Source: Magnolia sinica (taxonomy: Eukaryota > Streptophyta > Magnoliopsida > Magnoliales > Magnoliaceae). From it: 64,000 nucleotides of DNA. The position numbers and the translations under genes are program-made. The DNA is taken from the NCBI RefSeq assembly GCF_029962835.1, contig NC_080583.1, forward strand, positions 48,959,658-49,023,657, in the 5' to 3' direction. The notes under the pieces are model-generated. The model was not told the DNA's origin. It worked only from the letters and a program-made list of their open reading frames with translations, and made no database searches. Shown piece by piece: positions 1 to 64,000 of the stretch (the first letter of the stretch is position 1; each line of letters starts with the position of its first letter).

Positions 1-1378
1 TATGACTTCGAGTTTGGTTTGCAGTCTTCTATCGTTCAGCTATCGAGCCTGTCGATTCAACCCTCTCTGGTTGCAAGGGTGATCGAGGCTTAGCAGACAG
101 ACGAGTCGTTACAGGATTACCGAGTAGAGGCAGCATTTAAGAGTCAGACAGATTGGCCATTGCATATGCCATAGTGTAGGTGGTTCATGGGACTCCCTGA
201 TAGGCAGAGTTATCCCACATGAGCGCATGGTATGCGCAGGTTTAATGCATGATTGGACTGTGTGACTCATGTACTTTGCATCTATGTGATTGTGATTACT
301 ATATGCCCTATCGACATCAGGGCCGTGGCCTCTATAGGCACATTGTGGATGGCAGGATCGGACATCGAAAATATTGTTATCAGCATTGGGGTGCCATAGA
401 TGTCCCTGGGTGAAAATTCTTAAACCCGATGGTACTAGAGGATGACTCCAACATCGAGACCGAGTGGATATATGAGCGCATGAGGGCCGAATACCAAGAG
501 ACGGCGTCTCCCACTGTGTCGTGGTCGGTTGGAAAGGGGTGTGGCCTTACCCGCCCGAGTGTAGGGTGCATTGCTAGGCTGAGTTTGGCCAGTTCGTGAA
601 TGTGTTCGCTATCGACGTGCCAGATAGGTATTGACAAACTATTGGCCAGGCGGATAGTGAGGTTTCTTACTCTCACATAGGCTGTGTGCCTGGAAAAGGG
701 GCAGTGCCATTTGGAGTGTAATAAACCCCGGTGATTATCCAGAATAAGAACTGTACTGATACTTGATGCTCTAGTGATGAACTGCATTGATATGTGGATT
801 TGGATGAGGATTGACATGCTTGAGTTGCATTTCGCATCGTATGGTCTTGATATGGTCGATAGCGTTCATATCTTGCATCGTATAGCCTTGGTACGAATGA
901 TTGCATTCATGTACTCATCAGCATGATTCCGCATTACTCTGATATTGTATTCTGACACGCTCATATTGCACACACACTTACATCGCCCACTAAGCTTTCT
1001 ATAAGCTTGTGCACGTTTGATGCATGCAGGTGACGCCAGGACGCAGCTGTAGCTTCCCCGCAGTAGGAGCGTGCAGTCGAGCTTTAAGAGTTTTCATTAT
1101 TATTTTTATCTTGTATTTCCCTTCATACTCATTGTACTCAAAGTTTTTGATCATAGTGAATTTTGTGATGGTGTTCTTTTGGTTATTGTTCGTGGGTTAT
1201 GCTTATGGTTATGCTTATTACATATCAAAATCATGTTTGAAATTCTCATTGTAGAATCCCAAGATCGGAACCTGGTGTACGGGTACTGGGAGCCGAGTGG
1301 GGTATTGTGGAGGCTGTCAGCGCCGGATTCGGCGATCAGAAATTTTGTGAGCCCGGTTTCTGAGTTTGGGGCGTGATA
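1..1378 (+). mobile_element. Ty3/gypsy LTR, 3' portion (left end outside window)
   Basis: This is the right-hand part of a long terminal repeat. It ends in a GGGGCGTGATA variant of the GGGGCGTGACA end seen at 2231, 28775 and 32378. It is followed by a primer-binding site at 1384. The block around 995-1060 (AAGCTTTCTATAAGCTT, then a GCAGGTGACG stretch) recurs at about 1840, 28410 and 32000, and reverse-complemented near 61740. All of these are LTR tails of one related family. No coding capacity is visible; the short open frames here are not conserved between copies. The LTR start lies to the left of the window. Confidence 0.75.
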
Positions 1379-1654
1379 GAAGTTGGTATTAGAGCATAAC
1401 TTTGGAATAACCAAGAATAACATCACATGCTTGCTATGAGTTAAGGACGATTAGGTTCCAAATGCGTAACCTTCCGATTTAGTTCCATAACGTGCATGTA
1501 TTCGAGAGATTCTCATTGATTGGCATCCTTATTCTTTCTTATAGGACATGCCGCCTAGGAGAGCGACCCGAGTGACTCCCGCTCTATCACCTGAGACTCT
1601 CGCTTTACCACCAACGACTCCCGCTCCACCCCAAAGATCCCTACTCCCCAGCCT
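1379..1654 (+). pseudogene. Gypsy internal remnant: PBS and truncated gag N-terminus
   Basis: Five bases after the LTR end, TGGTATTAGAGC at 1384-1395 is one mismatch from the initiator-Met tRNA primer-binding site TGGTATCAGAGC, which is seen intact at 28781. An ATG at 1548 opens a frame beginning MPPRRATRVTPAL, a typical start for plant gypsy gag proteins (basic, then Pro/Thr-rich). After about 35 codons the sequence passes directly into LTR sequence near 1655. Everything from mid-gag through pol and the first part of the 3' LTR is therefore missing. The junction has AGGATTG in common with the homologous LTR site near 806, which suggests microhomology-mediated deletion (inference). Confidence 0.7.
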
Positions 1655-2231
1655 AAGGATTGGCATGCTTGAGTTGCATCTCGCATTGTATGGTCTTGAT
1701 ATGGCCGATAACATTCATATCTTGCACCGCATAACCTTGGTATGGCTGATTGCATTTATGTACTCATTAGCATGATTCTGCATTACTCTGATATTACATT
1801 ATGAGCACGCTCATATTGCGCACACACTTACACCGCCCTCTAAGCTTTCTATAAGCATATGCAAGATTGATGCGTGCAGGTGACGCCAGGACGCAGTCGT
1901 AGCTTTACTGCAGTAGGAGCGTGTAGTCAAGCTTCAGGAGTTTCCGTTATTATCTTTATCTTCTATTTCCCTTCATACGCATTGTAATCAAATTTTTTTT
2001 TATCATAGTGAATTTTGTGATTGTGTTCTTGTGGTTATTGTTCATGGGTATGCTTATGGTTATTCTTATTACGAATCAAAATCATGTTTGAAATCCTCCT
2101 TATAGAATCCCAGGATCGGAACCTGGTGTATGGGTGCCGGGAGCCGAGAATGGGGTACTATGGAGGTTGTCAGAACCGGATTCGGCGATTGAAAATTTTG
2201 TGAGCCCGATTTTCGAGTTTGGGGCGTGACA
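1655..2231 (+). mobile_element. Partial 3' LTR of the collapsed gypsy element
   Basis: This segment repeats 806-1378 in direct orientation, with scattered substitutions, from the GCATGCTTGAGTTGCAT block to the GGGGCGTGACA end at 2231. It is the right part of the 3' LTR. Its left part was lost in the deletion that also removed gag-pol. Confidence 0.75.
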
Positions 2232-2444
2232 CATGCTGACAATCATTTTTTGGACAAACTTTTTTTTTTGTTAGGATCTATGTGGATACTGTTTTTTAGA
2301 TATGATTTATGGGTAGAATTTCATTTCAGTTTGTAATGATACACTTTTGTCTTGGATAATTTGCATTGATATCGTTACGCCTTAACAGTTGGTGACTCTG
2401 AATCACAGGGATGTATGAAATAGTGGTTTACCAATTGCAGGAAA
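2232..2444. other. Sequence between the collapsed element and the small gene
   Basis: No coding sequence seen. An acceptor-like TTGCAG ends at 2440, just before the first recognisable codons of the next gene, so an upstream non-coding exon may exist here. Confidence 0.4.
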
Positions 2445-2974
2445 ATGAACAGAAAGTATTATGTGGTGTTTGTCAGAAGAGTCCCTGAAATATACAACAT
2501 GTGGGAGGATTGCAATGCACAGGTTCATCGATTCAGTGGCTGCAAACACCAGTCCTTCAGGACGTACGAAGATGCCATCCATGCGTGGAATCAGCATAAT
2601 GTATGGTAACTATTAACTTTACATAATTTCATTTGATCCTCATAACAATTAGTATTACATCTTCTTACATTTGGAACTTGATCTAATATATAATTTATTA
2701 CTCTATCATTTAGGCTACGGTCTTCAATGGAGTGGTGAGGAGGACACCTCATCGTGATAGTGTTCATGCGTCACTTCGTGCGGTAACGATGGAGACTGGT
2801 TGGAGTGTAAGTGCTCCGGTAGAGGGAACCGTCTCTCAGAATTTCGGTGATATGGGCAAGGAAGATGGCGGAGCTGAAAGAGTGGAAGATGCTGGTGAAA
2901 GAGGCCAAAAACTGTTCAAATCGTCCCCTTGTTGGTTTGCGGCTTGGTCTATTCATTTTATATGCAGCTGTTAG
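2445..2974 (+). CDS. Small protein with caulimovirus viroplasmin / RNase H1 N-terminal-like domain
   Basis: Two exons are proposed: 2445-2600 and 2714-2974, giving about 138 residues. Exon 1 encodes MNRKYYVVFVRRVPEIYNMW, then an NAQVHRFSGC stretch and TYEDAIHAW. This matches the YYVVFxGRxPGIYxxWxxCxxQVxGFxG...F.....A...W pattern of the small RNA/DNA-hybrid-binding domain found at the N-terminus of RNase H1 and in caulimovirus P6 proteins. It is also common in short plant proteins and transposon-associated genes. The donor AAT|GTATGG and acceptor TTTAG|GCT keep the frame; using the next GT (2606) would cause a stop after eight codons. Exon 2 (ATVFNGVVRRTP onward) is acidic, with no known domain, and ends in a stop at 2972-2974. 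No RNase H catalytic domain is present. It may be a real small gene or a transposon-captured fragment. Confidence 0.5.
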
Positions 2975-3545
2975 AGAGTTTATTTTATCCTTGTTTATGT
3001 GAGGAAGGGGAGATTATGATTCCTGATGGAATCATTGTCGTTCGAAGATGTGTGGGTTTGTTTGAACATAGAAATGTTAAGTGGTGAATAGTGCATTTTT
3101 TGGAACTTACATTTGAACTCGTTCGAGTGTGTATCAGATTGGATCGACAATCCGATCACATGTTCAGGGTTTTAACAACTTTTAATTTTTGACATATAAC
3201 TCAGTTTTTTATTTTTTCATGATTTATCAACCTATATTCTACGTGTTGTTTTTCAACAAATTGTACGGATCAAAACAGTGGGCCAAATCATGTTTGGTCC
3301 CACAAGCAGTAGATGCACGGTTGGAATCGGATCACCTCCTAAAATTGAAAACACTTCTGATGTTGGATCCTATGTGTCCCAATACTCTTCTCGGACGACA
3401 TCAATTGGCTACATGGCCTTAATTCAAACATGATTTGACAAATTAAATAGATGGACGGCGTGGATGGGTCGCAGACATCATTACGGGGCCCACATAGCAC
3501 TGACATTCAAACCTGAGAAGCATGATGAGTAGGAAAAGGATTGAC
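2975..3545. other. Intergenic DNA
   Basis: AT-rich sequence without a recognisable gene. From about 3447 it contains one partial copy of the GATGGACGG-type repeat core. Confidence 0.4.
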
Positions 3546-4053
3546 TACTCACCCTGCCACTAGTCAATGGCTAGTGATCTATGCTCTATGTGCCCCACCA
3601 TGATGTGTTTGTTTCATCCATTCCGTCCACACATTCTTATAGATCATTGTATGGTATGAGCCAAAAAATGAGGTTGATCCATATTTCAAGTGGACCACGC
3701 AGTATTGATTGAACGCCCACCATTAATAAGTCCGTGGGCCATATCAGTTTTGGATCAACTGATATATATTTTTTCCCGTCATGTAAGTCTGTATGACTTA
3801 ATCAAAAGGTTAGATGTCAAATAACCATTACAGTGGGCCCTAGGAAGTTTTTAGTGGTGGACATTCAATCACAACTATTTTCCCTTGGTGTGGTCCACCT
3901 GATATTTAGATATACTTCATTTTTGGGATGAAGCCCTAAAATTATCTTAATAAATGGATGGACGATGTGGATAAAACACATACATCATGGTGGGGTCCAC
4001 ATAGCACCGACCACTAGCCACTTGGCTGGTGTTAGTGTCACTAGCCAAACTGT
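3546..4053. repeat. Foldback MITE-like element (GTGGGGCCCACC family)
   Basis: The left end (CACTAGTC...CTAGTGATC, then GCCCCACCATGATGTGTTTG near 3592) is mirrored at the right end by the reverse complement near 3985-4048 (ACATCATGGTGGGG, then CACTAGCCACTTGGC). The interior is AT-rich and carries the family's usual text about expectations of 'TTTTAAGGCATG'-like blocks in diverged form. No ORF. Borders are approximate; target duplications were not resolved. Confidence 0.5.
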
Positions 4054-5640
4054 GTCTTGATGGGTATAGCCAGTTCTAGTCCAAATCGATAGTATACATA
4101 TATACACCCAACAGCCCTAATACATTGTATCCAAATATTGAACACTGAGCGCATTTGTATACGACCCCAAACAAGCACTTTGATTGAAACATTGATTTAT
4201 CATCTATTGATGTGGATGTATAATGATTTTTCCTGAACGTATATATGAACAGTACTTGGATACAATACTATACATTGTTATACGTCAATCCAAACAAGTC
4301 CTTATCGATTTTCTAGCCATCTTTGGGAGTTCACATACAACGTGATTTCTGAGTGCAATAGAAAGTCATGTGATTGATTATTTGACTATCTGGACATATA
4401 CACTTGCATTGCGATTGCTATTATATTTTGTTTATGATGAGATTTTGTTGATTGACTTAATTTTTGAGTGTATAATCATAATTATGCATTGCGCTGTTTA
4501 ATATATCCATTCTTATGACTTGCGATCTATCTTGGATTATGAATGATGAGTGTGTAATCATAGAGGGTGCTTCTCATTGCAATAGTTATTGACGCTATCA
4601 AACCATATTAGTTGATGCATTTGTCGAACGAGTTGATGTTGTTCACTAGATTGCTAGAGCAGATTGGATAGCTGAGGAGTTAGATGAGGTTCCTTCGACC
4701 CATATTGAGTTCCACCATTAGATGATAGATTTCTTATTTTTATTTAATGAACTTGTTATTTGGAATACTATAAGTCTTGAATGAGCCCTATATTTGGATT
4801 TTTATAGTGTTTGAAATATTTTCATACAATGCATGATTTACTCTAGCTACGTTTGCCGATAACTCTGATTAATGACAAAGCAGTTTAAATTTATATTGAA
4901 TTTTAAATGCTAACACTTGAATTTTTGGAAAACAAGTTATATATTCTGTTTCGAAAACCAAAAACCAGGACATCACAGTGATATACCAGCCAACTGGCTT
5001 CCCGTGGTGGCAGAGGTAGACAATCCTACGACTTGACCAGTTTCCCCGTAACACTTGTTTAACCCCAGCGCCTAAAATACCCTCGTTTTGTCGATGTCAC
5101 CAGCCCCGTATGAAAAATCCAGTCGGTCCAGCAGGGTTTTTTTTTCCCTTTTGTGGTGGGATGAAAACCATCCGGATCGATAGGCGGGCACGGCAAGAGG
5201 AAAGATGACGGAAGGATGCCAACCATAAATTGGGTGTGGAGGTTTCCTTGGCGTGTATCTTTCATCAAATCCGTTAGTAAGATTTAACTCACCGGGATTA
5301 AGTACATACATAAAAATCAGCCCGATATAAAACTAAGGTGGACCACATAGCATGAAGGTGTTAGGAGCAATTTTAGCATCTCTCGAAGGATTTTTTCTTT
5401 TCTTTTTAATCGGCTCATTTTTATTTATTTTTTGGTTCGTACGGTTGAAAGAAGAGTTCCCTCCGCATCGCCCGAGTTGATTTACATTATACAGCATTGA
5501 GCTTGCGTGTGCAGGCGATTTCCGTCTGAACCCACGTGCTCTCAATAAATTACGGAAAGAGGCAGAAGAAAGAAAGGGAAAGTAACGGTTGGAAATTGGT
5601 GAGGACTGGAAATTAGGGTCGCGGATTTGGTCCACCGAGG
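4054..5640. other. Intergenic DNA upstream of the C2 gene
   Basis: No gene supported. Short open frames on the minus strand (5059-5311, 5333-5668) lack family signatures and splice context. A palindromic CACGTG (G-box) lies at 5533-5538. Confidence 0.45.
5533..5538. promoter_or_regulatory. G-box CACGTG upstream of the SRC2-like gene
   Basis: The palindrome CACGTG lies about 680 bp upstream of the ATG at 6221. G-boxes bind bZIP/bHLH factors in stress- and ABA-responsive plant promoters, which would suit a cold/stress-induced SRC2-type gene. A six-base site can occur by chance. Confidence 0.3.
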
Positions 5641-5649
5641 TGGGTGGTT

Positions 5650-6087
5650 CCGTGACTGTGGAGCCCACCGTGATGTATATACCTTACATCCACTCTGTCT
5701 ATCCGTTTTGAAAGATCATTTTAGATATGGTTAAAAAGAAGAATAAGCCGATCCACATCTCAGGTGAACCATACCACAGAAAAGAGTGATTATTGACCAT
5801 TTTTAACTTCTTGTGGGCCAAAAAACTTTGGGATAAAGGTGATATTTTGTTTTTCCCTTCATCCAGATTTTCGTGATCTTATCAACAGGTTGGATGGAAT
5901 ATGAACATTCTGATCACCCCCAAGAGGATTTAAATGATGGGTATTCACTAACCACTGCTTCTTTTTAGTGTGGTAGACCTGAGATTTCCATGTGACTCAT
6001 TTTTATTGAAATACTCTAGAATGAGCTTTCAAAACGGATGGACGGCATGGATATAAGGAATATGCATCACAGTGGTCATCACAGTTA
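5650..6087. repeat. Foldback MITE in the promoter of the C2 gene
   Basis: The left arm near 5652-5737 (GAGCCCACCGTGATGTATAT ... CTATCCGTTTTGAAAG) is matched by the inverted right arm near 6000-6085 (CTTTCAAAACGGATGGACGG ... GCATCACAGTGG). Each arm is about 85 bp around a roughly 260-bp AT-rich centre. No ORF. It ends about 135 bp upstream of the SRC2-like ATG, so it occupies the proximal promoter. Confidence 0.6.
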
Positions 6088-6220
6088 GGGATTCACATAC
6101 GTTGGTGAATCCCGGGATCCACCGAAGCCGCGTCCGGAAATTAGAAAAAGGAAAAGCAAATTCATCCCCTCATCTCATAACAACTATTATCCTCCGTCAT
6201 CGACCAAGCCTCCTTCTTCT

Positions 6221-8147
6221 ATGTCAACGCCTTCGGACGTTCAAGGGCATCTGCTTGAGGTTACTGGTATGCATGCACCACTCCCTTTTACCCATAGCCA
6301 CATCATCATCATCATCGTCATTCATCCATCTTTCCATCCATGAGATGACATCGTTTTTGCTATTTCCTATCTCTAGTCGTTGGTTGTAACAAATTGAGAG
6401 ACACTGAATGGATTTCAAGGCAAGATCCTTACGTCTGCCTAGAATACGGTCACACCAAGTTCAGAACCAGGACCTGTACAGGTATCCCCTTCAGTATAAA
6501 ACCCAACTCATCATATATTCTTTCTTCCTCTTTTTCGTTTTGTTTTGTTTTAATATATATTTCTTTATTGAATTCCTGACTTGGATCTTTTGATCATAGA
6601 TGGAGACAAGAATCCCACCTTCCAAGAGAAGTTTGTCTTCTCTCTCATCCAAGGGCTCCGAGAATTGAATGTTGTAGTGTGGAACAGCAATACCCTCACC
6701 TATGACGATTTCATCGGCAGTGGGAAGTAATTGATCTGCTTCTTTCTTCCTCAAACAATCTAACCCTTTCAATTTCTTCTCACCCCCATCTGTGTCAATC
6801 TTGGACATATTTGCGAAATCCAGATCGTTGATCCGTCAGGCCACATGGTGGATGCTCTTTAACCCATAAATATACCCTTTCAACTAACCCTTACAAAATC
6901 TGCTCATGCAGAATGCAATCCTAACTTTGTACCTGTGTGCAAGATCCTAGACGTTCGTCACTCAGGCCCCCCTGTGAATGTTAAAATCAACAGACCATTG
7001 TTTTTTAACATTCAAAGGGTGCCTGAGAGAGGAACGTCCAAGATCTTGCCAGATTGCATTTTGCGTGAGCAGACAGTGCAGTTGCGAATTGCAGACCTCT
7101 ATCATCTCAAATTAATTTGATGGACGCTGATTTCAGGGTTCAACTTGAGAAGGTCCTCTCTCAAGGATACGATGATACCCCATGGCCCCTCCAGAGTAAA
7201 AGTGGCAGGTAGAAGAAAGATTAGTCCATCACCCCTCTGTGATTGATCATCTTTTCTTTATTCGTTTGAAAACTAACTCAGAACCCTCATTTTCCACTGC
7301 AGATATGCTGGTGAAGTGCGGCTTATAATGCATTATGCAAATGCTAAGGTAAGTACAGCTTTCCCAACAACTAACTGAAATATCATCGTGGCTACATTTG
7401 GATGTATATACACGAGAAAAAAAATAAAATAAATAAACGGACGGCTTGATGTCTATGTAGTGAGAAAGTAACCCTGAGCAATCATGTTTCTTTCAAGTCC
7501 AAGTTGAATGCAAAATAATTGGAAAATTTAAGACACAATCCAATATGAATGTCATGGGAAGGGAATAGCACTTTGCTAGACTAGTGGTTGCAATTCAATC
7601 AATCTGATAGTGCGCCCAAATACACCTACATGTTTCTTTTCTTTTCTTTTAAAAAGTAGATGAGTCCGTTAACAAAATCAAGGAGACATTCTTACCTGTT
7701 TTGGTATGGGTAATTGCAGAAATCAGCAACAGTTTTGGCCCCATCGGCCCCCTCATATGCAGCACCAATGACACCTTATGTCCCTCCTTACATCACCCCA
7801 CCACCATCGGCAGCCTCCCCATACCCTCCAGTTGGAGCCTACCCTCCTGCTGCATCTCCTTTTCCTTCATACCCACCTCCACCCAATTCCATTCAATATC
7901 CACCTTCAGCTTACCCTCCCCAACCAACTACCTATTCTCCCCAACCATACCCTCCTATGTCCTACCCTCCACAGTCGTACCCTCCACAAATATATCCTCC
8001 TCCCCCGCAGGCAACCCCTTACTATCCACCAGGTACCTCTGTTCTTCCCTGTCACTGCACCTTTTTGTGCTTGTGATGTATTTCTTATTATATATGCCAA
8101 CCTTATCTGCAGGTCCTCCTCCAGGAATCTACCCTCCACCATACTGA
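6221..8147 (+). CDS. SRC2-like: SRC2-like C2-domain protein with proline-rich tail
   Basis: Seven exons with GT-AG borders: 6221-6266, 6377-6481, 6600-6726, 7137-7208, 7303-7348, 7720-8032 and 8113-8147. They total 744 nt and encode 247 residues. Residues about 9-128 form a C2 domain: LLEVTVVGCNKL (beta-1), then RQDPYVCLEYG with Asp32, NPTFQEKFVFSL, LNVVVWNS and TYDDFIGSG with Asp86/Asp87. Asp32, Asp86 and Asp87 are plausible Ca2+ ligands. The tail from residue 133 is rich in Pro, Tyr and Ser, with repeated SYPP, AYPP and IYPPPP units. C2 plus YPP tail is the architecture of plant SRC2 (soybean gene regulated by cold-2). In characterised plants these are membrane-associated Ca2+/phospholipid-binding proteins of ER and vacuole traffic that interact with stress signalling, including respiratory-burst oxidase. 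The final exon is tiny (PPPGIYPPPY). I see no stops or frameshifts, and this is the most convincing host gene in the window. Confidence 0.9.
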
Positions 8148-8460
8148 GATAAGCCCATCCATCTCCTGTCCACGTGGATATAAATTTCCTGCCCAAGGGT
8201 TGTGGAATCTACAAGCTAGGATAGATGTTTCTTGATAGTTTTATGATGTCATCTGGTAGTGGACTTTCTTCTTGCTGTATCTTCATGATTTACACTGCTT
8301 TGCGGAGGTACTGATCAATTCATAACTTGTTTCCATATCGACTTTAAGTAATCATCTTTTTTCCTTCCTTTCTTTTAATTTTTGTTTCTTGTCTGTCTGT
8401 GGGCACTTGTGAACTTGTAAATATATACCCTTGAATCTTAATTAAGTTCTGCGTATTGGC

Positions 8461-8466
8461 AATAAA
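8461..8466 (+). terminator. Possible polyadenylation signal of the C2 gene
   Basis: AATAAA lies 314 bp after the stop codon at 8145-8147 in AT-rich sequence. The distance is plausible for a plant 3' UTR. Unproven. Confidence 0.3.
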
Positions 8467-8469
8467 CAT

Positions 8470-9917
8470 GATAAGAGCAATGTGAAATTTGGAAATGTAA
8501 AATTTCAATGAACAAATATGTGCATACATGCTTATATGCATGGGCAAACAGATTTCAGACCCTGTGTTTCCCTGCAAGAACAAAGGATCTTTTCCCATCT
8601 AAAGATTCCATTATACTTTGGTCATAGTTCTTGTTTCACTCTTTCAATCTCTTTGGCATGGCCACATTGATGCACCTCTGTCTTCTCTAATTCTTTAGTC
8701 TCTGCATTGGGCCAAACTCATCTTTGATGAGGCACCTTGGGCAGGTTTTTCCATGGCATATTATGAATGTGGGAGAGTGTACTTAGTGAAGTAAAATAAG
8801 TTACTGGGCTTGTCATTTGGATCTTGTTAAAACATGAGGAAAACTTGGAATATGGTAAGAGTAGCCATGTCTATGCACTACATGTGGAAAGGTTATCCAT
8901 CAGTTGGAGATGGAGCAATGTCCATGGCACCTACCATGAATGGCCTATGTTTAAAAATGTCAGATGTTAAACAATCATATCCATCACTTTCATTCTCTTT
9001 CCCATGCACAATGTTGACAGTCAGCTTCTACTGTTTACTACCCTCACTTTGAAGGCTATCAATCAAATGGCTACAATCATCTAATGGATGTTTATTTTGA
9101 ATCATTTACCTCTACAGCGCCGGAGATTTGGTGGATGGTCTCGATTTATGTCACCTGCCTCATATGCTTTAGAGAGATGGCTCTACCATATTCTGGTTTT
9201 TGCTGGCTCTAACATATTCTAGTGCTTACTGCTCTCTTTGTCATCTCCTGGATGGTCTTGATTGATATGTCACCTGCCTCATATGCTGGGGAAAGAAAAG
9301 GTGGCTCTACCATGTCCGAGTTCTTACTGTTCTACCATGTCATCTTCCTTTTAGCTGCCCGAGGATTCCTACTTTTGCTTTCCAAGTATCTTCCAAAAGC
9401 CATTGAAAGATTATCAATTTTTCAGCAAACGATGACTTAAATTCTTGATCTAGCCATTCAGATCCATCAAGTTTTGTCTTCCCTTTTATCTACATCAATT
9501 GCTTGGAAACAAGAAAAGCATTTCCATTTTAGTTAATGTTGCAAAAGATAGTAGATACAAATATATAGATTCTTTCTATTGGCATAAGTAATGCATGAAG
9601 TGTACTGTATCATGGATGCCATCTTCTGAAAAAGCAAAAAGAAGAAGAAGAAGAAGAAACCAACATTAGCAGAGGTCAATGATTCATATTTCTAAAATTG
9701 TCCGCTCTACTTGAAACAGTTTACTGAATCAGAAAAGGAAAAAGAAAAAAAGAAGAAGAATAAAGCACTCAATTCAAGTAAGACTTGGTTTAGATGAGAG
9801 TTGGTAGTTTGACCAAGCGCTGACTTGGACTCGAAGTCGTTTGATAAATGATTCGATCTGAGTGTTGATACTTTTGCCTTTTCAAATCGTTTTTAGGGGG
9901 GAGCTTCACCTCTAGGT
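8470..9917. other. Intergenic DNA with a local tandem duplication and GAA runs
   Basis: No gene supported. About 9131-9202 and 9244-9322 are a diverged direct repeat sharing TGTCACCTGCCTCATATGCT and GGTGGCTCTACCAT-like text. The spacing is about 113 bp. Purine runs (GAA/AAG) occur at about 9630-9658 and 9738-9765. Confidence 0.5.
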
Positions 9918-10141
9918 ATGAGGCTCGGACGCATTAGGTTTCTAGCTTTGCTTAAAATGAAAGCAGAACCAGGCAATGGCTGCTTGATTCTGTTTGTGGA
10001 GCCTGATCCTCATGCGAGAAGGGAAGAGGACGCTTATGCCTCTAAACAGGCTGGTGTGTGCCTCAATCGAGATGTCCAACTCGGGTCAGCCGTGAGAATA
10101 TATGTAGTGGTTGCCATACCAACAGATCTTCCTCAGCAGGT
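9918..10141 (+). other. Exon-like open frame of unknown product
   Basis: The frame reads MRLGRIRFLALLKMKAEPGN, then GCLILFVEPDPHARR and finally AVRIYVVVAIPTDLPQQ. It is followed by a consensus-like donor, CAG|GTAAATG, at 10138-10145. The composition is protein-like, in contrast to the surrounding AT-rich DNA, and the donor suggests an internal exon of a decayed or unannotated gene. I do not recognise the family. It could also be a chance ORF or a gene fragment carried by a transposon. Confidence 0.25.
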
Positions 10142-10220
10142 AAATGCAAACCACTCAAAGTAACTGTTGCTGCTAAAAAAACCTAGAAACGTAATTCAGA
10201 TTCCACATTCCAACGGCACT

Positions 10221-10245
10221 AAAAAAAAAAAAAAAAAAAAAAAAA
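10221..10245 (+). repeat. Poly-A run
   Basis: A run of about 25 A in otherwise mixed sequence. It could be the tail of a retroposed (LINE or SINE) copy, but no upstream element was recognised. Confidence 0.5.
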
Positions 10246-11750
10246 CTACAAAATCATCCACCTTTGAACATTATGCAGGAATTTGACCACTTGAAGCTGA
10301 CATATTTCCAAACCAAATATTGGCCCAAACCACACATTTCCACTGTCAATGGCCGCCCAGAATTCTATGTAACAACAAACTATTCTTCTCATGGAGCCAA
10401 ACTATTTGATGATACTCCAGCTTATAAAATATGATTAGACTAACCTATTTCGCTCTCATAAATTGAGCCAAAATGCGACTACTTGAAAGCAAGGGCCAAC
10501 TCATTTCATTCTTAGACTTTTCATAACATCATGTCATCTTCTAATAACCACCCAAAACAACATCAGATTTTCTCAAAACAAATATTCTTCCATCTTATCC
10601 CATGCCTTTTCATGCCTAGCAAAATTAAGTTCCCAACGCCTAGAGAGTATTCTTGATATCCATTAGTCAAAAATTTCCAAGGGACTGAAAAGGAGCCATG
10701 GACGCTCAATCCCCATATAAAGGTTCCCCATGACATGAAATGGGAAAACTAGCTTGCATGTGATCAATGGTTTGAATGATATAACTGTTGGATATTTAGT
10801 CTGAGCATACCAGTGGGCTCCATTATAGTGGTGACCGATTTAGATATGAAATAGGGTGGTGCGTTGTGTATCCACGGTACTTCAATTGGACGTAGAGTCT
10901 ATCTAGTGTGGAGACTCTTGACAAAGTAGTAGCTGCCTTCTTTTATAAATACATGTCTTAGTCCCTAAACCTTGAAATTGTGGGTTCACCGGTACAAGCA
11001 GAGCTTGGATATATGGCTAATGTCCTGGGGGGGCATAGGACTTTCGACTTTTAGAATTTTAAACGAATAAACAACAATCACCTACTTCTAATTACTTAAA
11101 CAAAATAATAAAAACAAGAGAAAGTGGATATATCAAATCAGCTCAGATTAAAGTAGAATAATAGTGAAACATTATGTGTGCATTTTAACAGAGATGTTAA
11201 CTGTAGTAAGGATATGCATCCACATCATTCAATAAGATAAAATAGCTATAAGCAAAAATCATTCAACCCATTACACACTATGTATAATAGTTTGGCTATG
11301 TGCTTACTCTACTCTCGGCTGACTCATTCTCTCCTAGAGTGTACCATATTTCACTATCAAAATAAATTTAAATCGGATTTACCATAACCGTTCACAGCCT
11401 ACACAAGGTCTATACATTTTATATCTGTCGATGGAATACATAAGGTCTTAGAGAGTTTGGATCTCAAACTCAATCAAGACGCCTTACACAAGGATGACAA
11501 ACGTATGCACTCGTTGGAGGACTATACAAGTACTTGATGAGTTTGGTAAGTCAAACTTTGAAACTTAATTCTACACAAGAATCGATTTATAGACAAAATG
11601 GACTAAAAATAACTTTCTTATTTAAAGTAAATGATCCCCCTTCAAGTGTTTTGTTGAAGAGCTTCCTCAATCATAAAAGCATATTATTCAGCTCCCTTGA
11701 ACTGCAACCTTGAAATAGATGTACATTTACTTGTGCCAAGGTGTGGATGA
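10246..11750. other. Non-coding stretch upstream of the Tat-like element
   Basis: AT-rich, with no gene or clear repeat boundary. The 5' LTR of the next element probably begins somewhere in this stretch, but its TG start could not be located. Confidence 0.35.
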
Positions 11751-12147
11751 AGGGTAGGTAAATCCTAACTCAAGATGGGGGATCTTTTAGGGATAAGGTG
11801 AGGATTCCCAAGAACTAGCATTTGATACCCTTTAGCACAAAAAATTTGTCACGGGAGATACCGACGATACGTCCGAGACATGATTCCCTCCACAATAAGC
11901 TCTTGCTAAATAGGAAGGTCATCCCTTATGCCACCTCCATCTCTCACCTACAAATAGGAGCATCGTTAATGGTGAAAGGTACACAATTTTATACTCTAAA
12001 ACCTTACGTTCCACTAGACTTAGCTTTAGCTTGACTGTCTGACTTTGGCATCGGAGGGTCCCATGTAAGTAGCTAGGGTCTCCATCTTTGTCTCATCTTA
12101 TAGGTCTCGAGCAGTCTAAGGAGGACGACCAAATTTCTGCCTTGACA
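11751..12147 (+). mobile_element. 5' LTR end of a Tat-like Ty3/gypsy element
   Basis: CTACAAATAGGAG near 11948 is a TATA-like box. GACTTTGGCATCGGAGGGTC near 12042 and the GGACGACCAAATTTC block near 12124 are hallmark text of LTR ends in the plant Tat lineage. The LTR closes at TTGACA (12147), immediately before the PBS. The left boundary is undefined. This is the start of the outermost element, which reaches about 61395. Confidence 0.6.
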
Positions 12148-12150
12148 GTT

Positions 12151-12167
12151 TGGCACCGTCTGTGGAA
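12151..12167 (+). other. Tat-type primer-binding site region
   Basis: TGGCACCGTCTGTGG follows the LTR end closely and resembles the TGGCGCCGTCTGTGGGAA text that follows LTRs of plant Tat elements. The priming tRNA cannot be assigned from this copy. Confidence 0.55.
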
Positions 12168-12210
12168 AACGACATTGAAAGCCATTCTCATCACCTACAA
12201 TGCTTCAACA

Positions 12211-13560
12211 ATGGCGAAGGGGAGGAAGAAAGCTCAGACCGCCACCGCTGTGCCTAGCTCCGTGCCACCAGAACAGTACAAAAATCAGTGGGACTCATCT
12301 TCCCAACTTCAGGCTGATTCTGCGCATGCAGGCCTAGTATAACGGTCCCGAAATCGGGGAGGTCGGCTCATCTCTCTGAAACAACGGGTAGAAGTACTGA
12401 ACAACAACCTCGATCTAATGAAGAGACTGATGGAGCGACAGATCCCTCCTCCCAGTCAGGAGGCTGAGGAAGTTATCGTTCGAGCAGTGATGTAAGTCTC
12501 CACGTGGACTTAAGCACCTACCGGATCCCAACAAAACCAGCAAGTTGCCGAAGCTCCTGTACTAGCACATTCCCACATTTCAGGCACTACCGTGCTAGCT
12601 CCCTATGACTTATATCACAAGTTAGAGAAGAAGAGGGGTGGCAAGGCTCCCAAAACTGTGGCCGAGGATAACCCTACTGAAACAGTAGCCGAAAATGAAG
12701 ATCCCTGGGAAGCTGAGCTTAATGAGCAACGGGGATAGATCGGCGACATCCTACAAGTCTATCATGCGCATGCTCCGATATCAATAAAAGCAATGTTGGA
12801 AGAGACCAAGCCGCCATTCACTGCCGAAATCATGCATGCTCAGCTCCCACCCAGATTTTGAGTGCCATAGATCCCCCCTTACTCCATTGACCCGACCAAG
12901 CACTTGGAATCTTTCAGGGCATTGATGGATATTCAGGGTGCATCGACCGTGGTAATGTGCCGACCCTTCTCACTAACCTTAATTGGAGCAGCCCAGAAAT
13001 GGTTTCAACCACTCAAACCATGATCCATCAGTTCGTTTACCCAACTTAGTAAAGCGTTCATCATGAACTTCATTGGAGGAAAGGAAAGGTTGAAGTCGAT
13101 GATTCACCTCCTCACCATTATCTAAAAGGAGAACGAGTTGCTGAAGGATTATATCAAGTACTTCAACATGGAAGCAATGCAAGTGGAAGGCTATTCTGAC
13201 TAGATTACCCTGGCCACTATGATGGCCGGCCTAAAGGAAGGAAGATTCCTCTTTCGCTCAGAAAAAACCCTCCCACAACTTTGGCCGACCTCCTCAATCG
13301 ATCTCAGAAGTACTCTAATGTCGAAGAGCTTTTCAGCTTGCGGAAGGCTGTGAGGAATGAAGGAGGATCGACCAGGGAGAAACAATCCAAAGAGGACTGA
13401 ACATCCGATCGTGGCAACAAACGAAGGAGGGATGACGATTCGACCAGGGGGCAACGACTGAGTTGGCGACCCGACAATAGGTTTAACTCCTACACTCCCC
13501 TCAATGTCATGCCCGAGCAGGTCCTCATGGACGAGGTCGAAGTGGAGATCTTTCAACCCC
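12211..13560 (+). pseudogene. Degenerate gag of the Tat-like element
   Basis: A frame opening at ATG 12211 (MAKGRKKAQT) continues with several in-frame stops and shifts. Recognisable gag text includes a heptad-like stretch (LKQRVEVLNNNLDLMKRLME), then DPTKHLESFRALMDIQGAS, LTLIGAAQKWF, FTQLSKAFIMNFIGGKERL and ATMMAGLKEGRFLF. This is the retrotransposon gag (capsid) domain. It forms virus-like particles in active elements. Premature stops (for example at 13201-13203, where a D is followed by TAG) make this copy non-functional. It breaks off at about 13560 against an inverted block. Confidence 0.75.
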
Positions 13561-14060
13561 CATCTTGTCGAAAGGATTGGCGAAGAGGATATCGGTCGAG
13601 CTACCAATGTCCACTAGGATCCGGAACACCTTGCGATTGGCTATAGTCATAGTCACCACTAACGTATCGTTGTGGGGGTGGTTGGACACCTCAAGCATCC
13701 TCTTCGGTGAAGGTCAGTTAGCAGGATGCTACTTTCTGTTCCTTCGAAAGCCTGCTGGTGACGTGGATTTGGTGCTCCGATCTATTGTGATTGATGCTTC
13801 AGGCGTGAGCTCTTCATGCTCAGTTGGAATCTCCTCCTCTAGCAAGTCCGTCGAAGATGGTACAAATTTCGTCGGTAGCTTCGTTGTTGATAGGTTGTTC
13901 TTTCTTCTAATTTATCCATTCTTCTCCCTTATTGACTTATTCTTGCAAATGTTCGCTTCAGATGAGGGCTTCAATTTCTTCTTTCAAATCAAAGCAGTCA
14001 TTGGTGGAATGGCCGTGGTCGCGGTGGAAGTGGCAGTACTTTTGTTTATCCCATTTGTCG
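13561..14060 (-). pseudogene. Inverted gag zinc-knuckle / protease N-terminal block
   Basis: Read on the minus strand from 14060 to 13561, the block gives [20 protein letters not shown], a gag CCHC knuckle with EIEALI after it. It ends with a protease start, TMTIANRKVFRILVDIGSST and DILFANPFDKM. The flanking gag (to 13560) and the rest of protease (from 14061) are on the plus strand, so about 500 bp has been flipped in place. The 244-codon open frame that runs plus-strand through this block is a chimera of antisense and sense text, not a real gene. Confidence 0.75.
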
Positions 14061-14283
14061 GCATCGATCTTCATCCTATTCGGTCACTTGAGGAGTCGTT
14101 TGTGCTACTAGGATTCGCACATGACAAGATCACCTTAAAGGGATCTATACTGCTTCATGTCACAGCGAGAGAAGGGCAGTACCAGACAACGACAATGGTC
14201 GACTTCCGTGTGGTTGATTTTTCCCTTGTTTACAATGTCATCCTTGGACAACCATCCCTTAACACCCTTATAGGTTTAAAGGG
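14061..14283 (+). pseudogene. Protease C-terminal part of the Tat-like element
   Basis: The plus-strand frame reads [20 protein letters not shown], then HDKITLKGSILLHVTAREG, VDFRVVDFSLVYNVILGQPS and LNTLIG. This is the conserved second half of gypsy aspartic protease (YNxILGRPxLN motif). The first half, with the active site as VDIGSS, lies in the inverted block to the left. Reverse transcriptase and RNase H, expected next, are absent. Confidence 0.7.
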
Positions 14284-14322
14284 CTTGGTAGGATGGTAAA
14301 TAAGGTAAGTTTTGGGGTCAAT

Positions 14323-14781
14323 TGTATAGAAGAGTTGACTTTGGGAGAGAACAACAACTGTTGCTTAGAGGGGTACATTTGTCGAGAGAGAGCGGTAATT
14401 TGATTACTGCCGACGGTAGTCTAACTACCGCAGACTACCACCCGTGGTAGTTAGACTACCGCTCAGGTACAGTTGCTATTATGGTTTGGCCGGTGGGCCT
14501 ATTTTGGGCCATGAGAACAGCCTGAAGCCCGTTTTGAATATTTGGCTAAAAATGGCTCAAAATTGGCTCGAGAATTGGATCGATTTTGGCTATGCTCTAG
14601 CTTAGGTGATGGCTCGAGTTAAGTTTAGGGTTTATGGTAACGGAATGGTTTGAGTTCGGCCAGGGTTTGGATCAGGTTTGGGAAATGGCTGCGGTTTTGG
14701 GTAGGGTGTGAGGTTTAGGTTCAGTTTCTAAGGGACATCCATGCCTTATCAAGTTGCTAGCTCGGGCGGGGTGTCTATACA
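14323..14781 (-). mobile_element. Short solo-LTR-like insertion
   Basis: The 459-bp segment has ends TGTATAG and CTATACA, and is flanked by GTCAA (14317-14321) and GTCAA (14782-14786). On the minus strand it begins TGTATAGACACCCCGCCC, resembling the TGTAGACACCCCACCC start at 61336, so it may be a short related LTR. It sits between the protease and integrase remnants. One extra T separates the left repeat from the TG end, so the target duplication is only probable. Confidence 0.4.
14414..14461. repeat. Perfect 16-bp inverted repeat (hairpin)
   Basis: CGGTAGTCTAACTACC (14414-14429) and GGTAGTTAGACTACCG (14446-14461) are exact reverse complements separated by 16 bp. It lies inside the 459-bp LTR-like insertion. 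Confidence 0.8.
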
Positions 14782-14794
14782 GTCAAAAAGACCA

Positions 14795-14965
14795 AGCATT
14801 GGGAAAATGGTCCCGCACATGGGATGGACCATATACCATCAAGATAGTTTTAAGAGTCAGGGCGTATCTCCTTAAAGATTTAGATGGTAATATTGCCCTA
14901 GCGCCTATAAATGGTTGATTTTTGAAGCAATACTTCTCTCCACTATGGGAGATCATCAAAGATTA
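14795..14965 (+). pseudogene. Integrase C-terminal remnant of the Tat-like element
   Basis: One frame reads ALGKWSRTWDGPYTIKIVLR followed by AYLLKDLDGNIALAPIN and FLKQYFSPLWEI. This is the post-catalytic end of gypsy integrase (GKxxxxWxGPYxI ... AYxLxDxDGN ... WNxxxLKKYY). It contains a stop before FLKQY. Protease lies 0.5 kb upstream, so RT, RNase H and most of integrase have been deleted from this copy. Confidence 0.6.
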
Positions 14966-15179
14966 GGCCATGCCAGTTTAGTAAAGAGAATTGCAAGTAA
15001 ATTGAGTAAAAGCCCTTAAACAAGGGGCCTAGTTAAGCTATTTAAAATAAAGGCCTGAAGACCATAAGTTTTACCCACATTGGGTAGGATGAATATGTAA
15101 AAAAATAAAAAATAAAAATAAAATTTTGATTTAAAAGGGAGGGGTTGGACTATTAAGTCACCCTATAGCCCACTTGGTG

Positions 15180-15860
15180 TGACCAAAGGCTCGGGCAGTA
15201 GCAACTTTCTCATCCCTCGCCTCTCTCTTTCTCTCGCTCCAAGATGCTTGCAGACTCGCAAGCTCAGCCGAAGAACACTCTATTTTGGACAGGCTACTAT
15301 CTAAGGCCGCTTTCTCCATCTCGACCGATCTCTCTTCAGCCTCACTGATGGCAGCACGACCTCGATAAAGCTCCAGCTAGGCATCCACAAATGTGATGAG
15401 CTCGGTGCTCCCTGGTCGATCGCGATTGAAAATTAGCCGATTGGTCTCAGCCAAATCATGAAGTAGGTGATCGCGAGCATGGGTCAACGACTGTAGCATC
15501 TCTTGGTTAAACTCGTTCTCGCGAGTCCAATATAGTTAGTTCTACCATGCGGCTTCAGAATGAGCTGGTAAGGCGCAACACTCTTTGCTGAGAGCTGAAA
15601 GGCGTCTCAAGGCGGTCATGCAGTGGTCAAGTTCATTGTCTCCTTTAGCGAATGCACGCCCAAGGCGCTGGAGCTCTAAGAAGATGTTCAAAAGTTCCTA
15701 AGAAGGCCGCTCCTGTTCAAGGACCTTGCTGGTGTCCCAGAGGAAAGAGAACCGTTCATCTATCGCAAAAGACTATGAGGAAATCTCTACACCCTTGTCA
15801 ACAATTTCATCCAAGAGTTTAAAGTAATCCATAAAAGATATCTTTCTCTCGTAGGAGCGT
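15180..15860 (-). pseudogene. Antisense additional-ORF remnant, coiled-coil
   Basis: The minus strand encodes a discontinuous, Glu/Leu/Ala-rich, coiled-coil-like text, for example SFMDYFKLLDEIVDKGVEI, ELQRLGRAFAKGDNELDHCM, QSLTHARDHLLHDLAETNR and EAEERSVEMEKAALDSSLS. Several stops interrupt it. It lies downstream of the pol tail and antisense to it. Antisense additional ORFs in this position are known from some Tat-lineage elements such as Grande. It resembles the minus-strand ORF at 59386-59757 in layout. Function is unknown. Confidence 0.45.
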
Positions 15861-17530
15861 TGATTGAGGTTAGTCTATTTAATTCTTAATTCCTTTTGTA
15901 GACTGAGATTAAAGGCGGTAGTTAATGTGCACGAGTAACTGAGTGACGGTTGAGTTCTCGATAATAGAGGAGATATTCCCGGAGTTATGGGAGGTATCCA
16001 AACAGTTGGAGCCTTATTCGGGGATAATGGCTCAAGTTATGAGAGGCTTAAGTGCCGCATCCATGGTCCAGAATAACAAACGTGCATGTTGTAGAGCGAA
16101 TGGTTGCATGTGATGGAGGTAAATGGCTCCAGCTTAAGAACTATGATCTCTCTAAGGGACAGTGACCAATTTGGGCAAGCAGAACTACATGCCTTCGATT
16201 AAATTTGCATACATCTATCATATTAGTGACTGATTGTTTAGATAATCAGGCCAAGATATGAGATTATCTAGTACAACCATTCCACTTTCATGGTTAGAAG
16301 GCAAACATCTATAAAATAAAGGCTTTTTAACCAAATAGGCCTGTATCATTTCATTACTCTGTTGGTTTCAAACGGCATGATTACATAAGATTGGAGAACT
16401 TTCCTTGATAGTAAGGAAGGTACTAAGGCCTAGGACTACTTATCACAAGATACCTAGATGGAAAAGAAGAGGATTGAGGGGATAAGTTGTGGCAAAGAAA
16501 ATGGTCAAGGTCACAATGCGCGTTTTCGATCGGTCGTGTACCAACCCTCTTTCCGTGCTAGGAGATGTTTCCCCTAAAGTAGTCCTACCAGGGACCTTAC
16601 GCATTACGTTCCACTAAGTCATTTCTTGACAGAAGTGGTAGGCCCCTGGGTGGCCCAATTCTCGAAGTTCTTCTGGCCGTTATATGATCAATCACATTAG
16701 ATATTGAAATTTTTGGCTGAAAGGTAACCGGGAATCTAGTTAATGAGGCCATCCCTTTTAAGGATCAAATAAGCTCAGTCTGGGTGCAGCATGTGGACCT
16801 GAACTGAGCCATCGGTTTTCCTTGTTTATGGAAAGCCACACATGATCATGGCCCCTCATGAAAAGAGTCATGTCCATGCGAGCTCTCTGTTACATTCTGC
16901 CAAGCCATTCCATGATGAGCCAACGAAATCCCTTAATCTGGAGACAGAAAAGGGATGATAAAGTGGTCAGTGCCCAATTGCCACATCATCATTTCCTGAT
17001 CTTTGGGCTAATTGGAAAATTTCCATGATTGCCCGTGCTAATCGACCTCCTGTTATGCAGTTAGCAATATTCAGGTTAGGGAAGGAGAAAAAGAACATAA
17101 GTCTTAGTGAGGTCTAGTGTTAAAGAAGGTTTTCTGATTCTAGAGTTGGAGATGGGAGATTCATCTCAATCAAATATAGTGAGGAAGATTGTTGAGTCAT
17201 AGGCACTGGGAGTGTAGAGTCCTCAATTTATAGGCAGGATGAGGTGAATGAGGGTTAATGCGCTTAAAGGAAGGCGCCGGTTAGGCTTCTCGAGATTTAA
17301 ATGTAGTTATTGTTGTACATTGGAAAATGGCAAGAGTTTATTTTTCTTGACGTGATGTGTCACTGAAGAGGAGATGTGGTGGATATGTGAGAGAATAGCT
17401 ATATAACATTCCGAATTTCACGGCCAGAGTATATATTCGTGCTCGAGGAAATTGGGCATTAATAATGTAAGAAGTGGATGTCTCGAGGACTAACCTTGAG
17501 ATTTCTCTTATCAAAATCACATTCAATTAC
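15861..17530. other. Internal non-coding region of the Tat-like element
   Basis: No ORF with family similarity. A TATA-like CTCAATTTATAGG lies near 17220. Probably spacer DNA downstream of pol. Confidence 0.35.
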
Positions 17531-20311
17531 ATTTGTAAAGGTAATCATTCACAAGAATAAAATTATCTGCGTTTCTCATTCCATAATTAAATAATTGTCA
17601 AATGCTCTTACAATAGGAGTTTAGTACAAGGTTTTGAGTTGTGTAGCGGAAGCATAAGTAAAGGGAATCATAAACTATATTTATATTCTATTCATCACGA
17701 TCTTCTATCGAGAACTGATCTTCTGAGTCCTCAACCTGTACGTCACCCGCATCATCTGTACGGTTGGAGAGGGTCAACGCCCTACTCATAGTGATGGTTA
17801 TCCTTTAAGATTAACATTAATTTAAGAGATTCATAAAAGTAAAGTAATGACTCTGACACGTCTCGTACTCCACTACTACGATGGTATTAGTATGCGCAAA
17901 CAACCTACATAAGATGCATGCCTAGCAAAGTGTGTGTGGCTCATCATACATAGTGAGTGTTAAAATGTGGAACATGATTCATAAAAAACCCAGATCGTCC
18001 CACATTCTCACACTACGGAGATTCACCGACATGTCCAATGCTAGCGTGGATTTACGTTAACACCTCGAGGCGTACAACACATAAGTCGGATGAATTACAT
18101 GACACGATTTGTTCATGGAGTGACTATTTGCGACATTCACTCCCGGAAGTGATGTAACACGCATTGCGAATTACTTACATAGATTTGTGCACCACTACCT
18201 AAAAATCCATGGAATTATGTGACGACCAAGAGGGTCTCTATCCAGAGAACATTACATCCATGATATAATAATTGAATCACTAGTTGTGATACCTCTTAAC
18301 ACATCGCTCGCACTTATAGAGAACATAAGTTGAATTATGGGGATTCTGGAATATCATGACACATACCCAAGCCGCAAAGGAAAATATCACAAGGCTAGTA
18401 AAGTAAGGATGAGAGTAGCAATGACTAACTCATAAAGGGGAGAGTGACAATGGTCAACTCAGTAAAAGGAGAGTAGCAAGGGCTAACTCAACAAATAGAA
18501 GAGTAGCAATGGCCAATTCAATAAAGAGAAGAGTAGCAAGGACTAACTCAGCAAATTGATGAAGGCAATGGCAATGCCTGTATCCATCTCTCCACATAAA
18601 TTCATAAAGATCACTTGTAATTAACATCATATCAAAATTCCCAAAAGGGTAGATAATTGTTAATGATAAATTAAATAATTGTAGGAAGGAAATCAGAGAG
18701 CATGTAAAAGGCAAGGTAATTCACATCAACTTAAATTAATGTCAACGTAAAGGAAAAACCTTCATATCCATTCTGAAAGCCATGAACGAGTATCATCACA
18801 ACTTAACCATTATTCCTCAATAAATAATTGGTGTTGATAAATTAAACAAATACGAGGAAGTTCACAGTGTCATGAAAGCATATAAATGTCAAGATAATAT
18901 CATCTCTAAATCAAGTAAGCTTAAAGGATAAAAACCCTAACGTTTTACCGCATGTGCCCTCTTCGAGTATGAATACGCGCGTCGTTGAGTTGGAATCTTA
19001 ACCTAGTATTTTAATGATTTAAATGGTTAGGTTTTTCGATAGTTTCTCTTTGGTTAGTATGCGTATTACTGAGAGTTATGAGATTAAGAGGCTTAATCTC
19101 AACCCACCTCGACTCGAGTTTACACTCGAATTCTCGGCTGAGTCAACCCTTCCCGACTATGTGTTTGACTCGATCAGTTGGAAAGGAGGAAGAAAAAGAA
19201 AGAAAACCTAGAAGTGAGTATTGCTAGTTTACCCCGACTTGGTGTGACTCAGTGACTTGATGGACTTCGTCACTCGACTCGTCCTTCTTCTTGAATTTTC
19301 AGTTGGAGGAATTCCTTCATCCCTTTCTTTCTTTCTCCTTTCTTCCTAGCATGAAACTTGATTGTCGCTCCCTTCTGTCAGTGTAGGTATTTATAGCTTT
19401 CTCCCTCTGCAAAACATGAATTCTGAATCGGGAGGAAACCTGCTTCTCTGCACTCTGTTTATGCAGAGATCTCGTAATTGGTTGGCGAGTGGGTCTAGAA
19501 TCACACTTACATTGAAGCTTTAATATGCTTGATTTATTGGGGAGGTTTTATTTGATGAGGGGCCATCAGACGGACGTTTCTGATTCTTCTTGATGTTTGT
19601 CCCTGTTCTCATCATTCTGCATTTTTGATTGAGCAGGTGGCCACTGCTCTAATGATTGTCTGTTTCCCAACTGTTCTTTGTTTAGGATCTTTCCCTTAGA
19701 TGGTCTCTAGGCCACAAAACACCTCTTCTTATCACGCTATTCTTCTGTGTGCATGATTTCCGGAGATCTTGCAGAGGTGTGGTTTGCGTAAGAGAGTGTG
19801 GTGTGTTCCGAGTTCTTCTCTTCCTGACGTCTCATTCAGACAACGTGAGTATGGTCGGATCCCTATTCTTGAGGTTTTGAATAGCTCGGATCAGTTGGGT
19901 TGTTAGCGTAAGAAGATGGGAGCGGCTATGTTCTCTGAGTTGAAGTTGGTGCGACACTCTGCTCGGCAGACTACCGAGCACAACTTCGTCTTTTAGCATT
20001 GAAGTTATGGTTTTTCCTTGTTGTGGGAGGAGATAGTATCTGATGGACAGTTTGGATCCATCCACTGCTTCTTGATGGTGGGTCGTAACTCTTAAGTAAT
20101 GGGGTGACCTTACGATCCATGAAGTTATAACGGTCGGATGGCTTGATCTATAGGTGGAGATTGTTTCCAATAGTCGGATTCTCATAGGGGACTGTATGTG
20201 AAGGTTAGGATAGCTGGATTTATGTCGTGCATGCGTACTCATTAGGCTAAGTTTCATATAGACATTCGAGAACTTTTCAATACTCCATATTGAAAAGTTC
20301 GGGGTGTTACA
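17530..20311 (-). mobile_element. Probable solo LTR, minus orientation
   Basis: The right end at 20311 closes with TTCGGGGTGTTACA; read on the minus strand this is the classic TGTAACACCCCGAA start of a plant gypsy LTR. The interior has no ORFs. It contains a short repeated block around 18400-18560 (variants of GAGTAGCAA-GGCTAACTCA, 4-5 copies). The left end could not be fixed; no 5-bp duplication matching GGCTA (after 20311) was found, so the border near 17530 is an estimate. Confidence 0.45.
18410..18560. repeat. Short tandem repeat of about 35 bp
   Basis: Four to five imperfect units containing GAGTAGCAA, GGCTAACTCA and AATAAA-type text follow each other inside the LTR at 17.5-20.3 kb. Confidence 0.6.
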
Positions 20312-20690
20312 GGCTAAGTACTGATGGCCATACTACCGTGCAAAAGCCAAAGGAATGTACATATAAATCATCTATCCTATGCCTAAGCGTGTTTAGAATA
20401 CAAAATGCAATAAGGCTAAGCATTAATCGAAGGTTCAAAAGGTTTATTTCATTGCATTAGCGGTCATCGACCCTATTATTACATAAGAAAGATGGAAACT
20501 TAGAAACAACAAAGGCCAATTAAACTACATTTTTAAACTTTCAAATTCTTTCAAAAGGGCCTGCATTTATGCTTCATCGTTTTTTCTTGGTGGACCTCCA
20601 ACAGTCTCCTTCTTTGATGAGGGTTGACAAGAAATAAAGCATTTGATCGACATGAGCAACGATTGTATAAACCTCGGATTCGACCGCTCT
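20312..20690 (-). pseudogene. C-terminal piece of the antisense ORF, split by the 38.5-kb insertion
   Basis: On the minus strand 20690-20555 encodes AVESEVYTIVAHVDQMLYFL, then STLIKEGD and a short basic tail with a stop. It directly continues the minus-strand reading at 59203 once the 38.5-kb insertion and one GCTCT copy are removed. Remaining bases to 20312 are non-coding. Confidence 0.45.
20686..20690. repeat. Target-site duplication GCTCT, left
   Basis: GCTCT lies immediately left of the LTR start at 20691 and is repeated immediately right of the distal LTR end, at 59203-59207. Five bp is the normal size for Ty3/gypsy integrase. Confidence 0.85.
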
Positions 20691-22110
20691 TGTCACGTCC
20701 TAAAATCTGGCACCTAGTTATATCCAACCCCGATTCCGTATCCGAAGGCATAACTTATGTTTTGTATGTTTACATTTCATAAACCATGCATATATTGATG
20801 AAATAATTCTCATTCATAAAATATAACCATTCAAAAATTAAATAATCAAACATTTGTTTAGAGAATAATAAAATATCCATGTTCCGACTATTCAAGATTA
20901 CCACCAAACTCATGTCATCTCCATACATCATGCTATACTTAATGTTTATTACACTTATTTAGAAAATGCTAAAGAAATAAAATAAATAAAACTAGATCTC
21001 TTAAAGCGCCTCCATGAGATCCTAATCCTAAAATTTTAAAATCCCAATAGGGTAAGCTGCGAAGCTTAGTGAGTAATCTCAATACAGATTTAAAAATAAC
21101 ATCATCTAATCTGAATAAAACATACTAAAAGATACAATACCTATTTAGGTAAAGCAACAGATGAAGAGATTAATAAACAAGATTTTTTAATGTAAATTCA
21201 AAGACAAATGAATGAATGAAATCAACATATGCTGAAATCCACAATAACAAGTGCGGTTTATTCTTTTTAACATCAAGGCCAGTTTACACCGGTTGGCCAT
21301 CACCTGCGCCAATACAACACCTAGCCTTGTAATGGGAACCTCTTGCATGACATGCTTACCCATCCAAAGGGCACTTGGTAAGGGACCCATTTACACGTTA
21401 GCTGGTCAAACTACTACCCCACCGAACCTGACAGTGAGAACCTTTTACAATCCAAACATGCTCACCCACTCAAAGGGTACGGTAGAGGTTTCAAGAGGTA
21501 CCGGTTGGGATTCTGGGACCTTTCATCCAAGGATCTTGATCGCCCCACCTATTTACGCTTTAGGGATTTTCAACCCAAAGGACTTGATCACTCCACCTAT
21601 TTTTTGGTGTTTCATAACTATTTTAATGATGCATGATTTTAATATTTCATCAATCAAATATTTCTAAAAATCTTCAATGACCGCTATTCTTCAATCAATC
21701 CATAATACTTGATGTATATAATTTATTGAACTAAAAATAAAATTTTCAATCAATATAAATTGTCCATACATGATAAAAGTTTTACGAAAAAAGTAAACAT
21801 GTAATGTAATATATTAGAAATTGATTAAAGTTCTATGTAAAAATAATAATAATAAACATGGAATGTTCTTTATTATATCTAAGAATATATAAACTCAAGA
21901 TTATAATTTTAACAATAAAGTCAAAATGCAAAAATAAAATTTTAATGTAGGATTAACAATAAGACAATATAAAACTCGACTTCAGGCATATTAAAATAAT
22001 GACAACTGATGTAATAAAAAATTTTAAATAACATTTTTAGGAAGCATGGTAAGTAATTACATCAGATAAAAAAAATCTAAGATGGCAAAGATTAATTATA
22101 AGCACAAATG

Positions 22111-22115
22111 AACAA

Positions 22116-22142
<27 letters not shown>
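22111..22142. repeat. (CA)n microsatellite
   Basis: An uninterrupted CA run, at the same place in the LTR where the paralogous copies at 37457 and 54878 carry (TA)n. Confidence 0.9.
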
Positions 22143-22146
<4 letters not shown>

Positions 22147-22169
22147 ATCAAGTGAGAGATACTCACCTT

Positions 22170-22312
22170 TAAAAAATAAAAACTCCCCCTTTTTTTCTTC
22201 CTTTTTCTCTTTCCTCTTTTTTTTTTCTTTTTCTCTCTCCTCCTTTTCTTTCTTCCTTTTTCTCTCTCTTCACTCTCTCCCCTCACTTTCCAACGGGAAT
22301 GACCAGCAAGGA

Positions 22313-22349
<37 letters not shown>

Positions 22350-22360
22350 CTTTTTTCTTT

Positions 22361-22401
<41 letters not shown>

Positions 22402-22440
22402 CTCTCTCCTCACTTCCTCACCTCACTTCTCCTCACCTCA
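22170..22440. repeat. Polypyrimidine tract with (CT)n
   Basis: CT-rich sequence with near-perfect CT runs at 22316-22344 and 22362-22396. It is shared in shorter form at 44560-44660 and 54995-55215. Open frames here are low-complexity artefacts. Confidence 0.85.
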
Positions 22441-22639
22441 TCTCACAACACATTCCACTTCCACCTTTCACAATTTCACAATGCATGATCTCTCTCATGC
22501 CTCCCTTTTTATAAGCTCCTTTCACACATGTGGCATGTGTGAAAGAGAGCCCTTAATCTCTCAACGTTTTCTAAGTTTTGCTTTTGTTTTACCATTCAAA
22601 GCATGTGTTCCACATTGCTTTCATTCAATGCACATGTTA

Positions 22640-23000
22640 TGCACTACACGTGTGCCATATGTATGCCACATGTGTGCATGTGATGCATGTGATGTATTTG
22701 ATGCATGCATGCCATGTGTGAAAGGTATATGTGTGCATGATGTGTTTGGTGCATGTGTGTGGTTGTGATGTATTTGATGCATGCATGCCACATGTGTGAA
22801 TGATATGTGTGCATGATGCATGTGTGATAAGTGTGCATGAATGAAAATTTATACATGGTATGTAGTATTAGATGCATGAATTAACCTATGGTTGTGATAT
22901 ATTCAATGGTACATGAACGAATGATGTAGATGGATAGATGGATTAATGTATAATAGATGAACGGATGGATGTATGGATAGATGGATGGATAAATGTATGG
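22640..23000. repeat. TGCATG-rich and GGATGGATA-type simple repeats in the LTR
   Basis: 22640-22850 has imperfect repeats of GTGTGCATGATG and TTTGATGCATGCATGCCA. 22925-23000 has GATGGAT-type units. The same blocks occur at about 55440-55640 and 55680-55770 in the sister LTR. Confidence 0.7.
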
Positions 23001-23319
23001 TTAGATGAGTTCATGTGTGATCGGGGAAGAGACTTCGTGATGTACCTGTGGATTAGTGGTGAGATGGACAAGTATTCCGATGATTTCAGCATATGGACGG
23101 TTTGATGGTTGTATCGTTGGATAAATGGTTAAATGTATGGTTGGATTTATTAGTAAATGAACAGTTGGACTGGATATGTTCAAGTTAATGGTTGAGATTG
23201 AACCAGTTGATCTTGTAGATCGACGGTCATATCAGACTAATTGGGTATGTCGATCAATGGTTAAAATTAGATTGTCAAGATTTATTTGGGTTATTACATT
23301 TTACCCTCAAAAGAAATTT

Positions 23320-24674
23320 TGTCCTTGAAATTTACATACCTATAATACTAACAGGTGAGGGTATTTCTCTTTGATCTCGGCCTCTGGTTCCCAAGAAGCC
23401 TCTTGCTCAATATGGTGACTCCCCTGAACCTTTACTAATGGTATAACTCTAGATCGAAGCACTTGGTCCGGTCAAGAACACGTACTAGTTGTTCGATATA
23501 TCAAGCGTCTTCCCGAATCTCTAATGGTTGCCAGTCTATAACATGAGAAATGTCCCGCTCATATTTCCTTAACATCGGCACATGGAAAACATCATGAATA
23601 CCGAACAACTAAGGCGGTAAAGCATGCCTATATGCAACAACACCAACCCTCTCTAGAACCTTAAATGAACCTATACACCTTAGAGGCAACTTTCCATTTT
23701 TACCGAACCTCATGACACCCTTCAGAGGAGAAATCTTTAAGAAGACGTGATCTCTAACTGCAAACTCTAGATCTCTTCTGCAATTGTCTACATAACTCTT
23801 CTGACGACTTTGGGCTGCGCGCAAACGGTTTCTAATGATAAAAATCTTCTCTGTAGTCTCTCGCACAATCTCTAGTCCAAGAAAACCACCTTCTCCAACT
23901 TCTGCCCAACAATTTGTAGATCTACAAGGCCTCCTGTATAAAGCCTCATATGGTGCCATGCCGATACTCGTTTGATAGCTATTATTATAAGCGAACTCGA
24001 TCAATAGTAAATGGTCATCCCAACTCCCTTTGAAATTAAGCATGAAAGCTCGGAGCATGTCCTCAAGGATCTGATTCACTCGTTCAGTCTGCCCGTTAGT
24101 CTGAGGGTGGAAAGTAGTGCTAAAATCAAGAGTGGTTCCCAGTGCCTTCTGTAAACTTCTTCAAAAACGAGATGTGAATCTGGAATCCCGATCTAATACA
24201 ATAGATACAGGCACTCCTTGTAATCTAATTATTTCTTTAATATAGAGTTCACATAATTCCTCTAGGGGATAAGTAGCATGTATAGGAAGAAAATGTGCAG
24301 ACTTAGTTAACCGGTCGATGATGACCCAAACTGCATTATGATTATTACGTGTCCGTGGTAATTCCATAATAAAATTCATGGATATGTGCTCCCACTTCCA
24401 CTCGGCAATCAGCAGTGGCTATAACATCCCTAACGGCTTTTGATGCTCTGTTTTGACTTGTTGACACGTGAGACATTTGGCTACAAAATCTGTAATCTCC
24501 CTCTTCATATTATTTCACCACTATTGCCTACGCATATCATGATACATCTTCGTACCTTAAGGGTGGATTGTGAACTTAGTGCGGTGTGCCTCGTCCATAA
24601 TTTTCTTCTTTAATTCAGCCACATTTGGTATATATAATCTTCCTTAGAACCTTAAATCACCATCAGTACCAACT
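23320..24674 (-). pseudogene. Integrase domain of family-2 Tekay-like element
   Basis: On the minus strand: an HHCC zinc-finger region (HRTKFTIHP ... FVAKCLTCQQVK, about 24540-24450), then the catalytic core with [24 protein letters not shown] (second Asp) and FHPQTNGQTERVNQ (Glu). Then come AYNNSYQTSIGMAPYEALYR, the GDHVFLK-like RDHVFLKISPLKGVMRF, and a frameshifted chromodomain-like tail. Stops include a TGA at about 24159-24161 where a Trp codon is expected, plus TAG/TAA in the zinc-finger part. The first position normally WDF reads WEH, so a catalytic Asp is also changed. It ends at the polypurine tract preceding the LTR (about 23299-23312). Confidence 0.85.
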
Positions 24675-25261
24675 TTCTCGTAAGACACGTATCCTAGTCC
24701 GTATTATTTCGTAGGTTTCTGCGGTCCTCCCGGTTGAATTCCGGTGACCTTCGACCCGTAAACAGTAGTTACACGCGATCCTAAGTTGTATCCTATAGAT
24801 CGGAGTCGACTCAATCCGAGACTTATACTATTGTGACTGCACCGTCGCCGCGGTTCCAACACCGCGTCTTGCATACCGATCCGATACCCTGGCAGGGGGA
24901 TGTGGACTTGCGTTTATTTCAAAGAAACACCATAGGTATGCAATCCGAAGAGAATCTCTACAATCAATCAATCACTTCATGTCAAGTATAAGATCAACCC
25001 CAAGGTCAACTCTTTCTCATCCTCTCTCTTACACACCCATACATGTCAAGTACAACTATCACCTCACTCCATCACTCACACCCATCACCTCTCTCTTACA
25101 ACCACCATTTCTCTCTCTCTCTCTTTCTCAACACATTTTCCAAGCAACAAAGTGGTGGACGTCCAAGCTCTCCTAAGAAAAAAAAAGCGTGTTGTGTGAC
25201 CCACTTTCCACCCCAAGATCTATCATCCTAGCCCTTAATTTTTCATCACCCTCCATTAATG

Positions 25262-26244
25262 AGGGACACAAGGAGATTGCCGTTCCATCGGACCAAGAAG
25301 ATCGAACGGTGGGTGTTCTATAGGCTTAGATTTAATGCTTTAATGATGGGCCAAGTGGGGCCTACCGATTGATGGTATGGATCTCACTTTGGACCCTAGA
25401 TGTAGCCGATGACCCACCTTGATTCTTATGATCATTCCATGATGGGGCCATTCTCCATAGACCTCATCATGATGTTTATTTTCCTTACATAAATAGGGTC
25501 ATTTAGACCTTGCATTTTGGTGGAGAAAGGATCTCCACCTTTGATTTTGATTGGGGGGCCCATATGTAATGGGACCCACTTGATGCATGTTGTGATGTAT
25601 GAAAGGGAGGGCCGATAATGGCAGGATCTCTCCATCACTTGATCTCTCTTTCTCTCTCTTTTCCCTTGTTATTGGCCCCATGATGTATGCATTTTATCCA
25701 TGTCATCTACCTTCGTGGGACCCAGTTGATGGACGTGTTAGATCTACACCGTCCAAGCCATGTGGGCCCTACCTTATGGTGATGGGAAGACACAAGTATC
25801 AGATTGATCCAAATCAAGTGGGCCACGTCCATGTGGGAGCCACCTTGATTTATATGTGAGCACAGTCCGTCCAGCGTCCCTGGACGTTAGACGTGTTCAC
25901 TGAAGTGAGAACAGACAGTGGGTTGTACTGACAACAACAAAAAAAATATATATTTATTTAAGCTTTTTGGGTGGGCAGCTCATACGGACCCCACCTTAAT
26001 ATATGGATCTAATCCAAGCCGTCCATCCCATTTCCCTGCTCATTTTAGGTGTTGAGCTGAAAAATGAGGCCAATCTGAGCATCTGGTGGGCCATAGCATA
26101 TAAAATAATGGTTTTTACCATTAAAATCTACTATGATGTTTCTGTACACCAAAACATATCGAATATTGGGCTTGTTTGGTCTGTCTTGAGCCGTAGAAGC
26201 CAATGAGTGGAGTGGATTCACCTGATGCGGACCCTACCTAGGAA
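25262..26244. other. 980-bp block present only in the 5' LTR of family 3
   Basis: Alignment by eye of the two LTRs is continuous on both sides: CACCCTCCAT(T/C)AA before, and AAAAACCTCAAAAA after. The block is missing from 29746 in the 3' LTR. No target duplication is obvious, so it could be a deletion in the 3' LTR or an insertion here. Confidence 0.65.
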
Positions 26245-27099
26245 AAACCTCAAAAATACTATTTTTTAAAAAAAATAAATATAAAACAACCAAACAGCAG
26301 ACGTTGCTGCTGGATGTCTAGAGGATGCGCAGTAGCGTCCTGCTGCGTTTGACGGACGAACAGTGGGTCCTAGCAGTGGGCCCCACTATGGTGTGTGATG
26401 CACATTAACACCGTGCACTTGATGGAGGCCCATTTAGGCAGTGGGCCCTCTAAAAACTCAACCGTATACAGAAGCTCAGGTGGCCCACGTCATAGGAAAA
26501 CAGTGGGATTGAACAACTGCCATTGAAACCCTTTTGGGTTGTCACAGAAGTTTTGAATCGATATGAAATTTATTTTTCCTTTGCATCCGGGTCCATGTGA
26601 CCTTATTAAAAGATTGGATGGCAGATAAACGTTATGGTGGGCCCCACGTGGGACCCATTATGGTGTATGTGTTTTACCCATACCGTCTACACCATTGGAC
26701 GGTGGGACCCACTATGACGTATGTGTTTTATCTATGCCTTGCCATTTCGGCTAGGCTTTTAGATGGCAGGGGACCCCACCATGAGGTATATGCTTTATCC
26801 ATGCTGTCTATCCCTATGGGACCCACCATGATGTATGGGTTACATCCAAACCATCCATCTAGTGGTGAGCTAGCGTTAAGGCTTAAGGCAAATGAGGCAG
26901 ATCTATTTATCAAGTGGACCACACTGCATAATGAGGATTGAGCGTCTGCCATTGAAATCCTTTAGGAGTGCAGAAGTTTTGGATCAGTAGAAAATTTATT
27001 TGTCCTCTTAATTCAGGTCTGTGTGACCTTATGATTAGTTGGATAGGAAATAAATGTTATGGTGCGCCTTGAGGATTTAATGGTGGAAATCATTATTAC

Positions 27100-27500
27100 C
27101 ACTTATATTTGGGTGTGACCCATTTGATATACATATGGCCCATGTGATGTGGCCCACTTGCCATATGAGGGCCCATTGTGATGCATTCAAGGTCCATGGG
27201 TTATGGCCCATTGCAATGTACATGAGGCCCATTGGTGCGGCCCGTGGATGCGGCCCACTTAATGTATTTGAGGCCCAGGTGCGAGGCCCACTGTTATGTA
27301 TATTAGGCCCATTGAGCGGCCCATTGTGATGTATTTGAGGCCCATGGGCGAGGCCCAATGTGATGTATTCGAGGCTCGTGGGTGAGGCCCAATGTGATGT
27401 ATTTGAGGCCCATGGGCGAGGCCCAATGTGATGTATTTGAGGCCGTGGACGAGGCCCAATGTGATGTATTTGAGGCCCATGCGATGTGGCCCACTTGATG
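27100..27500. repeat. GGCCCA-rich tandem array in family-3 LTR
   Basis: About a dozen imperfect units of roughly 32-34 bp with the pattern GAGGCCCATGGGCGAGGCC, CAATGTGATGTATTT. Overlapping minus-strand frames (MGLKYITLGLAHG-like repeats) are artefacts of the array. The matching array in the 3' LTR is at about 30620-31040. Confidence 0.85.
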
Positions 27501-28775
27501 TGTATATGGCCCTTATGTGAAGTTATGAGCTCATTGTGACCTTCCCTTAGACTGATTGTCTATGTCGATTCTGATTGTCGAGGCCGATTATCGATGCCGG
27601 TTATCGATACCAATTATTAGTATGTGACAGCATATCATTAAGATACCTACACCTTGGAGCCACCTTGTGTATATATTGGGCCCATAGGAAAGTCTAGTTT
27701 ATTACGCGATAGAGAGGGTAAGGAAGCCTACTTATTGCACTTAGACTCAGATCTGCCCTCGGTGGGGGATATTGTGACGCTCCATCACTGTGATCACATG
27801 TGGGCGGGTACACGTGGGCGGACATTGATGTGGGTGGGGCTTGAGGAGCTTGAGCGAGCTACCAGTGATTGGCAGGCTACTTTGCTAGTAGGCTACCATG
27901 CACACAGTGAAGGCAGAACTTTGTCCCACATCGGTTGTATTGTCCGATGTTGTGGTGGCTATAAGTTGGATTCTTTCCTTAACTATCGTGATGCGTTTTA
28001 AATCAGTGAACTTATCTTGATATTTGGACTAAATCCACCATCCTTCTGTGGACCCCCATCATTTGTATGCATGTTGTGATGGATGATTGATTAAAGTAGA
28101 TGCCATTGGGCTGAGATGTTAATGGGACTCCTTGTGAGACGGAGTTATTCCCACATGATCGCGCAATACGCGCAGGTTTGATGTATGACCTAGATGAGGT
28201 TGATGATATTCGTAGCTCTTCAGGATTTGCATATTGCATTTGCATCATCGGCATTTGATATTTAGTTCTCTATGATTTCGCATTTGTATAGCCGATCTGC
28301 ATTGCATATTCTGAAACTGTGTGACTTATGGGCTTACTAGCATGTGTCCACATTACTTTGGTATTTATATGCTTGACACTTATCTTGTGCACACACTTTC
28401 ACCACCATCCAAGCTTTCTATAAGCTTATGCACGACAGATGCGTGCAGGTGGCGTTAGGTAGCAGCAGCGTTGAGCTTGGAGCATTTAGCAGACCTCTGG
28501 AGCTTTGATTTTGTCATATGTATTTCCCTTTTAGCACTGTATTCAAATGTTTAAGTGGATGTGTGATGATGATGTTGCCTTTGTGATTTGGGTAAACTTG
28601 TGGTTATGCTTAATACGAGTTAAATGTAAGTTAGAAAATCCTCATTGTAGGATCTCAGGATTAGATCTGACATATGGATGCTGGGAGCCGAGAATGGAGT
28701 ACTACAGAGGCTGTCGGCAATGGATTTGGCAATTGGGAATTTTGTGAGCCCGGTTTCCGAGTTTAGGGTGTGACA

Positions 28776-29143
28776 AAAGATGGTATCAGAGCATAACTTG
28801 GGAATACTTGAAGATAACATCACATATCTGCTGATAGCTATCATGTACTCTATGATTGTTGAGAACTTAGAATGGTTAGATCCCCGAGTTTGAATAACTT
28901 AGAGATTTTCTGATATAGATCCCTACTGTTGAGATTGTGAGGCTGCTCAGTATTCGATCTTCGATCATTTCTGATCCAAGATCCAGGATTAGTGGGGTCA
29001 TCATAGTGTCGATGAGGCATCCTGAGAGTGCGAGGTTTAGATTAGAGAGCGCTATTTGTTTATAGTCAATGCTTCCTCTTCCCTTGCTTTGTCCTGCGTG
29101 ATAGTAAATTTTGAGGACGAACTTTTTATTAGGTCGGGAGAGC
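28776..29143 (+). pseudogene. Residual internal region of family-3 element: PBS to PPT
   Basis: A perfect initiator-Met PBS, TGGTATCAGAGC, lies at 28781-28792. The right end retains AATTTTGAGGACGAACTTTTT, the conserved last codons of Tekay-like pol, and a degraded polypurine tract (AGGTCGGGAGAGC) before the 3' LTR. All of gag-pol is gone. Confidence 0.8.
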
Positions 29144-32100
29144 TGTAAGACCCGTATCCTAGTCCGTACTGTTCCATAGGTTTCCACGGTCCTCTCGGTC
29201 GAATTTTGACAACCTGCGATGCGTAGACAGTAGTTGCACGCGATCCTAAGTCATATCCCATAGATTTGAGTCGACTCAATCCGAGACTTGTACTATTATG
29301 ACTGCATTGTCGCCGTGGTTCCAATGCCGCGTCTTGCATATCGATCCTATACCCTGGTAGGTGGATATGGACCCGCATTTATTTCGAAGAAACACTGAAC
29401 ATTTGCAATCCCAAGAGAATCTCTACAACATATCCCATCAATTAATCAATCAATCACTTCATGTCAAGTACAAGAGCAACTCCAAAGTCAACTCTTTCTC
29501 ACCTTCTCTCTTACACACTCATACATGTGAAGTACAACTATCATCTCACATCCATCACTCACACCCATCACCTCTCTCTTACAACCACCATTTCTCTCTC
29601 TCTTTCTCAACACATTTTCCAAGCGACAAAGTGGTGGACGTCCAAGCTCTCCCAAGAAAGAAAAAGTGAGTGTTGTGTGGCCTACTTTCCACCCCAAGAT
29701 CTATCATCCTAGCCCTTCATTTCTCATCACCCTCCATCAAAGAGGGAAAAACCTCAAAAACACTTTTTAAAAAAAAATAAAAAAAATATAAAACAACCAA
29801 GCAGCAGTCGCTGCTGCTGGACATCTAGAGGACGCGCAGCAGCGTCCTGCTGTGTTTGACGGATGGACAGTGGGTCCCAGCCATGGGCCTCACCGTGGTG
29901 TGTGTTGCACATCAACACCGTGCACTTGATGGAGCCCCATTTCGGCAGTGGGCCCTCCAAAAACTCAACGTATACAGAAGCTCAGGTGGCCCACGTTACA
30001 GGAAAACAGTGGGATTGAATGGCTGCCATTGAAACCCTTTTGGGTTGTCATAGAAGTTTTGAATCGATATTAAATTTGTTTTTCCTCTGCATCTAGGTCC
30101 GTGTGACCTTATTAATAGATTGGATGACAGAGAAATGTTATGGTGGGCCCCACGTGGGACCCATTATGGTGTATGTGTTTTACCCACACCGTCCACACCA
30201 TTGGACGGTGGCACCCACTATGACGTATGTGTTTTATCTATGCCGTCCAGCCATTTTGGCTGCGCTTTTGGACAGCAGGGGACCCCATCATGAGGTATAT
30301 GCTTTATCCATGCTGTTTATCCCTAAGGGACCCACCATGATGTATGGGTTACATCCAAATCGTCCATTCGGTGGCGAGCTGGCCTTGAGGCTTGAGGCAA
30401 ATGAGGTAGATCTATTTATCAAGTGGACTACACTGCACAATGAGGATTGAGTGTCTACCATTGAAATCCTTTGGGAGTGTAAAAGTTTTGGATCAGTAGG
30501 AAATTTGTTTTTCCTCTTAATTCAGGTCTGTGTGGCCTTATGATCAGATTGGATGGGAAATAAATGTTATGGTGGGCCTTGAGGATGTAATGGTGGAAAT
30601 CATTATTACCACTTATATTTGGGTGTGGCCCATTTGATATACATGGGGCCCATTGGCGTGGCCCATTTGATATACATATGGCCCATGTGATGTGGCCCAC
30701 TTGCCATATGACGGCCCATTGTGATGTATTCAAGGCCTATGGGTTATGGCCCATTGCAATGTACATGAGGCCCATTGGTGCGGCCCGTGGATGCGGCCCA
30801 CTTAATGTATTTGAGGCCCAGGTGCGAGGCCCACCATTATGTATATTAGGCCCATTGAGCGGCCCATTGTGATGTATTCGAGGCCCATGGGCGAGGCCCA
30901 ATGCGATGTATTCGACGCTCGTGGGTAAGGCCCAATGTGATGTATTCGAGGCCCATGGGCGAGGCCCAATGTGATGTATTTGAGGCCCGTGGGTTAGGCC
31001 CAATGTGATGTATTCGAGGCCTATGCGATGTGCCCCACTTGATGTGTATATGGCCCTTATGTGAGGCTACGAGCTCATTATATGTTTGGCTCTATGTGGG
31101 CCATTCCTTGGGAGCAATGTTGGTTAAATGATCACATTGATGGGCAATGTTGGTTAAATGTCCACATTGTGACCTTCCCTTAGATTGATTGTCGAGGCCG
31201 ATTATCAAGGCCGATTATCGATACTGATTATTAGTATGTGACAGTATATCATTAAGATACCTACACCTTGGAGCCACCTTGTGTATATATTGGGCCCATA
31301 GGAAAGTCCAGTTTATTGCGCGATAGAGAGGGTAAGGAAGCCCACTTATTGCACTTAAACTTGGATCTGGATATTGTAACGCTCCATCACTTTGATCACA
31401 TGTGAGCGGGCACACGTGGGCGGACACTGATGTAGGTGGGGCCTAAGGAGCCTGGGCAAGCTACCAGTGATTGGCAGGCTACTGTGCTAGCGGGCTACTG
31501 TGAACATAGTAAAGACAGAACTTTATCCCACATTGGTTGCATTGTCTGATGTTGTGGTGGCTATAAGTTGGATTCTTTCCTTAACTATCGTGACGCATTT
31601 TAAATCAGTGAGCTTATCTTGATATTTAGACTAGATCCGCCGTCCTTCTGTGGACCCCTATCATTCGTATGTATGTTGTAATGGATGATTGATTAAAGCA
31701 GATGCCATTGGGCAGAGATGTTTATGAGACTCCTTGTGAGACGGAGTTATCCCCACATGATTGCGCAATACGCGCAGGTTTGATGTATGACCTAGATGAG
31801 GTTGATGGTATTCATGGCTCTTCAGGATTTTCATATTGCATTTGCATCATCGATATCTGATATTTAGTTCTATATGATTCCGCATTTGTATAGCCGATCT
31901 GCATTGCATATTCTGATGTGTGACTTATGGGCTTACTAGCACGTGTCCGCATTACTCTGACATTTATATTCTTAGCACTTATCTTGTGCACACACTTTCA
32001 CTACCCTTTAAGCTTTCTATTAGCTTATGCACAATAGATGCGTGCAAGTGGTGTTAGGTAGCAGCAGCGTTGAGCTTGGAGCATGCAGCGGATCTCTGGA

Positions 32101-32378
32101 GCTTTGATTTTGTCATATGTATTTCCCTTTCAGCATTATATTCAAATGTTTATATTAGTGGATGTGTGATGATGATGTTTCCTTTGTGATTTGGGTAAAC
32201 TTGTGGTTATGCTTATTACGAGTTAAATGTAAGTTGGAAAATCCTCCTTGTAGGATCCCATGATCGGAATCTGGCGTATGAACGCTGGAGCCGAGAATGG
32301 GGTACAACGGAGGTTGTTAGCACCAGATTCGGCAATCGAGAATTTTGTGAGCCTGGTTTCCTAGTTTGGGGCGTGACA
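29144..32378 (+). mobile_element. 3' LTR of family-3 element (3.2 kb)
   Basis: It starts TGTAAGACCCGTATCC and ends TTTGGGGCGTGACA. It is collinear with 24679-28775 except for the 980-bp block and small indels. It includes a TCAATCAATC/CT-rich 5' part, the GGCCCA array (about 30620-31040), and the AAGCTTTCTATTAGCTT block near 32010. Confidence 0.85.
30620..31040. repeat. GGCCCA-rich tandem array, second LTR copy
   Basis: The same 32-34-bp-type units as at 27100-27500, with the same order of variants and a few extra point differences. This shows that the array predates insertion of the element. Confidence 0.85.
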
Positions 32379-33600
32379 TTTCCATTCCGACTTAACCACC
32401 TTTTTCAACTTCCATTACCTTGGCATGCAGCCATGAATCTTGTTACTGAGCTTCTGTGACCTTAGTAATTAAGGAAGGTTGAACTACTAGATTAAAGGGA
32501 CGAGCTACAGACGTTTGTGGATTTAATTGGACGTTAAAATCTTTCACCGTATCTAACATCTTCCATCGCTGAATCATGAGGTGAGCGATTACTCCGTGCG
32601 GCTTACGACTTAAGGCATCTACTGGGGTGCCTGATAATGTGGCTGTTGAGGCGGTTGTTTACAAAAACGAGTGGAGTGATCCTCCATTTTACAGTTATAA
32701 CATTTACTTGTAAATCTGTTCATTGGCTGAGCAGGAGTTGAGGTGTTTGTTACTGTCATCTTTAGCTTCTTAGAAGCATCGTCCTGTGCTTGATATGTAT
32801 TCGGTGCAGCCCTAACATTGCTTTTCACTTCTCTCTTCTGGTTACGACTTTTCCAGAATTCTTCATTGTCTCGCTCTATCATTAGAGCTCGTTCTACTAC
32901 ATCGGCATACAATTTAAGCTTAAGTGGCGTTAACTTGTTACGAATTAACCCTTTTAGACCTCACTCAAACTTCTTAGCTTTATGAGCTTCATCCTGAATC
33001 ATATATAGGGCAAAATGGGATAATTCAATAAATTTATACTCATATTGGCCTACGGTCATCTCCCCTTGTTCTAAGCTTATGAATTCCTCTGCTTTCTACT
33101 CCCGTACACACTCCGGAAAGTATTTGTCATTGAACTTCTCACAGAACGTATCCCACGTCCTTGCAGTATCTTCTTCAATTGTTCTAGCAATTGTCTCCCA
33201 CCAGTGGTCGGCCTCTCCCTTTAACATGAATACTGCAAGTGTGAACTTTTTTCTCCTCATCACATCCTAAAACATTGAATATCTTTCTTATTTATTTTTT
33301 TCCATTTTTCTGCCTTCATAGCGTCCGACAAACCCTTGAAAGCAGGTGACTTCAATCTCTTAAATTTCTTTACTAAGCCCCAAATGCCATCCTACACAAC
33401 TGAGGCGGCTCCTCCGTTATCACCACGAATGTGTCGTCTAAGAATTGCCACTATGTCACCTAAAGCATGGAAGACCCCATTAAGTGACTGGCCAGTTTCA
33501 GTGAACCCCGGTGTGGCCGCCACAAGACTAGCTCTACCTCTATCTCTATCTCTACGCCGGCACCTAGACATATTTTAAATCAAACAATAAGGTTTATATG
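32379..33600 (-). pseudogene. gag of family-2 element fused by deletion to the RNase H-integrase linker
   Basis: The minus strand starts near 33570 with MSRCRRRDRDRGRASLV and a gag-like DAMKAEKW. It continues with frameshifts, then at 32912-32619 reads ALMIERDNEEFWKSRNQKRE followed by a CCHC knuckle, CYNCKMEDHSTRFCK. Directly after this comes VDALSRKPHGVIAHLMIQRW, the text that normally follows RNase H. Protease, RT and RNase H are therefore deleted between the knuckle and this linker. The piece ends at the family-3 insertion. Confidence 0.75.
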
Positions 33601-33740
33601 TCCCATAAGGGCGGATCACTAAAATATAATAGTACAAGTTAAGTTTTGATCACAACTACTCTCGCAGGGGATATATCCTAGTTTTCAAAGTTACTACGTT
33701 TTCAAGAAAAACCCTAGGTCCTCAATGATTCTAAACCTAT

Positions 33741-33752
33741 GCTTTGATACCA
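33741..33752 (-). other. Primer-binding site of family-2 element
   Basis: On the minus strand this reads TGGTATCAAAGC, one mismatch from the initiator-Met PBS. It lies three bases after the LTR end (33756). Confidence 0.75.
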
Positions 33753-33755
33753 ATC

Positions 33756-34002
33756 TGTCATGCCCCGAAATCTGGCACCTAGGTATATCCAACCCCGATT
33801 CCATACCCGAAGGCATGACTTATGTTTTATATGTTTACATTTCATAATCCACGCATATATTGATGAAATGATTCTCATTCATAAAATATAGCTATTCAAA
33901 AATTAAATAATCAAACATTTTTTTAGAGAATAATAAAATATTCATGTTTTGACTATTCAAGATTACCACCAAACTCATGTCATCTCAATACTATCATAAT
34001 AT
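33756..34002 (-). mobile_element. Family-2 5' LTR, first segment
   Basis: TGTCATGCCCCGAAATCTGG onward matches 20691-20940 of the intact LTR. It is cut at AATAT (33998-34002) by a solo LTR. Confidence 0.85.
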
Positions 34003-34753
34003 TGTAATGACCCGGAAAATTTTGTGCCGAGACCCGAGTATTAACTCTATTCTTTCCTTAGTAGCTTATTGGGGTGATTAGCGCTTAACTCGATTGTTTG
34101 TGAAATTTGCATCAATCACTTTAAATTTGATCCGCATGACTCAAAATCTGTAGAATAGTTAGCGCTATGTTACTCTGAAATCTGGGATCCATCGCTAAAT
34201 CCAGTTGCTCTTGGAAATTTTTGGAAGTTTTGGATCGGACCTGGACCACGCGGCGAAAGTCTGATAGCGATGATCTTAGGCTGTTGCGGTCACCATATTG
34301 AACTTGGTCATCACCTCAAAAATCAAGTCTAGATGATGTTCTGGGTCGATTTGATTGAGTCCAGAGTGAAGAGTGTGAGAACGGTTGGAAATTTAATGAG
34401 ATTTTATGAAATCTGAGTCGTGTCGCTTGGGCGACGATTTTAAGCAATCTGACCATTGGATTCTGACCCAATTTCACTCTCTGGTCAGGGAAGGTGGCCC
34501 AGGTATGTCCTTGTGCTTGTGGACCTGATCGAGATTCAGTGACCGTTGATTTGAGTGTGGTCCGCCATGGCTGATCTGAAGATTCGATCGGTACGAAAAT
34601 TCAGCTTGACCTAGATCCATGGTCAGTGAGCTTAAGTCCGACCTTTCGTGGTAATAGGCCCACCAGAAGTGCTCCGTTGGATCGAGAGAGGCTTGTTTTG
34701 TTTATACCCTAAGTATACCTTGGCCCTGGGGTTATTTTCATCAATGTTAGGCC

Positions 34754-34761
34754 TATTTATA
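34754..34761 (+). promoter_or_regulatory. TATA box of LTR A
   Basis: TATTTATA is conserved at the same place in the other two family-1 LTRs (52175-52182, 56572-56579), about 750 bp inside the LTR. It is followed by pyrimidine/GA-rich leader-like sequence. Confidence 0.5.
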
Positions 34762-36686
34762 GGCCTTAAAACCCTAGCTCTCTTTTCCATACGAATTTTC
34801 CTAACCCTAGCTAAGAAAGAGAGAGGAAAAGAGAGAGAAAGTGAGAGAGAAGTTGGTGAATCATCTTAGATCCTTTCCTGTTCTTCTTCATCCTTAAACC
34901 TTCACTTTTGAATCGTTATTCCGGCATTTCTGAGTTCATCTTTGAGTAAGTTAACCTAACCCTAATCTGTGTTAGAGCTTAGAATAGTCTTTGTGTTGTT
35001 GTAGCTCATTTCTATTCTTGCTTTAGGTTATCTTGTCACCGTTGACGAAGACAAATCGTCTGAAATTAGTTCGGTGTTCTTTTCTGGATTAAGGTGCGGA
35101 CTTTAATCGTATAGGTTATGGTTTTCAAGGCTTTCAATGCCAGTTAATGGTTTATTCTTGTTATGAATGAGATTTCACATGCCAAATGTTATGTTTATTT
35201 TGTGTTCCTGATATGCATGTGTTATATTGAGATTTGTGTATTCTATGTGTATGTATAAAGTACCGTATGTGTATAAAATATGAACTTGTGTTTGCCATGA
35301 TTACTTGTTGTGTACTTATGCTAATGGTATGTGCGGTAACTCCTTGGTAAAAGGAATTGTCCAAATGCGTGTATTTCAACATACGTCATGTATGTTGTAT
35401 TATGTATTCTAAGTGTTTGTAGAAATGCGTGAATGAACTAAAGTGTAATATATTATACTAATTACGGGCGTTGAGAAATGATTCTCAACACTCCTATTAA
35501 TGTGTATGATTTCCTACTTGCAAGTCATATTCCTTGTTGTTTAATTTCAAGTCTTACTGGTGCTTAAATCCATGTTAAGTTGATATTCTTCAAATGCTTA
35601 CGTACTACATGACGTGAGTTGTTGTTCCATTACTATTCTAAATTGTAGATATGAATATCTGTTGTAGTGGAATGTGTGTGGGACTATGAATAGTCCAGGA
35701 AATTAGTAATCGGCCTTAAGTTCGTGGCTGAGATTCCTTTCGCCACGTAGGACGTGATTAGACGAACCCGAGTCGTATTAGAGTTTGTCGGCATTGGTTT
35801 GGCCATGCGGAGTGTTTGCGTACTCTATGTCGTTCAACCCAACGTGCGCTCGTGCTAGTCGAGTTCGTCAAGTAACCTGATTGTCCGATGTATGTTCACT
35901 ATGTATGGACGCTATTGTTTGAATCTAGGGTACCAAACTTACCGATGAAATCTTGTTAACCATGGTACCTTGATCCGCTAAGACTCATGAGCCGGACATG
36001 GTGGTATGGGACACCGTGATCGAGCTGTCGGCCTACGCTGGGGTGACGAGCCTCCCCGTAGTGACCAGTGAGCAACCAAACTCGTGAGCCAATTATGGTG
36101 GTATGGGACACTATACTCGCGCTATCGGCCTACATTGATTGGTGACGAGCCCTTTGTAGTGACCTCGAGCATGCCTGGATACCGCAATGAGGTAACGAGC
36201 CTTATGGTGGTAATGAGAGTATGATAGGCGTGCATTGATTGGTGAAGAGCCCTTTGCAATGACCTATAAACATATGATCGTATGAGATGTCTAGGATTGA
36301 CGACCCTAGAATGGATCACTGTTTGGATGGTGATATGAGGAAGGTACCTTAGCTTCCCAATCCTGCTATATGAAAAGGACTAAAACAACTTGGCAATCAT
36401 GTTCATGCACCACATTTGCATGTGCTTTGTAGACGTGGTGCACTTTGAGGCGATGTCATGCGTAACATAAGATGAAGACGCTGAGGGTGTATGTCCGAGG
36501 GTACGCATCATTCTTCATACATCCTTGCATTAACAAGAGTACTTAGGACCTGTTTAATTGTTCTGCCTTATCATTACTGCTTGATTGAACTGATAACATG
36601 TTAACCTTTGCTTTATTGTTCCACTGAGTTGATCACTCACTCCCACGTTCTGGGGCGTGTTAAACACCCACTAGACTCTGTCTTAG

Positions 36687-36778
36687 TTGCAGATGTTGAT
36701 GATACCTTTGAGGCAGAGCGGGAGATCGAGGATGATGAGGCTGCTTTCTCTTTCATGCAGTTTTCAGACGGGTTCTAG
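36687..36778 (+). other. Conserved short acidic reading frame in the family-1 LTR
   Basis: After an acceptor-like GTCTTAG the frame reads ADVDDTFEAEREIEDDEAAF, then SFMQFSDGF and TAG. It is kept in the LTR copies ending at 54199 and 58603. The third copy differs from the others by a 9-bp in-frame indel and several substitutions. A donor-like GTAAGTT lies at 34946. It may be a relic of an ORF or a spliced LTR transcript; function unknown. Confidence 0.3.
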
Positions 36779-37109
36779 TGAGCCTTGTTCTGATGCGAGG
36801 GATGTTGGGATTTCTTTTGGGAATTTAATGATGTAATTTGATACTTATAATTTTGATAGCAACACTTGTATTACGACCTGGTATGTGTATGTATTTCAGA
36901 GATTCGCACATTTACACATATATTTCTTTAAGTCTTCCGCTTTCTTTCTTCACTTATCCCTGAATTATATCTGCACTTTGGCTTAATCTATTCCATGTTT
37001 TATGCACTAATACAGACAACATACATCCATCATTAAATATGTTGCATAAGTGATGTTTTGGAACTCGGGAGCTGAGTTATGTTCGACCCCCGAATTTCAG
37101 GGCGTTACA

Positions 37110-37473
37110 AATATACTTAATGTTTATTACACTTATTTAGAAAATGCTAATGAAACAAAATAAATAAAAGTAAATCTCTTTAAGCGCCTCCACGAGATCC
37201 TGATACTAAAATTTTAAAATCCCAACAGGGTAAGCTGCGAAGCCTAGTGAGTAATCTTAACATAGGTTTAAAAATAACATCATACAATCTGAATAAAACA
37301 TACTAAAAGATATAATATCTATTTAGGTAAAGCAACAGATGAGGAGACGAGGAGATTAATAAAAAAATTTTTCCAAGTAAATTCAAAGAAAACTGAATGA
37401 ATGAAATCAACATATGCTAAAATCCACAATAACAAATGAACAAACAAATATATGTAATATATATATATATATA

Positions 37474-37529
<56 letters not shown>
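37110..37529 (-). mobile_element. Family-2 5' LTR, second segment, ending in (TA)n
   Basis: It continues the LTR from AATATACTTAATG, matching 20936 onward. The (TA)n tract from about 37457 to 37529 is where the Mutator-like element is inserted. Confidence 0.8.
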
Positions 37530-37532
<3 letters not shown>

Positions 37533-37904
37533 TCCTGCTCACCTACGGTGCTTAAGTACGAGCTCCGTTAGGAGCCGTTGGATGCAAAACGGTGGCTGGG
37601 ATGAAGCAGCCGTGTAGCAGGAGACTCTCCGTGGAGAAGACTCGCCACGGCTGTTTTTTCGGACGCACGCCCAACCTTATGAAGTGACGTCTACAAGTTC
37701 TGTGGGCCACACCGTGATGTGTGCTTTGTATCTACACCGTCCATCCATTTGGACAGACCATATTATGGCATGATGCAAAAAATGAATCAGATGCAAAGCT
37801 CGACAGGACCCCACCACAAAAAACAGAGGAGAGAGTGACGTCCACCGTTAAAAGATTATGAGGGCCATGACAGGATTTGTTCTGCCAAATAATTAACATT
37901 TAAG
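37530..37904 (+). repeat. Left terminal inverted repeat of the MULE
   Basis: It pairs with 44090-44476 reversed. It includes GCTTAAGTACGAGCTCCG, the CGGACGCACGCCCAACC block and the GTGGGCCACACCGTGATGTG core, which is the same motif family found in the MITEs of the window. Confidence 0.9.
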
Positions 37905-38219
37905 CTTTTCATGTCTGCTTTAACACATGATCCGGCTGAAATCTCAAATAAACATCACGGTGGAACTTTAGAAGGTTTCAACGGTGGGTGTTACTCTCAC
38001 CGCTGTTTTCTATGGTGGGGTCCACCCCAGCCTTGGATCTGCCTCGTTCTTTGGACCATGCTCTAAAATGATCTCTCCAAATGTATGGACGGTGTTGATA
38101 CAACACATACATCATGGTGGGCCCATAAAAGTTGGTGACGCCACAGCCTAGCCGTATCCAACCCCCCTGTCGCACACGAATCCTCCCTGGATTCGGATTG
38201 CGTCCTAACCGCGCCCGGA

Positions 38220-38660
38220 CGGTAGGGCTATGTGGGGCCCACTATGATGTAAGTGTTTTATCCACGCCATTCATCGCTTTCTTCATATCATTTTAAGGCA
38301 TGATCGTTAAAATCAAGCAAGTCCACAGCTGCAGTGGAGCACAAAGTGGGGATTGAACGTCCATCTTTAAAAACTTCTTGGGAGTACATTACTGGCTATT
38401 TGTGTTTCAGTTCAAGCTGATGTTTGTGTTTTCACTTCATCCACAAGCAGTGACCTTATGAATAGGTTGGATGGTAAAAAAACATCACGGTGGCCTGAGA
38501 AAGGTTTCAATGATGTGTAATTATCACTTAAGCTTTCTTTCATGTGGTCCACTGGAGCCATGGACATGCCTCGTTTTTTGGATGATATCATAAAATAATC
38601 TGATAAAAGTGATGAACGGCATGGATAAAATACTTACATCACGGTGGCCCCAGAAATCCC
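38220..38660. repeat. Foldback MITE-like block inside the MULE
   Basis: The left arm TGTGGGGCCCACTATGATGT (near 38232) is inverted at the right (CATGGATAAAATACTTACAT then CACGGTGGCCCC, near 38620-38650), with TTTTAAGGCATGA-type text next to it. No ORF. Confidence 0.55.
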
Positions 38661-38926
38661 AACCCGAACATATTACCATTCACGCATGTCTAAAACCTCT
38701 CTCTTCTTTGCGAGCTTTAAAAGCTCTCTCGTCCTCTTGCCATTCTTTAGCAATCTACTTTCTCATTCTCTTGTCATTCTTTAGCAATTTACTTCTCTCT
38801 CTCCATCTTTCCACCACATCTCTGTACGAACGACATCAAGAAGAGATTGGGTTGCGGCGTCAGGGGCCAATCCCATCCACCAACCACAGTGATAGAGGGA
38901 GTGGTGAATTACCTTCAATTGGAAGG
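38661..38926 (+). promoter_or_regulatory. Putative non-coding leader exon of the transposase transcript
   Basis: CT-rich leader-like sequence ends at GGAAG|GTATTCTC (donor at 38927). An acceptor TTATAG ends at 40389, directly before the transposase ATG at 40391. A spliced 5' UTR is common in FAR1-type MULEs. Inferred only from the splice-like signals. Confidence 0.35.
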
Positions 38927-39451
38927 TATTCTCATATTCATTTACCCATCTTCTTTGTGTGGCTGATTTTCATGTGATAATTTATAATTGTCTTATTATT
39001 ATTGACAATGAGCATACAACGGATTCATATGGTGAGTCTCATCACCATGAGTCATGTTCCAAAGCTTCCATGGGCCTAAAGAAATTTCCAATGGTGGGTG
39101 TGACCTCTTTAGCTTTTCGATCTTCCTATTTTTAGGCTCGCTTTCTGAATTGAAATGGCATAGCTAATTGATGGGCCTCGAGGCTTTAGAAAAAGCTCGA
39201 CTCATGTGGGACCAGGCCATCTCAGCCCCGCTTTTGGTTTCTTTCATTATCCTTCTCTAGAGCATAGATCTTCGCCGTTGGTTCTCGTTTTAAATCAATA
39301 GGCCCCTGGTTCCTACCTTTGGTATATTTCTTGAGAAGTGTAATAGATAAAGACCATTCATCAGGTGGTCCACAGCTTGCACACACATTAAGCCGGCCCA
39401 CTTATCATTGGCCACACGTGTACCAGTAAAAGGGAGAGAAGGAAAAGCTAT

Positions 39452-39569
39452 CCAGTATCTTGAGTTTCAAAATACACGTGCGGAACATCATTAGATGGGC
39501 CATGGCATGTCCAGTATCTTGAGTTTCAAAATACACGTGTGGACCATCATTAGATGGGCCATGGCATGT
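39452..39569 (+). repeat. 59-bp tandem duplication
   Basis: Units 39452-39510 and 39511-39569 start CCAGTATCTTGAGTTTC and differ at only about two positions (GCGGAACATC versus GTGGACCATC). It lies in the MULE, upstream of the transposase. Confidence 0.9.
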
Positions 39570-40390
39570 TTGTTGTGACCTCCACCTGATATCATCCACA
39601 CACATGGCACGTGTGCTGTAAAGATTTCTCCTTTTCCTTTGTTTTCAAGCCAGGAAAAAAAAAGCGAGGCATGCTTATGTAGTCCTTTTCTGTTTCAGAG
39701 AAATGCTGCAAAGCGCATGATATGTGGCCCACCTAAGCCAGGCTGACGTGGATTACTTTTTGGTCGATATGGAATGTGCAATCAGTCTTCTACTGATAGG
39801 CCCACCTGACCAAGTTTGATGGTGGGGTGGTTTGCCCTCTTTGAATAGACGGGCCATCTGCCATCTATGCAAGGAACCCACATGGGTATTTTGGTCCATT
39901 CCAAATGTGCTGATTGGCCCACCTAAGAAGCCCATCTAAGTAGAGATGTCTGAACTGGGGCGTTTCCACGGGAACAAAAAGAGCCGTGGCTTGGGTAGAA
40001 CTGGAAAGGTTTCAACAACAGGCATTCCCTTCCCACTATTTTCTGATACGTGGCCCACTTGAGTTTTGAGTCTTTGTATTTGCATTTTTCCTTACTGAGG
40101 TCTATGTGACCTTATGAGTAGGTTGAATGGGCTAATCAATGTCATAGTGGCCTTACAAAATTTTTGATGGTGGGTGTCATTGTTGGGCTCATGTCTTTCT
40201 AACTGGGCATATTAATCTGGAAATTGATCATTTATAATTGTCTTGTTATTGTTGACTTTGGACCGTTTAATTTTTTCATAAATCTGAAATAGAAATATTG
40301 ATTTTTGTTATGAGTTGTGTTCATTTACCAACTTTTATATAATTTCATGATAAACTATATCAAAACTTTTTTTTGTTATGAGTTATAGAA

Positions 40391-42568
40391 ATGCACGAGA
40401 ATTTAATGGCGCAAGTTGGCACAACCTCTATCCGTCGTTGGATTCCAGAAGTAGAAGAGGGGTTGAAACCAATAGTTGAAAAGACAACTTTCTCTTCAGT
40501 TGATGCGGCGTTTAACTTCTACAACCATTATGCAAAGAAGGCAGGCTTCAGTGTTCGTAGAGGATCAAATAAATACAATAAGAGTCAAGAAGAGATCTGG
40601 AAGATGTTTGTATGTTCGAAGGAAGGGACGACAGATAACAAGGTACAAATGAAGCATGGTGTAGTAAAGAGGCGACGGAGTATTACTCGAGAAAGTTGTA
40701 AAGCTCGCATGACAATTAAAAAAGAGGGCAGTGGACCAAACTATATAGTGAAAAAGTTTGTTGAGGAGCACAGTCATGAGTTAGCAACTCCTCGAAAGAA
40801 ACATCTTCTTCGATCACATCGTGAGGTTTGTAATGCGCAGAAGAATTTGGAAAATACATTCACTCAAACAGGCATAGGCATTTCGCAAACTATGAATGTT
40901 TTAGCAATTGAATCAGGTGGTTACGAAAATATTGGATGCATTGAACAAGACATGAGAAATTATGAAAGAGATAAAAGAAAAGAAACCAAGGACCATGATG
41001 CTCAACTATTGTATGAACATTTTTCTGAAATGAAGGAATTGGATCCATCGTTCGCATATAATGTGAAGGTTGACGTGGAGGGCAGATTAACACATTGTTT
41101 TTGGGCTGACCCGATTTCACGTAAGGCTTATCATCACTTTGGTGATGTTATAGTATTTGACACCACGTACAATACAAACCACTATGAGTTAATATTTGCA
41201 CCATTTACAGGGGTTAATCACCATGGGCAATCAATTATACTGGGTTGTGGTTTTATCCATAATGAGACCACTGAATCTTTTATCTGGTTGTTTGAGAAAT
41301 GGTGTGAAGCAATGCCAGGGGACCCACCGAAAGCGATCATAACAGATCAAGATCCAGCGATGACAAAAGCCATTGCTATTGTATTTCCGAATGCTTTCCA
41401 TCGTTATTGTATTTGGCATATTTTGCAGAAGGTCCCTGAAAAGTTAGGTCACATAGCTTTCAAAGATGAATTTAAAGTACCTTTTTATGATAGCATATGG
41501 AATTCTGAGAAGCCCGAAGATTTCGAAGTAAAATGGAGCAAAGTTATTGAAGAAAATGAGTTGGATCATAATGATTGGCTTGCTTCTTTATTCAACATTC
41601 GTCACAAATGGGTACCAGCATATCTAAGACATGTTTTTTTTGCGGGTATGTCTAGTAGCCAACGAAGTGAAAGCACGAATGCATTTTTTCGTAAATATGT
41701 GTCGAAGAATAACTCGTTAATGGATTTCATAATTCGTTTTGATCGTGGAGTAGCACGACAGAGACACAATGAGTTAGTTGCCGATCATGAAACGATTAGT
41801 AGCAAGCCAAAGTTGAAAACTTTATTCGCCATGGAGAGAGAGCTTGGAGAGACTTATACTCGGTCTATTTTTTATAAATTTCAAGAAGAGTTGTATGAAA
41901 GCACTATTTATACTGCAATTCTTTTACAAAAGATGGAAGGCGTTTGCATTTACAATGTTGGAGTATGTGAAGGAACATCTCCCGAACGGCTAGTTGAATT
42001 CGAGATGGAATCTAAACAAGCAAAATGTAGTTGCTTAAAATTTGAATTTGAGGGCATACCATGTAGGCACATATTATGTATACTACGACAATCTCGGATA
42101 CCCAATTTGCCAGACCACTATATTTTGAAAAGATGGACAAGGGATGCTAAACTGGATTTTGTTTACGAAGCGAGTAGTGTGGAGTTAAATACAGAGAAAC
42201 ATGAATCGTATGCTCTTCGATATAGCAATTTGTTAGACATTTCTAGAAATCTTGCCAAAGAAAGCGCTAATTTTAAAGAGACATATCATATGTGTAAAGA
42301 AGGGCTACAAGATATTCTCAAACGAGTTCAAGATCAGAAGTTGGTTGCTGGTGAGACATTGGTGCCTAAAAATAAGAAACAAATAAAGAAAATTACTAAA
42401 GTAATCATTAAAGACCCGGTGCGTGCTAAAACTAAAGGAAGTGGAAAAAGATTAATTTCTGAAAGGGAAAAGGTTGCTCGTAAGAAAGATAAAAGAAGAT
42501 GCAATGGATGTGGGAAGTGGGGTCCTGGCCATGATAAACGTAATTGTCCAATATGGAAAAAACTGTAA
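40391..42568 (+). CDS. FAR1/FHY3-type Mutator transposase, 725 aa
   Basis: This is an uninterrupted frame. Residues about 35-145 form a FAR1-type WRKY-GCM1 zinc-finger DNA-binding domain (AAFNFYNHYAKKAGFSVRRG, FVCSKEG, RESCKARM, HSHEL). Residues about 250-350 are the MULE transposase core. The catalytic triad appears as Asp257 (VIVFDTTY), Asp319 (IITDQDPAM) and Glu427 (SSQRSESTNAFF). HRYCIWHI (residues 337-344) is the usual C/H pair. A SWIM zinc finger follows (Cys546, Cys548, Cys558, His560). The C-terminus has a CX2CX6HX4C knuckle (CNGCGKWGPGHDKRNC). The protein binds the TIRs and catalyses cut-and-paste transposition in the nucleus. FAR1 and FHY3 transcription factors descend from such transposases, but the TIR context makes this one a mobile-element gene. 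The ORF can end at TAA 42566-42568, or be spliced at CT|GTAAGT (42566) to an exon at 42674. Confidence 0.92.
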   Translation: MHENLMAQVGTTSIRRWIPEVEEGLKPIVEKTTFSSVDAAFNFYNHYAKKAGFSVRRGSNKYNKSQEEIWKMFVCSKEGTTDNKVQMKHGVVKRRRSITRESCKARMTIKKEGSGPNYIVKKFVEEHSHELATPRKKHLLRSHREVCNAQKNLENTFTQTGIGISQTMNVLAIESGGYENIGCIEQDMRNYERDKRKETKDHDAQLLYEHFSEMKELDPSFAYNVKVDVEGRLTHCFWADPISRKAYHHFGDVIVFDTTYNTNHYELIFAPFTGVNHHGQSIILGCGFIHNETTESFIWLFEKWCEAMPGDPPKAIITDQDPAMTKAIAIVFPNAFHRYCIWHILQKVPEKLGHIAFKDEFKVPFYDSIWNSEKPEDFEVKWSKVIEENELDHNDWLASLFNIRHKWVPAYLRHVFFAGMSSSQRSESTNAFFRKYVSKNNSLMDFIIRFDRGVARQRHNELVADHETISSKPKLKTLFAMERELGETYTRSIFYKFQEELYESTIYTAILLQKMEGVCIYNVGVCEGTSPERLVEFEMESKQAKCSCLKFEFEGIPCRHILCILRQSRIPNLPDHYILKRWTRDAKLDFVYEASSVELNTEKHESYALRYSNLLDISRNLAKESANFKETYHMCKEGLQDILKRVQDQKLVAGETLVPKNKKQIKKITKVIIKDPVRAKTKGSGKRLISEREKVARKKDKRRCNGCGKWGPGHDKRNCPIWKKL

Positions 42569-42673
42569 GTGCTTAATTCGTTTTATTCATTTATATTTGA
42601 TTGATTCTTTAATTTTGTTTCTTAAATTATTATATCCTTATTTTATTCATTCTTTAAAATGATTTACTTGCAG

Positions 42674-42880
42674 AATAAGATCTCCCGCATGCCAAGAACC
42701 ATCAATGAATGAAGTTGATATGTGTGAAGAACCATCAGATGACGAGGTTGATTGTATGAAGAACCATCGGATGATGAGGTTGATATGCATGAAGAACCAT
42801 CGGATGACGAGGTTGATATGCATGACGAAACATTAGATGATGAGGTGGAGACGTTAGGTCATGACACACCACTATCTTAA
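42674..42880 (+). other. Possible last transposase exon with acidic 11-residue repeats, frameshifted
   Basis: After TTGCAG, the DNA has three to four 33-bp units encoding EEPSDDEVDMH-like text (about 42725-42840), ending near 42880 in an HDTPLS-like frame and TAA. A one-base loss after GAGGTTGAT (about 42750) shifts the frame, so a spliced product would end early, at TAG near 42836. Without splicing the protein stops at 42568. Confidence 0.45.
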
Positions 42881-44089
42881 TAATGTAATCAATAACATTT
42901 TTTTAATTTACCCATTTACTTGGTAATTATGTAAACATTTTTTAATATCAGGCTAACCATTCCATAGAAAACAATAGTGATTGAACTCTCACCATTAACA
43001 ACTTCTAAGTCAACACTGTAATGTTTATTTGTCATCCAAGCCGTTGATATGTTAAAGTGGACCATAAAAAATAAAAATTATGTTGATTCAAAGCTTTTTT
43101 CACCCACATGAAGTTTTTAATGGCCAATCACCACAAACATTATCTGAAAAAAAAAAAAAAAGGGAATTGCGTAAATATATAATACATAATCAATGTGAGT
43201 CCTACGGTTAGGATTGCACCGTGTTGTGTGGGGCGGGCCTCACCTAATCCGCTCTGGGGAAGACAGCCTTTCGTGTCATGAAACATCAGTTCCTCTATTA
43301 GACAGTCTGACCACGTTACCAATGGAGGCGGATTGCATCTTACCCTCTCTGGGGCCCACTGTGATGTAAGTTTTTTATCCACGCCGTTAATATTTTCTCT
43401 CAGATCATTTTAAGGTATGAGATAAAAAATGAATTAGGTTCACAACTCCAGTGGACCACACCAAAGGAAGCTGCAATGATATGACACTCACCGTTGAAAC
43501 ATTTCTAAGGGACACCATGATGTTATTTTACTATATAACCTATTCATAAGGTCACGTAGACGTGGATGAAACGAAAACATAAATATATGCTTGATCCGAA
43601 ACTTCTCCAGATCCTAAGAAGTTTTTAATTGTGAACGTTTAATCCCCAATTTGTGGTCCATTTAAGCCTTTTATGTGGCTATTTTTTTATGTCATGGCTT
43701 AAAATAATTTGAGAGAAAATCTCAACGGCATGGATAAAATTATTACATCACGGTGGGTCTTAGAGAGCCCTACCTGAATGGTAACGCAATCCTCGTCCCA
43801 TTACCAATACTGGCAGATAAGCTTGCGGATGGGGATTCCAAAGGAACTTTCCGTCATGGTTAGTTAGGTGGGGTCCACCGTGATGTTTAGGGAAGATCCA
43901 CCACGTTCATCGGTTTTGAAAGATTAATTTAGACGATGGGCCAAAAAATGATATAAATCCAGAGCTTAAGTATGCCGTACATTAGTAAAAAGTGTGTATG
44001 TAAATTCTTACCATTGAAACTTATTTGGGTCCACCATAATGTTTATATCCCATCCATACCGTTCATAATGTCATTCTTACTAAGATAAA
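42881..44089. other. MULE 3' internal region with MITE-like foldback
   Basis: Non-coding. About 43300-43800 is a foldback with GGGGCCCACTGTGATGTAAG (near 43353) and its inverse (ATTACATCACGGTGGG, near 43740). Another core, GTGGGGTCCACCGTGATG, lies near 43868. Confidence 0.55.
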
Positions 44090-44473
44090 CTTAAATGTTA
44101 ATTATTTGGCAGAACAAATCCTGTCATGGCCCTCATAATCTTTTAACGGTGGACGTCACTCTCTCCTCTGTTTTTTGTGGTGGGGTCTGTCGAGCTTTGC
44201 ATCTGATTCATTTTTTGCATCATGCCGTAATATGGTCTGTCCAAATGGATGGACGGTGTAGATACAAAGCACACATCACGGTGTGGCCCACAGAACTTGT
44301 AGACGTCACTTCATAAGGTTGGGCGTGCGTCCGAAAAAACAGCCGTGGCGAGTCTTCTCCACGGAGAGTCTCCTGCTGCACAGCTGCTTCATCCCACCAC
44401 CGTTTTGCATCCAACGGCTCCTAACGGAGCTCGTACTTAAGCACCGTACGGCACGGTGCGCAGGAGACCGGGA

Positions 44474-44476
<3 letters not shown>
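44090..44476 (-). repeat. Right terminal inverted repeat of the MULE
   Basis: The reverse complement of the left TIR, ending GGGACTC at 44476. It has an extra short GC-rich stretch near the tip (CCGTACGGCACGGTGCG) that is shorter in the left TIR. Confidence 0.9.
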
Positions 44477-44526
<50 letters not shown>

Positions 44527-44661
44527 ATATCAAGTGAGAGATACTCACCTTTAAAAAATAAAAACTCCCCTTTTTTTTCTTCCTTTTTCTCTTTTGTCTT
44601 TTTTCTTTTCTTTTTCTCTCCTCCTTTTTATTCTTCCTTTTTCTTTGTCTTCACTCTCTCT
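44477..44661 (-). mobile_element. Family-2 LTR segment right of the MULE
   Basis: (TA)n to 44523, then TGTAATATCAAGTGAGAG and the CT-rich tract, matching 22140-22280 and 54953-55090. Homology stops abruptly after CACTCTCTCT at about 44661. Confidence 0.8.
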
Positions 44662-45181
44662 GTTTGTATCAGATTTCTGCCTGAATGGCCCGATAGGCGT
44701 CGAATCATGCAAAGGGGCCGATCGGGGCATTTCCAGTGGGGCCCAGGGGGGACCCACATCTTTTTAGTGCTAAGGGGCCATGAGGACCTCGCCCAAATGG
44801 CGAGCCATCGCCGGTTCGGCGAGCCCTCGCCGATCAGCGGGCCAGGCCGGGCGGGCTGGCTCGGGCTGACGAATGTATGGCCTAGTGTGGCCCACCCTTC
44901 CACGGTTTGCTGCTTTAAACTCTTTCTAAGCCCGACTTCCTTCACAATCATCCCTCCCAAGCTCTCTTTTCCTTCAAGTTCTTCTTCAAACTCCTCCAAA
45001 TCTCTTTCAAATCATCTTCTTTCATTTTCGTGCAAACTCTATCCACCCATCTCAAAACCTCACCCCCCCTTGCTGCTTACATCTCCTTTTCTTCTCATTT
45101 GAGCTCCCAAATCCTCCCTTGGGATCTCAAGTGTGTGGAAGCTTCCCATTTCTTCCTATTTCTCTCTTTCTCTCATTTTCC

Positions 45182-46470
45182 ATGGCCCTCTTTGAGTTTA
45201 TCACGGCCATCTTTTCCATCTCTACTCTTCTTTCTTTGATGGGGAAGAAGAGAGCGCCCGTGGATGAAGCCGGGCTTAGCCGCCCAACCTATGCACGGAG
45301 GCCAAGAGGTGCCGCCGCGAGCACGACCGCCGCCCGTGAGTTTCAGACCAAGCGGGACCTTGATCCTCAAGCTCCCATTGGAAGAACCTTGTTGGCGGAG
45401 CTATCGCATGGAGTCTATGAAGGCCGTAGAGTCCTTTTTGAGGCTCATGTTGATCCGCGGCTGTTTGGTGAGTTTTTGCTATTGGAGCGCCTGGAAGGGG
45501 CTGGTTGGTGTCCCTTGTTTGAGGGCGAGTATCGCGCGAATGCAAGTACTGTTCGAGCTTTTTATGCCAATATTCGTGATCCTTCACTGGAGCCTCTGCA
45601 GTTTAAGATTTCTTGTGGTAGTGGTCGGGAGGCCACAGTCAACGTTGCTTTGATATCTCGACTCCTGAATGTGCCACTTGGTGAGGTACATGCCAGTGAG
45701 AAGAATTTGAACAGTATGCGCGAGAGGGATTGTCGCACCCGATTTCTGTGTGGTCGTCTGGTCGAATGACAGCCTAATAGAAGTCTTCTAGCTACCAACA
45801 TGACGGACGACTTTCGCTTGCTTCACCACATGTGTACGTTCAATGTATATCCAAGGTGGAGCAACCGCAGCGAGTGTACGCGCCTGATGGTAGATTTTCT
45901 ATATCAGGTGGGGCAAGGAGAGAAGTTGTGTGTGTCGACGTACATCTTGCGTCAGGTTATCCTTATCGCTCGTTCGACTAGGAGGACTGAATCGCTTCCA
46001 TTTGGCCGACTTATCTGTAAGCTTGCTCATGAGTTTACGTATAGGCTTGGAGCAGAGAAGCCGGTTCTTGTTCGTCATATTAATCTGACACCCTTAAGCA
46101 GATGGAGATTGGTCCTCGTCGACAGGCCTCAGAGAGTGAGGATGAGTCAGAGAGTGATGATGATAAGAGTTATGCTGAAGGTGGTGCTGAGATTGAAGCA
46201 GAAACAGAGCAGGACGAGGAAGAGGTTGAGGCACAGGATATGAGTGAGAGCTCTCCTCCTGTGGCACCAGAGCAGAGCGCAGATCAGGCTGCCAGGGATG
46301 CCTGTATTACTCGGCTTGAAAAAGGGCAGGCTGTTCTATGCCAGGATATCATGGATCTTCGAGGCCTTGTGAAGCATAAGTTTAAGAAGGTGACTCGAAC
46401 TCTGAAGTCTATCCTGTGTTGCTTGCAGGATAAGGGTGCCCCACCGCCATCTCCTGATTCTGATGAGTAG
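45182..46470 (+). pseudogene. Extra ORF upstream of gag, putative plant transposon protein (Transposase_32-like)
   Basis: The frame opens at ATG 45182 or 45239 (MGKKRAPVDEAGLSRP). It gives FEAHVDPRLFGEFLLLERL, GWCPLFEGEYRANASTVRAF and SLEPLQFKISCGSGREATVN. This resembles the 'putative plant transposon protein' domain found in proteins adjoining plant retroelements. It is broken by TGA at 45767-45769, continues in the same frame, and shifts once near 46090. The final part is acidic (ASESEDESESDDD, EQDEEEVEAQD) and then helical (ITRLEKGQAVLCQDIMDLRG), with a stop at 46468-46470. It lies between the PBS-like start and gag, an unusual position for a Tekay element. Function unknown. Confidence 0.55.
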
Positions 46471-46753
46471 TTATCGTTGTGGTCGTCCATTGCTTTGTTT
46501 GTTATTTCTTTCTGTGTGCAGTCGCTGTTGGCTTTTGTAGTTGGAAGTTGTTTGTTGTTGCTTGAAGTGTTAGATGTTGTAGTTCTCATGCTTTCCTTGT
46601 CGTGATTCATGTAATGCTGCACTACTTGTATTGCGACAATTTTGTTTAATGGAATGCATGTTGTTTATTTTTGAAGTTGTGCTGTGAATGCTGTGTGGAT
46701 GGATTATGTGGACGTAGAATCTTATATGTTGCATCCTCTGTTGAATGTAGGGT

Positions 46754-49700
46754 ATGCCTCCTAAGGGTTCTAAGACTTCAGCCCGTCTCTCCTTGGTTGA
46801 GTCGCTTGTCGGGGTTCTTCCCCTGAGCGATAGCCAGTCAGATCCACAGACGGGCCCATCTCATGCAGGTGTTGGGCCGACACCTATGGCTCCTCCAGTT
46901 ACGCCTTCGGTTCCTCAGCCGAGCGATGCATCTTCGTCTGCTCCACCGTCTGATAGGTTTGAGTAGATGATACTGTTGATGCAGCAGTAGCAGATTCAGT
47001 AGCAGCAGCAGTTCCTATCTTCCATGGCTGGCATCTTTACTCAGTCAGTGGGAGCGACTCCTCCTACTTCACCTATGCCCCCATCTGGGAGCGCTAGTGC
47101 GAGCGGCACTTTTGAGCGATTCTAGAGCTTACGTCCTCCCACATTTGCGGGTTCTCATAGACTCGAGGAGGCCGAGTATTAGATCGATCGCATATCTAAG
47201 ATGCTGAGACCGCTGCACTGCTCTGAGGTTGAGCAGGTTGAGCTTGCCTCCTTCATGTTTGAGAAGGAGGCCAGTCTATGGTGGGACAGTGTTCTTCGCA
47301 CTGTCGAGGAAGGATTTGAGTGGTCGTGGCAGGCGTTTGAAGTACGCTTCCACGAGAAGTATTTTCCGGTTACGTACCGACATGAGAAGGAGAGTGAGTT
47401 CCTTCACCTCCGCCAGGGAGGGCTGTCGGTGACTGAATATGAGAACCGGTTCACTGAGCTAGGTCGGTATGTTCCTTTGATTCTGGGCGATCAGCCGATG
47501 AGGATGCGGTGCTTTTTTAAGGGATTGAGGCCTGAGATCCGATCAAAGATATGCTGTGCTAGCGTTTCTTCTTATGCGGAGTTGGTGAGCATGTCCTTGC
47601 GAGCAGAGCAGGACGGGGACAGGTCGTCCCGTATGCGAGCACCTATGGTTCCTAGGCCGCGACCTGACTTTCAGGGGCACATTTTCTCGGCAAGAGGCCG
47701 CGGGCAGATTCTCCTCATAGGCGTTCAGCGCCGCCCGCTCAGCAGATGCGAGCTGATCTTCGCTGTTCGTATTGTGGGAAGATGGGGCATTTGGATCGTT
47801 TTTGCTTTTCGCATATGCGGGCTAGTGGTTTTACTCCACCGCAGAGAATTAGCCGTCCGATGCCTCAGGTTATTTCTCCTCCACCTCTTCGTTCAGCACC
47901 AGCTCATCCATCCTTCAGACCTGCAGTACGTAGGTTCAGGCCACCTCAGCGGCCCATGGTTCCTCCGCCGAATCTTCAGCAGCAGGCTCGAGTTCATGCG
48001 CTCTCAGCTGAAGCGCCTATGTCTGACTTGGTGCCGAGATCCTTTGAGGTTACAACGCACATTGAAGGTATTCCCATTTCTATGCTGGTGGATACAGGGT
48101 CCACTACTTCTCTTATATCTTATGCGGCAGTTAGGCGTTTGGGTTTGAGCACTGTTTCTATGCAAGGAGTGACGCTTACTACCGCTACGGGGATTTCCTC
48201 TGATATGAACAAGCGTTGTATGGATTGTTTGGTCGATCTAGGAAGTGGATCGATCCGTGTTTATTTCTTTGTCGCACCTCTTTATCATTACGATGTTATT
48301 ATGGGTATGGATTGGCTCACGAGGATGCGAGTAGAGAATGATTGTGAAGCAAGGTTGGTGACCATCCATGGACCTGAGGGCAAGACAGTTACTTTCCCAG
48401 TTCAGGTCAGTTACCCTCTTCATCTTGATTATTATACTTCTCTGTTGGAGAGTATGGCTGAATCGGCGTTAGTTAGCACGCTGGTAGTTCGGGAGTTTGA
48501 AGATGTGTTTGAGTCAATTCCTGGATTACCTCCTCAGCGCGAGATTGATTTTACTATCAATCTCATGCCTGGTGCGGCGCCCATTTCTTTACCTACTTAT
48601 CGAATGCCTCCGAGTGAAATGGAGGAATTGAAGAAGCAGATAGATGGTTTATTGAATTTGGGTTTTATTCGGCCTAGTGTGTCTGCTTAGGGAGCACCTG
48701 TCTTGTTTGTGAAGAAGAAAGATGGTTCCTTGCGATTATGTATTGATTATCGCAGGTTGAATTTGGTAACTGTGAAGAATAAGTACCCTTTGCCTATGAT
48801 TGATGATCTGTTTGATCAATTGAAGGGAGCACGATACTTTTCCAAGGTTGATCTGCAATCAGGGTATCATCAGTTGCGCGTTAAGAATGAGGACTTGCAG
48901 AAGACCGCTTTCAGGACTAGCTTCGGTCACCATGAGTTCCTTGTGATGTCGTTCGATGTTACGAACGCACCGGCGTGTTCATGGATCTGATGAACAGGGT
49001 GTTTCGGCCATTCTTATTCTGATTCGTCATTGTCTTTATCGATGACCTCTTAATATATTCTGTGAGTCGGGAAGAGCACGGGGAGCACTTAAGAGCGGTT
49101 TTGGATACTCTTAGGAAGAATTAACTTTTTGTGTAGTTCAAGAAGTGTGATTTCTGGAAAGAGGAAGTTAAGTTCCTGAGACATGTGGTGTCCAAGGAAG
49201 GGATAGCTGTCGATCTTGCCAAGGTAGCCGTAGTGCAGGACTGGAAGCAGCCTGGTTTAGTTACTGAGGTAAGGAGCTTTCTGGGTCTTGCAGGTTATTA
49301 TCGATGCTTCATTCAAGACTTCTCGAAGATTGCCAGACCGTTGTCGCAGTTGACACGGAAAGATTTAAAGTTTGCTTGGAATGAGAGGGCGGAGGAAGCT
49401 TTTCAAGAGCTGAAGGACAAGTTGACGTCCGCCCCTGTGCTAGTATTGCCAGAGCAAGGGGTTAAGTATATTATATATATTGATGCCTCTCGCATTGGTC
49501 TGGGTTGTGTCCTTATGCAAAAGGACAGGGAATTGCTTATGCTTCGCGTCAGTTGAGGAAACACGAAGAGAATTACCCTACGCACGACCTGGAGTTAGCA
49601 GCTGTCATTTTCACATTAAAGCTTTGGAGACATTACCTCTATGGTGAGGAGTTCGAGCTCTTTTGGGACCACAAGAGCCTTAAGTATATTTTCACGCAGC

Positions 49701-51387
49701 GTGACTTGAATATGAGGCAGCGCCGATGGATGGAAACATTGAAGGACTTTAAGTTCGATATTTCTTACCATCCGGGCAAGGCGAACCTTGTGGCAGATGC
49801 GTTGAGTCGCAAGAAGGCTATTAAGTTTGTGGCTCCGCTGATAATAGCAGAGTGAGATATGTTGGAGTTTATGTGAGACTTTGAGCAGAAGCTTACGGTG
49901 GAAGAGCCGTATGAGGTTATCGCACACATTCGTGTACAACCCCTTATCGACGAGAAGATCGTTGCAGCTCAGGCAGATGATGAGCTTTTGGCGAAGATGA
50001 GGAAGCGGGTTGGTACAGATGAGAACTCCGACTGGAGTATTAGTTCTGATGGGGGCCTACGATTTCGTGGCCGGTTATGTGTTCGTGACATCCCTGACTT
50101 GAGACGGGAGGTTCTCGAGTTAGCCCATAGTTCTAAGCTTGCGATGCATCCAGGTAGCACGAAGATGTATCGGATATGAGAAGATCTTATTGGTGGGACA
50201 ACATGAAGGTCCATATTGCTGAGTTTGTCTCTCGTTGTCTCACGTGCCAGCAGGTCAAGGCAGAGCATCGCCGACCTCCTGGGTTGCTTCAGCCCATGCC
50301 CATAGCAGAATGGAAGTGGGACTTCATCTCTATGTACTTTATTTCTGGGTTGCCGAAAATGAGGAAGGGATATGACTCTATTTGGGTGATAGTCGGCCGA
50401 TTGACGAAGTTGGCTCACTTCTTACCGATCAGAGTCACAAACTCTGCAGACCAGTTGGCTAGGCTGTATATTAAGGAGATTGTATGTCTGCATGGAGTTT
50501 CCTTGGAGATTGTGTCTGATAGAGACACGCGTTTCACATCTATCTTCTGGACTCGTATTCAGGAAGCGATGGGTGTGAAATTAAAGTTCAACATTGCGTT
50601 TCATTCGCAGACAGATCGGCAAACGGAACGTATGAATCAGATCCTGGAAGACATGTTGCGAGCTTATGTTTTGGATTTCAAGGACAGTTGGGATGATTGT
50701 CTCCAGTATGCAGAGTTCGCATATAATAACAGTTTCCAGGGGAGTATTGGCATGGCTCCCTATGAGGCGTTGTATGGTTGCCTGTGCAGAGCACCGCATT
50801 GCTGGACAAAAGTTGGTGAGCGTAGTTTGATTGGCCCGGAGTTGGTGCAGGCGACTTCAGAGAAAGTTGACATCATTCGACGTCGACTCCTGATAGCCCA
50901 GAGTAGGCAGAAGAGTTATGCTGATACGAGGCGGCGACCGCTTGAGTTTGAGGTTGGAGACCATGTATTTCTGAAGGTCTCTCCTATGAAGGGAGTTCTG
51001 CAGTTCGGTAAGAAGGGAAAGCTCATGCCGAGATTTATTGGTCCATTTCAAGTTCTGGATTGAGTGGGAGCGGTAGCATACCGCCTTGCTTTGCCCACAC
51101 CTCTTGCGGGCGTGCATAATGTATTTCATGTTTCTATGCTGAAGAAGTACGTTCCTGATCCTTCGCATATTATCAGTTGGGAGCAAGTGCAGTTGAGCGA
51201 GGATGCCACATATGTACTGCGACCGACGCATATTCTTGACAGGAAGGAGCAGGTATTGCGTTGCAAGGTCATCCCTCTTGTGAAGGTGCTATGGACGCAT
51301 CATAGTGAAGAAGAGGCTACTTGGGAATATGAAGCTGAGGTTAGAAAGAGCTACCCTCAGATCCTTGAGGAATATGAGAAGGTATGA
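46754..51387 (+). pseudogene. gag-pol polyprotein of a Tekay-like chromovirus, disrupted
   Basis: Order of parts: gag (MPPKGSKTSARLSL start; capsid text SLWWDSVLRTVEEGFEWSW about 47275-47330), CCHC knuckle (CSYCGKMGHLDRFC, about 47764-47805), protease (MLVDTGSTTSLIS, DTG at 48091-48099), RT ([18 protein letters not shown]; catalytic IDD near 49038-49046), RNase H ([13 protein letters not shown]), integrase HHCC, and core Asp (50320), Asp (50518) and Glu (50626), a D-35-E spacing. It ends in a chromodomain-like tail (ILDRKEQVLRCKVIPLVKVL, EEEATWEYE). Breaks: TAG at 46964, 46988, 47000, 47123, 47180 and 48688; TGA/TAA/TAG between 49019 and 49137; TGA near 49854 and 51061; frameshifts near 47700, 48970, 49525 and 50170. 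The element is dead in this copy, but complete in domain content. Confidence 0.9.
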
Positions 51388-51423
51388 ATTTCGAGGACAA
51401 AATTTTCTTTAAGGGGGGTAGAT

Positions 51424-54400
51424 TGTAATAACCCAAAAAATTTTGTGCCAAGACCCGAGTATTAACTCTATTCTTTCCTTAGTAGCTTATTGAGGTAATT
51501 AGCGCTTAACTCGATTGTTTGCGAAATTTGCATCAATCACTTTAAATTTGATCTGCATGACTCAAAATCTGTAGAATAGTTAGCGCTATGTTACTCTGAA
51601 ATCTGGGATCCATCGCTAAATCCAGTTGCTCTTGGAAATTTTTAGAAGTTCTGGATCGGATCTGGACCGTGCGTCGAAAGTTCGATAGCGATGATCTTAG
51701 GCTGTTGCAGTCACCATGTTGGACTTGGTCATCACCTGAAAAATCAAGTCCAGATGATGTTCTGGGTTGATTTGATTGAGTCCGGAGTGAAGAGTGTGAG
51801 AACAATTGGAAATTTAATGAGATTTTATGAAATCTGAGTCGTGTCGCTTGCGCGACGATTTTAAGCAATTTGACCGTTGGATTCTGACCCAATTTCACCC
51901 TCTGATCAGGGAAAGTGGCCGAGGCATGTCCTTGTGCTTGTGGACCTGATCGAGATTCGGTGACCATTGATTTGAGTGTGGTTCGCCACGACTGATCTGA
52001 AGATCCGATCGGTATGAAAACTCAGCTTGACTTAGATCCATGGTCAGTGAGCTTAAGTCCGACCTTTCGTGGTAATAGGCCCACAAAAATTGCTCCGTTG
52101 GATCGAGAGAGGCTTGTTTTGGTTATACCCTAAGTATACCTTGGCCCTGGGGTTATTTTCATCAATGTTAGGCCTATTTATAGACCTTAAAACCCAAGCT
52201 CTCTTTTCCATACGAATTTTCCTAACCCTAGCTAAGAAAGAGAGAGGAAAAGAGAGAGAAAGTGAGAGAGAAGTTGGTGAATCATCTTAGATCCTTTCCT
52301 GTTCTTCTTCATCCTTAAACCTTCACTTTTGAATCGTTATTCCAGCGATTCTGAGTTCATCTTTGGGTAAGTTAACCTAACCCTAATCTGTGTTAGAGCT
52401 TAGAATAGTCTTTGTGTTGTTGTAGCTCATTTCTATTCTTGCTTTAGGTTATCTTGTCGCCGTTGACGAAGACAAATCGTCTGAAATCAGTTCGATGTTC
52501 TTTTCTGGATTAAGGTGCAGACTTTAATCGTATAAGTTATGGTTTTCAAGGCTTTCAATGGCAGTTAATAGTTTATTCCTGTTATGAATGAGATTTCACA
52601 TGCCAAATGTTATGTTTATTTTGTGTTCCTGATATGCATGTGTTATATTGAGATTTGTGTATTCTATGTGTATGTATAAAGTACCGTATGCGTATAAAAT
52701 ATGAACCTATGTTTGCCATGATTACTTGTCGTGTACTTATGCTAATGGTATGTGCGGCAACTCCTTGGTAAAAGGAATTGTCCAAATGCATGTATTTCAA
52801 CATACGTCATATATGTTGTATTATGTATTCTAAGTGTTTGTAGAAATGCCTGAATGAACTAAAGTGTAATATATTATACTAATTGCGGGCATTGAGAAGT
52901 GATTCTCAACACTCGTATTAATGTGTATGATTTTCTACTTGCAAGTCATATTCCTTGTTGTTTAATTTCAAGTCTTGCTTATGCTTAAATCCATGTTAAG
53001 TTGATATTCTTCAAATGCTTACGTACTACATGACTTGAGTTGTTGTTCCATTACTATTCTAAATTGTAGATATGAATATCTGTTGTAGTGGAATGTGTGT
53101 GGTACTATGAATAGTCCAGGAAATCGGTAATCGGCCTTAAGTTCGTGGCTGAGATTGCTTTCGCCACGTAGGACGTGATTAGACGAACTCGAGCCGTATT
53201 AGAGTTGTCAGCAGTGGTTTGGCCACGCGGAGTGTTTGCGCACTCTATGTCGTTCAACCCAACGTGCGCTCGTGCTAGTCGAGTTCGTCAAGTAACCCGA
53301 TTGTTCGATGTATGTTCACCATGTATGGACGCTATTGTTTGAATTTAGGGTACCAAACTTACCGATGAAATCCTGTTAACCATGGTACTTTGATCCGCTA
53401 AGACTCATGAGCCGGACATGGTGGTATGGGACACCGTAGTCGCGCTGTCGGCCTACATTGGGGTGACGAGCCTCTCCGTAGTGACCAGTGAGCAACCAAA
53501 CTCGTGAGCCAATTATGGTGGTATGGGACACTATATTCACACTGTCGGCCTACATTGATTGGTGACGAGCCCTTTGTAGTGACCTCGAGCATGCCTGGAT
53601 ACTGCAATGAGGTGACGAGCCTTATAGTGGTAACGAGAGTATGATAGGCGTGCATTGATTGGTGACGAGCCCTTTGCAACGACCTATAACCATATGATCG
53701 TATGAGATGTCTAGGACTGGCGACCCTAGAATGGATCACTGTTTGGATGGTGATATGAGGAAGGTACCTTAGCTTCCCAATCCTGCTGTATGAAAAGGAC
53801 TAATAACAACTTGGCAATCATGTTCATGCACCGCATTTGCATGTGTTTTGTTGACGTGGCACACTTTGAGGCGATGTCATGCATAACGTAAGATGAAGAC
53901 GCTGAGGGTGTATGCCCGAGGGCACGCATCATTCTTTATACATCCTTGCATTAACAAGAGTACTTAGGACCTGTTTAATTGTTCTGCCTTATCATTATTG
54001 CTTGATTGAACTGATAACATGTTAACCTTTGCTTTATTGTTCCACTGAGTTGATCACTCACTCCCACGTTCTGGGGCGTGTTAAACACCCACCAGACTCT
54101 GTCTTAGTTGCAGATGTTGATGATACCTCTGAGGCAGAGCGGGAGATCGAGGATGATGAGGCTGCTTTCTCTTTCATGCATTTTTCAGACGGGTTTTAGT
54201 GAGCCTTGTTCTGATGCGAGGGATGCTGGGATTTCTTTTGGGAATTTAATGATGTAATTTGATACTTATAATTTTGATAGCAACACTTGTATTACGACCT
54301 GGTATGTGTATGTATTTCAGGGATTTGCACATGTACACATATATTTCTTTAAGTCTTCCGCTTGCTTTCTTCACTTATCCCTGAATTATATCTGCACTTT

Positions 54401-54530
54401 GGCTTAATCTATTCCATGTTTTATGCTCTGATATAGACAACATACATCCATCATTAAATATGTTGCATAAGTGATGTTTTGGAACTCGGGAGCTGAGTTA
54501 TGTTCGACCCCCGAATTTCAGGGCATTACA
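51424..54530 (+). mobile_element. 3' LTR (LTR B) of the family-1 element, 3107 bp
   Basis: It starts TGTAATAACCC directly after the polypurine tract and ends TTTCAGGGCATTACA. It has the same length as LTR A. It is followed by AATATACTTAATG, the same right flank as LTR A. The TATTTATA box lies at 52175-52182. Confidence 0.88.
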
Positions 54531-54875
54531 AATATACTTAATGTTTATTACACTTATTTAGAAAATGCTAAAGAAACAAAATAAATAAAAGTAAATCTCT
54601 TTAAGCGCCTCCACGAGATCCTGATACTAAAATTTTAAAATCCCAACAGGGTAAGCTGCGAAGCCTAGTGAGTAATCTCAACATAGGTTTAAAATAACAT
54701 CATACAATCTGAATAAAACATACTAAAAGATATAATATCTATTTAGGTAAAGCAACAGATGAGGAGACGAGGAGATTAATAAATAAAAATTTTCAAAGTA
54801 AATTCAAAGAAAACTGAATGAATGAAATCAAAATATGCTAAAATCCACAATAACAAATGAATAAACAAATATATG

Positions 54876-54947
<72 letters not shown>

Positions 54948-55820
54948 GTATGTATGTATGTAATATCAAGTGAGAGATACTCACCTTTAAAAAATAAAAA
55001 CTCCCCTTTTTTTTCTTCCTTTTTCTCTTTCGTCTCTTTTCTTTTCTTTTTCTCTCCTCCTTTTTATTCTTTCTTTTTCTCTGTCTTCACTCTCTCTCCT
55101 CACTTTCCAACGTGAATGACCAGTACGGAACCTCTCTTTTTTGTTTTTTGTTTTTTGTTTTTGTTTTTTTGTTTTCTTTTAACCTCTCTCTCTCTCTCTC
55201 TCTCTCTCTCCTCACTTCCTCACCTCACCTCACAACATATTCCACTTCCACATTTCACAATTTCACAATGCATGATCTCTCTCATGCCTCCCTTTTTATA
55301 AGCTCCTGTCACACATGTGGCATGTGTGAAAGAGAGCCTTTAATCTCTTAACATTTTCTAAGTTTTACTTTTATTTTACCATTCAAAGCACGTGTTCCAC
55401 ATTGCTTTCATTCAATGCACATATTATGCACTACATGTGTGCCATATGTGTGTCACATGTGTGCATGTGATGTATTTGATGCATGCATGCCACATGTGAA
55501 AGGTATGTGTGCATGATGTGTTTAGTGCATGTGTGTGGTTCTTATGTATTTGATGCATGCATGCCACATGTGTGCATGATGTATGTGTGATAAGTGTGCA
55601 TGAATGAAAGTTTGTACATGGTGTTTAGTATTTGATGCATGAATTAACCTATGGTTTTGATGTATTCAATGGTACATAAATGGATGATGTAAATGGATGG
55701 ATGGATCAATGTATAATAGAAGGACGGATGGATGTATGGATAGATGGATGGATAAATGTATGGTTAGATGAGTTCATGTGTGATTGGGGAAGGGACTGCA
55801 TGATGTACCTGTGGATTAGT
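54531..55820 (-). mobile_element. Family-2 5' LTR, third segment
   Basis: It matches 20936-23060 of the intact LTR, but also duplicates 37110-37529 plus 44477-44661. It contains (TA)n at 54878-54952, a CT-rich tract, GTTTTTT runs near 55140 and GATGGAT units near 55690. It ends at TTAGT (55816-55820). Confidence 0.82.
54878..54952. repeat. (TA)n microsatellite
   Basis: A long TA run followed by TGTA and TGTATG steps, without the MULE that occupies the equivalent tract at 37529/44477. Confidence 0.9.
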
Positions 55821-58800
55821 TGTAATGACCCTGAAAATTTTGTGCCAAGACCCGATTACTACCTCTATTCTTTCCTTAGTAGCTTTTTGGGGTGATTAGC
55901 GCTATACTCGATTGCTTGTGAAATTTGCATCAATCACTTTAAATTTGATCTGCATGACTCAAAACCTGTAGAATAGTTAGCGCTATGTTACTTTGAAATC
56001 TGGGATCCATCGCTAAATCCAGTTGTTCATGGGAATTTTTGGAAGATCTGGATCGGACCTGGACCGCTCGTCGAAAGTCCGATAGCGATGATCTTAGGCT
56101 GTTGCGGTCACCATGTTGGACTTGGTCATCACCTCAAAAATCAAGTCCAGATGATGTTCTGGGTCGATTTGATTGAGTCCAGAGTGAAGAGTGTGAGAAC
56201 GGTTGGAAATTTATTAAGCTTTTATGAAATCTGAGTCGTGTCGCTTGTGCGACGATTTTAGGCTATCTGACCGTTGGATTCTAACCCAATTTCACCCTCT
56301 GATTAGGGAAGGTGGCCCAAGCATGTCCTTGTGCTTGTGTACCTGATCGAGATTCGGTGACCGTTGAATTGAGAGTGGTCCGCCACGGCTGATCTGAAGA
56401 TCCGGTTGGTACGAAAACTCAGCTTGACCTAGATCCATGGTCAGTGAGCTTAAGTCCGACCTTTCGTGGTTATTGGCCCACCAGAAGTGCTTCGTTGGAT
56501 CGTGAGAAGCTGGTTTTGGTTATACCCTAAGTATACCTTGGACCTGGGGTTATTTTCATCAATGTTAGGCCTATTTATAGACCTTAAAACCCTAGCTCTC
56601 TTTTCCATACGAATTTCCTAACCCTAGCTAAGAGAGAGAGAGTGGAAAAGAGAGAAAGTGAGAGAGAAGTTGGTGAATCATCTTAGATTCTTGCCTGTTC
56701 TTCTTCATCCTTGAACCTTCACTTTTGAATCATTATTCCGGTGATTCTGAGTTCATCTTTGGGTAAGTTAACCTAACCCTAATCTGTGTTAGAGCTTAGA
56801 TTAGTCTTTGGGTTGTTGTAGCTCATTTCTATTCTTGCCTTAGGTTATCCTGTCGCCGTTGACGAAGACATATCGTCTGAAATCAGTTTGGTGTTCTTTT
56901 CTGGCTTAAGGTGCGGACTTTAATCGTATAGGTTATGGTTTTCAAGGCTTTCAATGCCAGGGAATGATTTATTCTTGTTATGGATAAGATTTCACATGCC
57001 AAATGTTATGTTTATTTTGTGTTCCTGATATGCATGTGTTATATTGAGATTTGTGTATTCTATGTATATGTATAAAGTACCGTATGCGTATAAAATATGA
57101 ACCTGCGTTTGCCATGATTATTTGTCGTGTATGTATGCTAGATGTATGTGCGACAACTCCTTGGCAAAAGGAATTGTCCAAATGCATGTATTTCAACATA
57201 CGTCATGTATGTTGTATTATGTATTCTAAGTGTTTGTAGAAATGCTTGAATGCTCTAAAGTGTGATATATCAACCTAGTATGGGCGTTGAGAAGCGATTC
57301 TCAACTCTCCCACTAGTGTGTATGATTTCATTCATGCAAGTTACATTCCTTGTTGTTTAAGTTCAAGCTTTATTTATGCTTACATTCATGTTAAGTTGTT
57401 ATTCTTCAAGTACTCACATGCTTCACGACTTGAGTTGTTGTTCCATTACTATTCTAAATGGTAGATATGAATACCTGTTGTAGGGTAATGTGTTTGGGAC
57501 TATGAATAGTTCAGGAAATCGGTAATCGGCCTTAAGTTCGTGGCTGAGATTGCTTTCGCCACGTAGGACGTGATTAGACGAACCCGAGCCGTATTAGAGT
57601 TCTCGGCAGTGGTTTGGCCACGCGGAGTGTTTGCGCACTCTATGTCGTTTAACCCAACGTGCGCTCTTGCTAGTCGAGTTCGTCAAGTAACCCGATTGTC
57701 CGATGTATGTTTACCATGTATGGACGCCCTTGTTTGAATCTAGGGTACCGAACTCACCAATGAAATCCTGATAACCATGGTACCTTGATCCGCTAAGACT
57801 CATGAGCCAGACATGGTGGTATGGGACACCGTGGTCGAGCTGTCGGCCTACGCTGGGGTGACGAGCCTCCCCGTAGTGACCAGTGAGCAACCAAACTCGT
57901 GAGCCGATTATGGTGGTATGGGACACTATATTCACGCTGTCGGCCTACATTGATTGGTGACGAGCCCTTTGTAGTGACATCGAGCATGCCTAGATACCGC
58001 ATTGAGGTGGCGAGCCTTGGTGTAGTAACGAAGGTCTGATAGGCGTGCATTGATTGGTGAGGAGCCCTTTGCAATGACATAAAACCATATGATCGTATGA
58101 GATGTCTAGGACTGACAACCCTAGAATGGATCACTGTTTGGATGGTGGTATAAGGAAGGTACCTTAGCTTCCCAATCCTGCTGTATGAAAAGGACTAATA
58201 ACAACCTGGTAATCATGTTCATGCACCGCATTTGCATGTGCTTTGTAGATGTGGAGCACTTTGAGGTGATGTCATGCGTAACGTAAGATGAAGACGCTGA
58301 GGGTGTACGCGCGAGGGCACGCATCATTCTGCATACATCCTTACATTAATAAGAGTACTTAGGACTTGTTTAATTGTTCTGCTTTATCATTCTGCGTGAT
58401 TGAACTGATAACATGTTAACCTTTGCTTTATTGTTCTACTGAGTTGATCACTCACTCCCACGTTCTGGGCCGGTGTTAAACACCCACCAGACTCGGTCTT
58501 AGATGCTGATGTTGCAGATGTTGATACGACTTTTGAGGCAGATCAGGAGATGGATGATGATGAGGCTGTTTTCTCTTTTATGCAGTTTTCAGACGAGTTC
58601 TAGTGAGCCTTGTTCTGATGTGCGGGATGCTGGGATTTCTTTTGGGAACTAAATGATGTAATTTGATACTTGTAATTTTGATAGCAATACTTACATTACG
58701 ACCTGGTATGTGTATGTATTCAGGTATTCGCACATGTACACACATATATTTCTTTAAGTCTTCCGCTTGCTTTCTTCACTTATCCTTGAATTATATCTGC

Positions 58801-58935
58801 ACTTTAGCTTAATCTATTTTATGTTTTATGCACTAATACAGACAACATACATCCATCATCAAATATGTTGCATAAGTGATGTTTTGGAACTCGGGAGCTG
58901 AGTTATGCTCGACCCCTGAATTTCAGGGCGTTACA
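55821..58935 (+). mobile_element. Solo LTR C of family 1 (3115 bp)
   Basis: It starts TGTAATGACCC, ends TTTCAGGGCGTTACA and is flanked by a perfect TTAGT duplication (55816-55820, 58936-58940). The empty site GTGGATTAGTGGTGAG occurs near 23050. It is more diverged from LTRs A and B than they are from each other (by eye). TATTTATA lies at 56572-56579. Confidence 0.9.
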
Positions 58936-58940
58936 TTAGT

Positions 58941-59202
58941 GGTGAGATGGATGATCAGTTTAGATGGATGGACAGGTATTCCGATGATTTCAACATATGG
59001 ACGGTTTGATGGTTGTATCGTTGGATAAATGGTTAAATGTATTGTTGGATTTATTAGTAAATGAACAGTTGGATCGGATATGTTCAACTCAATGGTTTAG
59101 ATTGAACCAGTTGATCTTGTAGATCGACAGTCATATCAGACTAATTGGGTACGTCAATCAATGGTTAAAATTAGATGGTCAAGATTTATTTGGGTTATTA
59201 CA
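58941..59202 (-). mobile_element. Family-2 5' LTR, last segment
   Basis: It matches 23059-23298 and ends GGGTTATTACA at 59202, before the GCTCT duplication. It has a small extra piece near 58950 (GATGATCAGTTTAGATGG) absent from the other LTR. Confidence 0.85.
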
Positions 59203-59757
59203 GCTCTCTATGCGGTATAACTTGTCGCCGACTGAGCCCGATATATGCAAATCTATTCATTAATAAATTCAAAATCTACTGAGTCGATCATTTCTTTAGC
59301 ATAGGCTTTGTTCTTATAGCTCATATACTATGCCAGATCGATACAATTGTAGGAGTCAAAGCATCGACCGATTGAATTGATGAACCTAAACGCAGCGTAT
59401 TTTGCGGTACCAAGCTCGTTCGTAATTACCACTCATTTCGGCCGAATCTACAGCCACTTCTTGCCGCTCAAGATGGAATTTAGTTACACTATGGTAGTAG
59501 AAAGCTTTTTCATAACAATCTGCCATGGTGGTTAGCCGCTTTAATTTTCGGTGTAGTTCTTCCAGTCTATCGTTTGGTTCTACCGAAGGATTACGGCTGA
59601 GCAAACATGAAGTGTCAGTAATGAACTTCCTCACATCAGATGGCAAGAAAGAAAAAGAAAAATCTTTGAACCCTTCCTTGAAGATCTCTTGAAGAAAGGA
59701 ATCAGCACCAACGATAAGGGGAGGTGCCTCGTTAGCCATTACATAAAGCCAAATCAA
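59203..59757 (-). pseudogene. Antisense ORF of the Tat-like element, N-terminal part
   Basis: The minus-strand frame has a start at 59739 (MANEAPPLIVGADSFLQEIF), then FLPSDVRKFITDTSCLLSR and ELHRKLKRLTTMADCYEKAF, ending in a stop at 59386. A shifted frame continues with stops to 59203 and then into 20690-20555 across the insertion. It is a helical, possibly coiled-coil protein of unknown role. It is antisense to the surrounding Tat-like gag and protease. Confidence 0.45.
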
Positions 59758-60950
59758 GTAAGATAATGGCTAGTTTAGGAGTTCAATATCGTTTAAATAA
59801 CAGGTCATACAAGGCCGCTATCTGTAAGTGGCACAATATTAGGGGTTCGCACGTCATAGTTTGTGCACAGTGTGGGCAGTTAAAGCATGAAATTTAGAAA
59901 TAGATGGGGTTTTGAGAAAAGTGTGAGAAGGCATGTTTAAAACGATTACTCAAAGCAGTCAAGCCACAAAAAGCTCAATATTCATTCATTTACAAAAGAA
60001 AATTACAAATCAAAAGTTAAGAGATTTTGCTAGAATGCTTCGGCCATCTCTAGTCATCTTTTAGCAGCCCACAATGATGCTTCTTCTTTCATCGATGATT
60101 AAGATAACTGGTCGACGTCTTCTACTCAAAGACATGCCGTAGGAACTAATCTGAAAATCTCCTCGAGCATCTAATCATGTTCTACTCACTTATCAGTTGC
60201 ATGTTTCCGCAACATGATCAACTCGGTCTCTAATGTCATAATTCTGGCTTCTGAGCTCCAATTTCTATCTCAGTGGCATTCGCAGTAGCATTTCTAGCCA
60301 GGAGTTCTTGAGTAATCTCCTGTGCTCTTGCCTTTTTGAGATTGGCCACTCATCTTTTGGTCTTAAGATTGGCAATAGTCGCCTTAGCTCGACAATACAT
60401 GTCAAATATATCCTTGAAGCTCTAGGAGAGGCGACAGTCTGGCCATTTAAGATGGGTCTTAGCAAGATATCGCGCATGGCAAGTAAACTAACTGACCGAT
60501 CTTGGTTATTAATTCATCATCAAAGGTTTCAGCTAATCCTTTCTGAATAAGGCTGTGTAATTTAATTTGAAGACTTTAAAGACTATCATGTTGAAGAGGA
60601 GATGTTGTTACGTATGTTTATCCAGCAATGACTTTCTCAAGAAGGGAGCTGACATCGTTGACAGAAGAAGGGAAGATAGGAGCTGAAGTATCGATCGCAT
60701 GAACAGCCAATGAAGAAGGCGAGGGAGGAATTATATTAGTCATTTCACCCTTGACCGGTTTATTGGGTGTATTGATCAGAACAAACTTGGGTTGCTGGTC
60801 AGCATCAACTAGTGGTCGTTCAAAAATTTCAGTGAAAACTTGGTTAGCCACCTCTGAAGGAGAATTGGTCGCCGCTTCTTCTTCAGTTACAGCATTTTCA
60901 ATTTTGTTCGATCGATCAGAAATTTTTGTTATCTCGACCGCAATAAGTTA
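59758..60950 (-). pseudogene. Further antisense coding remnant of the Tat-like element
   Basis: The minus strand has an acidic, Pro/Ser-rich open piece (60851-60618: MANQVFTEIFERPLVDADQQ, IIPPSPSSLAVHAIDTSAP). Further along it has coiled-coil text near 60400-60240 (KATIANLKTK, KARAQEITQELLARNATANA) with stops. It is probably the preceding part of the same or a sister antisense ORF. 59758-60050 shows nothing. Confidence 0.35.
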
Positions 60951-61335
60951 AGTTGGAAACGGAACCTCTCATATCATTGAAGGAAGTGATGGAACCATGG
61001 TTAGTTTGAAAGGTTTAATAGGAGAGAAACTTTCGGTCGCGTGACTGACGTGGATGAGGAAGGAATTTACAGCGAATTATCAAGAGTGGTGTCTACTCCA
61101 GGTGAAGTATCTTCCATACTAGTCGTTGTCTCTGAATCTAGGGGTGTTGCTCTTGCAAACATGTTAAGGGTCAGATATTGCATATTAGACCCCATTTATA
61201 TCTTAGTTTTATGAACATGATACTTCTTAATGTTTTATTTTACTCATGTTTGTGTTGCAAGGTGAATTTAAGAGCTTAGATTGAAAATGATGCTAAAAGC
61301 ATGGATTTAACACTCAAGAATCACCAAAGCAAAGG
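60951..61335. other. 3' end of the Tat-like internal region
   Basis: Non-coding. It ends in a weak polypurine tract (CCAAAGCAAAGG) directly before a TG LTR start at 61336. Confidence 0.4.
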
Positions 61336-61395
61336 TGTAGACACCCCACCCAGGCTAGTATCTTAAGAAAGTTAAGACAATCCGGGAACCGTGAT
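61336..61395 (+). mobile_element. Start of the Tat-like 3' LTR, truncated
   Basis: TGTAGACACCCCACCCAGGC begins an LTR in the same orientation as gag at 12.2 kb. Only 60 bp remain before a family-3 LTR. Its start resembles the minus-strand start of the 459-bp segment ending at 14781. Confidence 0.5.
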
Positions 61396-63039
61396 TGTCA
61401 CGCCCCAAACTCGGAAACGGGGTTCACAAAATTCTCAATTGCCGAATCTAGTGCCAACAGCCTCCGTAGTACTCCATTGTTTGCTCTTAGCGCCTATACG
61501 CAAGATTCTGATCCTGGGATCCTAAAAGGAGGATTTTTTTTCCAACATACATTTGTCTCATTAGAAGCATAACCACAAGTATACACAAATTGCAAAGGCA
61601 ACATCATCATCACATATCTACTAATATAAACATTTGAATACAATATTAAAAGGGAAATGCATATATCAAAAATCAAAACTCCAGAAGACGGCTGCACGCT
61701 CCAAGCTCAACGCTATTACGACTTAACGCCATCTGCATGCATTTATCGTGCATAAGCTTATAGAAAGCTTAGAGTGTGGTGAAAGTGTGTGCAATGCACG
61801 TGCCAAACGTATAGATATCAGAGTAAGTGAAAATACTGGTTATCCATAAATACCATCAGCCTTATCCAGGCTATGCGATGCAAAAACATAATAAACTAAT
61901 ATCATATACTGAGGAAGTAATGTAGATCAGTTCTGCAATGCAGAGACATAGTAAGCCAAATATCAGATACCGAGTCCATGAAAATCGTCAACTTTAATTA
62001 GGTTATGCAATACGGAAGTACAGTAAACTAAATGTTATGTGCTGAGGATGAAATGCAATGTGTGATGCGAATGAAATGACTAAGCTGGAGTGTGAAGTTG
62101 TGATAATAGTACACAGTATCGCAAGCTACGGGGTCCACCACAAGGGACTTCTATCCAAACTAGTCCCATACCTACATTTGGATAGTCAAACTTAATGTAG
62201 TAAACTTCTGATCTCAGGTTAGTTGCGCGCCCCAACCAAAATCCTGGCCATTGCCAAGGTACATGTAATAAATAGTTGCGCACCACCAACCCGAGTGGAA
62301 AGTGAATGAAGGAATGAATGAGTATGCAACTTCTGCTCAATAAGTCCATATATCAGTATTGTACATCTCTGGGATAATCACCGGGGTCTAGTACACTCCA
62401 AACTGGCTACCACCCCGACCGGCCACGTAGCTCAGCGAGTGGAAAAGACCTCACTACCTTTCTGCTAGTAGTATACCAATGCCTACTTGGCTCGTTGATA
62501 TTAGATCCATTTGGGAGTTGGTCGAACTCAGCCTACCTTATAGCCCCCTCACTCGGGCGGATAAGGCTACACCCGCTCCCAACCAACCACGATAAAGTGG
62601 GAGACGTGGCCTACTGGTATTCGGCACTCGGGTGCTCATGTGTCCACTTGGTCTAGATGTTGGGGTGTCTCCTAGCCACGGAGTTTAGGGACTTTCACCC
62701 CCAGACATCCAAAGTGCCCAGATGCTCGAACCAAACATTTTCGGTGTCCCATTTGGCCATCCACGACATACATGTGGAGGCCATAGCCCTGATGTCGTCA
62801 GGGCGTACAGTAATTACAATAACACAATACAAGATGCAGGAGTCATACAATCCAGTCACACATTAATCCTGTGCATATCATGGGCTCATGTGAGACAATC
62901 TCCGCCTATCAGGGAGTCTCATAAAAACCTGCTCAATAACATATGTAATGGTCAACCACATCTCATAACAGACATGCAGATGATGCGTATGGGCATGTAT
63001 CATAATACTATGCTGCCACATGCTCATAATTGGTATCGA

Positions 63040-63320
63040 TAACAGGGACTGATAATCGGCATCGATAATCGGCCTATACAATCGACCTCGACAATTGGAA
63101 TCGGCCTTTACAATCAGCCCTGACAATCGAAATCAGCCTCGACAATCGGCCTCGACAATCGAAATCGGCCTCGACAATCAGAATTGGCCTCGACAATTAG
63201 CCTTAACAATTAGAATCAACGTCGATAATCAGAATCGGCCTCGATAATCGGCCTCGACAATCGGAATCGGCCTTGATAATCGGCCTCGATAATCAGAATT
63301 AGTCTCGACAATCAGAATTT
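63040..63320. repeat. Minisatellite of 12-18-bp units, AATCGGCCTCGAC
   Basis: About 16-20 short units of (A/G)ATAATCGG-CCTCGAC and AATCGAAATCGGCCTCG type. The same site in the two other family-3 LTRs has only about three to six units (27540-27615, 31180-31220). Confidence 0.85.
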
Positions 63321-63439
63321 GTAATCGGCCTAAGAAAGGGCCAAAGGAAAGGTCACAATATGCACATTTAACCATCATCACCCATCAATGTGGACATTTA
63401 ACCATCATTGCTCCCAAGGAGTGGCCCACATAGAGCCAA

Positions 63440-63650
63440 ACATATAGTGGTCCCATGGCCTCATGCAAGGGCCTAATACACATCACTATGGGCCTCACTC
63501 ATGGGCCGCATATACATCACAATGGGCCTCAACACATGGGCCATAAATATATAACATCGGGCATCACTCATGGGCCGCATATACATCACAATGGGCCTCG
63601 ATAAATGGCAACAAATACAACACATCGGGCCTCAAACACGACACATCATC
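63440..63650. repeat. GGGCC-rich array, third LTR copy
   Basis: Reverse-complement version of the arrays at 27.1 and 30.6 kb, with ATGGGCCTCA and ATATACATCACAATGGGCC units, in fewer copies. Confidence 0.75.
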
Positions 63651-64000
63651 AAGGTAGGGCCCACAACAACATTATTTTCCATCCAATCTGATCGTAAGGT
63701 CATAAAGACCTAAATTAGAGGGAAAACAAATTTCATATTAATCTTGAACTTATGAGAACCCAAACGGATTTCAATGGTAGACATTCAACCTTCCACTGTT
63801 TTCTGCAGTGTGGTCCACTTGATAGATCTGCCTCATCCTCTCTGGACTGCCATAAAATGATCTCTACAAAGGGTTGGACGGTGTTGATAAAACACATATT
63901 TCATGGTGGGGTCTATGTCAACTAGTTGGACAGTATAGATGAAACACATACATCGCATGGGACCCAAAGAACTTGTTGATGTCCTCAGTATCAATGATGA

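Follow-up and report, generated by a model that had tools for sequence, protein, structure and literature searches.

The described system nearest to the element reported here is MuTAnT of Medicago truncatula, together with its putative autonomous member AutoMuTAnT (PMC4486113). As described there, nearly all of the 218 MuTAnT copies lie in TA tracts, and the 14 copies outside perfect TA indicate duplications of 9 nt. AutoMuTAnT is 4.9 kb long, encodes a Jittery-like transposase in five exons with an ORF of 833 aa, has the terminal mask GGGGTTTGCTAGAACA and is flanked by 59 and 27 TA repeats (PMC4486113). A second system comprises AgS-MULE/gSaTar of guayule and rSaTar of rice, the latter including Micron, in which autonomous-type and non-autonomous Mutator-like elements (MULEs) lie in microsatellites and form non-nested arrays; in the AgS-MULE/gSaTar comparison the terminal inverted repeats (TIRs) are 400 bp long (PMC5907723). 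The same account presents two models for the tracts. In the first, which follows maize TAFT, a TA-specific transposase acts and gap repair expands the tract; in the second, circular intermediates carry microsatellite filler (PMC5907723).

Here we describe an element of Magnolia sinica within a 64-kb stretch of DNA, which in its entirety we call the window. No account of the element's family was found in the open-access literature searched. Judged from sequence, the element represents a new family, though of a kind already known, the TA-microsatellite MULEs. Our best explanation, to which we assign a probability of about 85%, is that it is a cut-and-paste Mutator-like DNA transposon with a FAR1-type DNA-binding domain in its transposase, whose family integrates at TA microsatellites. 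The observation on which the original prediction rested is confirmed, and most of its interpretation is supported.

Results

The element and its transposase

The element occupies positions 37530-44476 of the window (6,947 bp), and its features are collected in Table 1. It has the long terminal inverted repeats of the MULE superfamily. The outer TIRs, which had been judged near-identical by eye, align between 37544-37910 and 44448-44084 with 360 of 367 columns identical and two gap columns. A weaker inverted repeat extends to 37544-38654 and 44448-43348, with 77% identity overall, and both arms also contain recurring smaller foldback modules. The tips are unequal. In most copies the family tip is GAGTCCCGGTCTCCTGCGCACCGTGCCG or a close variant, the first bases being absent in some. 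The right end of the window element carries the family tip, whereas the left end reads GAGTCC followed by a shortened version; the 14 nt absent there are present in the right tip and in most other copies.

Table 1. Positions of the element's parts, its flanking tracts and the related empty site, numbered within the window.
Feature	Position	Strand	Remarks
Left flanking TA tract	37457..37529	.	(AT)9 37457-37474, one interruption, (TA)27 37476-37529
Left outer TIR	37530..37910	+	Tip GAGTCC, family tip minus 14 nt; 37544-37910 98% identical to right TIR
Left arm, inner part	37911..38654	+	Weak inverted repeat with right arm, plus foldback modules
Transposase ORF	40391..42568	+	FAR1 42-132, MULE 253-347, SWIM 542-562, Cys/His knuckle 704-719; D257, D319, E427
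Predicted intron (GT-AG)	42565..42673	+	Overlaps the stop codon of the ORF
Predicted second exon	42674..42836	+	Product 778 aa; exon end computed from the 778-aa length
Right arm, inner part	43348..44083	-	Weak inverted repeat with left arm
Right outer TIR	44084..44476	-	Carries full family tip GAGTCCCGGTCTCC
Right flanking TA tract	44477..44522	.	(TA)23
Related empty site, tandem paralog	54878..54937	.	(AT)30

The only long ORF of the element is uninterrupted over 725 aa and matches the Pfam families MULE (1.6e-32), FAR1 (3.2e-19) and SWIM (3.5e-7), in agreement with the prediction of a stop-free transposase that keeps its acidic triad, SWIM finger and FAR1 domain. The residues D257, D319 and E427, which we take to be catalytic, are conserved, along with the SWIM Cys and His residues and the C-terminal Cys/His knuckle, in two more divergent transposases that this genome encodes. 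The TAA stop of the ORF falls within a predicted GT-AG splice donor, and the five copies compared all retain both the GT and the AG. This makes a small second exon likely, and the gene probably encodes the 778-aa product. Single-sequence structure prediction of the transposase gave a mean pLDDT of 34.3. A PDB sequence search hit a single protein three times, each time weakly (best E 0.0064, confined to query residues 608-664), and these hits were taken as chance; the NCBIfam models for IS256 and IS1249 transposases scored far under their cut-offs.

FAR1 and SWIM domains are also found in host FRS proteins, and the ORF could be a domesticated FAR1/FRS-type host gene with incidental flanking repeats. 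We disfavor this reading and find it barely credible, given that the ORF lies between 98% identical TIRs and that sister copies at 93-98% identity lie inside TIR matches elsewhere.

The insertion site

As originally proposed, the element is embedded in a (TA)n tract, with long TA runs on both sides (Table 1). In the 64 kb of the window, the only TA, CA or GT tracts of at least 8 units are these flanks, a (CA)13 at 22117 and the (AT)30 at 54878. The surrounding host sequence is tandemly duplicated, and the paralog at 51422-55097 lacks the element. Its left side (51422-54947) is 95.8% identical to 34001-37526 over 3528 columns, its right side (54913-55097) is 95.7% identical to 44477-44661 over 185 columns, and (AT)30 sits between the two flank homologies. 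The simplest reading would be that the tandem duplication came first and the insertion later, the alternative being that the element was excised from the paralog.

Two empty sites had been proposed. The one at 54878 is clean, but the one claimed in a (CA)n at 22111 is not. There, (CA)13 (22117-22142) adjoins the right-flank homology, while the left-flank homology stops at 21250, and because about 0.87 kb separates the two, the tract marks a homologous position rather than a clean empty site. This third host copy has the extra 0.87 kb of host sequence ahead of its tract, and a further homolog, in L023, likewise has a longer version.

Related copies and their flanks

A search of the source genome (1.84 Gb, 127 contigs) with the left TIR as query gave 4511 candidates. 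The best 40, ranked by similarity of the TIR and not by flank, were scored, and flanks were read at all 38 ends outside the window and at the window's two. As anticipated, other copies share the element's ends: besides the window's own pair, the best 40 of the 4511 candidates make up 15 pairs and 8 single ends. A bare GAGTCC pattern is too short to serve as a family probe: it occurs at 259,620 sites in the forward and 258,531 in the reverse orientation, below the roughly 296,000 of the backward control.

Among these best 40 matches, 37 ends have a recognizable tip, and at 36 of the 37 a dinucleotide tract of at least 10 bp starts no more than 6 bp from the tip, compared with 123 of 20,000 random positions (sample loci L009-L029) that abut such a tract. 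At 35 of the 37, the tract contains at least 10 bp of TA. The lone exception is L044, where TATA adjoins an imperfect run rich in GT, and the L059 end has a GT tract in place of TA. At the three ends where no tip was recognized (L047, L058 and the left end of the window element), TA or TA plus GA adjoins by eye. These statistics describe the best 40 TIR matches, and more distant copies may differ. Within that scope they uphold the predicted preference for TA tracts, and they underlie our reading that the family integrates at TA microsatellites.

Three further loci were searched for left ends or partners outside the count of 40. The C9 sister has no TIR match at its left end in L077, which starts approximately at the tip position expected from the layout of the window element. 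The C12:19.5 Mb sister has a TIR match and (TA)18 on its right side, and on its left (TA)34 but no TIR match in the 1.5 kb read. The third, L073, carries a transposase of another lineage (see below), and for its second end there is no TIR partner in L076 (64509200-64512200).

Where TA was detected, the TA flank was never shorter than 10 bp (runs of 8 bp or more were scored, and tracts change length), and none of the 40 ends of the best TIR matches showed a target duplication of 9-10 bp in complex sequence. MULEs characteristically duplicate 8-11 bp of their target, and here such a duplication would be concealed within TA. A floor of 10 bp is as expected for a 9-10 bp duplication made within TA; it supports, without proving, the ordinary cut-and-paste of MULEs. 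A different route would be that proposed for SaTar, in which a circular intermediate with microsatellite filler enters an existing tract by homologous recombination (PMC5907723). Consistent with it, some flanks are compound or GT-rich, and the genome also contains arrays in which uninterrupted elements are linked by TA tracts. Nevertheless, the 10-bp floor and the near-exclusive use of TA fit ordinary cut-and-paste in TA, and we regard the circular route as improbable.

Origin of the tracts

At 8 of the 37 tipped ends a (GA)n of 8-31 bp adjoins the tip; without exception it reads on from the tip's GAG, and (TC)n never occurs there (8 of 8; two-sided p 0.008 if the ends are independent, although a single element contributes two of the eight). 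These tracts look like slippage growth out of the tip. A second observation comes from the sister at C12:51697078. Long TA runs border both of its ends, one of them with (GA)n in addition, whereas at its related empty site, in L027, the flanks are separated by no more than ATAT. Identity to this L027 homolog is 94% for one flank and 87.5% for the other, and the tract of the homolog may therefore have an independent history. With ATAT alone at this one related empty site, insertion may not require a long tract. Together with the orientation of (GA)n, the site suggests that tracts, in addition to serving as targets, may grow during or after insertion.

In a stronger version of this idea, the long tracts would be mainly a product of insertion: a few TA units would suffice, and gap repair or later slippage would expand both sides. 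The ATAT-only empty site beside an occupied site with two long flanks, the constant orientation of (GA)n at 8 of 37 ends and the precedent of maize TAFT (via PMC5907723) speak in its favor. On the other side, the element-free paralog in the window itself has (AT)30, and the divergence of the L027 homolog leaves room for independent change of its tract. We consider this version possible, with the odds somewhat against it, and retain targeting of TA tracts as the preferred reading.

Decay and mobility

A search of the genome with the transposase gave 1087 candidates, of which 62 were scored, with 64 matches. Among these matches, seven are full-length with at least 89% identity, and of the seven only the window copy is free of stops. 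The close sister transposases (96-98%) carry stops or frameshifts; in the C10 copy, found as pieces of 94% and 98%, both pieces are stop-free but there are frame-shifting gaps.

The window copy and four others were compared as DNA over about 2350 bp (Table 2). The transposase is multicopy, and three sisters differ from the window copy by about 1%, as recent activity would lead one to expect. Few variable sites are common to several copies. The window copy has the fewest private substitutions, which places it closer to the common ancestor than any of the other four. In C9, C12a and C10 the share of C>T and G>A changes would fit decay of methylated, silenced copies. The private changes in the window ORF (two synonymous, two non-synonymous) are too few for a test of selection. 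By these measures, of the transposase copies compared in its subfamily, the one in the window has decayed least.

Table 2. Substitutions in five transposase copies over about 2350 bp.
Copy	Substitutions vs window copy	Private substitutions	C>T + G>A among private
Window		5	3/5
C9	25	19	13/19
C12a	23	13	13/13
C10	25	17	11/17
C12b	78	67	33/67

The element had been called potentially autonomous. Its uninterrupted ORF, the sole stop-free one among the seven full-length matches, speaks for this, but the shortening of the left tip by 14 nt places its mobility in doubt: the putatively mobile copy may have been immobilized by that loss. It could then be a relic, with its ORF intact by chance, in keeping with the broken state of every other full-length close copy. 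Its few private substitutions, its conserved key residues in an open frame and the empty paralog point the other way, and we judge the relic reading a real possibility, short of an even chance.

Evidence on the family as a whole comes from non-autonomous copies. In three dispersed 2.7-kb copies (C19, C7 and C18), all six ends are identical over 73 bp that start shortly inside the tip, while within the tip itself two of these ends show a one-base difference; a fourth copy of this class (C5) has 6 and 4 base differences in the same 73 bp. From their coordinates, these copies are too short to hold a transposase gene between two such TIRs, which suggests that they moved recently and in trans. Dating by TIR identity was dropped, as gene conversion can keep TIRs alike. 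The original argument for recent activity from near-identical TIRs thus relied on a poor clock, but its conclusion gains from the low divergence of the sisters and the identical ends of the 2.7-kb copies, which are evidence for fairly recent mobility of the family.

Other lineages and arrays

Two further transposase lineages, represented by one locus each, lie beside similar tracts. In L072, a transposase of about 60% identity has an intact 771-aa ORF. It lies between TIRs that bear the tip GAGGAACGCTCAGC, and (TA)35 flanks one end of the element and (TA)17 the opposite end. In L073, a transposase of about 40% identity likewise has an intact ORF, and (TA)35 directly precedes the tip TGGGAAAAGGTACTATACGG. 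A tip similar to the latter is found in L029 on a 2.04-kb element, which is joined through (TA)16 to a second element with TIRs, of 0.53 kb; TA tracts also lie on both outer sides of this pair. At 4 of the 40 family ends (L044, L049, L058 and L063), the neighbor across the tract resembles the 0.53-kb element of L029, and it resembles as well the repeat beyond (TA)35 in L073. Given L029 and these four ends, non-nested arrays joined by microsatellites are present here, as in guayule and rice. In a test of tract pairs, 3 of 9 pairs exceeded the 99.9th percentile of 17,836 random pairs, although the random maximum was higher still, and the test is partly post hoc because the elements of the window and of L029 had been seen beforehand.

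Discussion

Like MuTAnT, the family described here belongs to the MULEs, has one Jittery-like transposase ORF and TIRs of a modular foldback type, is bordered by TA at either end and includes numerous short non-autonomous relatives (PMC4486113). As in MuTAnT, insertion is in (TA)n, with TA of at least 10 bp at 35 of 37 ends. However, the tips are GAGTCCCGGTCTCC and not the terminal mask GGGGTTTGCTAGAACA, and for this reason we do not file the family as MuTAnT. The window element also differs from AutoMuTAnT, as the latter is described, in its length of 6.9 kb, its product of 725 or 778 aa and its tips GAGTCCCGG (PMC4486113). Further, MuTAnT has copies outside perfect TA that point to 9-nt duplications (PMC4486113), and none such was seen among the 40 ends of our family.

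With SaTar/AgS-MULE, as presented in their description, the family shares an autonomous-type element, microsatellite flanks and non-nested arrays joined by microsatellites, all of which were found here (PMC5907723). The tracts in guayule are often not TA, in contrast to the mainly TA tracts of our family, and the copies with 10-bp duplications outside microsatellites that are reported for SaTar/AgS-MULE have no counterpart noticed among the 40 ends of our best TIR matches (PMC5907723).

Three other systems are similar in part, going by their descriptions. Maize TAFT shares the TA flanks, and its short empty sites that expand after insertion match the hint from the C12 empty site (PMC4486113, PMC5907723). 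The Ac-mMITEs of pineapple are likewise short Mutator-like elements that sit in (TA)n and often form clusters through insertion next to one another, but are described without an autonomous partner, whereas the Magnolia family has an element with an uninterrupted ORF (PMC8449440). Hvu_Abermu of barley is likewise a large MULE that prefers TA-rich sites; it differs in its visible 9-bp duplications, in sites that are TA-rich and not microsatellites, and in belonging to a clade other than Jittery (PMC9168764).

We propose the following course of events. First, judging from its domains and from the TIRs, the transposase (725-778 aa) would bind the TIRs of about 0.37 kb and cut at the GAGTCC tips. 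Second, insertion would go into TA runs, as the flanks of the copies examined show. Third, a duplication of 9-10 bp would be made but would be invisible, since it would itself be TA. Fourth, repair or replication slippage would afterwards alter, and often lengthen, the tract. Fifth, the (GA)n at some ends would have grown from the tip's own GAG, a step suggested by its orientation and by one empty site. Finally, short copies without room for a transposase gene would probably be mobilized in trans by the same enzyme.

A more far-reaching possibility is that the element builds its own microsatellite home. It would need only a few TA units, repair at the junctions and slippage at the GAG tip would grow the (TA)n and (GA)n, and these tracts would become landing pads for other MULE lineages. 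We offer this tentatively and think it rather unlikely; if true, three transposase lineages in one genome would jointly build and colonize microsatellite arrays. Independently of that possibility, the tip-oriented (GA)n and the short related empty site bear on whether tracts are targets of insertion, its products or both, a question left open in the account of the guayule and rice elements (PMC5907723). Moreover, the Magnolia family adds to the TA-targeting MULEs one with an uninterrupted transposase ORF, which would allow the basis of microsatellite targeting to be probed in a heterologous assay.

The transposase gene's predicted last exon, and the sequence just past it, contain short tandem repeats (window 42694-42849). 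A host segment of ~3.1 kb is present three times in the window.

Copies of the repeated host segment
Copy	Window position	Sequence identity among copies
1	34001-37109	92-96%
2	51422-54530	92-96%
3	55820-58935	92-96%

Adjoining the right flank of the element, window 44662-51421 contains ORFs in which gag/protease- and integrase-like sequence was recognized by eye, which suggests that the host repeat holding the MULE also received a putative LTR retrotransposon of the Ty3 type.

Outside the window, a chance find within the 200-kb sample was an array at L029:4073-6768, in which a 2.04-kb TIR element and a 0.53-kb TIR element, in that order, are joined by TA and bordered by TA on both sides. Of the 20 sample loci, all from contig C11, 12 (L012, L013, L015, L017-L019, L023, and L025-L029) contain the subterminal modules of the MULE again, at ~65-85% identity, and because of this recurrence, foldback repeats of this MULE-like kind seem to be abundant in the C11 sample loci.
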